DNA from: Harmothoe impar
Lineage: Eukaryota > Annelida > Polychaeta > Phyllodocida > Polynoidae
Assembly (NCBI GenBank): GCA_947462335.1
Contig: OX381705.1
Span: 44,654,175-44,718,174 of the forward strand
Length of the DNA stretch: 64,000 nt
Reading direction: 5' to 3'
Both the position numbers and the translations under genes were made by a program. Below the pieces are notes generated by a model. The model was not told the DNA's origin. It was given only the letters and a program-made list of their open reading frames with translations, and ran no database searches. Of the stretch, positions 1 to 64,000 are shown piece after piece; position 1 is the first letter of the stretch, and the number at the start of each line of letters is the position of its first letter.

Positions 1-343
1 GGGATGGGATACTGATAACTTATCTTAGGACAAAGGCCGGGTACAGAGGTAGTTGTTTTGTGCTTTAATTTCCTGTACCTAGGGCCGGGTGCAGAGGCAC
101 AAAGGCCGGGTACAGAGGTAGTTTTTTGTGCTTTAATTTCCTGTACCTAGGGCCGGGTACAGAGGCACAAAGGCCGGGCACAGAGGTAATGTGGCTTCTG
201 TACACTGACTGGTCACACCTCACTGCCCCCCTCTAACCCCCCCCCCTCCCCCCCCCCCCCCCCACCCCCGTGGCAGGCATCTGGAGCCGGCCCTTGCCTT
301 GCAGTGGTTGACTCCACTCCCCTCCTTGACCTCCCTGCTTTTA
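1..343. repeat. Short tandem repeat and poly-C stretch, no gene
   Basis: About two and a half units of a roughly 70-bp tandem repeat lie between about 31 and 188; each unit contains AAAGGCCGGGTACAGAGGTA and CTGTACCTAGGGCCGGGT. A C-rich run follows at about 235-265. No coding signal is visible. The segment ends at the 3' tail of the adjacent minus-strand retrotransposon. Confidence 0.7.
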
Positions 344-447
344 TATTCAATTCAATTCAATTCAATTTTTATTTCAGACTCAATAGTATTACAAAGGTCC
401 ATAGTATATAAAACACACAAACATATTATACAAGTATAAGAGTACGG

Positions 448-3285
448 TTATGGGATATAAAAGTGAATATACAGATCTTGATACCAGCCTTTCCATATAT
501 GGGATGTGTACCGGATATCACTTCTTGTGGGGTCCACCATGCTTTTTATTAGTTCATTTTCAGAAGCTGTAAGTCGACATATTAGACTATAAACTAGTTT
601 TCTGATAGTAGCACCACATGTTGGGAGACCACAGACAGCAAATGTCTCTCCAGCACGAGCATGTCTCGGTATCCCGAGGAGCATACGTAAAGCATCATTA
701 TAAGCTACAGTTAGCTTACGCATCGAGGCAATATTATAATAGCACCATAGCTGAGCTGTATACAAAGGTGTACGGTAGGATCTAAACAGCTGTATTTTTA
801 CCTCAGTACTACACATATGAAACTTCCTTACTAGCATGTTGCCCTGTGCATAGAGCATCCTTCGCTGTCGCATCATGTCTGCATCATCCCTAAGTGTATT
901 AGAGATGATGTGACCTAAATATTTCACCTCATCACATTCATTGAGTTGCACATTATTAAGGCTAAAAGAGGGAACCCTCATCTGTTTGTCCATAGGGGAT
1001 CGTACTATCATCAGTGCACTCTTGAGTGGGTTATAATTGATATCATTGTCAATACCATACTGACCACAAATATCTAACAAGTATGATAGCCCATAACTAG
1101 CTGGGGTGAATATAACCAGATCATCAGCATACATCAGATGGTTTACAATATTTGTTCCATTCAAACAACCAGTTTTACAGGCATTTAGTCTGGAAGATAG
1201 TTCATCCATATATATATTAAATAGGTGAGGTGAGAGTATCCCACCCTGTCTGACACCATTACCAACAGTAAAATCTGCAGATATAGTACTGCCCCATCTA
1301 ATGGAAACCTTCTGAAAGGTGTACCAGTAAACTAGCATTCTTACAATATATCCAGGCACTCCGCGCTGAACTAGCTTATCGAATAGTTTAGCGTGGTTTA
1401 CCCTATCAAATGCCTTTGAGGCATCAAGAAAACACATAAACATAGTAGCATTAAGTGATCTGTACTTAAGAATTAGCTCCTTTAGTGCATATATACACAT
1501 ATCAGTGCCATGTTTCTTCTTAAACCCAAATTGGTTATCATTTGTAATGATGTAATTTTCCAATCGAGCCAGAAGGGCCATTTCCAGTATTTTAGATATA
1601 ATACTAGCTAATGCTATGGGTCGGTAGTTATCTTTGCTTCTGATTTTGCCTGTCTTATTTTTTATAACTGGGACGAGGACCACTGCAAGCATGCTATCTG
1701 GGAGAGATCCATGTAGGAGGAAACCTGTCAAGCATGAGGAGAGCATCTTTAACAACCTTTGACTAGAATATTTTAGATGTTCTGCATAAATACCGTCAGC
1801 ACCACAAGATTTATTCTTGTCTAATTGCACAACACATTTTTGTATTTCATCATCAGATATTACAATTTCATCAGAGTAGACTAGTTCATAATCCACATCC
1901 TGAACATTACTATGGACACTATTGAACAAGGACTGATAATGCTTCCTCCATAGGTCAGCAATATTTTGTTCCCCTACCACTCCGTCTATATTTGTTGGTA
2001 GGGGGGTTTTACTGTTATTTAGTGACTTGACCTCCTTCCAGAAAGAGGTGGTATTATTCTGTATCAGACTATCGGCTAGAGAGTCCCTTCGCATAGCATC
2101 TTCATGTCTCTTTATGTACCTCAGAGCATACTTAAATCTAGCATTAGCAGTCTTCTTTGTATCAAATATCGGTCCATGTCTTGGTTTACCGATTTCCCTC
2201 CATAGGGTGAAAGCTTCTCTTGCAGCCTGATGAAGATCTGCAGCATGTGCATTCCACCCAGGTATGCCTTTTTGATGTCTCTTAGTATCTACAGAGATAG
2301 TGTCACCTGCCTTGTTTAGAGCATCTACAATGTCTTTGTAAAAAGAGTTAAGAGCTTCCACATGCTCATTATTCTGACATTCAATATGTCTACATGCCAG
2401 TGCCTCCTGAGGCCAGTGAACTGCCTCTAGGAATATATCTGACTGAAGGCAGTAGCTCTCAATATCGCATGATTGCATGCGCGACCAGTTTGGTCCCCCT
2501 TTCCTATAGTCGTTTGTTGATTCGGTCACCATAGGGACATCCTCTACATTGATATAAATGGTGACCGGCATGTGGTCAGTTGTTGCCAGTTTATTATAGT
2601 TTACTACCACCCTATCTATAGCACCATCGGCATCCTGAGAGCTGAGGCAGTGGTCGAGCCAGGATGTAGTATGCCAGGCATCGCTTACATAGGTAAATGT
2701 ATCCTCAGGTAACCTGTTCTTTGTGGATATAATTAGACCCGTGTCCACAGAAAAAGTCAATAAATGGTTACCAAACAAGGAGTTCCCATTTAGCACATCA
2801 GCATTGAAGTCTCCAACTATATATACACTTGTTGTATCAAGACACTCAATAATAGCACCTAGTTGGGCTAACCGGTCCATGTATAAATCATCATTTTCTC
2901 TTGACTCATAGGGCATGTACACATTAATAATAACAACTTTTCTGTCCTCATATTGTATAACAATACCTACTGCCCAGTCTTTTTCAAGCCTTAACTCAGT
3001 TATTTGAGATTCATGTTTAACATTCCATAATATGGCGACTCCACCTGAGATTCTACCCTGAATCATCCTGTCCTGAGTGTCTGTAGTGGACTCTCCTATT
3101 CCATGGAAATCTGGATTTATGGAGTTTAGTTTGTCCAAGTCCTGTTTAGACAGCCATGTCTCTTGTAAGCAAATAACATCAGACTCAGTAAATAGTTGCT
3201 CTAGCACCATTCTATTGTTGTAGTCATTTTGATTATGGCCAGTCTTCAGGCCACGGCAGTTATAAGTAGTAATTTGTAAAGACAT
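448..3285 (-). CDS. Non-LTR retrotransposon endonuclease/reverse transcriptase (945 aa)
   Basis: The protein nicks target DNA and reverse-transcribes the element RNA. Residues 1-240 are an AP-endonuclease-like domain: TYNCRG (N9), LQETW (E42), GDFNAD (158-163), SWLDH (208-212) and TTDH (235-238). The RT domain spans roughly 480-800: NYRPIAL (553-559), FLDASKAFD (619-627), GVRQGGILSP (677-686) and the catalytic YADD (719-722). The start is a true ATG and the frame is uninterrupted, so the copy could be recent and functional. There is no CCHC zinc knuckle at the C-terminus and no RNase H domain that I can see. No ORF1 accompanies it, so it may be 5'-truncated or a single-ORF type. Confidence 0.92.
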   Translation of the reverse strand: MSLQITTYNCRGLKTGHNQNDYNNRMVLEQLFTESDVICLQETWLSKQDLDKLNSINPDFHGIGESTTDTQDRMIQGRISGGVAILWNVKHESQITELRLEKDWAVGIVIQYEDRKVVIINVYMPYESRENDDLYMDRLAQLGAIIECLDTTSVYIVGDFNADVLNGNSLFGNHLLTFSVDTGLIISTKNRLPEDTFTYVSDAWHTTSWLDHCLSSQDADGAIDRVVVNYNKLATTDHMPVTIYINVEDVPMVTESTNDYRKGGPNWSRMQSCDIESYCLQSDIFLEAVHWPQEALACRHIECQNNEHVEALNSFYKDIVDALNKAGDTISVDTKRHQKGIPGWNAHAADLHQAAREAFTLWREIGKPRHGPIFDTKKTANARFKYALRYIKRHEDAMRRDSLADSLIQNNTTSFWKEVKSLNNSKTPLPTNIDGVVGEQNIADLWRKHYQSLFNSVHSNVQDVDYELVYSDEIVISDDEIQKCVVQLDKNKSCGADGIYAEHLKYSSQRLLKMLSSCLTGFLLHGSLPDSMLAVVLVPVIKNKTGKIRSKDNYRPIALASIISKILEMALLARLENYIITNDNQFGFKKKHGTDMCIYALKELILKYRSLNATMFMCFLDASKAFDRVNHAKLFDKLVQRGVPGYIVRMLVYWYTFQKVSIRWGSTISADFTVGNGVRQGGILSPHLFNIYMDELSSRLNACKTGCLNGTNIVNHLMYADDLVIFTPASYGLSYLLDICGQYGIDNDINYNPLKSALMIVRSPMDKQMRVPSFSLNNVQLNECDEVKYLGHIISNTLRDDADMMRQRRMLYAQGNMLVRKFHMCSTEVKIQLFRSYRTPLYTAQLWCYYNIASMRKLTVAYNDALRMLLGIPRHARAGETFAVCGLPTCGATIRKLVYSLICRLTASENELIKSMVDPTRSDIRYTSHIWKGWYQDLYIHFYIP

Positions 3286-3352
3286 ATTGAATGACTAGAA
3301 AAATATTTACATATATACAGAGAATATCAAACCCCTGCATTCTACTTAATCT

Positions 3353-3450
3353 AATGAGGCTTGACATGGTAATAGCCTCCACTTTTAGAGTAGTACTCAG
3401 CAGTGATAGAGCCCAGTGAATAGGGTGAGGGGTGAGGTACAGTGGAGTGA
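3353..3450. repeat. 97-bp direct repeat, copy 1
   Basis: A sequence beginning AATGAGGCTTGACATGG and ending GTACAGTGGAGTG occurs here and again, apparently identical, at about 4,110-4,206. Both lie in what would be the 5' region of the minus-strand retrotransposon, about 757 bp apart. It may be a 5'UTR monomer or the trace of a nested insertion. Confidence 0.85.
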
Positions 3451-4109
3451 TAATATCATTAATAGCTTTTATTGACAACAAAAGGGAGGTCATTACTGAC
3501 CTATGTGTCATACCATAGATTATTATAGATAGAAGTCTAGTTGCTACTATAGCTGAGGCTATGATAATACCATAGATAGCACAGTATTGTATGTTCCCTG
3601 ATGCTACCTAGGGAATTAGGCTAGGGCTAGGCCTAGTAGTCCGACACATCTTCTGCGTCAGACTGCAGCTCTACATACCGGTAGTAGGCCTAGGTATGAC
3701 ACACCAAAACTCTATTTTGGGAATATGACAGAGCCCATTTTAACTCTTAAAGTACAGATCTTGAGAAAGACAGTGCAGTTAAAATTATGTGAATTGACCC
3801 ACTAGAAGCCATTAAGCTATGAATTTTCAAAGAAAAAAAGTTTGGGAGATGTCCTGTTATTTTCTGTCAGTGAAAAGGTACGTGTGGGCATAACTTAGGC
3901 CCAGATTGACATAGAGAAAATTTAATGCTACCACTGAAAAGAAAACTTTTGAGGGATTAATATCCTATGTTTTTGAAAAAATATGACCAGGATGGGGGAT
4001 ATTTATCACAGTGGAAAGCCAAAGTTTTGTGATTGCTCCATATTCTCCTTAAATTTTAATAAACAATTGGATTAGAGAGGGGGTATAGGGTGTATTGAGC
4101 AGCAGGCAA

Positions 4110-4206
4110 TGAGGCTTGACATGGTAATAGCCTCCACTTTTAGAGTAGTACTCAGCAGTGATAGAGCCCAGTGAATAGGGTGAGGGGTGAGGTACAGTGG
4201 AGTGGC
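4110..4206. repeat. 97-bp direct repeat, copy 2
   Basis: Second copy of the repeat at 3,353-3,450, in the same orientation. The intervening sequence has no long ORF. Confidence 0.85.
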
Positions 4207-5740
4207 TATTCTAATTCACAACATGTACCTAATTTTTTTTCTAGTATTGGGGATCGGTTGCAGGGCAATTTGATTATTATGGTGTTAGGGGGAGGGGGTT
4301 GGCCCAAGGATCTATGCATACATTAACCGCTAGCGGTTAGCTACCCAGAATGCAAAGAGTGAATTGTCAGTGAGACATGCGTGAGACATACATTGTAATG
4401 TCTCACTGGACAGTATGGGATCCTATAGTGGGAATAAAAAGGGTGTTGTTCTGATAAATGTAGGCCTACCGGGTACTCACTGTCAGTCTCTCAAAATGAT
4501 CAATCATGTTCCCCAAAAGGTACTCCACATGTCCAGCATACTTATAGTGCTACAAACATGTCAATATTAATGTATGTCACACATTTTGATTTCAGCAGCA
4601 GGGAGAAGTGGTGGGAGGGGTGTCCCAGAGGAGTGGAGTTGACTTCAAACAAAGCCAGGATTAGGGCCTACAGATCTATTTATGTATTGGGAATGTCTTG
4701 TTTATGGTGAACAGGTGGGAATACATTGAGGGACATGTGGCTGGAAACATTGGACTGTAGAGTGAATACTTCCATCAAAATAGCTACTCTGCCAGATTGG
4801 CAGAGTGACTTTGTTACGGTAGCCCAAAGGCCCAGGGGTTCTACGCCTGTTACAGGGGTAGAAGTGTCGAACTAAGTATAGGCCATTTGTCAATAGATGG
4901 GGCTCAAACATTTACTCATTATCATTTAGGCTCGAACACTATCTGTTTTGCATCCCTTTCACTCTCACGGTACAGACTTACGGTACCCTAGCTTAACTTA
5001 GTCTTAGCTCACATAACCTAGGCATAAACACAGGCATTAAGGCACTGTAGACCTCTAAAACCCGTTTGTGACAGGATATGTTAACATTTTTCTAGTGGTG
5101 CTAGGTACCGGTAGATGATGAGATACAATGCATTTCCTCATATGTTTTTCCTACTAGATCTATAATCAAGCGGTAATTAAGATACATAGGGCCTACAGGG
5201 TAGTTACTAGGAAATGTCAAACCTCGATAAATTCATCGCAGTTATGGAAAAAACTGTGATGCTGTTGTTATAAAGGCACTTGCCAAGTTTGCATGCACTG
5301 CATATACCGGTATACAAAGACAGCAGGTTTAATTCGAACTAAATTTGCTACAGGCTGTAACAGGTAGAAACCCGGTATCTAGGCCTACGTTAATATTCCC
5401 AACAACTATGGCTAGTCTTATGAACATAGTAGATTATATGAGTGCCATGCATCCATAGTCGGCACACGACGATCCAGCCCAAAAAGCTTGATCAATGGCT
5501 ATTTCACACTCGAAATTTCACTCGCTCGCCCTGTGACAGTTATTTCCAGCGAATCTCAATTTATGAAATTATGTGAAGCGCGAGAAACCTTCGGTACTGA
5601 CTATTCTTTTCCAAATGATAAAAATTTGAGTTTCCAAAAATAAGGCCAGACCAGAAATAAAAGTTGGGCATTGGATTTTGTACACCTTATTTTCGGAAAT
5701 TTTTATTCAAAATAAAGAAGTCTATAGCTTTCGAAAAGTA
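4207..5740. other. Non-coding stretch upstream of MCCC2
   Basis: No convincing ORF, RNA gene or structured repeat was found here. The missing first exon of MCCC2 (mitochondrial targeting peptide) should lie in this direction or beyond the left edge, but I could not identify it. Confidence 0.5.
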
Positions 5741-5744
5741 CTAG

Positions 5745-6213
5745 TGTGGACATTTCGTCAATTTCGGCATTTAGTGTTAAACCTATGGAAGATCAGAATT
5801 CTGGGTGGGTGAGACGCTTTTTGTCAGACCATTCAACTATCTGTAAACGAAAGGCTCACATGGTAAGGTATGTGGGTGTTGGTGTAGGGGATGGGGTAGC
5901 CATGTACACTAGGCATGCACACTAGGTATGCACAGGCATGCACACTAGACATGTACACTAGGCATGCACACTAGGCATGCACACTAGGCATGTACACTAG
6001 GTATGCACAGGCATGCACACTAGGCATGCACACTAGACATGTACACCAGGCATGCACACTAGGCATACACACTAGGCATACACACTAGGTTGGGGTGGGG
6101 TACGAGGGCGGGAAACGATCCGTGGACAGAATCGACGCACAATATATACATTTCATTCAAAGGAAAAACAAATCCCCGAGTCTTTTGTGATTAGGATCAC
6201 ACGCTAGATTTTT
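5745..6213 (+). repeat. Dispersed repeat with internal CACTAGGCATGCA minisatellite
   Basis: The core (about 5,900-6,090) is a run of roughly 13-bp units of the type CACTAGGCATGCA with GTACA/TATGCA variants. The flanks, from TTAGTGTTAAACC on the left to AATCCCCGAGTCTTTTGTGA on the right, reappear inverted at about 57,270-57,990 around a related minisatellite, so this is an interspersed family, not a lone minisatellite. It ends just before the first MCCC2 exon found. No ORF and no clear terminal repeats. Confidence 0.8.
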
Positions 6214-6289
6214 GCTATAAACATTACCATAGCAATATATATCATTGGCTTTGTGGAGTCTAATTCTTAATTTTATTCTGATAACTCAG

Positions 6290-13994
<7,705 letters not shown>

Positions 13995-15170
13995 GACGAA
14001 CAAAGTGTGAACAAACTGAAATTAAAACAAGACGCTGCTACCCACCCATGTACATATGGGCAGTTATTTATGTGATTGTGACCCGTGGAGGGAAAGAAAG
14101 TGTGTATTATCATGTATAGTTTATCATAAGTGAAAATCACTGAAGCCATATATTGTATTTAAAACATTGTAATATTATAGAGGATGTCGAGAAAACTCAC
14201 AGAGTGAGTGTGTAAAGAAGAAATTGTATTATCTAGTAATATCACAGAGTGCATTGTACACATACTTGAACAATAGAATATATATAAATCACCGATTAAC
14301 ACTTAGAACGTGTGTCATTATTGTTTGTTCTTCATGTATGAGGTGGTACCTGAGACCTTGTAGTGTGATGCCATACGCATAGCATTGTAGTTCCGTAGTT
14401 AACTCAGCAACAGTGAACCTATTACCGCGGTAATAAGGATCTACCCCTGTACATTTGAAGTATGCCATGGACGGTCAGACGGTGTTTATTTTTAGTATAT
14501 TGATCAAGAAAACATACAAAAGAAATCAAGACAAGCTATTTTGACACTTATACATGTGGGTATACATGACGAAAGGGGAATTAATGGTACATTTACTTCT
14601 CGATTAGTAGCTTGATCACGTATTCATATAATTATAAATGACCCATCACATGATCAGGCGATTAAGTGCTTGAGAAAGAAAATGGAATAAATTGCTGTGC
14701 AATTAATTTGCATTATAATGTAATATGAACATAATCGAATATTCGACAGCCGCCATACGTTTCCAGCTATTCATGACAGGAGAAATATAAAAAAATAGAC
14801 AATCATCAAAGTCTTTTCTTGATATGATTTCGGCGCCATGATTTCCATGTAACTATTGGTATGATACTGATCCGTTTCAAATGTGAGTGTTTGTGAGGAA
14901 CTCAATAACACGGTCTTGTGCAAGCAACAATTATCACATCTTATTGATCAGAATGATTTCTGCTGGCCAAAATGAAATGATATTAAAATGAAGACATCTT
15001 TAAATAAAATGTATTTCTCTTGACTCACGTTTTATAATTATGACTCATTTCAAATAGTAACCATTACTCATAGATTGACACTATCTCTGTAAATACATGT
15101 GTATTCGATAATCCCTACAGAGTAAATAGCCAGGAAAGGCAGTAATTGAAAATGGAAATCGAATGAATTC
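13995..15170 (+). other. MCCC2 3'UTR and downstream intergenic DNA
   Basis: AT-rich sequence follows the MCCC2 stop. AATAAA occurs at 14,686-14,691 and again near 15,004; either could be a polyadenylation signal, and I cannot choose between them. No other gene is visible. Confidence 0.5.
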
Positions 15171-15229
15171 GCATGGTAAATGCATGCATGAAAGTCTGCT
15201 CTATAAGTATTATAAGGAACCGAAGCAAC

Positions 15230-15996
15230 TTATTATTGGGCGCCAGCCTCCACCCACCATTATACACCAACACACGTATTAGTGTCCCTACTACTCTGTA
15301 CTCCCCTGAGGCAAAAACAGTTGCACTTGGTGCCTTCAGGCTTGCCCCTACAATGCCTCAGCCTGCACCCCCGCTACCTCCTAATGACCTCGTGCTGGCC
15401 TGCAGATTTCTAGGCACAACCGTAACTGGTGCCCCGATAAAAGCTGCTATCTGCATTGGGTATTTCTCATTTCTTAGATCTTCAAACTTGTCCCCATCCA
15501 CAGTCCTATGGATGGGACCCCACACCCTTGCCAGATCTGATATATATAGTTAGTTCTCCTTCTGGACTTGTGGTCACCATAAGATCATCAAAGAGAATAC
15601 TACCCGGTAGTACTACAGTTACCCAGGATACCTGGCTCGCCAGTGTGCCCGGCCGCAGCCTGGGACACATATGTTAACATGGTACCATCTCAACCAAGTG
15701 CCCCGGCTTTCACCCTGCCTTGGGGCGCCCCTGTGACCCCAAATCAACTTGTTAATGTTCTACAGTTCGCTCTTAAAAAGTGTGGTTGCCTATATGCTGC
15801 CCAAGTGCGTTCACACTCACTCAGAAGAGCTGGGGCTCAGGCAGCCCAGCTGGCCGGCTGTAGTAAAGCCCAGCTGGCTGCCCAAGGTACCTGTGAATCA
15901 GACTCCAGCCTCAGAGCGTATGTGCCTTCCTCACTGTCACAAGATGTGGCTAACAACCTTGCCACACTATTTGCCAAATATACAAACACTGACTAA
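15230..15996 (+). pseudogene. Tyrosine recombinase remnant (DIRS/Ngaro or Crypton type)
   Basis: Three short stretches in three frames together resemble the catalytic half of a retroelement tyrosine recombinase. The first (to about 15,540) has an AICIGYFSFLRSSNL-like helix, the second (about 15,540-15,640) LVVTIRSSKR, and the third (15,643-15,996) VRSHSLRRAGAQAA, where H and R match the recombinase H-x-L-R signature. The conserved Trp/Tyr region near the C-terminus is degraded (GTCESDSSLRAYV). At least two frameshifts make this a fossil. No reverse transcriptase or split repeats were seen beside it, so DIRS and Crypton cannot be told apart. Confidence 0.7.
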
Positions 15997-16084
15997 ACCA
16001 CATACACTTATCTTGTCATTGTTAGGGTAGATGTTCACCTACCAATGTGTTTTTCATAAACTGATTGTATGTAACTGTTTAAAT

Positions 16085-16830
16085 GTCACGTCACAGGATA
16101 AACTCCAACACTAAAGAAATTTTCAAAAGGAAAACGAAAAACTGGTATGAAACAAATATGAAGGGGAAGAGGGCGGTCCTACTGGACAAAAAGAAGAGCA
16201 GGCAACCTCCATGAGTTGTTTTTTGGATCTCGGACAAGGATAGGTGGACAGATAGGATGCAAACACGGAAAATGAGGAGAGGCTAAGGACCAGAAGGCTC
16301 AGGATAAAAGGAGACAGGAATGAAGAGGACAAAAGCTTATAGTTGAACTATTTCTTTATTTAAAGCAAATTTTATGATCACCATTATGTACATTCATCTT
16401 AGGATTAGGAAGTTACAGACTGTTCAATGACAGCGAAAAAGTTCACCCCAGATACAAGCAGCTGACTCCCCTACAGGATACAAGAAGACTTTCTCCTATA
16501 TACTGCCATAAGCAGAAATAACATATCTCGAGGAGATCTAAATGAACCTTTAATTAATATAGATAAATTGCCTCGAGGAGGTGTACATAAAACAAAGAAG
16601 GATATGACTCTACTAATGTTAGAATCGCATCATGACATGACATAAACCACTCAATGTATGGGAATTACACTTAGCATTCTATGACTTCAATGAGCGACTC
16701 GAGGAGTGGCACATAGACAATCTAATATGTAACATCTAATCTGTAAGGGGGTGAACACCAAAAGTTAAACTTGAAAAACAAGGCAATAAAGCAATGAGGT
16801 TTATCTCAAAAAAAAAAAAAAAGAAGCCTA
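16085..16830 (+). mobile_element. 5'-truncated non-LTR retrotransposon, 3' end only
   Basis: The segment resembles the last coding residues and 3'UTR of the element at 17.1-20.1 kb: a basic ATGAAGGGGAAGAGGGCGGT stretch, three small palindromes centred on GAG (16525-16537, 16571-16581, 16697-16707), the ending GCAATAAAGCAATGAGGTTT and an A run at about 16,808-16,822. There is no RT, so it is a heavily truncated insertion. Confidence 0.65.
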
Positions 16831-17092
16831 TCCAGCTCTGAACAATAGGCCTATTTTTATGTGTACATAAGGCCAGACTTCTTTTTTTTGAGTTACAGGC
16901 CCGCCGCGCTAGGAAAGCCCAAAATCAGAACAAAAGTAAAATTAGGATTTTACACTTTTAAAAGATTTCCTCCGATGTCTATTCCAGAGAAAACAAGATA
17001 AAGAAAAAAGTAAAAGATATATGGCATAATATACCAATGGAAAGCTACAATCAACAGGAAAACAGTTATAATGGGATGTTAACATTTTAGGA

Positions 17093-19399
17093 ACAGGTGG
17101 GACTACCATAGACAACATATTAACAGACTCAAGATTTGTAGCAATGACAGGGGTGATGCCGGACCTTCTCTCAGATCACCTGCCAATTTTTGCAGTAAGG
17201 AAAAAGAAGAGAAATTTCCATGAAACAATCACAATCACTGCCAGAGTATATAAGAAATATGATGCAGAAAAATTCAAACAATTCATGAAATATCAGGACT
17301 GGACATGTTTCTACAAGACAAATGACATAAATGAGAAGCTAAGCATAGTGCAAGACGCTGCGAGGGTCTTTCTAGATGAACACTGTCCCATCAGGACATT
17401 TAAAGTAAAAGATTATCATACTCAATGGATGGATCCAGAAACGCAGAAGCTAATTAACATGAGGAATCTCCATATGAGGCGCTTCAGGAAATTCAGAAAT
17501 GCACCGGATCTGAAATTGGCAAAGAATCTTAGAGTTAGGATAACATGCAAGGTCAAGAAGGCTAAGGGAGCATTCATCATAGATAAGCTAAACAAATTTA
17601 AGAAGGACCCAAAACAGTTCTGGAAGGAAATGAACAAAATTATTAAACCTCCGAAGAAAAATGTAGTAATTAAATTGAAAGACCTGAAAACCAAGAAGGA
17701 TGTCCAGGATGTGCCTAACTACATCAACCAATTTTATGGTGAAATAGGAGCCAAGCTGTATGAGGCTAAAAACCTGGAGAAGGCGGAATATAACCCGCCT
17801 GACAGCCTGTATGAGGGAAAGAGCATAGACCCCATCCCATTTGAGATGGATGAAGTTCTACAAGCACTCTCGGAACTGGATGTAGAAAAACCGTCTGGTG
17901 TCAAAGACATAAATGCCAAAGTCATGAATGATCTCATACATGCATGCATACACTTATACACTCACATCTATAATTTTTCCTTCAAATCAGGAACTTATCC
18001 TAGAGAATGGCTAAATGCCACAATAACGCCAATCCCAAAAGAAGGAAAGAGATCAGACGTCTCTAATTACCGCCCCATTTCAATCCTTCCCTTTGCCAGT
18101 AAGGTCATGGAAAAGCTAGTACAGAAAATTCTACTAAAAAGCTGGGATGAAGAAAAAGTACTTTCTAAAAACCAATATGGTTTTAGGAAAATGTTAAGTA
18201 CAGCAGAAGCAATCTATGATTTCTCTGAGGACCTCTATACAGCGGCTGACAAAAGGCAAGCAGTAGCAACAGTGTTTGTGGACGTTAAAAAAGCCTTTGA
18301 TTGTGTTAATCACAACATCCTACTGAACCAATTCAAAAATTCTAACACAGAAAAACACATGCTAAATTGGATAGCGGCTTATCTGCAAGGTCGGAGTCAC
18401 CAAACCTTTGTCAATGGTCAAATTTCAGAGCCAATAGAAATACAATTTGGTGTACCCCAAGGCTCTGTCCTTGGGCCAACACTGTTCATTTATTACGTAA
18501 ACCACATAACAAAATTAACTACAGTGTCTAATATAAAGATGTATGCTGATGACCTTGTCATGTACACACCACACAGAGAACCTGAGAAAGCGATACAAGT
18601 GCTGCAGAATGACATAGAGACTCTGGAAGAGAGCTGTGACGCACTTGGCCTAACGATCAATGAAAACAAATCCAAATTCATGTGGTTTGCTACGAACAAA
18701 AAGTACCCACAATGTCCTGAAGTCCAGCCAAAGATCTCTGGGAGATCAATCCAGCAAGTAGAGAAATACACATACTTAGGAGCAATCATGGATAAGAATC
18801 TCACTTTCAAACAGCATGCAAGAAAAGCCCTAAACACAGTCAATCTCATTAACTTCAAGTTATGGAAAATCAGGGACAATCTACCCCTGCATGCTGCAAT
18901 AAGTATGTATAAATAAGCAATTTTGCCCAATTTCGACTATTGTTCCTTCTTGACGGATGGAACGTCTAAAAGTATAAGGAGACAAATACAAGCAGCACAA
19001 AACAGAATCCTGAGATGCATCCTCAAGGTGAAGATAGGTCAGGAGAGTACTGTAGACATACACCAATTGTGTGAAGCCCCTATGCAGAGCAATAGGAGAA
19101 AAGAGCTGCTGGTATCACTTATATACAGAAAGCACAGGAAGAGTCCACCTCAGAAAGAAGCAAAGAGAACAAGGGCTGACCACAAACAAAATTTCTACCT
19201 ACACAAACCTCGACTAACACTATATAAAAAAAGCCCCACCTACAGAGGGAAAAAACTGTGGAACAAGCTGCCTCTCCACATACAAAATGCAGAAAGCAAG
19301 GAGAAATTTAAAGTGATGACAAAGAGATGGTTCAACACTGATATGAAGGGTAAGAGGCTAGCTCTTCTGAACAGAAGAAGGAAGAAAAAGCCACCATAG
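17093..19399 (+). pseudogene. Non-LTR reverse transcriptase with an in-frame stop
   Basis: The frame is open from about 17,093 (first ATG 17,144) to a TAA at 18,914-18,916, then continues in the same frame to 19,399. Motifs: SDHLPIF (end of endonuclease), NYRPISILPFASKVMEKL, FVDVKKAFDCVNH, GVPQGSVLGPTLF and the catalytic YADDLVMY. The part after the stop (PNFDYCSFL and a basic tail ending RRKKKPP) is the normal C-terminus of the Jockey/CR1-like group. One nonsense codon and the 5' truncation make the copy inactive. There is no RNase H domain. Confidence 0.88.
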
Positions 19400-19777
19400 G
19401 CCTATGGATTAGGGGTCGGGATGGATATGTGCAGACAGACAACCCAGGAAGAATTTCAAGAAAGATGCGAGGGCAACAACTCAGAGAAATGACGAGGGCA
19501 GAGATATCTTTATTTCTTTTTCATCTTTTTATTGAATCACCTCATCTAATGTAAATTCATCTTTATGGTTAAGGATCAATTGATCTGTTTTACAGTCTGC
19601 CAAACTTTTAGCAGCCAAAAAGGTCACTCATATACAATCTCTAGGAGATTAACGCTTCACATTAATCAGTATAAACATATCATAATGTCTTCTCATACCA
19701 TCTCTAGGAGATGTACAAAAATCCCATATCATAAAGTCATTTTAAACACCTCTAGGAGGTGAATATCCTAAGATATA

Positions 19778-19999
19778 CCGTAAATTCTCGCGTAGAAGCC
19801 GCGGCTTGTACGCGAGTCAGACTCAGCTTTCTTTTGATACCAAACATGCCTATATAGGGTGCGGCTTATACGAGAGTTTTTATTAGTATACTACAGTACC
19901 AAAATCGCAATATTCAGACCCCCTCTGCGGCTTATATAATTTGTCAAAGTTAGGGGTGCGGCTTATACGCGAGTTAGGCTTATACGCGAGAATTTACGG
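19778..19999. mobile_element. Short MITE with CCGTAAATTCTCGCGTA termini
   Basis: Inverted termini CCGTAAATTCTCGCGTA and CGCGAGAATTTACGG are flanked by TA on each side (19776-19777 and 20000-20001). The interior repeats GCGGCTTATACGCGAGT. It is a 222-bp relative of the MITE in MCCC2 intron 12, inserted in the 3'UTR of a retrotransposon, hence younger than it. Confidence 0.85.
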
Positions 20000-20127
20000 T
20001 AATCTAGATGTCTAAAAATAACTAAGCAGTTTCAGTTATATCATATATGAAGTGTATGTAGCGGACCACCAAAACTTGGACCGGAAAATCACACCAATAA
20101 ACTGGAGTGAGGTTCATTCTAAAAAAA

Positions 20128-20640
20128 AACACAAAAAAAAACAACATTTTCTCGATTTTTGATTCTTCATGTAAATATTGTATTTCTATTGTCGGATCAT
20201 CCTTTCTATTGTGGGTGGTGTTTTTATTTTATTTTTCCCTCCGACATTGAGATATCCAAGCTTTCTGTATGTACAATAAATGAAATACTCAGAGGCCAAA
20301 TTTTATTTTATTTTTAATTTCTTTTATTTCGTCCTCCGTGAGTTGATAAATTTTTCAAGTGTCCGTAACCCAAATTAAAAGAAGTGTGGCCTAATACCCA
20401 ATATGCACAGTAAAACTTTGTTATTATCAACTCTGTTAAAACGAAATTTGGTTATAACAAACTAATTTTTTAAATCGTGACCTTCTCCTATACATTTCTA
20501 TAGTAAAAAAACTCTTTTATAACGAAGTACTAGTGCTTAAAATTCGTTTATAATGAAGTAAAATTGCAGAAAAAAATGTTTTAGATGTAATTATTGTCCT
20601 GATTAGTACAGTCATTTTAGACCAAGTAGGGCCCAAAGAT
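20128..20640. other. AT-rich intergenic DNA
   Basis: No gene is visible. Sequence near 20,407-20,560 has GTTATAACGAA-type words reminiscent of pogo/Tc1 termini, but no matching right end was found. Confidence 0.4.
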
Positions 20641-21545
20641 AGAATATAATACCTGACAGCAGATTTTCGCAGGATTGGCCCATCTATAGGTTTGATTCAA
20701 CCTACCAAAAGTCCTGATGTGTCCTAGGCTTGGCTTTTTTTTAAGAGCCGTTTTCATATCAGATGAAAAAATACCATTGAATTCCTATATTTCAGATTTC
20801 ACACCAAAGTACCATCATGATAAGGACATTTTTTGGGGTAGAAATTTACCATCACAACTAAATATGATGTAAAAAGGGTGCTGATTAAGAATTTTGATGT
20901 TTCCAAAATCCAAGATGGCCGCCAAGTCAAAAATCTAAGATGGCCACCATATATAATCCAAAATCCCTCTCCCATAGTTTGAAAATTGCCTCTGGACATA
21001 ATAGAAACTTACTGATTCTCCCTAAATTGAACCCTAGTAATACATTTATCTTATTGATTTTGTTGCTAGTTTGAGTGGTTGCTTAGCAACAGCAGTTCTA
21101 TTAAAGTATCTATTTGCTTAGCAACACAGGTTTTACAGAAATGTAGCATCATGACAAGTGTCATGTTATCTACTTGAGGTCGACGCGGGAACGCAGTCAG
21201 GGACGCAGCTACCGAGTTGTGACGTCACGTTTTGTGCTTCATGAATAAATCACTTCCGACCTGGATACGCCTCTCGTTAACATTACAACGAGGACAGTCT
21301 TGGGCATAGAAATTAATAACACAGCTAAATCTGAAAGCTAAATCTAAAAGGGGTGCTGATTAAGAATTTTGATGTTTCCAAATTCCAAGATGGCTGCCAC
21401 GCAAAATCTGAGATGGCCGCCAAATAATCCTAAATCCCTCTCCTTTGGTGTTAATAATTATTGCCCCTTGACAACAGCAGTTCTAAGTATCTATTTGCTT
21501 AGCAACACAGCATCAATATCAGAATGATTTGATGTAACAAAACTG
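20640..21545. repeat. Dispersed repeat with GTTGCTTAGCAAC and AAGATGGCCGCC words
   Basis: Two internal units (about 20,800-21,130 and 21,300-21,520) each hold the phrase GCTGATTAAGAATTTTGATG, one or more AAGATGGCNGCC words and a TTGCTTAGCAAC palindrome. The same family lies inverted at about 56,250-57,015. No ORF and no clear ends; it may be a non-autonomous transposon family. Confidence 0.75.
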
Positions 21546-21669
21546 GTATTACAGGTATTTCTATAAAGCCAGCTAAATAAAACAGTCCACAAAATGATGT
21601 TGGATTATTTGAATTTGAACTATAACATTGCTGTGAACTGTGAGAGGAAAGTGGATATACGATTGATAG

Positions 21670-22216
21670 TGTAACGGGTTGACTATAAAGTCTAACTGTT
21701 ATTGTTGTATATCTATTGTATGTTGTATGATGTAAGACAACACGGTTCTATTGTGTTTAATAACTGTTTTATTCATCTAACTAGTGTCGTCGGTTCGTTA
21801 CATACACCGACTCCTCTAGTTCGGTTATCTATACGGTAGTGTACCGGTACCACCTTCGGTTACCGTCGGTAGTTGTTACATAAGCATTTTACATAACTAA
21901 ACCTAACAGGTGGCGCTGCTAGTACGGTCACGTGGCTATGCAGCGCTGTATATAAGACGGCTACTTCTCCATTGGAAGTCAGTCAGGTTTGGGACTGTCG
22001 TGACATGACCACCCTGTGCTCACGGGCTTAACTCTATGCTATAGGGTTGCCCCACTGTATTATATATCTGTTCTGATCTTGTATATCCGCTGGTTATACT
22101 TGTACTATAATACACAAGAGTTACCTTTACAATAAAGTCGCCGTATATTAAAGTCTTATTTACCTTGTCTGGTTTTTGTACTCAAGTGTTACATACGTAG
22201 TAAGAGACCAACTACA
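21670..22216 (+). repeat. 5' LTR (547 bp)
   Basis: The LTR begins TGTAACGGG and ends ACTACA. Inside are a CACGTG E-box (21929-21934), a TATATAA box (21949-21955) and AATAAA (22131-22136), giving a plausible U3-R-U5 layout. It also has one ACCGTCGGT motif (21862-21870). It differs from the 3' LTR at two positions by eye (T/C near 21,850 and T/A near 22,158). Confidence 0.95.
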
Positions 22217-22217
22217 T

Positions 22218-22229
22218 TGGTGCCGTGAC
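22218..22229 (+). promoter_or_regulatory. Primer-binding site, tRNA-His type
   Basis: TGGTGCCGTGAC starts two bases after the LTR end. It complements the CCA end plus the 3' acceptor stem of an animal tRNA-His, which ends GTCACGGCA. The match covers about 12 bases. The tRNA identity rests on general knowledge of that tRNA. Confidence 0.75.
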
Positions 22230-22278
22230 CACTTGATCGAACCGACCATTGATAGGGTATTAAATAGACTTACAGTAT

Positions 22279-24429
22279 ATGGATTACCTATACGATTTTG
22301 TCAGCTCGTTCAGCGGCAGGACTAAAACCCCTGCTGAGGAACGTGAAGAAGCCGTACAGAATGTACGCTTCTTCACAGGCAAATCCAATAGGGGGGAGAG
22401 CCGGGCAGCCTTGGAGGTGCCCGGTGACGACCTCTCCCAAGAAGCAATAGGTGATCCTATTGTGGAAGCCTTTACCAGAGGAGAGGATGGGGAGCAATCT
22501 CCAATCCCGGGACCCTTTGATATAAGCTCCAGGAGATCGTTGGACTCCCTTTCCACGAATCTTTTCTGTCCTGAGGGTCAGAAAATACCGGGTAGAGAGC
22601 CTAAAACTCTCGGCCCAGCTGCCTTCGGTTCTACACCGACGGTAGCAGATCCTTCATTGGATCCAGACACGTCGGTTTTCACTGATGGTGCCACTCCTAC
22701 ACCGAACGGTATGGGGGGTGGCGGGCTATCAAAGAAGACTAATGTGGCAACAGAAGCTCCTGGTAAGGGGTATCCGCCAGCAGTAGATGAGCCATCCAGT
22801 TTACCACTGGATGGGGACCTACTAGCTGCCATGGGTATCCCCACCAGGAAAACTGAGTTGCATGAGCTCGCGGAAGCCCGGAAGGAACTTGCTTCCATCA
22901 ATCAAACTAGGAAGTTATTCCTAAGGGAGGTTGATGAGAAGAAAAAGTTCCTGCTGGAACTCCAGAACGAGATGGCTTCCCACAAGGTGGAGGTTGACAA
23001 ACTTTTGCACCAGAGGGTGTCTGGCGAATGTGAGGTTGCAAGCTTAAATTCCTTGGGAAAGGATTTGAGCACGCAGCTCCACTTAGCCAGACAAGACCTC
23101 GCAAGCTTAAGGCAAGTCAATCATGACCTGAAGACGAAGTCGGAGCAAGTACCACCACCTACCACGGTGGTACCTCCAGTCATACCCGTACCCAATGTGT
23201 ACACGACAGTGACACCTTCAAGTGTCCCGCCGCTAGTACACACCACGGTAACAGGTATGACACCTCAGATGGGGGCTAGCTATCTACAGACTCCGGTCTG
23301 TGGTGGCGCCTTTGGAGGCACGGCAACACCTCCAGGGTACACCCACCCATCTACTGGTTCAACGATGTTGAACCAACAGCAGACCTTGGTCTCAGTTCCA
23401 GTACCGAAACCCAGAGCTAGACAGGGCTTAACTCCTGTCCAGCGGGCTAAGTACGACCGGAACCCGGCTATTGAGAAGCTGGGGACAGACATCGTCCCGT
23501 GGGACATCGATGAACTGGATGAACGGTATGCTCCTTTCAACTTTGGGGAGATCAAACATCCTGATGCAGCCCGTCAAAAGGCCATCGATATTCCGCCTTT
23601 CACAGGGTCGCCACCCTGGAGAAAGTACAAAGTTCGGTTCAAGGCTATTGTGGAGAGCAATCGCTGGAACAATCAGCAAGCGCTGGTTGCTCTGAAGCAG
23701 GCACTCTGCAACGGGCCAGGTGAACCAGCCCTTTTGGCGTTCGAGAGAGTGAAGATCAAGACATTGAGCTCACTTGAAGAAACAGCTGAATGGGCGATTG
23801 GGAAGATTGGTGAGCATGACCCAAGGACTCAGCTGCTCAAACGTGTCCAACGCAAGGACGAGCATCTGAGATCCTACGGATTTGCTCTACAAGAACTGAT
23901 ATCCGAGTGTTATCAGGGATGTAGACCTGACACCCCCACTGTCATCCAGGAGTTAACCTCCAGGTTTGTCAATGGAGTCAGAGACACCAATCTCCAGGCA
24001 TATCTGCGGGAGAAATGGCAGCCGGACTTATCTCTAGCTGACCTTTTCGACCATGCAGATGTGTATGACACCAAACAGGCTGTTTTTCCTAGTGGAGGAG
24101 TGTCGGCAGCTCCATCTGTAGCCCCGAAAGGAGCTCAGGTGGTAGAGGCCGCCACAAAACCACCTAAGAAAAAACAGCCCGCCTCCGAGGAGGTGGCGGC
24201 AGTAATGCCTGACAGGGACATGGAAAAGATGATTGAGGGTTTGTTGCGGAAGCACTTGGAAAAGAGCTCTGCGTCCACTTCTAATTCTGGATCCGGAAGG
24301 AGAAAGAAGAAGAAAAAGGACACGAAACCTCAGCCATGTAGACGCTGTCAGAAGATGGGTCATTGGGCTAGCGAATGCAAAGCCCCTGCACCCATCGCTG
24401 CTAAAACCGAAAAGGAGACGGAAAACTGA
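22279..24429 (+). CDS. gag: Gag of the LTR retrotransposon (716 aa)
   Basis: Structural protein that packages element RNA. Residues about 190-290 form a long charged coiled coil (ELHELAEARKELASINQ). Residues about 430-610 resemble a Ty3/gypsy capsid (IPPFTGSPPWRKYKVRFKAI onward). The basic tail carries one CCHC zinc knuckle, C687-x2-C690-x4-H695-x4-C700. The first 150 residues are Pro/Gly/Ser-rich and unrecognised. The frame is intact. The protease frame lies -1 relative to gag and is open across the gag end, so a -1 frameshift near 24,400-24,427 is the likely way to Gag-Pol; I could not assign a textbook slippery heptamer. One ACCGACGGT motif is embedded at 22,635. Confidence 0.93.
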   Translation: MDYLYDFVSSFSGRTKTPAEEREEAVQNVRFFTGKSNRGESRAALEVPGDDLSQEAIGDPIVEAFTRGEDGEQSPIPGPFDISSRRSLDSLSTNLFCPEGQKIPGREPKTLGPAAFGSTPTVADPSLDPDTSVFTDGATPTPNGMGGGGLSKKTNVATEAPGKGYPPAVDEPSSLPLDGDLLAAMGIPTRKTELHELAEARKELASINQTRKLFLREVDEKKKFLLELQNEMASHKVEVDKLLHQRVSGECEVASLNSLGKDLSTQLHLARQDLASLRQVNHDLKTKSEQVPPPTTVVPPVIPVPNVYTTVTPSSVPPLVHTTVTGMTPQMGASYLQTPVCGGAFGGTATPPGYTHPSTGSTMLNQQQTLVSVPVPKPRARQGLTPVQRAKYDRNPAIEKLGTDIVPWDIDELDERYAPFNFGEIKHPDAARQKAIDIPPFTGSPPWRKYKVRFKAIVESNRWNNQQALVALKQALCNGPGEPALLAFERVKIKTLSSLEETAEWAIGKIGEHDPRTQLLKRVQRKDEHLRSYGFALQELISECYQGCRPDTPTVIQELTSRFVNGVRDTNLQAYLREKWQPDLSLADLFDHADVYDTKQAVFPSGGVSAAPSVAPKGAQVVEAATKPPKKKQPASEEVAAVMPDRDMEKMIEGLLRKHLEKSSASTSNSGSGRRKKKKKDTKPQPCRRCQKMGHWASECKAPAPIAAKTEKETEN

Positions 24430-25112
24430 ATGGGGCCCATCCTCTTGGCAAGGATGGCGCCCCCACAGTTAGCCATGCCTGTAAGGGATTAGTAGACAGT
24501 GTTAACTCTTCCATGAACCAAGGCCGCGCAGAGGCAGAAGGGTCTGTACAACCTGTAAGCGTCTGGCAAGGCGGGGCTGGCAAGGACGAACGGAATCCGG
24601 AGGATTCTGTTGTCGCTGGCTTAGAGGAGTCTTGGTTAGAATCAATTGCCCAGAGCAGTGTGATTCAAGACTCCCCGAGCGACCCATGTTGGGATTATCT
24701 CCTGACAAAAGGGGTTGCTATGGATGGAGGGGGAAGCCCGATGCTGACCTCTGAGTGTGTCCCTTTACGGGGACAGCGTTGGTACCTGAGTCTGGTTATT
24801 TCCGGGACGCGTGGTGAATTTTTGGTCGACACGGGTGCATCTCACACCTTGGTCGATCGTAAATTCATGGCCCGTCTTTGCAACCAGCCCGAAGCTCCGC
24901 TACTGGGAGTAAAGGCTCGGACTGCTACGGGAGATAGTATGCAGACTTATGGCAGAACTGTAAAACCTATGTTGGTCGATGGCAAGACATACTGGATATG
25001 TCCAACCATCACCGACATCACTGATGATGGCATACTGGGGATGGACTTTGCTGCTCTTTACGGGGTAACAATGAACACCGCAACAGGCCGACTTCAGATT
25101 AAACATCCTTAG
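24430..25112 (+). CDS. pro: Retrotransposon aspartic protease, cut short by a MITE
   Basis: First ATG 24,513, but the frame is open upstream into gag, so the protein is probably made by frameshift. The retropepsin signature FLVDTGASHTLV with catalytic Asp sits near residue 105 of the ATG-initiated form, and the C-terminal GILGMDF near 172. The stop codon at 25110-25112 is created by the MITE: its first base is the G of the stop. The same frame resumes after the MITE in the RT ORF, so this was originally the N-terminal part of one Pol. Confidence 0.9.
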
Positions 25113-25405
25113 GCCAAAAAAAAAAAATAGTCGTGTTCAGGTAACATGGCCCAAAAAAAATAGGGTAGGTAGGTCGATTTTTTTTTTTTTTTTACCTTTT
25201 TTTTTTGAGGATTTTGAGGCAGATTTCCTCCCATTTTCGTAAAATTTTTCGTGAAAAAAATATTTCAGGAAAAAAATGTATTTTTTGGTAGAAAAAACAC
25301 AAAAATGCCTTCGAAAAAAAAAAAAAAAAAAAAAAAAATTTGGGTAGGGCCAAAAAAATAGGGTCGCTAGGGATACCTGAACACAACTTTTTTTTTTTTT
25401 TGGCC
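25112..25405. mobile_element. MITE (PIF/Harbinger-like) inserted in pol
   Basis: The 294-bp element has GGCC-starting inverted termini with an A run followed by GTGTTCAGGTA, and is flanked by a 3-bp TTA duplication (25109-25111, 25406-25408). TTA duplications and G-rich ends fit PIF/Harbinger. The body is mostly A/T runs with no ORF. Element plus duplication add 297 nt, a multiple of three, but the insert itself contains stops, so Pol is broken. Confidence 0.88.
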
Positions 25406-25408
25406 TTA

Positions 25409-28349
25409 TAAACAATCTGTACAGTGCGTTTTAAGGAATGGTTCTTCTGTGGCGTCAGTGGCACAAGACACAAAGTTGGCAGCAGGACATGTATCCGATG
25501 TCCTAGTCAGCTGCGTGGGAGTGCAGGCCAAACGGCCGGGTATGTTTGAACCAGAAGATCAAAAGCTCTCTGAGTTAGGTCTTGCTGGCTATCATACTTA
25601 CCTGGCCAACGCTCGTTGGGGGGTGATACCGATTTGTAACTCGAGTAGTAGAGAAATCACTCTACGAAAAGGGACGCCTATTGGTAACACTACGCGAGCA
25701 TATGGGGTAGACTCACTAACTACGGACTTTGTGGAAGTAGGTGTGGTGGCGGGAGACTCTTCCCACGAAGAGGCTCTAGCTAAATCCAACCTACCGAAAC
25801 ATTTAATGTCCCTGTTGTGCGAGTCACACCTCACAACCCTAGAGAGCGAAATGGTGGCACATGAGCTGTCGGAGTTATCTGACGCCTTTGCGCAACCAGG
25901 AGATCCTCTAGGGCGTACCAATACGGTACAACACCGGGTTGACACTGGGGACGCGCTTCCCAGTAGAATCCCCTACCGTCGGTTACCCATGGCTAAAAAA
26001 GGTGCTATGGAGGCTGAGGTAGAAAAGATGTTGGATGAAGATGTGATTCAACCTAGTGAGAGTCCATGGTCAAGTCCTGTGGTGATGGTCACCAAAAAGG
26101 ATGGTTCCTGTCGATTTTGCATCGACTATAGGAAGTTGAACGGACTCACTAGGAAGAATGCATATCCTCTACCTCGGATAGATGAATGTGTGGAATCTCT
26201 GGGTGGGGCGAAATGGTTCTGTACACTAGATTTACAATCTGGTTATTGGCAGATCGGCATGGACCCCCGGGACCGAGAAAAAACCGCATTTTCTACCCAT
26301 ATGGGACTATTTGAGTTCAACGTCATGCCGTTTGGGCTATGCAATGCCCCGGCAACCTTCGAGGCAATGATGGAAACCATGTTACGGGGTTTACTTTGGA
26401 AAAAGTGCCTAGTATACTTGGACGACATCATCGTCTTCGGTGGTTCTGTGGAGGAAACTCTACAGAACCTCCAAGCTGTGCTGAAACGCATCTTATCATA
26501 TGGTCTGAAATTGAAACCTTCAAAGTGCAAGCTTTTTAGGAAATCAGTTGAATACCTAGGTAGAATTGTTTCTGAACACGGCATCATGGCTGATCCTCAT
26601 AAGATCGAAGTGGTACAGAACTGGCCTCGTCCGATGGACACGAAGGAGATACGCTCTTTCATCGGGTTTTGTTCATACTACAGAGATTTTATACCTGGAT
26701 TCTCGAGAGTCGCAGCTCCCTTACAAGAGCTGATGATTGGAGAGAAGAAGGCTAAGGCTAAGATAGTCTGGTCTCCAGCCGCAGAACAGTCTTTCAGTGA
26801 GTTAAAGAGACTCTTCTTAGAAACACCTGTTTTGCACTACCCTGCACCTGTTGGTAAGTTCATCTTGGACACTGATGCTTCTAATACAAGTATTGGTGCT
26901 GCCTTGTCGCAGATCCAGGATGGGCGAGAAGTGCCGCTGGCATTTTCGTCCAACAGTCTAAGCAAAACACAACGTAACTACTGCACAACCAAGCGTGAAC
27001 TCTTGGCAGTGGTGGTTTACACAAAAAAGTACAGACATTTCCTATATGGTGGGAATTATCTCGTACGGACGGATCATTCATCTCTGCAGTGGCTCCTTAA
27101 CTTCAAGGACGCTGAGGGGATGATGGGTAGATGGTTGAACCACCTCTCTGAGTTTGGCATGACAAATGAGCATATCATACACAGGAGTGGAGTAGATCAT
27201 GTGAATGCGGACAGCTTGTCCCGCTATCCTATCCGGAACTGTCACCGTGTAGACTGCCGAGACTGTGGGTCTCACAATGCAGTGATTGCGTCTGTGGGTG
27301 CGAAAGTTCCTAACTGGACGTTAAATCACTTGAAGGATGAGCAGCTTGCAGATCCGGCTATTTCGAGGGTGTACTCCTTGAAGTTGTTGGGCCTGTCCAA
27401 GCCTGTTCGCCCCGCACTTTCGCTGGAATGTAAAGAAGTTAGACAACTGTTAGCTCAGTGGGATAATCTTTTTATACGGAACAGTGTATTGTGCCGCTGG
27501 AGGGTGCAACCTGGCAGGAAGAGAACAGCTCAGTCTGTAGTGCCTTTGTCACTCAGACTACAGTTGCTCAATTACTGTCATGGCCACCGAACTTCAGCAC
27601 ACTTTGGCAGACAACGAACTGAGGCAAAGATTAAGAGTAGATATTACTGGCCTGGTATGACTTTGGACATACGGCGTTGGGTGAAACAATGTCCCCAATG
27701 CTGTTTATCAAAGCCTGGACCTGGTATTGGTAAACTACCTCTAAGTCAAGAGCTATTCGGTGTTCGATTTGCCCGGATCGCTGTTGATATCATTAGTGGT
27801 TTCAACACGACCCCCCGTGGGAATACCTGTATGATGGTCGCGAGATTTAGCACACCAAATTCCAAAGTCAAGACCCTGTACTCCTGGGATGGTCTGCATA
27901 CGGTTACTATGGTGGTGAGTGAAACTACTGTAGTAATACGGTTGCAAAAAGGGACTCTCACTAAATCACATGTGGCTAGACTCCGACCTTGGTATGGAGT
28001 TCCATATATAGATGACGGTGAAGATTCCCTCGGTGCTGGTCGAGTACCAGCACCAACCGACCCTAAGCTACCGAAGATACCGAAGGCAGGACCAACGGTC
28101 ATACCGTCGGTACCGACGGTAGCACGCCGAAGGGGTCGTCCTAGGAAATTACCGATTGAACCACAGTCGTGTGTTACCAAGCCCAAGCGCGGTAGGCCTC
28201 GTAAAAAAGGGTCAGCTGTGCGTAAAGGACTAACCGTAGACACCGGTAAACAAAGCAAGGTGATACCTCCGGTGTCATCATTGCTGGACATACCGGTACA
28301 AGGTCTACGGAGGAGTACACGTGTCAGAGAGCGAGATAAAATTGTGTAA
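25409..28349 (+). pseudogene. pol: Pol: RT and RNase H intact, integrase core missing, separated from protease
   Basis: The 966-residue open frame begins at a GTG (25449) and lacks its own ATG context, consistent with being the downstream half of Pol. RT: FCIDYRKLNGLT (223-234), LDLQSGYWQI (260-269), FGLCNAPATF (295-304), catalytic YLDD (323-326). RNase H: FILDTDAS, TTKRELLAV and VRTDHSSL between about 475 and 600. The integrase HHCC zinc finger (HGHRTSAHFG ... CPQC) is present. Right after VDIISGFNTTPRGN the sequence jumps to a post-core segment (SHVARLRPWYG). About 150 residues with two of three catalytic acids are absent, without loss of frame. The C-tail is basic (RRRGRPRKL) with ACCGTCGGT motifs at 28,103 and 28,112. 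Confidence 0.9.
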
Positions 28350-29030
28350 ACATTTTTTTCTTACCTTGTTGACGACATTTAGCTGCTGGCTTCATTAAAA
28401 TTCCATGGACAGTTCTGTACTGGGCCGGTGGTCATTGGCCCGGTACTCGATCACCAAAACACAACAAGGAGAGACGGGTTATCCGGTGTGGTTATCCGTT
28501 GGAGGTAGAAAAGCACGTGTTCAGGGCGGGTGGCTGGCTTTGCAGATTAATTCTAAGTATGGGATTAGTTTTGACCACATATTGCTTAGTAACACGCTGC
28601 TGTGTATGTCCTCTAACGCCGGTACATCATTCCCGGGTTTTCCGGTGGCTCCGCCACGAAAATTGTAAACAACAGTGAGTGTTCCCACCGTCGGATATGC
28701 CAGGCGTGGGAAGGGCGCTGCCCGCGTCACCTGATCGATTTCTCCCGCCAAATGAGCCGTGAGAAATTGGGTCACCTCGGCGCGTCTTGGAGACGCGACC
28801 CCTGATTGGCTGAGAAGCCGGTCAAGGGGCGGGGTCACGGGGGACGGGTGGGGTATATAAGCCCCACAGGCAGCCAGGCTTCTTCAGATCAGCACGTTTG
28901 CCCGTAGGGTAACGTGTTGATCAGTGGTGCCTAGGTCTGCCCGGCAGTACCTACACTATTGTTTGCTTGCTGTCCTACTAAAGGCTCGGGTGAGTGAACC
29001 GTGAGGTTCACCTACGCCTGAGCTAACGGT
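28350..29030 (+). promoter_or_regulatory. Internal promoter-like region ahead of the extra ORF
   Basis: A compact RNA polymerase II promoter signature precedes the third ORF: an inverted CCAAT box (ATTGG 28805-28809 within CTGATTGGCTGAG), a GC box (GGGGCGGGG 28826-28834) and a TATATAA box (28854-28860). The expected start near 28,885-28,890 leaves about 140 nt of leader before ATG 29,031. The region is GC-richer than the LTRs. No splice acceptor is needed if this promoter works. Confidence 0.7.
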
Positions 29031-31442
29031 ATGGCAGCCCGTGTAGATGGCAAATGCACGGCCCCGGAGAAGGCTGAGGCCTCCGACGGGGAAGACCGAG
29101 TTCTCGAGTCTGACACGGAAATGGACACTACCAGTGCTCCAACCGTCGGTCAAGGCTCGGCTTCGGTACCAGCAGAACCTAACCCTGAGGGGTCGGGTGA
29201 TGTTGTTCCGAAAACAGAACCTGGTCTGGGTGGTAGTAATACCAACCAGGAGAAGAACCCTGCTGGGGGATCTTCTCCGAAACCCGCCGGTGTAGTGGCA
29301 AAAGAACCGACGGTCCCTGATGGTGATTCATCAGACGGGTCCACGGTTCGAGTCAAGACCAAACGGAAGCGGAAGCCTAAGAGGAGGATTGTATCTTCCC
29401 CTGAAACTCCTGCTACCGAAGAGGTCGCACCGACTGAGGCAGAAAGGCTCAAAGCTGTTGCTGATAGAGTATCCAAGGCGGAAGCCGAAGGATGGTCTGT
29501 CGCAGAGAGCAGGGCCAATCGCCGCCTCCGCGCCAAGGCAGCGCATGTTCGTCTGAACTTGTGTCTCCGTGATGATGACCGGAAGAACCTGAGCCTTTCT
29601 GACTTAGTTCAGGAAAATGGCAAAATGGCTCTTCCTGCACCTCACACGACCGAGGGTTCGGATGACGAAGACTGGTTGACAGGTGACTCCCACCCCATTG
29701 ACTGGTACCTCGTGTACCTCAGGGCAGTGTTGGACGGGAATAAACCTAACATCCACAAGTCATGCCGCTCCAAGCTGAAATATGCTTGGAAGAACTACGT
29801 GCCAGGGGATCCCTGCCCGTATGTTCGCTGTCAGCGCCTGAAAGGGACTGCGACAGCCGCAAAACGGTGGCCAAACCTGTTCAAGTTTGCCCGTCATTTA
29901 GTAGAAAAGCACATGAATGTGCGTCCCTACTTGTACTGTGTGAGTGGGAGTACTTCTTCTTCCTGCCCTGAGTACAGTGACGGCGAGCTATTCCGTTGCC
30001 AACGGAGGGCTGGTTTGGTAAGGCATCTTTGCGACAATAAGGGCGTTCACAAGCGCACTATTAGTCGTGGAGTTGAGGCTGCACTGAAGGTTTGGGGGTG
30101 CCACAAACGTGTAGGAAATCTACAGTATAAGTGGCGTACCAACAAACTTAAACAGTGGAATTACCTCACGGAAGCTGACTGGGAGAGATTGTGTAAGGGC
30201 GCCAAGTGCGAACAAACCGATCTCGGGCCAGATACAGAAACTCCGATGCCCACTGTCAAAAAGGATACCCCTCCTAAGAAGAAAGATCTGAAAAGGGGCC
30301 GCCAGTCATCCAAGGATGATACCAAAGGTGGGCGTGACCGTTCCCGCAGTGAACCTGCGAAGAAACGTGTCGCCACCGCCACGGTAACATCTGAGGTCGA
30401 CCGTAGCCAAACCGTCGGTACCGTCACGGTATCTTCGGTTGCATTGCCCCCGGTTGCTGATCAACTGCCCCGGCAGGAGAGACAGAAACTGGGTGATGCA
30501 CTGGCTATTGTTCAGAACTCTTTGGGTGACGAGCAGGCGGGTCAGGTTGCTGCTGACTATGTCAAGCAGTACAAGTGGAGCCAGAAGCAAAAGAAAGCTT
30601 TGGCTACACAGGAGGGTATCTCACCTGTCAGTGACGCTGAACAGGTAGAGGTACAACAGCCGGATGGGGCGTCAGCCCAGCCGACTGCTCCACCCCAGCA
30701 CGGAGCAACCTCTGACCCCGCTAGGGATGACGAGGTGACTCCAGTACCTGAGCACAGGGCTGTTGATGAAGGGCTAGCAGGGTTACCTGTGTTGCCTGGA
30801 GACGGACCTGCTTATGACACTGGATTCTCTGACACTCTAGTCCCCGGATTTGAGTGCTACAGGGCGAAAATGGCTGAAAACGCAAGTAAGCTACTCCAGT
30901 TTCAGGTTTCTTTCTTGGAGAAGTCCTACTTTGAGCAGTACAAATTGCTCAGAGAACAGGCTATCCGGGAAGGAAAAGCTTGGGTTGCTGAACGCACCAG
31001 AGTCCTTGCCGAGCGTGAGGCGAACCTGGATCAAGATCATGCCCTCTGGAGGGCTACGATCGATCAGCTTGAATCGAGGTTGACAACTTGTGACGCCAAG
31101 TTCTTCCGACAGTTCGGGCTAAAGCTGACAGAGTGGGAGAGAACTGGTTTTCCAGATCTCCAGTCCAGGTTGGGGCTTGCCGCAAGGCCTGCTCCTCCTG
31201 TGACCCCAGTACTGTCAGTACACCCACCTAGGTATGAGATGCCATTCTCTTTCATGGCACACTCTACCCGGGTGGTCAGTGGCGGGGAACCTACTGTGGC
31301 GCCGAGTACCCTCTCGGTAGCTCCAGGTGGAGCCCTTCCTCTCAAGGTGGAGGCTGCTGTGGTTTGCACCACGGAGGCCCCTCCTGGAGGAAGTCCTGAT
31401 GGGGAAGGAAAGCCATCCGGCGGTGTCCCTATGGACACCTAA
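29031..31442 (+). CDS. Extra 803-aa ORF in the env position, zinc-finger-like, not an envelope
   Basis: I do not recognise a family. Residues 1-150 are acidic/Pro-rich. About 180-400 is a folded-looking Cys/His-rich block: CPYVRC with FARHLVEKH (about 261-290) resembles a long-loop C2H2 finger, and a second set (CVSGSTSSSC, LFRCQRRAGLVRHLCDNKGVH-like region, about 302-341) follows. A very basic stretch (about 405-450) could be a nuclear signal. About 613-700 is a charged coiled coil. There is no signal peptide, transmembrane segment or glycosylation-rich ectodomain, so envelope function is unlikely. It has its own promoter-like region upstream and three ACCGWCGGT motifs inside. A DNA-binding or accessory role is inference. 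Confidence 0.85.
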   Translation: MAARVDGKCTAPEKAEASDGEDRVLESDTEMDTTSAPTVGQGSASVPAEPNPEGSGDVVPKTEPGLGGSNTNQEKNPAGGSSPKPAGVVAKEPTVPDGDSSDGSTVRVKTKRKRKPKRRIVSSPETPATEEVAPTEAERLKAVADRVSKAEAEGWSVAESRANRRLRAKAAHVRLNLCLRDDDRKNLSLSDLVQENGKMALPAPHTTEGSDDEDWLTGDSHPIDWYLVYLRAVLDGNKPNIHKSCRSKLKYAWKNYVPGDPCPYVRCQRLKGTATAAKRWPNLFKFARHLVEKHMNVRPYLYCVSGSTSSSCPEYSDGELFRCQRRAGLVRHLCDNKGVHKRTISRGVEAALKVWGCHKRVGNLQYKWRTNKLKQWNYLTEADWERLCKGAKCEQTDLGPDTETPMPTVKKDTPPKKKDLKRGRQSSKDDTKGGRDRSRSEPAKKRVATATVTSEVDRSQTVGTVTVSSVALPPVADQLPRQERQKLGDALAIVQNSLGDEQAGQVAADYVKQYKWSQKQKKALATQEGISPVSDAEQVEVQQPDGASAQPTAPPQHGATSDPARDDEVTPVPEHRAVDEGLAGLPVLPGDGPAYDTGFSDTLVPGFECYRAKMAENASKLLQFQVSFLEKSYFEQYKLLREQAIREGKAWVAERTRVLAEREANLDQDHALWRATIDQLESRLTTCDAKFFRQFGLKLTEWERTGFPDLQSRLGLAARPAPPVTPVLSVHPPRYEMPFSFMAHSTRVVSGGEPTVAPSTLSVAPGGALPLKVEAAVVCTTEAPPGGSPDGEGKPSGGVPMDT

Positions 31443-32375
31443 GGATGGTCCCCTGTCAGGCCCTCTGGGGTGCACTGTTCCGCCCCTCGGAGGTAAAACT
31501 AAACCATCGACGCAGCTACACGCCCCTGGACAACCGAATCAGACCGACGGTGCTGTCGTGACTTAACGTAGTCTCTACTGCCACCAAACTGGAAGCAGCC
31601 TGATGTCTTCAACCGTGGTTTACACCTAAGCCACAACCGTCGGTGCTCTACTACTGTCCAGGGCTCCTGATCCTGTGGTCACTATATTACTGTGTGACCT
31701 ATAAACTATTATATGGATCATCCTCCTGTGATACTTATTTATAGGGAGGCACGGACCTACCTTTTTATATTTATATTTCACAAGAGATGGAAGCACTATA
31801 CCGGTGCTGGACTCTATCCATCTCTACCACCATAAACTGCTAGGTACTGGAGTACCGCCCCTAATAAGGATGACGATCTATCCCACCTTATTTAGGATAC
31901 GCTACTATGGATTTTTATATATAAACTTTTCTACGCCAAAGGAAGTGGGAACTGCTATAGTTCCAATTATAAAACTTTTCTTCGCCAAAGGAAGTGAGAG
32001 CTATTATAGTTCTATTATTTATATATAAGGACACTAACTCCACACGGATTCGCACCATTGCTGAATGTAGTAGGTGATGTGTTGAGTTTCCAAGGTGGTT
32101 ATTTGGTGCCTTTACTTTTAACTGATACTAGTCTAGGACTATCAGTTGGACAGTTTTTATATCATGTGCCTACGGGACTATGGTTTGATACCAAAGACTA
32201 TACTGTTGATATAAACTGTTATATACATGTTAACTTGGTTGTTCATGTATGTATGCCTGTTGTTACTATGAGTAGAAATGTTACTTGTTGATAAATAGAT
32301 ATACGTGGTATATAATGTATCCAAGAGGTATTATTATTATAAAACCAACCCTTCCTACATTCTTAAGGGGGGTAG
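31443..32375 (+). other. Retrotransposon 3' region with polypurine tract
   Basis: AT-rich non-coding DNA with ACCGWCGGT motifs at 31,543 and 31,636 and a short direct repeat around CGCCAAAGGAAGTG (about 31,934 and 31,983). The polypurine tract AAGGGGGG is at 32365-32372, three bases before the 3' LTR. Confidence 0.8.
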
Positions 32376-32922
32376 TGTAACGGGTTGACTATAAAGTCTA
32401 ACTGTTATTGTTGTATATCTATTGTATGTTGTATGATGTAAGACAACACGGTTCTATTGTGTTTAATAACTGTTTTATTCATCTAACTAGTGTCGTCGGT
32501 TCGTTACATACACCGACTCCTCTAGTTCGGTTATCTATACGGTAGTGTACCGGCACCACCTTCGGTTACCGTCGGTAGTTGTTACATAAGCATTTTACAT
32601 AACTAAACCTAACAGGTGGCGCTGCTAGTACGGTCACGTGGCTATGCAGCGCTGTATATAAGACGGCTACTTCTCCATTGGAAGTCAGTCAGGTTTGGGA
32701 CTGTCGTGACATGACCACCCTGTGCTCACGGGCTTAACTCTATGCTATAGGGTTGCCCCACTGTATTATATATCTGTTCTGATCTTGTATATCCGCTGGT
32801 TATACTTGTACTATAATACACAAGAGTTACCTTTACAATAAAGTCGCCGTATATTAAAGTCTAATTTACCTTGTCTGGTTTTTGTACTCAAGTGTTACAT
32901 ACGTAGTAAGAGACCAACTACA
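32376..32922 (+). repeat. 3' LTR (547 bp)
   Basis: Same length and ends as the 5' LTR. It is followed directly by ATAG, the target duplication. It carries the same TATA box, AATAAA and ACCGTCGGT (32568-32576). Confidence 0.95.
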
Positions 32923-32926
32923 ATAG

Positions 32927-33579
32927 CAATAGGAAAACACCTCAGATCAAGAGATTTTAAGAGTATAATTTACTTGTTGCTAGTACCAATGGCTGCTTAA
33001 GTATTGATTGAAGAGGTACTTATTAATGAGATGGGACTATAATGTGTGTTACAAAATACTTAGCCCAAGTGGAAAATATCAATAAAACTTTAGAGGTGTA
33101 TTGAATGTGTGAAAAAGGCCTGGCCAACAGGTCTTAGTTTATAAGTCTACATTTCTATGAGATATAAAAGGTAATTTTGTGGGAAAAGAACCTGATATCG
33201 CTGACCCTACTTGTCCCCAACCCACCACATAATCTAGGGTATCCCTGTCCTTCATCAGTGTCCTTCATTCCTGAGCCATGGGTCCCTCATTCTGCCACCA
33301 TAGTTCTCTGATCCTTTTCCTTAGTCCCCTTCTATCATCCACTACCCACCCTTCTCTTCTCCCAAAGTTCCTGTCCCCCTCCTCCCGTCAAGTTATCAAC
33401 ACTTTCCTGCATGCCACCCATCACAGCTCTAATGTTAACTCTTTGAGGACAACCAAAATTTATTATGGCTAGCTCTGAGGATGAGAAAATTAGCAGGAAT
33501 TTTCCCTACAGACGAAGCATTGCTGAATCTCATAGAGTTAGGATGACTATAGTCAATGCTCGCCCTGCCATGGCATCAA
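32927..33579. other. Spacer between the two large elements
   Basis: About 650 bp with no gene seen. The last 40 bp (from about 33,546) is one unit of a roughly 33-bp tandem repeat (CTATAGTCAATGCTCGCCCT...) that continues beyond the giant transposon at 55,037. Confidence 0.6.
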
Positions 33580-33583
33580 CTAT

Positions 33584-33679
33584 GGCTGTGTCTCATGACC
33601 TTGGGCCAATGTTTTTGTCTCTGACCGGGTGCCGTCTCTGACCGGCTGCCGTCTCTGACCGGCTGCCGTCTCTGACCGG
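33584..33679 (+). repeat. Left terminal inverted repeat, 96 bp
   Basis: Identical by eye to the reverse complement of 54941-55036. The inner two-thirds consists of four GTCTCTGACCGG units spaced about 17 bp apart, which look like transposase binding sites. Confidence 0.97.
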
Positions 33680-35340
33680 CAGTGAGTAAAAGTAGTTTTT
33701 TTTTAATTTTTTTTATTTTTTAATATTGTGATATATATACAGATTTGTTTAAAAATTATGCTGGTTGTTATATAATTGTAATTACCCTGATGGAGTTGTT
33801 AGAAGAAAAGTGTAGTCCGAAAGTGATGTCTCTGACCGGCAACAACAAAAGGGCCAAATATGGTTAGCAAAATTCAATCTGGGGTTCCGGAAAAAATAAG
33901 GCTGCTCTGTGAAGGGGGGACACATGTCAATGTTTAGACAACATTCCTTAAATGTAAAAATGTAATTATCCCCAGTGTTGGAAATTCTGTGAAATGTAAC
34001 ATATTATGATGTTTTGAAATAGGGAATTTAGATTTCAATTTTAAACGAGCGGCTGTTAATTCTTTCATCTAATCCTGAATAGGTAAAGTGTCGTGGTGCC
34101 TAAAGTAAGTATGTAAGGTATTAAAGTCATGAAATTGCTATTATTTGCTCCCTTACACACCGATGAATATACTCGTGCTGCCGGTCAGAGACATCACCTG
34201 AATCCCTAATGAATGCTGAAGCGGTCAGAGACATCACAGCCATATATGTAAATGCACGGAAACATATGTATTCGTTTAAGTGTGTGCTTATTCATTAAAT
34301 ATGACTGATACTTCCCATTGCTTTAATATGAAACTGATTTTACTTTTTTTTTTATGCGTGTTGTTTCACTGTAATAAAATGTATAGAAAAAAACCTAGTT
34401 TCCTCCTTTTGTTGTTTTTTAAATTGCATAATTATTTATGGCAACCAAAAAAATTGCTAACATTACTATATTGACATAGATCCTTTCCAATAGTATCCAA
34501 GTGAGTGTAGAATTAATACTGGGATAAAAAAAAATATATAGATACCTTTTAAAGGGTTTTACTTGAATTAGTAGCAAACGGTCAGAGACATCACATTTCA
34601 TTTATATCCTCATGCCGGTCAGAGACGTGACACAGGTATATGTAAATGAAGGGAAACCTATCTATTCGTTGAACTATCTTGTTAAAAAAAAAATCTAAGT
34701 GAATAATGGTATTGCGTTAATATAATACCGTATTAGAAGTTCCTTAAATACGTGTGGTTTAAGTATAAAAAAATAAGTGTGTAATACCCTTTTTTTACTT
34801 TTCTTCTTTTTTAATTGGTATGATTAAAAAAAAATATATATTTTACTATATAAGAACTAATGTTCACATAGATCTTTGCGCATAGTATGCAAGTGTCAGC
34901 ATAATTAAAAAATTAATTATTTGAAAATTTCTAGATACTTTTTATAAATTTTTACTGAATAGCAATAAACGGTCAGAGACTTCATTTTTCCTTAAGCCCT
35001 GTTGCCGGTCATAGACTTCCACAATTATTGGTAAAAATTCACAAATGAGACATCCAGTATGTTTTATGCACAGATACTTTAATTTCCTGGAAAGAAGACA
35101 CATTTCAACAAAAACATGTTCTCAAACTTGCTTTTCAATCCAAATGTGGTTCACGCTGCGGCTTCCTTAGCGAGCACCCACCTCCCACCAAGTGGGTGAA
35201 AAGCACACTAGCATGACCCCTGCGTCAGAGTGTCCTATATAAGGGGGCGTGGTCACCTTCACTATACTAAATACAAATATAACCGGCAAAGCTGTTATAT
35301 ACACAGCATATACTTTTAAACCGCTCATTGTAGAGATATT
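33680..35340. other. Left subterminal region of the giant transposon
   Basis: AT-rich non-coding DNA with single GGTCAGAGAC or inverse motifs at about 33,831, 34,180, 34,220, 34,580, 34,616 and 34,970. No ORF is convincing. Confidence 0.7.
35221..35250 (+). promoter_or_regulatory. TATA-box-like site pointing inward from the left end
   Basis: TATATAA at 35236-35242 lies in CCTATATAAGGGGGCGTGG, a good core-promoter context. It would drive plus-strand RNA through the 155-bp array and antisense to the transposase. No coding sequence follows, so if active it would yield a non-coding or antisense RNA. Confidence 0.4.
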
Positions 35341-36400
35341 TAAAGGCTCACAGACGCTTCTGCAATTCCTCTGTAATAATTAAAGTTGTGTTTCAATCTA
35401 TAAACGCTCAGAGACGGTTCTCCATTTTTTTACAAATCATTAACGCTGTGTATGTATGTGACGGCCTCACATATATAAAGGGTCAGAGACGCTTCTGCAT
35501 TTCTTCTCTTAATAATGAAACGTGTGTTTCAAACTATAAACGGTCAGAGACGGTTCTTCATAACAAATAATCATGCAGCGTCTGTTTCAATGTGCGCCCC
35601 ATGTGTATGTATGTGACGGCATCACATATATCAAGGGTCAGACACGCTTCTGCATTTCTTCTCTTAATAATGAAACGTGTGTTTCAATCTATAAACGGTC
35701 AGAGACGGTTCTCCATAACAAATAATCATGCACCGTCTGTTTCAATGTGCGCCCCATGTGTATGTATGTGACGGCATCACATATATAAAGGGTCAGAGAC
35801 GCTTCTGCATTTCTTCTCTTAATAATGAAACGTGTCTTTCAATCTATAAACGGTCAGAGACGGTTCTCCATGACAAATAATCATGCACCGTCTGTTTCAA
35901 TGTGTGCCCCATGTGTATGTATGTGACGGCATCACATATATCAAGGGTCAGACACGCTTTTGCATTTCTTCTCTTAGTAATGAAATGTGTCTTTCAATCT
36001 ATAAACGGTCAGAGACGGTTCTCCATAACAAATAATCATGCACCGTCTGTTTCAATGTGTGCCCCATGTGTATGTATGTGACGGCATCACATATATCAAG
36101 GGTCAGACACGCTTTTGCATTTATTCTCTCAATAATGAAACGTGTCTTTCAATCTATAAACGGTCAGAGACGGTTCTCCATTTAACAAATAATCGTTCAC
36201 CGTCTGTTTCCATGTCGCCCTAATGTCTATGTATGTGACGGCATCACATATATAAAGGGTCAGAGACACTTTTGCATTTCTTCTCTTCATAATGAAACGT
36301 CTCTTTCTATCTATGAACGGTCAGAGACGGCTCTCAAATAATCATAAACCGTCTGTTTCCATGTCGCCCCAATGACTATGTATGTGAAGGAATCACATAT
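35341..36400. repeat. 155-bp tandem array, about 6.5 copies
   Basis: The landmark GGGTCAGA(G/C)AC recurs at 35481, 35636, 35791, 35946, 36101 and 36258, a steady 155-bp period. Each unit has two GGTCAGAGAC-type motifs about 61 bp apart and the shared phrases AATGAAACGTGT and GTGACGGCATCACATATA. It lies just beyond the 3' end of the transposase gene, between it and the left terminus. Confidence 0.9.
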
Positions 36401-36603
36401 TTGAGGGGCTGCCAAATGTGAGTGGGTGCCATATGTCAACGGGATAAACAGTAAACCTTTATCTACCCCACAATAGGAGCAAAATGCCCAAATACTTAAT
36501 GCCTTAAATGCACACCCACTGAAACACCCCACCCTCTGGAAAATCACCCCCAGTGAATGACATTTCCCCAAAATCATGATATATATATATCTACACAAAA
36601 GGA

Positions 36604-39384
36604 TCATTCCTGGTTTGCAGGAGGAGATTTCTCGCGGTTGAGATGTAGACCCAATTCCTTGAATCGCTGGAGGGTCACATTGTCAGCCAATGGCCAATCG
36701 TCTCCAGAAGTGAACGCCCCGTCTTCAAGCAACTCGTTGACGAAATTACCCTTCCTCCTCTCCCTAGCTATCCGGTCGTCACAAGCCTTATCCCTCGCAT
36801 TTGGAACCGACAGACAGCTCTCCTCTTCATCCTCATCGCTCTCGCTGTCATATGATATTCCTGAAGTGGAAGGGAGATTCACTTGCTCCTGTGAAGATGT
36901 TGGTATTTCATTTTGTGAAACTATTTTGGCCGCGTCACGTTCTCGCTGTTTCCTGAGTGCAAACCTCGTAGTCATTTGGCTGAGACGTTCCCTTTTGATG
37001 GTGGTGCGGTGAGTGTTATGTACAGTGTCCAACTGTTCGTTTGCATCACTCGAAAACGGTTCCTCCCCACTTCCTGCGTCGTCACACCCCACCACCTGCT
37101 CGATGTGTGATGGTCCTTCCCCGCTGTCACTCTCCTCTTCTGCATCATCTCCTGATGGAATTTGGGGCCTTTCAGGTTTGTCTGTAGCAGCAGGGGGCTT
37201 CTTCTTCTTCTTCTTGGGAGCAGTAGGTTCATGTCTTGGGCACAGGATCCACTCCGGGCACATCGGTCTCAGATCGTCCCTGAAGCAGCATGACCTGTAA
37301 CAAGAGGTCTCCCGCAAATAGAGCTCGTCCTTGTACACAGTGGCGTGGTGGGCTGAAAGGATACCATGCACATCCCCACTTTTCCATTTGGAAATCTCCT
37401 CCTCATTTGCAGCGATGACCTCCTTCTCCCCTTTGAGCAGAGTCAGCTTGACTGTTTGTGGTTGGAGCACTTCGATGAACTCGTCGACCGTTTGTATGGC
37501 ACCACAGGACTTCACAGATCTATCCGCCATACCTTTAATGGCCCCCCCAATCCCATCACATGGCCCCTTCCCATGGCCCGCCTCCAGCCAGTTCCAGCTG
37601 ATGCGTATGCCGAAGATGGCAGCGGCCCTACGCATCATTTCACAGGCGAAGCGATTCCTATATTGGGATGATGGAGAGTCCGTGACAAGATGGAGGTGTT
37701 CAACGGAAGGGAGTATTTGACGGATTTTAACAATGAGAAGAGAGAGGAAAGAAAAAGTGGTTGGGAACTTGTGGTTTCTCACACTACTAACTCCAACGTA
37801 GTTGAAGTTAGTCAGTTTCACCTTAGGGTCTTCGGGTTGGGGGTCAGAAGGTAGGTTTTCAGGAAGTCGGGTATACAGCACCATTGGATGGAGTGTAAGC
37901 TGGTCTTTCCCGAAAAACGCTGACTGGATCTCGGCAAGGAAGGAGGTGCACCAATTCTCGGCGTAATCCATTTGGCACACAACATGGTTTTCTGGGAGGT
38001 TTTCTTTTAGATCTTTAATTGCAGAATATTGAGCTTCGACACGTGCCTGATGTTCCCTAAAAGTCTTTAAATCTATTTTGAATTTGGTAATGAAGTCCTT
38101 CTTGCTGATACACTGCTTCGACAGAATGGTGTGAAATACGGGCCGGGGCTTTTTGTTTGCGGACGTTGCGTACCACCTCTTCTCCTTGTCCCACATCTTG
38201 AACTTGACCATATCTTCCGGGAGTTTGTCAAGGGCAGAGTCTATTTCTTGGTCGGACAAAAGTACCAGCTCAGAGGTGCGGTTTGGCAAGCCGTCCACAG
38301 CCTCGAGCATCATCCCCATGTTGGCGTGTGGTTTGCAGAGGCAGACCGACCGTTTAAGGAAGACCGAAGTCTTCACGGTGCGCTTGTCCCTTGCTTTGCA
38401 GAAGGTAGCAAAGGACAGCGCCAAGCCCGTCTCCACGACGAACTTGCGGTGTAGGTTACGCATGCAGTCGACTAGCGCAACGATGGGGACGCCCAGATCT
38501 TTCCGGTAGTACTTTTTATCCGGCAGGGTGTAGCTGTTATCACTCCGTCTCAGGAACTCGTCGACAGCACGGCGCTTATAGTCAGCCATGCGTCGACGAG
38601 AGCCCTCCTCCTTTGGTGGTTTCTTGTTGGGGAACACTGCTTTACGGGAAAGATGTATAGCTTTCGCTATTGCTGCCTTTTGAGCGTATCTTACTCGCGC
38701 TGCACCCACCCGCTCGCTGAACATGTCCTTCTTCGCTTCTAAAGAAGAATACTTTATTTGATTGACTATTTCAAACAGATGTATTGCCTTCTTCACTTGT
38801 TCTTCAGGTTCAGGGGCACCAACATCTTCCAGGAACTCCAAAGTCTGCGCAAATAGTGCATCATTAAGAGCTTCTTTGTCAGGTCTACCACATGCACCTT
38901 CTCCATCACCTAAGTTACCGTCTTGGGTTTCCGATTCATCATTTGTGTTTTCATAAAGTGGGGATGCTTTTGAACTGGAAGATTTCTCCTCGTCGGAGGA
39001 ACCCCTAAGGGGGTGCTCAACCCAAACGGGACACACATCACAGATGTCATTTGACATCTGATTCGAGTTGGTACTGTCAGTATCACCGTTGTGATCAGCG
39101 TTTTCCACCCACGAAGGACATCCTGTGGAATGATGCGATATGTCATTGGAGTGGCTACTCTCTGTATCACTGTCGTGTTGGGGGTTTTCTACCCATGAAG
39201 GACATCGTGCGCAATGATGGGATGTGTCATTGGAGTGGCTACTCTCTGTGTCATAGTCGTGTTCCGCATGTTCTACCCACGTAGGACATCCACTGGAATT
39301 ATCGTCACACGGCAACGTCTCACATTCTGATAGTAAAAAATCGTGTATGGCATTCTCTACCCACACAGGGCATGGTGTTTGGTG

Positions 39385-39418
<34 letters not shown>

Positions 39419-39651
39419 CTCTGATAAATTTCCGTAGGACCAAAACTCATATAGGGATTCTCAACCCATGCAGGGCAAAGGTCTAAACTCGGTAATTGTA
39501 GTGGATCTTCAACTTTGTTGTTACTTTCGGAAGAATCGCGACAATCTATCTTCTCTAAATCAATTTGGTGTTCGGGGTTCTCCACCCACTCTGGACAGAG
39601 GCTTTCCGTAGAGTGTGTCATGTGCTGGGAACTACTGTTCACGTTAGCCAT
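36604..39651 (-). CDS. DDE-like transposase domain ORF, downstream of the UGA
   Basis: From ATG 39651 this gives about 1,015 residues; the frame is open back to the UGA at 39673-39675. The N-terminal 215 residues hold seven CP-x-WVE(N/H) motifs in acidic Ser/Asp linkers, including a run of 11 Asp. The core (about 540-710) has MDYAEN (D565), LTLHP, VTDSPSSQYRN (D661) and WLEAGHGKGPCDGIGG (E693, D702), numbered from a TTG three codons upstream. That is an RNase H-fold pattern; which of E693 or D702 is the third acid is unclear. An eighth motif, CPEWILCPRH (801-810), follows the core, then a basic run and an acidic C-terminus. I have met HGKGxxDGxGG in uncharacterised animal proteins but know no named superfamily for it. 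Confidence 0.85.
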
Positions 39652-39669
39652 TTTTCCCAATCCTTCATA

Positions 39670-39675
39670 CCGTCA
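39670..39675 (-). promoter_or_regulatory. Candidate stop-codon readthrough site, UGA-CGG
   Basis: The stop TGA (39675-39673) is followed by CGG, then three sense codons and TTG/ATG of the transposase in the same frame. UGA followed by CGG or CUA is the established type II leaky context of several RNA viruses. From the exon start at 44,545 to 36,604 this is the only stop in about 2,647 codons. Alternatives are a recent nonsense mutation or re-initiation at ATG 39651. Confidence 0.6.
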
Positions 39676-42600
39676 CGCCCTTTCAAACACAGACTCTTCC
39701 GAAGAGGTTACGTCCTCCTCATTTTCATAAACAAATACCGTGTACTTTACAGCACTGTTGTCATCTGTATTTGGGGATTCACCCTGAGTTGCTTCTTCAA
39801 CCCTAACGGGCACTTGAGGGAGTAACGCTTCTTCTGGGCTGCTACCATCCACCTCCAACGACTCCGTCGTGATCTTGCCCGATACTTCCGGTGACTCCAA
39901 CCCATCAGTATTGTCTGCTACTTGGCTAGACGTCTCCATCTTGTTGGTGTTGCCACTCTCAGGGTCTGTTCCTTCTACAATGGTAATTGACACTTGAGGG
40001 AGTAACACTTCTTCTGGGCTGCTAGCATCCACCTCCAACGACTCCGTCGGGATCTGTGCCAATACTTCCGGTGACTCCAACCCACCACTATTGCCTGCTT
40101 GTTGGCTAGACGTCTCCATCTTGTTGGTGTTGGGGCTCTCAGGGTCTGTTCCTTCTTCAACCCTACCCGCCACTTGAGGCAGTAACCTTTCTTGTGCCCT
40201 GCTACCATCCACCTCCAACGACTCCGTTGGGATCTGTGCCGATACTTCTGGTGACTCCAACCCATCACTTTTGTCTGCTACTTGGCTAGACGTCTCCATC
40301 TTGTCGGTGTTGCCAGTCTCAGGGTCTGTTCCTTCTTCAACGCTATCCCCCACTTCACCCAGTAACCTTTCTTCTGCGCTGCTACCATCCACCAACGACT
40401 CCGTCGGGATGTGTGCCAATACTTCCGTTGACTGCAAGCCATCACTATTGACTGGTTGTTGGCTAGATGTGTCCATCTTGTTGGTGTTGGGGCTCTCAGG
40501 GTCTGTTGCTTCTTCAACGCTACCCGCCACTTCAGCCAGTAACCCTTCTTCTGGCCTGCTACCATCATCCTGCAACGACTCCGTTGGGATCTGTGCCGAT
40601 ACTTCCGGTGACTCCAACCCATCACTTTTGTCTGCTACTTGGCTAGACGTCTCCATCTTGTCGGTCTTGCCAGTGTCAGGGTCTGTTCCTTCTTCAACGC
40701 TATCCCCCACTTCACCCAGTAACCTTTCTTCTGCGCTGCTACCATCCACCAACGACTCCGTTGGGATGTGTGCCAATACTTCCGTTGACTGCAACCCATC
40801 ACTATTGCGTGGTTGTTGGCTAGATGTGTCCATCTTGTTGGTGTTGGCCCTCTCAGGGTCTGTTGCTTCTTCAAAGCTACCCGCCACTTGAGCCAGTAAC
40901 CCTTCTTCTGGCCTGCTACCATCATCCTCCAACGACTCCGTTGGGATCTGTGCCGATACTTCCGGTGACTCCAACCCATCACTATTGTCTGCTACTTGGC
41001 TACACGTCTCCATCTTGTCGGTGTTGCCTGTCTCAGGGTCTGTTCCTTCTTCAACGCTATCCCGCACTTCACCCAGTAACCTTTCTTCTGGGCTGCTAGC
41101 ATCCACCTCCAACGACTCCGTCGGGATCTGTGGCGATACTTCCGGTGACTGCAACCCATCACTATTGTCTGCTACTTGGCTACACGTCTCCATCTTGTTG
41201 GTGTTGGCGCTCTCGGGGTCTGTTGCTTCTTCAACGCTATCCCCCACTTCAGCCAGTAACTTTATTTCTGGGCTGCTAGCATCCACCTCCAACGACTCCG
41301 TCAGCATCTGTGCCGATACTTGCGGTGACTCCAACCCATCACTATTGTCTGCTACTTGGCTAGACGTCTCCATCTTGTCGGTCTTGCCTGTCTCAGGGTC
41401 TGTTGCTTCTTCAACGCTATCCCCCACTTCACCCAGTAACCTTTTTTCTGGGCTGCTAGCATCCACCTGCAACGACTCCGTCGGGATCTGTGGAGATACT
41501 TCCGGTGACTGCAACCCATCACTATTGTCTGCTACTTGGCTACACGTCTCCATCTTGTTGGTGTTGGCGCTCTCGGGGTCTGTTGCTTCTTCAACGCTAT
41601 CCCCCACTTCAGCCAGTAACTTTATTTCTGCGCTGCTAGCATCCACCTCCAACGACTCCGTCAGCATCTGTGCCGATACTTGCGGTGACTCCAACCCATC
41701 ACTATTGTCTGCTACTTGGCTAGACGTCTCCATCTTGTCGGTGTTGCCTGTCTCAGGGTCTGTTCCTTCTTCAACGCTATCCCCCACTTCACCCAGTAAC
41801 CTTTTTTCTGGGCTGCTAGCATCCACCTCCAACGACTCCGTCGGGATCTGTGGCGATACTTCCGGTGACTGCAACCCATCACTATTGTCTGCTACTTGGC
41901 TACACGTCTCCATCTTGTTGGTGTTGGCGCTCTCGGGGTCTGTTGCTTCTTCAACCCTATCCCCCACTTCAGCCAGTAACTTTATTTCTGCCCTGCTAGC
42001 ATCCACCTCCAATGACTCCGTCGGGATCTGTGCCAATACTTCCGGTGACTCCAGCCCATCAGTATTGTCTGCTACTTGGCTAGACGTCTCCATGTTGTTG
42101 GTGTTGCCACTCTCGAGGTCTGTTCCTTCTTCAACGCTATCCCCCACTTGAGCCAGTACCCTTTCTTCTGCGCTGCTACCATCCACCTCCAACGACTCTG
42201 TCTTCATCACCCCACAATTATTCTCTTGTACTTGTGTCCCTGTGTGAAGCTCATCCTGCTGTGAAGACTGGGAAGCACATTGGCTGGTCTCTGTTGACTC
42301 ACTTTCATTACTGGAAGAAGATGGGCTGCATGATAGATTAAAATTGAATTCTTGCACCTCCTCCTCCTCTGAAGAGGTACCACTGTAGGGGGAAACGGTG
42401 ATTTCCAAATCACTGTTTGCTTGTAAGGGGTTCTGCATAGTAAGAGATGCTGTATCCATATCATCATGTAATACATTTGGCAGGTTATCCATTTGTACAG
42501 GTGAAGTGGATATTCCATCTTGTGGATCTGTACAATATTCAACAAATTGTGCCGTATACTCTTCAATGCTGAAGAATTCTTCATGATCTGTACGCCCTTC

Positions 42601-45600
42601 AACAAGAACGGGGTCTGTTGCTTCTTGAACGTGAACGGCCACTTGAGGCTGTAACCCTTCTTCTGCCGTAGTCGCATCGAGGTTCGAGGACTCTGTGGGG
42701 ACGTCCATCTCGTTGGTGTTGGCTGTGTCAGCGTCTCTTGCTTCTTGAACGTCAACGGCCACTTGAGGCTGTAACGCTTCTTCGGCGGTAGTGGCATCGA
42801 GGTTCGAGGACTCTGTGGGGATGTCCATGTGGTTGGTGTTGGCTGTGTCAGCGTGTCTTGCTTCTTGAACGTCAACGGCCACTTGAGGCTGTAACGCTTC
42901 TTCGGCGGTAGTGGCATCGAGGTTCGAGGACTCTGTGGGGATGTCCATGTGGTTGGTGTTGGCTGTGTCAGCGTGTCTTGCTTCTTGAACGTCAACGGCC
43001 ACTTGAGGCTGTAACCCTTCTTCTGCCGTAGTCGCATCGAGGTTCGAGGACTCTGTGGGGACGTCCATCTCGTTGGTGTTGGCTGTGTCAGCGTGTCTTG
43101 CTTCTTGAACGTCAACGGCCACTTGAGGCTGTAACCCTTCTTCTGCCGTAGTCGCATCGAGGTTCGAGGACTCTGTGGGGATGTCCATGTGGTTGGTGTT
43201 GGCTGTGTCAGCGTGTCTTGCTTCTTGAACGTCAACGGCCACTTGAGGCTGTAACGCTTCTTCGGCGGTAGTGGCATCGAGGTTCGAGGACTCTGTGGGG
43301 ATGTCCATGTGGTTGGTGTTGGCTGTGTCAGCGTGTGTTGCTTCTTGAACGTCAACGGCCACTTGAGGCTGTAACCCTTCTTCTGCCGTAGTCGCATCGA
43401 GGTTCGAGGACTCTGTGGGGACGTCCATCTCGTTGGTGTTGGCTGTGTCAGCGTGTCTTGCTTCTTGAACGTCAACGGCCACTTGAGGCTGTAACCCTTC
43501 TTCTGCCGTAGTCGCATCGAGGTTCGAGGACTCTGTGGGGACGTCCATCTCGTTGGTGTTGGCTGTGTCAGCGTCTCTTTCTTCTTGAACGTCAACGGCC
43601 ACTTGAGGCTGTAACCCTTCTTCTGCCGTAGTCGCATCGAGGTTGGAGGACTCTGTGGGGATGTCCATGTCGTTGGTGTTACCTGTGTCAGCTTGTTTGC
43701 CTTCTTCATGTTCAGTATGGTCATGCCACATGCGCCATAACCTTTTAATTTGTTGGGGGTCATCTGTGTACTGGTTTACCTCTTTCAAAACCTCCCTGGA
43801 GGAAGGCACATCTTGATTTGGTTCTATCTTGATGGATTGTGTCAGATCAATGACAGGCCTCAAGTCCGAAGAATCACTTTCTACTGGTGAACCATAGCTA
43901 ACGTTACCCATGTCACTGTCCTCATCTGTTTCCATGTCGTTGGTGTTGGCTGTGTCAAGCCGTCTTGCTTCTTGAACGTCAACGGCCACTTGAGGCTGTA
44001 AGGCTTCTTCTTTGGTAGTCGCATCGAGGTTGAAGGACTCTGTGGGGATGTCCATGTCGTTGGTGTTGGCTGTGTCAACGTCTCTTGCTTCTTGAACGTA
44101 AACACCCACTTGAGGCTGTAACACTTCTTTGGCGGTAGTGGCATTGAGGTTGGAGGACTCTGTGGGGATGTCCATGTCATTGGTGTTACCTGTGTCAGCT
44201 TGTTTGCCTTCTTCATGTTCAGTATGGTCATGCCACATGCGCCATAACCTTTTAATTTGTTGGGGGTCATCTGTGTACTGGTTAACCTCTTTCAAAACCT
44301 CCCTGGAGGAAGGCACATCTTGATTTGGTTCTATCTTGATGGATTGTGTCAGATCAATGACAGGCCTGAAGTCCGAAGAATCACTTTCTACAGGTGAACC
44401 ATAACTAACGTTACCCATGTCACTGTCTTCATCTGCTTCCAAGTCAGCTGATGAAGCTGGTGTAGTGGTACATTGGACCTTCTGACCATGTTTCTGAAGT
44501 CTGTGTTCCATTATCAATTTACCCAGCTTCAAGCGTAGAGGCGGACTGTAAATTGTTTAAAAGTAATGGGGAAAAAAAATTTACAATTTAAAATAATATT
44601 AAAATTCATGTCGAACAATATTAGCTTAAGCTTTTTTAATAATTTTCATTCTTTGCAGAGTGATAGCTGTAGACTGTAAATGTGAAGAAATTATAACAGA
44701 ATTTCAGATGGTAATTACATGTTCAAATATTGCGTTAATTTCAAGGGCTAAGTAGGTTTATCCTCCACCCTAGTCAATACAAACAGAAGATATTATTGGT
44801 GCAGTGTCATATAAATGGTGATTTGCAAATGATTTAGTGAATCAATACAGTAACACTGGTATGAGGGATGAAATAAATGATTTATTACCCGTTTATTATT
44901 GCCTTTTTTAGATAATATGACCAACAATAAATGATTTCCATTCCAACCAAACAATGTACCTTTGGGAAAGCCTTTCATGCAATTAAAAGTTAACTCACAT
45001 TCATAGAAAGATAAATTCTTGATCATGTTACACGGCACTAAACATAACCAATTAGTTTGTATTCATTAAAACGCAGTTTACCTACATACAAAAAGTTTAC
45101 GCATGTACATGCCATCACCACGGTATAAATTACAGTTCCACCACAAAAACGGGATGGGTAATCTTTGTAAACATCATTGTAGATTCATCACATGATACTA
45201 TTGATGATTACCTCAATAACAGCTGCAACACTTTATAATCAAACCGGTTATAAATCACATGCTGTTTTTGTATATACTGGACAAACTGGGAGCTGTAGTA
45301 CTGCCTAATTGAGAGTTCTTGTATTTACCTGACACTAGTACACCACTTACAAATATTTATTCCGCTTTATGTGCTTATCAATCAAAATATATCAACATGT
45401 CAAACGGTCACACCTCACAACCCCAAAGTTATGTCTCTGACCGGCAATAAAAAATCAATTAAATTCACCTTCAAACCGAGGAGAGGACCTCAATAAATCG
45501 TTGGATTCTTGTTTAGACAATATAGAACAGAAACTTATCATTACCAAACATTTCTTATGTGGTCATGAAGGGAAATATGAGAAAGTGTTAAGTGGTCAGA

Positions 45601-48600
45601 GACATGACAACGCTAATGTGATGTCTCTGACCGGCCATCACCCTTTCCTTCTATTTACCTTAAAAAGTAATTGGGGACCTAAATAAGTCAATGGAAATTT
45701 CCTTTAAACCAATATAGACGATACACATAAACATTACCCACGACTTCTTATGTTTTTATCAACGTAAATATGAGAAAGTCTTAACCGGTCAGAGACATGA
45801 AAACGCCAATGTCATGTCTCTGACCGGCGATCCCCCATGCTTTTTATTTACATTACAAATTTGGTAAGCACCTTCATAACTAAATTGAAATTCCTTTCAA
45901 CCAATATACACAATAAACATAAACATTACCCATTACTTCTTGTTTTTATCAACCAAAATATGATAAATTGTTAACCGGTCAGAGACATCAGAACCCCAGT
46001 GTTATGTGTCTCACCGGCCATGGCACATGCGTTCTCTTTACCTTAAAAACTAGTTAAGGGCCTTAATAAATAAATCGGATTTCCTTTAAAACAATAAACA
46101 CGATACACATAAACATTAAGCAAGACTTGTTATGTTTTCATGCACGAAAATATGATAAATTATTACGCGGTCAGAGACATTAGAAAGCCAATGTGATGTC
46201 TCTCACCGTCCATGGCACATGTGTTCTCTTTACCTTCCAAACTAGTTAAGCACCTTCATAGATACATGGATTTCCATTTAAAAGAATATACACCATACAC
46301 ATAAATATTAACCACAACTTGTTATGTTTTTATCAACCAAAACATGATCAATTGTTAACCGGTCAGAGACATGAGAACGCCAATGTGATGTCTCTGACCG
46401 GCCATGGCACATGCCTTCTCTTTACCTTAACAACTAGTTAAGCACCTTCATAAATATATGGATTTTCGTTTAAAAGAATATACACCATACACATAAACAT
46501 TACCCACGACTTGTTCTGTTTTTATGCACCTAAATATGAGAAATTCTTAAGCGGTCAGAGACATCACAATGGCAATGTGATGTCTCTGACCGGCCATGGC
46601 ACATGCCTTCTCTTTACCTTAACAACTAGTTAACCACCTTCATAAATATATGGATTTTCGTTTAATAGAATATACACCATACACATAAACATTACCCACG
46701 ACTTGTTCTGTTTTTATGCACCTAAATATGAGAAATTCTTAAGCGGTCAGAGACATCACAATGGCAATGTGATGTCTCTGACCGGCCATGGCACATGCCT
46801 TCTCTTTACCTTAACAACTAGTTAAGCACCTTCATAAATATATGGATTTTCGTTTAAAAGAATATACACCATACACATAAACATTACCCACGACTTGTTC
46901 TGTTTTTATGCACCTAAATATGAGAAATTCTTAAGCGGTCAGAGACATCACAATGGCAATGTGATGTCTCTGACCGGCCATGGCACATGCCTTCTCTTTA
47001 CCTTAACAACTAGTTAAGCACCTTCATAAATATATGGATTTTCGTTTAAAAGAATATACACCATACACATAAACATTACCCACGACTTGTTCTGTTTTTA
47101 TGCACCTAAATATGATAAATTCTTAACCAGTCAGAGACATCACAATGGCAATGTGATGTGTCTCACCGGCCATGGCACATGCCTTCTATTTACCTTAAAA
47201 ACTAGTTAAGGAGCTAAATAAATACATGGAATTTCCTTTAAAACAACTTACACGATACAGATAAACATTACCCACAACTTGTTATGTATTTATCAAGCTA
47301 AACATGATCAATTGTGAAACGGTCAGAGACATCAGAACGCCAATGTGATGTCTCTGACCGGCCATGGCACATGCCTTCTCTTTACGTTAAAAACTAGTTC
47401 AGTACCTCACTAAATAAATACAGTTTCCTTTAAAACAATATAGATGAGAAATTAGAGGTTATTTATGTACACTGTGATTTCTAGTGTTACTCTTTAGAAG
47501 CCACTATGTTCAGTATGTTTCAGTTTTCTTCATGATTCTCCTAATGCCACATCCGCCACAGGCGGATCACTTCATCCGGATCATGACGATACTCCGACAT
47601 GATATCATTGGACCTGGTCCTGTAATAAAATATCAAATAGGCTCATTATTAATTCCAAGTAAATACCTACATGTTGTAACCTCCAAACAACCCGCAAAAA
47701 GGGGATGGGAACATTAATAGGAAAAGTTGTGTTTCTCTCCAGGTTATTTAAAAAGTCTCCAGGCTATTGGCATCCTACTGTAAGGAAACGCTGCAACCCT
47801 GCAGCTCCCCATATATGTTATATTACAGGTTTGATTTAAGTAAAAGTGCTTTAGAGATGTAGTGAAAAATTCCCTTAAAAACGTGCCCACAAACTCTCCC
47901 TTAAAACACCCAATATCAGTACACTTAATAGTAAAATGAAGACATGCTGGGAAATTGTTTGTCATTGTTAAAACTTAAAAGTAAAACCACAAATATGTAA
48001 CCAATGAGCAGTACTCACCTACTGGACACCTCATACAGATTGCGGGACGACACAGACTCGGAGTCCGAGAACTCGTCGCTCATGAGCGGTGTGGGGGAGC
48101 GGCATCCTGCCAATAACGCAAAGTCCTCCTCAGTTAGCTCTTGCACCGGAGCAGGAGGCGTGGGCATGCGGGACAATCCTAGCGGCAGTATCACCTCCTG
48201 TTTTATTTTCTTCTTTGGAGCTGAAGAAAGAACAAACTATAGCGGTCAGAGAGGTTGTCCCTAACCAAAGTGTGTGTTTTTAATAAGTGATTTAAAATAT
48301 TCGCACTTCTTTAATGAAACACCTTCTACGGAATGCAAAATTACAGAAATTTGCCCATTTTTACCCCCAAAACCACCACAATACTATAGGTGAAAGGGGT
48401 TGGGGGTGTTCAATTTCCAGACCCTCCAGGGGTCACCCGAAAACGATTTTGAGAATGACAATGATTGCTATGTCAGCACTGTTACCAAAGTCAGTGTTTG
48501 AAAGAAGAGAATTAAAATTAAATCTTTATGGAAACCCAACTTCTATGGTATTGAAAGTTACAAGGGGCCTGGGATGTAGATTATAATAGCCGGTGATAGA

Positions 48601-51600
48601 CGTCACCTGCGGTGGAAAGTTGAGATGAACCTCGCACCACCTCGACCTCGTTTCCCGAGCCTCATTGCTGGCACCAAAGGCTGCTAGTTAAAATATTTCC
48701 TGTGCGCTAGGTGCTGTTGTATTAAAAGTGCAGATGGGTACCGCGTAGGAATCCCCCCCAATATACGGGGGAAGTGACGCGGTCATGGCCCCCTAAATAC
48801 CAGCGATGTCCCTCGGACGCGTCCAAGCGCGAGTTAGGGCCAGCTTGCTGCATGCCGTCTGGGGGATAATACGGACGTCCGGTCATTGCGCTAGTTCCCC
48901 CCCAAACCTATTTGCTGGTGTACTGTCTGTGGTCTCTGACCGGTTGCCGTCTCTGACCGGTTGGGGTCTCTGACCGGGTGCCGTCTCTGACGGGGTGTAA
49001 CAAATGATTGGAGTTGGGGCCAGCTTGAGTTGACATTTCTTAAGTCAGTAACTTTTAGTGAATTGTGTTAAACAATGTAACACTGTACTTACGTGGGGAG
49101 TCGTCGCTGTTGGATTTTGACTGTGCTCCACCTGTTTTTGTTTCTGGTTGTGAACAATTACGCGAGCTTGATCGGGTAACTTTAAAAGAAGTTAAATTGT
49201 AAAGATTAGAAGTCTGATAGTACTATTTGTTGATGGGGAGGCGTGCAACAAACAATGACCTGAATAAGAAGCTGTTAGCGCATGAGTAACGACCTTAGAT
49301 AATTTGAAATGGTTACGCTTACAAAAATCAGGATATAAATAATATCAAAGAATATGAATAGTTGTATATTACCTGTCTTTGAAGCACTTGTCACTGCGGA
49401 TGTGGACTTGCCTACACCTTTTTTGAGTCCTGGTTGTGAAGAATTAGCAGCGCTTGATCGGGTAGCTTAAAAAGAAGTAAAATTGTTAAGATTATAAATT
49501 AGATTGTACTTTTTGTTGATGTTGTGTTTTTGAATTGTTAACCTATACTCACATATATAAGCATTTGTAAAAAAGTTATGGCAGTTGTTATGTAATTATA
49601 ATTAGCCTCCTGCTCTTGGTAGAAGGTAACTCCCATAGTGATGTCCGGTCAGAGACCTCACCCGGTCAGAGACGGGACCCGATCAGAGACAAAAACATTG
49701 GCCCAATGTCGTGAGAGACAGCCTTAGATATCTTAAAATGGTTACGCTTAAAAAAAACAGGATAAAAAATGATATGAAAGAAAATCAATAGTTGTATATT
49801 ACCTGTGTTTGAAGAAGTTGGCACTACGGAAGTTGACTTGCCTCGACCTTTTTTTGGTGCTGGTTGTGAAGAATTAGCACAGCTTGATAGGGGAGCTTTA
49901 AAACAAGTTAAATTGTAAAGATTAGAGAAATATACTACTACCGGTACTTGTAGATAGGGAGGCCTCCAAGAAACAATAATATGAATAAAAAGCTGTCAGT
50001 GCATGACCTTAGTGATTACGCTTACCAAAAACAGTATATTAACAATTTAAAATAATATTAACTTAGATATTACCTGTGTTTGAACAACTTGCGACTGGGT
50101 CTGTTGAGTTGGGTTGACCTTTCTTCAGTGCTGCTTGGGAAGAATTACGCGAGCTTGATCGGGTAGCTTTAAAAGAAGTTAAATTGTAAAGATTAGAAGT
50201 CTGATAGTACTATTTGTTGATGGGGAGGCGTGCAACAAACAATGACCTGAATAAGAACCTTAGATCACTTGAAATGGTTACGATTACAAAAAGCAGGATA
50301 TAAATAATATCAAAGAATATGAATAGTTGTATATTACCTGTGTTTGAACCACTTGTCACTGCGGATGTGGACTTCCCTCCACCTTTTTTGACTCCTGGTT
50401 GTGAAGAATTAGCACAGCTTGATCGGGTAGCTTTAAAAGAAGTTAAATTGTTAAGATTATAACTTAGATAGTACTACTTGATTAGTTTTTAAATCATTTG
50501 TTACACCCAGTCAGAGACGGCACCCGGTCAGAGACGGCAACCGGTCAGAGACCACAGACGGTACACCAGCAAATATGTTTGGGGGGAACAAGCGCAATGA
50601 CAGGACGTCCGTATTATCCCCCAGACGGCGTGCAGCAAGCTGGCCGCAACTTGCGCTTGGACGCGTGGGAGGGACATCGCTGGTATTTAGGAGCCCATGA
50701 CCGCATCACTTCCCCCGTATATTGGGGGGGATTTGCACGCGGTACCCATCTGCACTTTTAATGGAACAGCACCAAGCGCACAGGAACTACTTTGAGCAGC
50801 AACATTTGGTGCCAGCGATGACGCTCGGGAAACGAGGTGGAAATGGTGGGAGCTTGGGCGTGCAGGTGCCCTTTTCCAGCCACTCCAACCCTGGTGAGAT
50901 ACGTCTCTGACCGGCCCCAAAATGTACATAGTATATTTGTACGAAGGGGGCGGGGGGATTTTACTTTTACAAAAGTTTCTACAAACAGTACTATAATACA
51001 TAATGGAATGGCGTATAAAGCAGACCTTATATAGTTTTGTTTCTACCTATATACCCCATCTTATGAAACGGTCAGAGACGTCACTACTGCTGTAGGCTAT
51101 CGGAGACAAAAACATTGGGTGGAGGTCGTGAGACACAGCCTAGATATTGTTGGATCTAATAGGCCAAAAATAAGTACCTGCTGTAGATGGTGCCGACTTC
51201 CGTGGAGCGATCTTGGGGGGGTTGGGTTTATCGGGTACCGATGATTTTGATGGAGCTGTAAGAAAGTTAATAATATTAAGTGACACTTTATAACAGTTGA
51301 GGCAGTTACATATATATAGCGGTCATAGACGTTAGCCATTGAGAATTGGGAGGCTACCAAAAAATGTTTTTTTGTGACAGCTCGTCAGACAAGGCACCCA
51401 GTCAGAGAGGGCACCGGGTCAGAGACAAAAAGATTGGGCCAACTTCGTGAGACACAGCCTACAGCCAGGATAGTTAAAAAAAAAAAACTAGTTATTTTTT
51501 GAAGGTAGAAAGAGCAGTTCTAATGTGTGGTGTCTGTGACGTATTACATGGGGCTTAAAGGAATACCGTAAAACCTGTATGATAAGCCAACCTTTTTAAC

Positions 51601-52442
51601 CTCCTTCATTATTGCCAGATGTACCTTACGCATGCTTTCCCCACAAGCCATTATTGCATCAGTATATTATGTTGCATCTAAATTAGCACCTAAATAGCCA
51701 CAAAATAAATACCTCTGCGATTGGCCGTGTTGGGCCTGAAGTGGGGGCTGCGTTTGTCGACCGGTGCTTCTGGGTGGGGGGGCACATAGTCGTCATCGCT
51801 GTCATGTTGTAGCGGTGGGCCCCGTTTTCTCCCCCGCCTCTTGGTGTCGGGCAGGTCTGGCAAGGTGATGTGGCGTGAAGCACTACCACTGTCAGCGGGG
51901 GTGGAGCTCTCAGCACGCTGGGATCGTCGCCGTCGTGGTGGTTGCTGGCTGGTGTTGGCTTGTTCAGCCTGTCGCTTGCGTGCTAACACCTTAACACTCC
52001 TGTCGGTCTCATACTTGCTACTCCCTACCGCCCCTCGATTTTTCTGGAGAAATAGGGTAACATTTAGATTTGAATATTTGTATGTGTATAATATGTATTG
52101 ATGTCACTGACTGTAAAAAAGATAATGGATGAATGGGTCCATAACTTAGTAATATAGTTTTATTAAAGAAAATCAACATTTTACAATTTGTATTTTAATT
52201 TTACGTAAATTTACCTTCTTGTTTGCAGCTAAGGCCTTACGTCCCTTTTCCGTTTTCATTTTGCGGGCTGTACTATTGCGGGAATTCTTGTTATGCCTTA
52301 CTGCCTGATACAAGGCCTGGTCGCTTGGGGACAAGAACTTCCGATATTCCTTGTACAGTGCGAGCCATTCCTCAATATCCGGGATAGGCGATTTGTCGGG
52401 TGGCACTTGGATGGGGTTCGTTGGAAAGGGGAAATTCACCAT
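39673..52442 (-). CDS. Nine-exon transposon gene, N-terminal product of 2,056 aa
   Basis: Coding exons on the minus strand: 52442-52215, 52043-51713, 51255-51178, 50430-50338, 50166-50074, 49895-49803, 49465-49373, 49179-49093, 48220-48019, 44545-39673 (the last continues in frame beyond the stop). Every junction is GT-AG and phases agree, giving 6,168 coding nt before the UGA. Exon 1 starts MVNFPFPTNP; an acceptor at 52468-52470 implies a leader exon upstream. Exon 2 is basic (PRRRRSQRAES, KRRGRKRG). The 202-bp exon has PKKKIKQE, a nuclear signal with a sumoylation-type site. The long exon has VIDLT and IKIE motifs, then 40-residue and 60-residue repeats. I recognise no enzyme domain. It probably binds DNA or chromatin and supplies the N-terminus of a larger readthrough protein. 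Confidence 0.85.
39781..42190 (-). repeat. Coding 180-bp minisatellite, about 13 copies
   Basis: A 60-residue unit with ESLEVD, EVGDSVEE, DPE, NKMETSSQVAD and GLESPEV repeats in frame. Occasional 3-bp deletions keep the frame. Between about 41,040 and 42,100 a 360-bp double unit repeats three times almost unchanged, a higher-order structure that points to recent unequal exchange. Long ORFs on the opposite strand and other frames here are by-products of the period being a multiple of three. Confidence 0.95.
42601..43680 (-). repeat. Coding 120-bp minisatellite, nine copies
   Basis: A 40-residue unit (ADTANTNEMDVPTESSN, LDATTAEEGLQPQVAV) repeats nine times with period exactly 120 bp and very few differences. 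Two more diverged units lie in the N-terminal part at about 43,940-44,190. The other-frame ORF of 518 codons over this array is an artefact. Confidence 0.95.
43681..44445 (-). repeat. Frame-preserving duplication of the SIM/SUMO segment, 507-bp offset
   Basis: The block at 43681-43937 is repeated at 44188-44444 with few changes. The offset of 507 bp is 169 codons. Each copy encodes DSDMGNVSYGSPVESDSSD, VIDLTQSIKIEPNQ and LWRMWHDHTEHEEG. Confidence 0.92.
44546..48018 (-). other. Intron carrying the hairpin array
   Basis: This 3.47-kb intron of the transposon gene is bounded by GTGAGT at 48,018 and a good acceptor (TTTTAAACAATTTACAG) ending at 44,546. Outside the array at 45.4-47.4 kb it is plain AT-rich DNA with no gene. 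Confidence 0.8.
45420..47420. repeat. Array of 10 hairpin units, period about 190 bp
   Basis: Each unit centres on an inverted repeat: GGTCAGAGACATCA, a short spacer, then TGATGTCTCTGACCGG. Hairpins start near 45594, 45787, 45975, 46169, 46363, 46553, 46745, 46936, 47127 and 47320. Four consecutive units (about 46,430-47,110) are nearly identical at 191-192 bp. Some stems carry mismatches (for example TGTGTCTCACCGG at about 46,003 and 47,155). Confidence 0.93.
48631..49010. repeat. Inverted repeat arm, left, about 380 bp
   Basis: This arm matches the reverse complement of 50,494-50,858 at high identity by eye, from the GTCTCTGACCGG cluster through CCGTCTGGGGGATAATACGG to CTCGTTTCCCGAG. It lies in the intron between exons 49093-49179 and 48019-48220. 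Confidence 0.9.
49093..50430 (-). repeat. Tandemly duplicated exon array, five exons
   Basis: Exons 50338-50430, 50074-50166, 49803-49895 and 49373-49465 are each 93 bp; 49093-49179 is an 87-bp variant. All are phase 1-1, so any number can be skipped or duplicated without frame loss. Each starts ATRSS-like after an acceptor TTTTAAAG and encodes a Ser/Thr/Lys-rich peptide with NSSQP and KKG words. Adjoining intron parts are also duplicated. Confidence 0.92.
50494..50858. repeat. Inverted repeat arm, right
   Basis: Partner of the arm at 48,631-49,010. The two arms bracket the five duplicated exons. A weaker relative of the CCGCCAGACGGCGTGCAG part is at about 54,170-54,190. Confidence 0.9.
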
Positions 52443-52470
52443 GTTGAACTGCAGAATAGTGGTAGATCTG

Positions 52471-54940
52471 CAAAAAGTGAAAGGCTATGTAAGTTACATT
52501 ACATAAAAAATAATTTTTGGAAAGAAATATACAGTACATAGGGGGGGAGGGGAGACTGGGTGGATAGGATTAGCTGTCGGGAGCCATATTTTAAGGATAA
52601 CGCCACACGGAAAAAAGAAAGTTTTACGTAATTGGTTTTCTGAAAGTAGGTTATTAAATTTTTATTTTTTTTAATAATTTTTTTGTGTGGGGGGGGGGGG
52701 GGGGAAATTGTGTAATTTTGTTAAAACCCAAATTCCGTGCCACCCGATCCGAGAAAAGGGGACCTAAGGGCAGACAAAAAAGAAAATTTGCTCAATGGAT
52801 TTCACCCACCATATTTTTTACCTGGGAAATTTGTTGATTTTTGGAAAAAAAAAAATAGTATAGATTTAGGTTGGCTCATTTTGTTAAACATTGAGAAATT
52901 TTTGTTTTTTAAAAATGTTCTTGCAGTTGTTGGCCCAGATCAAGCAATCAACTTTTATGTCCACTAAGAATTTTGTTGGAGGCTGTTTAAAAAAAAAAAA
53001 TTGTCCCTCGCTCCAGTTTAGAAAATCCATTGACTAAATTAAATAAAAAAAAAAAAAAAATTTTGGTGGGTCGCACAATTTTTTGAAAACTGAAATCCAT
53101 TGACCATTTTTTTTTTTTTGGTGTGGCCTAACGCCGTTGTATTTTTATAATTTGGATTACAGATCCGGCTACGATTTTTTTTTTTGTTTTTTACCTGTCC
53201 CTTCCGAGATTTTATTCCTGAATTTTCATAAAAAAAAAAATTACTTGTTGACCACTAAAATGTAGAATAAGGCGTATCAGATTGCGGATATTATTCAAAA
53301 TTTCTTGCTTAGGGCACAACAATTTTTTGACCCCCCCCCCCCCAAGATAGGTGTAAATTTTTTATCCGCCCCCCCCCTCAGGGGGGTACAAATAATTCCC
53401 CCCCCCCTGTTGTTAAAAAATGACCACTCCGTAATACTTTGTGTACATAACACTGACACATGGGTGCCGGTCAAAGACTTTACATTGGACCCGGGTTATT
53501 TATTTAGAGAAATATAGATATTTAAAACCATCAATTTCCACAGTTTGTATAAACGGCGCACGTGTATTGATGAATGATATATACCACCATGAATTTTTTT
53601 TGGGGGGGGGGGGCGGGGGAACATATTCAAAAGTATTTTCTAACCGTGCCAAAATAGTTATTTTACTAGAGAACCACAAATTACCAAATAATAGGGTTGC
53701 CTCTGTCTACATTTAGTGGATTCTGTGTAACAATCAAAATTAACAAATTGTGAGATATCTTAAGGTGGGGGCGGGGGGGGGGGGGCTGGGGGTAAAGCGT
53801 GACTCCGGTCAGAGACGTGAAAACCTTTGTATGTTCAACCATTGTATATCGTATCATTTAGGGCTGGTATGTCTCTGATCGGCAAAGTTTCGTCGCGTCA
53901 CTTTTACAGAAAAACAACAGTCCGTTGGGGGTAACGATTTTGCGTAGGTCAAATTCTGATTTTACACTATTTGAAAGGAAAATTCGGTGCGTGGCCCCTT
54001 CCTGTGCACCTTCAGTACCATATAATAAGATACTCTGATTAATAACGCATACTATTGGGGTGAAATTTGGTAAAATACCCTTGAACTCACCGTGTGCGAT
54101 GCCGGTAGGAATGGCAATTCTGGCCGAATTGGTTTCGCCGGGAACAAGCCAACAGACCGGAAGTCCGAAATATCCGCCAGACGGCGTGCAGGTAGCGTTT
54201 TCCCGCCTCGTACAGACCGGTCAGAGACGTCTCTGAGCGACCCGCACAATGCATATAGTATATCAGTGGGTAAGGGGGGGGGCTGGAAATTTTTTAAAAA
54301 TTGGATAATTAGAGTAAAACTATATACACTCCATTCATGTAGAATATGCACCTTATATGTTTATATTAATACCACAATAAATAATTTCGTTAGCCGGTCA
54401 GAGACATCACTGTTAATGTGTATAAGGGGTAGCAGGCAAAATTAGCAGACATAAATGCTTTTTTTGGGTAGAATTTTTTTGAAATTTTATATACAAGTGT
54501 TCTGGGAACAGTTCTGTTCAATAAAATACCACTTATATGATTTCATTGCGTGTCTCTACGTGATTATTATACTGCCGGTCAGAGACATAAAGTAGCTTCT
54601 TCTTTTTACTCCATTTTGGATAGGCCTATTCTAGGGGTTACTGTTTTCTTTAAGGAAATCGGTTCACATTTTAATATATGTTATATATGGACAACCTATA
54701 ATCCGTCTCATTTGCAATACTATGTACAACTGCTATACCTCCTATCTCAGTTAACCTTAATCTACCCCGTTCTACAGGGGTAAAATAGGCCTATTTTTGT
54801 TATTTTTGCACTACTAGTATACAGAATTAACTCAAAAATGAATGAAATTCCATTCCTTTATTCCATCCTTTGAAAAATATTTCCACTTCTGTACTACATT
54901 TTAATCTCCTTGTCCCCTATTTAGACGTTATTGTTGTAAA
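52471..54940. other. Right subterminal region, likely promoter side of the transposon gene
   Basis: Upstream of the first coding exon. Contains many A/T, C and G homopolymer runs (for example C runs near 53,331-53,343, G runs near 53,603 and 53,767), and GGTCAGAGAC-type motifs at about 53,808, 54,218, 54,393 and 54,574. A leader exon must lie here, but I could not place it or a TATA box with confidence. Confidence 0.5.
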
Positions 54941-55036
54941 CCGGTCAGAGACGGCAGCCGGTCAGAGACGGCAGCCGGTCAGAGACGGCACCCGGTCAGA
55001 GACAAAAACATTGGCCCAAGGTCATGAGACACAGCC
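54941..55036 (-). repeat. Right terminal inverted repeat, 96 bp
   Basis: Mirror image of the left terminal repeat with no mismatch seen. Followed by CTAT, the target duplication. Confidence 0.97.
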
Positions 55037-56240
55037 CTATAGTCGATGCTCGGCCAGCCATGGCATCAACAATAGTTGATGCTCGCCCTCAAAGGGTTAT
55101 GGCAGCTACATAGTGTGACAGAGCAATGGAATTTGTCCCATTGTCCTTGGTCTATTATAATTGACCCTGTTAAAAAGAGCACTTGAAAGTAATGAGGCAA
55201 GTGCTCTAAAAACAGGTACCTAGTTGTAACCAAGTTTTACTGTATCTATGATTATGTTGGTGCTAACTACTAAACACTTGGCCAGCTCAGAGATCATAAC
55301 TGTCAGAAGCCAGTTGTATCTTAAAATGTTGGTTGTACCTGCATGGAAGGTGGCTTCATCCTAGAGAAAAAAAGGAATAGCCACCAACACTTGATAATAA
55401 TTATTCTGAGCATGACATGAACTGCAACTGTCCAGATACCGGCCCCTATTCTTGTGGATGAGTGTCAGCTCGCCGCTCCTGCTTCCCATAATTGCTCAGC
55501 AGTGGGTAAATATTTCTGAACTGAGTGCCCACCCCAGGCCTTCAATGACAATGCATGTTAGCATGGCTACACCATGATTATGAATTACTCATGTTACACA
55601 CATTTACAGTAGCAGCATGTTAAACCAGAGAGGCTACAGAGGTCCAGCTTTTTTTAAAATTAGACATGCATGGTCAGTAAATAGCCCACCAGGTGGTATC
55701 TGGCTCTACTCTGTAATGGAGGTGCTCACACCCCCTGGTGTGAGGGGTACATCTTGGGATGGAAAGGGTGTAGATAACAATAATGAGGGAGCTGGTTTAC
55801 AAAGGGACAGTATAAGTAGACATACACACATGCGATGGGCACTTGCCTATCCTTATGGGATTCTGGTATGGATACAGTTGACAAAGAAAATTAATTAAAC
55901 TAAAATGAATCAGATACGGTTCTAAAGTGCAACCAGTAGTGAATAATATTTGGGAGATCTATCTTGCTTTTTACTTTCATCTCATTATCTTTGCCCAGTT
56001 TTAAATGACCAGAATGTCCTGTTTATAATCTCTATGCTCAGGGAACTTCATTAGGCATCAGATTAATATATTTGACACTAACTTAGCTTTGCTTTGGAGT
56101 TCTGTCGTTCCTAACTTTTTTAATTACCCAGTGGGTTATGATGGCGGTTCCCAGATGCCCTGGCCACAATCTATGTTAATTATTGTATTATAACTTACAT
56201 CTTTGACATGTAATCATCATGATAGGAGTCTGATGTAGGT
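55037..56240. other. Right flank of the giant transposon
   Basis: Begins with the target duplication and two further units of the 33-bp tandem repeat (to about 55,100). After that I see no gene, and no structure beyond AT-rich sequence. An ORF at 55,617-55,898 has no recognisable features. Confidence 0.5.
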
Positions 56241-56249
56241 GGGGGAATG

Positions 56250-57015
56250 TATCATTACAATTGAGCTAAGATGTATTTAATCTGTGTTGCTAAGCAAGGA
56301 ATTAACTAGAATCTTAGTTGCTAAGCAACCACTGGTCTTAGGTACAATAATTGGTACTATTCAGTGGTCAATTTGGTGGAGTATTATTGAAATTGAGCTA
56401 TTTACCTGTGAAACCTATGTTGCTAAGCAAATAGATACTTAGAACTGCTAGGCAACCACTCAACCTAGTAACATATCAATAAGATGAATGGATTGCTTGG
56501 GATCAATTTAAGGGGATTTGTCAGGCTCTGATTTGTTCAGGGTCAGTATCAACACCAAAGAAGAGGGATTTTGGAATATTTGGCGGCCATTTCAGATCTT
56601 GACCTAGCGGCCATTTTGGATTTAGGAAACATCAAAATTCTTATTAAGCACCCTTTTTACATAAGATTTAGCTGTGTTATTAACATTTCTATGCCCAAGA
56701 CTGTCCTTGTCATGATGCTACATTTCTGTAAAACCTGTGTTGCTAAGCAAAAAGATACTTTAATAGAACTGCTGTTGCTAAGCAACCACTCAACCTAGCA
56801 ACAAAATCAATAAGAGGAATAGATTACGACTAGGGCTCGATTTAGGGGGATTTTAGGGGGAATCAGTAAGTTTCTATTATGTCCAGGCAATTTTTTCAAC
56901 CTATGGGAGAGGTATTTCGGATTATGTGGTGGCCATCTTAGATTTTTGACCTGGTGGCCATCTTGGATTTTGGAAACATCAAAATTCTTAATCAGCACCC
57001 TTTTTACATCATATT
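56250..57015. repeat. Dispersed repeat, inverted copy of the family at 20.6-21.5 kb
   Basis: Two internal units again carry GTTGCTAAGCAACC palindromes (about 56,319 and 56,773 best), GCGGCCATTTTGGAT/GGCCATCTTGGATT words and the phrase AACATCAAAATTCTTA. Orientation is opposite to the copy at 20.6-21.5 kb. Confidence 0.75.
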
Positions 57016-57269
57016 TAGTTCACTGAAAATTCCGGGGGTTAGTCAATGCTAATATATCTTAGTCAAAACCACCAACTTAGGCCACTCAAAAAAAAGTTGT
57101 TTCTCATCACCGCACGCATCATATAAATCACGATCTGGGGAAAACTTCTTTTTTAAAAAAAATCTTGATGAAGAAAATGTTAAAATTGGAGAAATATTGG
57201 AAAATTTGGTCTCAAATTAAAGCTTATGTTGTCAGCAATGCAGTCCGCTGGTAATGACTTGCATTTTAA

Positions 57270-57990
57270 AAATCTAGCGCGTGATCCTAATCACAAAAGA
57301 CTCAGGGATTTGTTTTTCCTTTGAATAAATTGTATAATGCTATGCGTGTAACGTAATATGTGTGTAGTGTAATATGTGTGTAGTGTAATATATATAATAC
57401 CCCCAGCCCCCATCAAACCCCACCCCAACTCCATCATGCAGGGTAGCTGTCTGTAGTGTGCTGTCTATTGTGTGTCGATTTTGTCCACATATCGTTTCCC
57501 GCCCTTATTTATTGAACTTTTGGTCTTACAAAAAGCATCTCAGCTGAAAAAAAAATTGACACTCCTATCACGACCACACACTGCCATGTGTAGTGTGCAT
57601 GTGTAGTGTGCATGTGTAGTGTGCATGTGTAGTGTGCATGTGTAGTGTGCATGCATACCAAACCCCATCCCACCCCAACCAACCCCACCCAAACCTAGTG
57701 TGTATGCCTACTGTGCATGCCTAGTGTACATGTCTAGTGTACATGTCTAGTGTGCATGCCTAGTTTACATGTCTAGTGTGTATGCCTAGTGTACATGCCT
57801 AACTCTACCTTCACCACACCCCCAACCCCAGCACCCATATACCCTACCATGTGAGCCTTTCGTCCACAGATAGTTGAAAGTGCAAAAATGGTCTGACAAA
57901 AAACGTCTCACCCTCCTAGAATTCTGATCTTCCATAGGTTTAACACTAAAAGCCGAAATCGACAAAATGTCTACAGCAGCACTTTGATGT
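57270..57990 (-). repeat. Dispersed repeat with minisatellite, inverted copy of 5.7-6.2 kb
   Basis: The ends (CGTGATCCTAATCACAAAAGA and GGTTTAACACTAAAAGCCGA) match the 5.7-6.2 kb copy in reverse. The core has GTGTAGTGTGCAT and CTAGTGTACATGT units, a related but separately expanded minisatellite. Confidence 0.8.
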
Positions 57991-58379
57991 TTATCTACAG
58001 CTATGAAAAAATTACCTCTTTTTGACAGCTCTACTTTGACATAGAATTTGACTTTGAACCAATGGACGGAAATTGTTGGGGTTTGTTGCGTTGGAACAGA
58101 AAACACTTTAATTCTATGTGAGGCATGACAGGAATATTGAATGTTATTTTTTTCTGCGAAAAATATTGATTTACTTTTTTTTCCACAGATCGGTGGAAAG
58201 CGTCTCACAGAGGCGTCGCATAAGACTCTGGGAGCAGTTGCCCCCTGAGTCAACAACTCTTTTCCTATGCATTTATATAGTAAAAAAAACTCTCTTAGAA
58301 GGAGCTGCTTTTCCCTTAACCTCTGATATAAGGAGGAAATTTTGGCTTATTTCCTTATTTCGTACCCAAAACCTTACCC

Positions 58380-58620
58380 AGGAGGGTGTTTTTCCCCATT
58401 GGTCCAATACGGAACGAATACGGACACAAAATGCGGACCGTATACGGGACCCGCATTGGGAAGCCGAAAAACTTAATTTTTTCCCCCTCCGTATGACGAC
58501 CGTATGTGTACACGGAATTGGAATTTTTTTCGCTGCTTACGGGTTACCAATGCGGGATCCCGCATTGGTATGCCCGTATTCGTACCCATACGGGACTATG
58601 CGACATTGAAAGCGGGAAGC
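58380..58620. repeat. Inverted-repeat rich segment
   Basis: CCCGCATTGGGAAGC pairs with ACCAATGCGGG, and TGCGGGATCCCGCA (58,551-58,564) is a perfect palindrome. CGTATACGGG and CCCGTATTCGTACCC words surround it. Possibly a small MITE just upstream of the next gene's promoter. Confidence 0.55.
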
Positions 58621-58660
58621 GACTGACGAAAACGGGGATACCCCTAGGGAATTCCCTGTC

Positions 58661-58676
58661 TGACGTCACTTCCGGA
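58661..58676 (+). promoter_or_regulatory. CRE/ETS composite promoter site
   Basis: TGACGTCA (58661-58668) overlaps ACTTCCGGAA, a cAMP-response element fused to an ETS site, a pairing common in TATA-less animal promoters. GCCATTTGC follows at 58,680. The ATG of the next gene is about 75 bp downstream. Confidence 0.6.
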
Positions 58677-58742
58677 ATCCGCCATTTGCAATCTGCCGAC
58701 TGCTACAACACTTTCCAAAACGACAACAACTCAGGAAAAACG

Positions 58743-61700
58743 ATGCCAAAAGCCACTAAAAAGGTAAGGACAGCATGTCATATGATGCATAATGGTACAA
58801 TCTTACACATACTAAGCTATGTCGATCCGTTCTGTTATGTATGATGCTATTTTCATTCAATTTTCTCTTCTTTTCACCGATGCCTGCTCCCGCGGTGACC
58901 GATTTGTCAGTGTTAACGTACCATTTCGCTTTACTTCAATGCAAATGCTATCATGAATTTTTGTTCAGAAGGTGTACACTCTATCTGTTGTTTATTTCTA
59001 TCTTGTTGTATGGGCAAAAGAAGTACCTTAGCTATCATGGGGTGTCATGGCAGCATATCCAGCTCCCTCACCTTGCCTGTTTTCCTTTTTTAATCATGGG
59101 ATCACATTCAATTTTTCAGAAACCCTGACCAGATGCATCCAACGCTGAATCGGAAGATGAGGTGGAGGAAGGGTACCAGGGGTTGGAACACTTGTTCCCC
59201 AGCAATTTTCCAGGCATGGGGGGGTCCCAGATGATTGGGTACATGGAAAAAATGTTGGCAGAAATGAGGAGATCAGAAGTCCGCCAAAAGAGAAAAGCCC
59301 CGTCCAGTGAGCACTATAGCAACACCCGTGCCCCCCCCCCACATAGAAAGCAGAAACAGTTGCCCAAGGATGACAAAAAGCGGGATCCGACATACACACC
59401 GGATACGTCAAGTTCGACCGCCAAAACTGCAAAGAAGCCATCATCCAGAGCCAAATCCAAATTAACCAAAAAACAATATGTGGGACAAATCATACCGGGT
59501 TATGCCAGTGAACTCAGTCTGAGTATGTCCAGGGACTCCACCAGAAATCCTTGCACAGTAAAAGGCGCCCATTGGCGCGCTGACGAGCTCGAGGCACTCA
59601 TACTTGGTGCCAACCATCTGAAGCCGGTCCTGCGTGGCAAATGTTAAAGACGCCACCAGTGGGGCAACCATGAAAGAGCTAGCGTGGAAAGAGCTCACAG
59701 GTAAGAAAGGAAAAAAAATTAATATGTATATCCTATAAATCTTTCTGCCAAACACAGTGTATACTGTTGCAAATTAAAATGTACAGATGAAAAAAAACAT
59801 GTCACTCTGCCATACATTACACAGTATCCAACACTGTATTACTCCCTGTTGTTACGTCAGGAAAAAACTCTGTCCTGCTGGATGTAATGAAGTATAGCAT
59901 ATTATTTTTTTTGCCAGATTATGTCTCCTCGGTGGGACTGAGGCCGAGGACAGTACTACAGGTGGAGGACAAACTGGGCTACTACTGCCAGCAGGCAAAA
60001 CAGAAACTAAATATATTCCTCCGCTTTTTTTTGTAAAATTTTTGGGTTTTATTATGCTGTAACACCAAATGAACATCGTGATTCAGATATTGTAGAGACC
60101 ATATATAAAAGAATAAAGCAATATAAATTCTACCCAAGAACTTACCAAGAACATGGAAAAATTATATTCTGCTTCCTGTTTCCTCAATAAAGAAAGTATT
60201 TGGTGCACCCTGTAATATAGTACAGAACAGGATTTTTCATGTGCTTTCCCTGTTGTAACAGAGGCAGAGAATTGATGCAAAATACCCCACCGGTTCCGGT
60301 CGCAGGGATGCCAAAGATTTCCTTGATGACCTGGAGCAGGCCGCGTGTGACTACTCCGGAGTCGACGTAGTCCTCGGTGAGTAATATTATCCCTTTCCTT
60401 CCTCTGAGATACTGATAAAGGAAGATAAAAAAAGTAATCTTTTTTTTACGTAGTATGAGCCATACTGAAACAGGACATAATAATTACCATACAGTATTAT
60501 ACCCCACATGTGGAACAGTAGTGATATCTTGCTTCTTTTTTTAAAAATTATTTCCACACCTGTCTTATACCTGCTTGCATACAACAGGTATAGACGGAAT
60601 GCAGCCACCAGTGTCCGTGAAAACGTGCCGGACACCGGCTATAGCTGGCTAAAAGGCTTCTGGACCAGCTCGACTGGTCCTGCTGCCAGTCCAAATGACT
60701 GGCTGGATCTTTGGCTACATGTCAGTTTTTACGGCTTGTAAATCGGACCATTATTAAGGTCTCTAGAGAGAAAAGTATTTTACACAAATATTTTGAAAAT
60801 CAATATTATAGATTGTACATTTTATAATGTTTCAATAGGAATATACAGAAAAGCTGTATTGATTCAATATAAATTCTTGCTTTCTACATTTTTTTGAGAT
60901 GAGGGAAGTGCCCTCAGGCATCTGGGCCTGCAAAATTTAAGCCGGTCCTGCAAAATAATAGATCTGCAGGACCGAATGTCCTGCATGGCAAAAAAGTTTT
61001 CACGGAGACTGAGCCACCCGATGTGAAGGGTGGGGGCCGGCCTGATAGGAAATGGTCTTGCTACGACCCAGACCGGCCGGAAAAGGAGGATTACGCCAAC
61101 ATCGCCATGCCCAGTGCCAGCATGGCGGCTGTACAGGAAAGAGAGCTGCTGATCAGCATCGATGGAGGTAAGCAGCGTCCATTTTTTAGCAAATAAAAAT
61201 GTACATGGGGACAGTATAACATGTTGCACACATAAAGGTTTCTCCTAAAATATCTACTTATATCGGCATGTCCCATATAAATAAAGTAGGCCACATTGCC
61301 CCCACATATATGTGGGCAGTGTATACATTTCACATGTGTGTGGTATACAGTGTTTCTTTTTTTTTCTTTGTAGTACCGGTGACAGAGGAAAGGCCGGAGG
61401 ACATGCGGGAGTACGAGCATGATGGGACTTACATAGAAACGGAGGAGGGTGACATAATTCGGGAGGAAGACGAGGAAGAAGAGGTGCAGGTGCAGGATGC
61501 ACCACCCAGTGACTCTGAAGAGGAGTCCAGCGCCCCGGTCCCTTTTGAAGGTTTTACTAGGGCTCAACTGTTGAGGCGTGTCTCCTCACAACACCAGAAA
61601 CTGAAAGCTGCTCGCAATGTGGTAAATCCAGCACAACGCCCCACTGCCGCATCTGCTGCCATGTTGGCCGTGGACCAGATAAAAATACCCAACGCTCCAG

Positions 61701-64000
61701 TCAAAAAGGTGTCATTGTATTCAACTAAACATAAACCCCTGGTTATACCCAGAAATCAGAGTTCCACCAACTCCAGCAAAAAAGACAAGTTCTACAGCGA
61801 ACATGAAGTACAGGAGTTGATACAAAAAAGGAAGAAACCTGCTCCTGCCACCACTTCTCTGTACACAGAGGAGGAAGTACAGCATTTCCTGAAAGAAAGC
61901 ATTGAACAAGAAACCCCTCCTCCCACCCCTCTTGTCAAGACTGGCCGTACCATGTACTCTGCAGAGCAGGTAGAACAACTACTGCTACAGCAGAGAAGTG
62001 AGCCCAAAAAGGATACCTCCCACATACGGCCACCCAGGCCGACCATGTACACAGAAGAACAGGTGCAGGAATTTCTTAAGGATAACAAACCGGAAGAGAA
62101 CAAACCTGAACCCTCATCAAATGAACCCCGTTGTACCACTTATACAGAACAGCAGGTACAGGAATTACTGAAAAGCCAAAAAACAGAACAAGATAAACCT
62201 CCCACCCCCGTAAAAAAAACAACAGTTAAGAGTTACACAGAGGAGGAGGTACAGCAATTGCTCCTGCAGAAAAGAACTGAAGTAAAGGAAGCTGTGACCA
62301 GTATTGACCAACCCGGACCAACTATGTATACGAAGCAGCAGGTGGACGAAATGCTGAAGGAAAGTAAAGCAGAACAAAGTAAACCTCACACCCCTGTGAA
62401 GAAAACACCGCACAATACAGAGGAAGAGGCCCAGCTAACAAAAAAACGTTTACATTACCAGGATTTAACGTTTGTAGAAGGTTTGCAAACGTTTGCAAAA
62501 ACATATATAGAACATTTTTTTTACGTAAAAACGTTGACACTAAATAATGTTTTTATAACGTTACAGCCAAACGTTTGTCTGTAACGTTAAATGAACGTTT
62601 ATTAAACTTTTTTTCATAAAAAATAACTATAACTGTAGGTATGAAAAAGCAGCAATCTAGCGTAAAATCTGACCAGTTTTATGGTTCTCACTAGGGTAGA
62701 CCTACCATTATTATAAATAAGTAGCATTACGATTTAAATCTTTTTTTTTATTAGTACATGCCTATTTCTAACTAACATTAAAACTATGTCCAGAATTGCT
62801 TTAATGGTCTCAGGCTCTGATTGGAATAGTTTATATGTATGATCAAAAACATGGGCTTAACTGAGCCTAGAACCCAGGATCTTCTGCGTGGGAGGCTAAC
62901 ACTCTACCCCTACGCTATTGAGGAACTGATAGTTTACAAAGAGATTTTATAATTACAATGTGGGCCTATAGTTCATCTGTATCATATTCCTGTGTCTGCA
63001 CATTTTGCGCTACGTCATCATTGCTAAAGGTCCTTATGATCACCGATTTCACAGACTTCTCTGTCCTATATAGAATTTAGGTATCTTATACATTTATCTG
63101 ATATTATTTTAATGTATTTCCATATCTATTATCTTTTACTTTTATATCTATTTTTGTCTCAAGGATGCAGAAAAATGTAAATCAGACATTTATTCAGACA
63201 ATGTAGTTTGGCTTCTAATTGAATGTAGATGTACGTCTGAGATATGTATCTGTGTTCACAGAGAGGATGAGCAATAGATATGGACCTTTTCTAAACCTGA
63301 GGTAGCTCATTGAATGCAGTCCCTAATGTCTCTGGTTCCTGTTTAGATCCGTAGGCATATAATTATATCTTGATGCTCTGTTTTGAGCCTGATTCTACCA
63401 AATGCCTCGTTAGCTCAAGCAGGAGAGCCTGGGGCTGCCAATCTAAAGGTCCTGGGTTCGGTACTCTGGCTGACTTTCATTGTACATGTAACAACGATGG
63501 TCTCCCAAACCAAACCAAACTTTCTCCAGACTTTTTCCAAACCTTTTGCAAACCTATTTCAAACCTTTTCCAAACCTTTCCCAAACCTTTAGAAAACGTT
63601 CTACAAAAACGTTTAAGTGTGGCCTTTTCCAAACGTTTTCTCCAAACGTTTTCTGGAAAATGTTTGTTGTTAGCTGGGGGAGCAAACTCATATATTCACC
63701 GCTAGTACATCCACCAAACTATCCCCTATACGGCAATGCTCCCCCCTTCCTACCCCCGAGCCCGTGAGAAGAGAGAAATCACAGTCTCCCCCGCATTCAC
63801 CCCCTGATGAGGACATATTCCAATCCCCTGTTTTCAAGAAAAGAAGAAGGGAACCTGTACCTGACTTCTCAGCGTTCGATACCCTCACGTCTAAATTAAA
63901 AGAATTTGCTAACCACATGGCCACTACACTACAGCAAAACATGCATGCCATGGCAAACTCCAGTAAAAAGGCACTGGAGAAGCAGGCCGAGGTGGAAATG
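58743..64000 (+). CDS. Myb/SANT-like DNA-binding gene with repeat domain, 3' partial, integrity doubtful
   Basis: Likely exons: 58743-58763 (MPKATKK), about 59120-59700, 59918 on, 60262-60376, 60588 on, 60918-61167, 61374-62429, then coding sequence from about 63,690 to the window end. Exon 2 ends and exon 3 begins a Myb/SANT-like domain (WRADELEALILG ... MKELAWKELT then VSSVGLRPRTVLQVEDKLG), the type found in NAIF1-like and Harbinger-associated proteins. The 61374 exon is acidic, then carries eight degenerate units of about 36 residues with Y(T/S)EEEVQ..L cores. Problems: TGA at 59126-59128 in frame at the start of exon 2, and a one-base frame change near 59,630. Either the exon borders differ or the copy is decaying. 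Host gene or transposon gene is open. Confidence 0.6.
62870..62935 (-). repeat. Second tRNA-like segment, opposite strand
   Basis: The reverse complement contains TAGCGTAGGGGTAGAGTG (A-box-like) and CCTGGGTTCTAGGC (B-box-like, with T for the usual G/A), with TCCCACG between them. Degenerate; probably another tRNA-derived fragment. Confidence 0.5.
63395..63470 (+). repeat. tRNA-derived SINE-like segment
   Basis: TTAGCTCAAGCAGGAGAGC fits a tRNA A box and D arm, and GGTCCTGGGTTCGGTACTC a B box and T arm at the usual spacing. Acceptor and anticodon stems do not close well, so this is a tRNA-derived repeat or pseudo-tRNA, not a working tRNA gene. Confidence 0.6.

Follow-up and report, generated by a model that had tools for sequence, protein, structure and literature searches.

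A complete, recently transposed 21-kb cut-and-paste DNA transposon, most likely of the Sola superfamily

The locus described here raises two questions: is a 21-kb segment with matching inverted ends a complete mobile element, and to which superfamily of DNA transposons would it belong? It lies in a stretch of 64,000 nucleotides that was analyzed as a whole (hereafter the window). We consider it highly probable that the segment is a cut-and-paste DNA transposon of ~21 kb that is complete and has transposed recently, with Sola as the likeliest superfamily.

Borders, copies, and insertion sites

The element occupies positions 33584 to 55036 of the window (21,453 bp). Its inverted ends are identical over exactly 96 bp, with the first mismatch at index 96, and CTAT is duplicated at both borders. 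The flanking repeat is present on both sides, where the last 37 bp on the left and the first 37 bp on the right are 89% alike. Sequence comparison thus agrees with an earlier note on this DNA, which had described 96-bp inverted ends, CTAT borders, and a tandem-repeat target with units on both sides. The borders are as follows.

33580..33583, no strand: left target-site duplication, CTAT
33584..33679, plus strand: left 96-bp terminal inverted repeat (TIR), the terminus followed by four GTCTCTGACCGG spaced 17 bp
54941..55036, minus strand: right 96-bp TIR
55037..55040, no strand: right target-site duplication, CTAT

The 28-base terminus was found three times in the window (≤3 mismatches), compared with 0.00 in shuffled windows, and 10,259 times in the genome (≤2 mismatches; 5175 + 5084), compared with 0 + 0 for a reversed-pattern control; a chance inverted repeat is therefore ruled out.

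The left 104 bp, searched against the host genome (1.51 Gb in 736 contigs), gave seven complete end pairs among the best 40 of 585 candidates scored. These are seven full-length copies at unrelated sites, namely, the one in the window and six more (19.5–21.5 kb) recovered by the search for further copies that the earlier note had proposed. Their lengths are 21,453 (C2), 21,539 (C7), 21,038 (C4a), 21,038 (C4b), 20,662 (C3), 19,494 (C14), and 20,999 bp (C10). The 4-bp duplication is perfect in six of the seven copies (CTAT, TGTA, CTCA, ATAA, ACAA in C14, and ACCT in C10) and imperfect in C3 (TTCT/TCCT), and the 96-bp TIRs are perfect in six, with one mismatch in C10. Over the 400 bp compared on each side, the flanks of one copy show no similarity to those of another, which rules out segmental duplication.

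Divergence over the 21 copy pairs, tandem arrays excluded, was 0.02 to 1.18%. Five copies are 0.02 to 0.21% apart outside the repeat arrays, and the remaining two lie 0.4 to 1.2% away: C14 differs from the rest by ~1.1%, and C10 from the other five by 0.43 to 0.50%. C4a and C4b, which are inverted relative to each other and ~101 kb apart, show 3 differences in 21,038 positions. Gaps of at least 15 bp relative to the window copy correspond to complete 155-, 180-, 120-, or 192-bp units; C14 additionally has an 84-bp gap and a 965-bp gap.

Unoccupied sites were sought with a single combined query, in which the two flanks of every copy (120 + 120 bp) had been joined after removal of one duplication. 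The closed-up CTAT junction of the window copy is spanned at 37 places among the best 40 of 2160 candidates scored; 29 of these cover positions 1 to 241 at 88 to 95% identity, 24 of them over exactly 241 bp, and the other eight cover a shorter stretch. The target is thus a dispersed repeat whose unoccupied form carries a single CTAT, and these closed junctions are paralogous. Among the same best 40, the C10 junction is spanned at one place and the C4b junction at two, with small gaps, and no empty site appeared for the other four copies. Single-CTAT sites, which the earlier note had suggested looking for, are thus present in paralogous form, and together with the near-identical copies they uphold its description of a recently mobile, oversized DNA transposon. 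The lack of other copies and empty alleles, which that note would have taken as refutation, is thus not what the genome shows.

Coding core and superfamily assignment

Two long frames on the minus strand form the coding core.

39673..44511, minus strand: ORF1, acidic, with 60-aa and 40-aa tandem repeats, 1612 aa, ATG at 44511
39673..39675, minus strand: TGA lying in the ORF1 frame and immediately preceding that of ORF2, retained in 7/7 copies
36604..39651, minus strand: ORF2, DDD transposase, 1015 aa, ATG at 39651

The ORF2 protein has a row of CPxWVE motifs at its N-terminus and a D-D-D triad (D569, D665, and D706). The triad is present in all 31 sequences, including that of the window, of alignment A1, which takes in 30 of 103 ORF2 matches, and the second D is conserved at 90% or more in alignment A2 (98 rows, 97 of the same 103 matches). 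Equivalent residues occur in all sequences of alignment A4, which comprises 37 of 219 protein ids. The structure search of the transposase core that the earlier note had called for returned a predicted integrase-like fold, a fold resemblance only, in a comparison in which the absence of a family among the matches excludes nothing. When the ORF2 core was compared over 452 codons with 7 of 20 loci of a family at 73% identity, pN was 0.20 to 0.21 and pS, which is saturated, was 0.76 to 0.77, indicating strong constraint on the core. Among the seven copies themselves, the ratios were 0.27 to 1.36, from differences too few for judging selection.

ORF2 relatives number in the hundreds, and the named ones are nearly all from animals. 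Founding membership of an undescribed DDD superfamily separate from Sola, which we regard as unlikely but worth weighing, would accord with several of the database results: ORF2 had no Pfam transposase match at E up to 1 and no meaningful match in a PDB sequence search, and, among the names shown, those given for its relatives never include "transposase". The relatives show only a weak similarity to DUF7869, in 1 of 18 (alignment A3 comprises 18 proteins; E 0.0046) and in 5 of 37 (best E 0.0018), which hints at a wider DDD group; none of the papers listed in a literature search on DUF7869 contains that domain. An Ulp1 protease domain is present in some distant transposase relatives (3/37).

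Against this reading, a review (PMC10741241) gives Sola elements a DDD transposase, a 4-bp duplication, TIRs of 11 to 1124 bp, and sizes mostly of 2 to 9 kb, with some over 15 kb. The element shares all of these: a DDD triad in ORF2 and its relatives, a 4-bp duplication that is perfect in 6/7 giant copies and in both short relatives read, a 96-bp TIR, and a length of 19.5 to 21.5 kb. For social amoebae, a Sola2-type transposase of 888 aa and 4-bp AT-rich duplications are likewise reported (PMC3627910). The placement in an undescribed or poorly described superfamily made by the earlier note therefore becomes doubtful, although the fit to Sola is by description only. The portions of the Sola descriptions that were compared name neither a protein like ORF1 nor motif arrays in the interior. 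Pfam is not known to have a Sola model, so the missing Pfam match is uninformative about Sola. A GHGK-type motif, of a kind found in Sola alignments, serves as a lead only. Taken by itself, Sola membership is probable.

Other superfamilies fit less well. Sola3, piggyBac, and Kolobok duplicate TTAA, which is at odds with the duplications found here (CTAT, TGTA, CTCA, ATAA, ACAA, and ACCT), and piggyBac also differs in its termini (CC..GG there, GG..CC here). Tc1/mariner (TA), Merlin (8 bp), Zator (3 bp), and Polinton (6 bp) differ from the 4-bp duplication. This length lies within the ranges of MuDR (4–10 bp), Harbinger/ISL2EU (0–4 bp), and IS481EU (~4/15/25 bp), and ORF2 had no Pfam match to any of their transposases. 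It also fits Ginger1 and Ginger2 (4-bp or 4–5-bp), whose integrase (rve-like) domain is recognizable by sequence; Ginger is disfavored because ORF2 has no such Pfam domain at E up to 1, and resembles integrases in fold only.

ORF1 is open in 6/7 copies, with in-frame length changes. Its residues 10 to 330 had no homologue among 6295 protein-database candidates. Near its start, VIDLT resembles a SUMO-interacting motif and IKIEP a sumoylation site. The first 206 residues matched the seven copies and one other place when 92/92 candidates were scored: at positions 6697 to 7065 of contig C105 (43% identity, E 3e-19), inside a 1101-aa open frame. A transposase match, with a frame of 1009 aa, follows ~3.3 kb downstream on the same strand, and the ORF1–ORF2 order therefore predates the giant family.

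Size and several open frames might suggest a virus-derived or Polinton/Teratorn-like integrated element. However, the duplication is 4 bp and not 6 bp, ORF1 residues 10 to 330 drew the blank just noted, and no polymerase, capsid, or protease domain was found by Pfam in five minus-strand frames of the 17 listed (≥110 aa). The statement in the earlier note that no viral genes are seen holds for these five frames; we reject a viral origin, which we rate as extremely improbable.

Open frames of sister families are also present in the genome. Among the best 51 of 869 candidates scored with protein query P0001, 26 places matched over at least 840 residues at 71 to 74% identity, and 21 of these contain no stop; five further places matched at 54 to 55%, contig C105 at 59%, and the seven giant copies at 56 to 62%. 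With such families at hand, the giant and its short relatives could be passengers moved by the transposase of another element, ORF2 being a relic; the short relatives also far outnumber the seven giants, and the listed ones are not uniform in sequence. This is improbable, as the ORF2 reading frame is open in 7/7 copies, and the six loci examined, of 20 from the 73% sister family, have neither motif nor terminus within ~1.5 kb of the match, a span that falls short of the ends of that family.

Short relatives, motif arrays, and a possible mechanism

For an autonomous element, the short relatives (MITEs) bear on what is needed in cis. Ends of 17 bases facing each other at 331 to 361 bp were found at 1,384 loci, each on both strands, compared with 0 in the control. 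In the two MITEs that were read fully (344 and 333 bp), each end retains the terminus together with the 17-bp motif array (on the right of the second MITE, up to 4 of 17 positions are changed), and both are flanked by 4-bp duplications (AAAT and ATAA). By contrast, an internal 481-bp probe is complete only in the seven giants among the best 40 of 929 candidates scored. From these sequences, the terminal sequence alone appears to be sufficient in cis, and it is plausible that the 21-kb element is the source of the MITE family, whose termini number more than ten thousand.

The remaining features are internal.

35447..36400, no strand: 155-bp tandem array of ~6 units with motif copies, copy number varying among the seven elements
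45573..47442, no strand: 192-bp tandem array of ~10 units, the unit consensus with two motif copies in inverted orientation
48628..50855, no strand: internal inverted repeat with 278-bp arms (88%) and inward motif arrays, around repeated 87–93-bp candidate exons
49696..49723, minus strand: fossil right-end-like terminus, 3 mismatches
51113..51140 and 51432..51459, minus strand: two further fossil right-end-like termini, 5 mismatches each
52215..52467, minus strand: candidate 84-aa exon, from mechanical prediction only, of another gene on that strand

The idea that the three internal termini record a growth of the element through replacement of its ends was rejected after the region ~51384–51460 was tested. 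Apart from the seven giants, this region occurs at 33 places among the best 40 of 929 candidates scored, most with a second, inverted match a few hundred bases away, and so the terminus within it seems to be left over from another MITE subfamily. All three internal right-end-like termini share one orientation.

The 12-bp motif GTCTCTGACCGG (≤1 mismatch) occurs 57 times in the window, always within the element (0.10 expected); eight copies are in the two 17-bp-spaced TIR arrays and 49 are internal. Exact GTCTCTGACCG occurs 49 times in the element and 0 times in the 42.5 kb outside it. Conservation between units of the 192-bp array is 96.8% in motif columns and 88.4% in other columns, and counting the observed arrangement, 3 of 192 circular shifts score equally high; for the 155-bp array, the result is weak (97.7% and 93.9%; 17 of 155 shifts equally high).

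We infer that the ORF2 protein would bind the copies of the 12-bp motif that recur every 17 bp within each end, pair both ends, and excise the element, which it would then join to target DNA by way of a 4-bp stagger. In cis, the terminal ~100 bp would be the whole requirement, as the two MITEs read retain hardly any other sequence. An accessory role, perhaps in bringing together ends 21 kb apart, would fall to ORF1 and the internal arrays of the motif. More speculatively, and with the odds rather against it, the arrays and the repetitive acidic ORF1 may be a size-compensation device, in which protein along the element condenses the 21 kb so that distant ends pair. If true, a plain cut-and-paste transposon would escape the usual length limit through compaction.

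Comparison with known large elements

As a recent 21-kb mover with seven full copies and a two-gene core, the element offers a natural system for studying how cut-and-paste elements cope with large size. For an element in which no viral genes are seen (five frames scanned), its length is unusual, and it is distinctive in its 57 motif copies, its long repetitive ORF1, and the absence of viral domains from those frames. Spm/En (CACTA) elements carry, close to their ends, numerous short copies of a 12-bp motif to which the transposase binds, in both direct and inverted orientation. The element resembles them in its many copies of a 12-bp motif, but it differs in termini and duplication length, and most of its motif copies lie outside the ends, many of these at kilobase distances.

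Full-text literature searches yielded no animal cut-and-paste transposon as large as this one that lacks viral genes and carries arrays of a motif in its interior, which is not proof of absence. Among those found, published giant cut-and-paste elements are mostly algal. Algal giant KDZ, EnSpm/CACTA, and Sola-1 elements of ~15 to 32 kb are described in two reports (PMC12477816; PMC6431247), and the range of 1–10 kb given as usual in the earlier note is thus too narrow. In Ectocarpus, most giant families reportedly have nested insertions, and their transposase is frequently predicted to be broken. The element shares the size range of the algal giants, whereas its host, to judge from the named relatives of the transposase, looks like an animal and its ORF2 is open in 7/7 copies. 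KolobokP transposons, found in seven animal phyla, have a composite-like architecture and an extra protein (PMC9587614), along with long direct repeats at their termini and a homing nuclease. The element has an extra protein in common with them, but its ends are inverted and its 4-bp duplication is not the TTAA of Kolobok.

Repeats flanking the giant transposon

Three repeat features of the window were located outside the giant transposon (33584–55036), as follows.

5735–6213 and 57268–57985: long diverged inverted repeat, outer pair, with 13-bp tandem repeats
20846–21158 and 56599–57020: long diverged inverted repeat, second pair
21667–32918: LTR retrotransposon, 11.25 kb, with two 546-bp LTRs

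Both diverged pairs have their arms on either side of the giant transposon, and they are perhaps dispersed host repeats. The retrotransposon lies on the left of the transposon, separated from it by 665 bp, and its LTRs differ from each other by 2 mismatches. Reverse transcriptase, RNase H, and H2C2 domains were detected in this element, together with a zinc knuckle in another frame; a third frame of 806 aa (29022–31439) had no Pfam match.

Structures inside the giant transposon

The interior of the transposon contains two further features.

48628–50855: 278-bp inverted repeat, with arrays of the 12-bp motif facing inward
49093–50430, minus strand: five mutually similar candidate exons, 87–93 bp, in one phase

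The inverted repeat resembles a small element nested inside the giant transposon. Each of the candidate exons is flanked by splice-like sites, and together they may represent an exon-repeat gene. Internal termini at 49723, 51140, and 51459 are all in the right-end orientation, and no matching left ends were found for them; a source, a second MITE subfamily, was traced for only one of the three.

ORF2 and a second transposase family

At the start of the transposase frame ORF2 (36604–39651, minus strand), CPxWVE(N/H) motifs form a row built on an 84-bp tandem unit, and C14, a 19,494-bp copy of the transposon, has an 84-bp gap at this row. A second transposase family occupies G000:C2:24049374 and at least 25 more places in the genome; many of its frames are intact, and several loci are near-identical to one another. 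CPEWVENP rows similar to that of ORF2 are present in frames of this sister family and in P0001, the protein query of the genome search.
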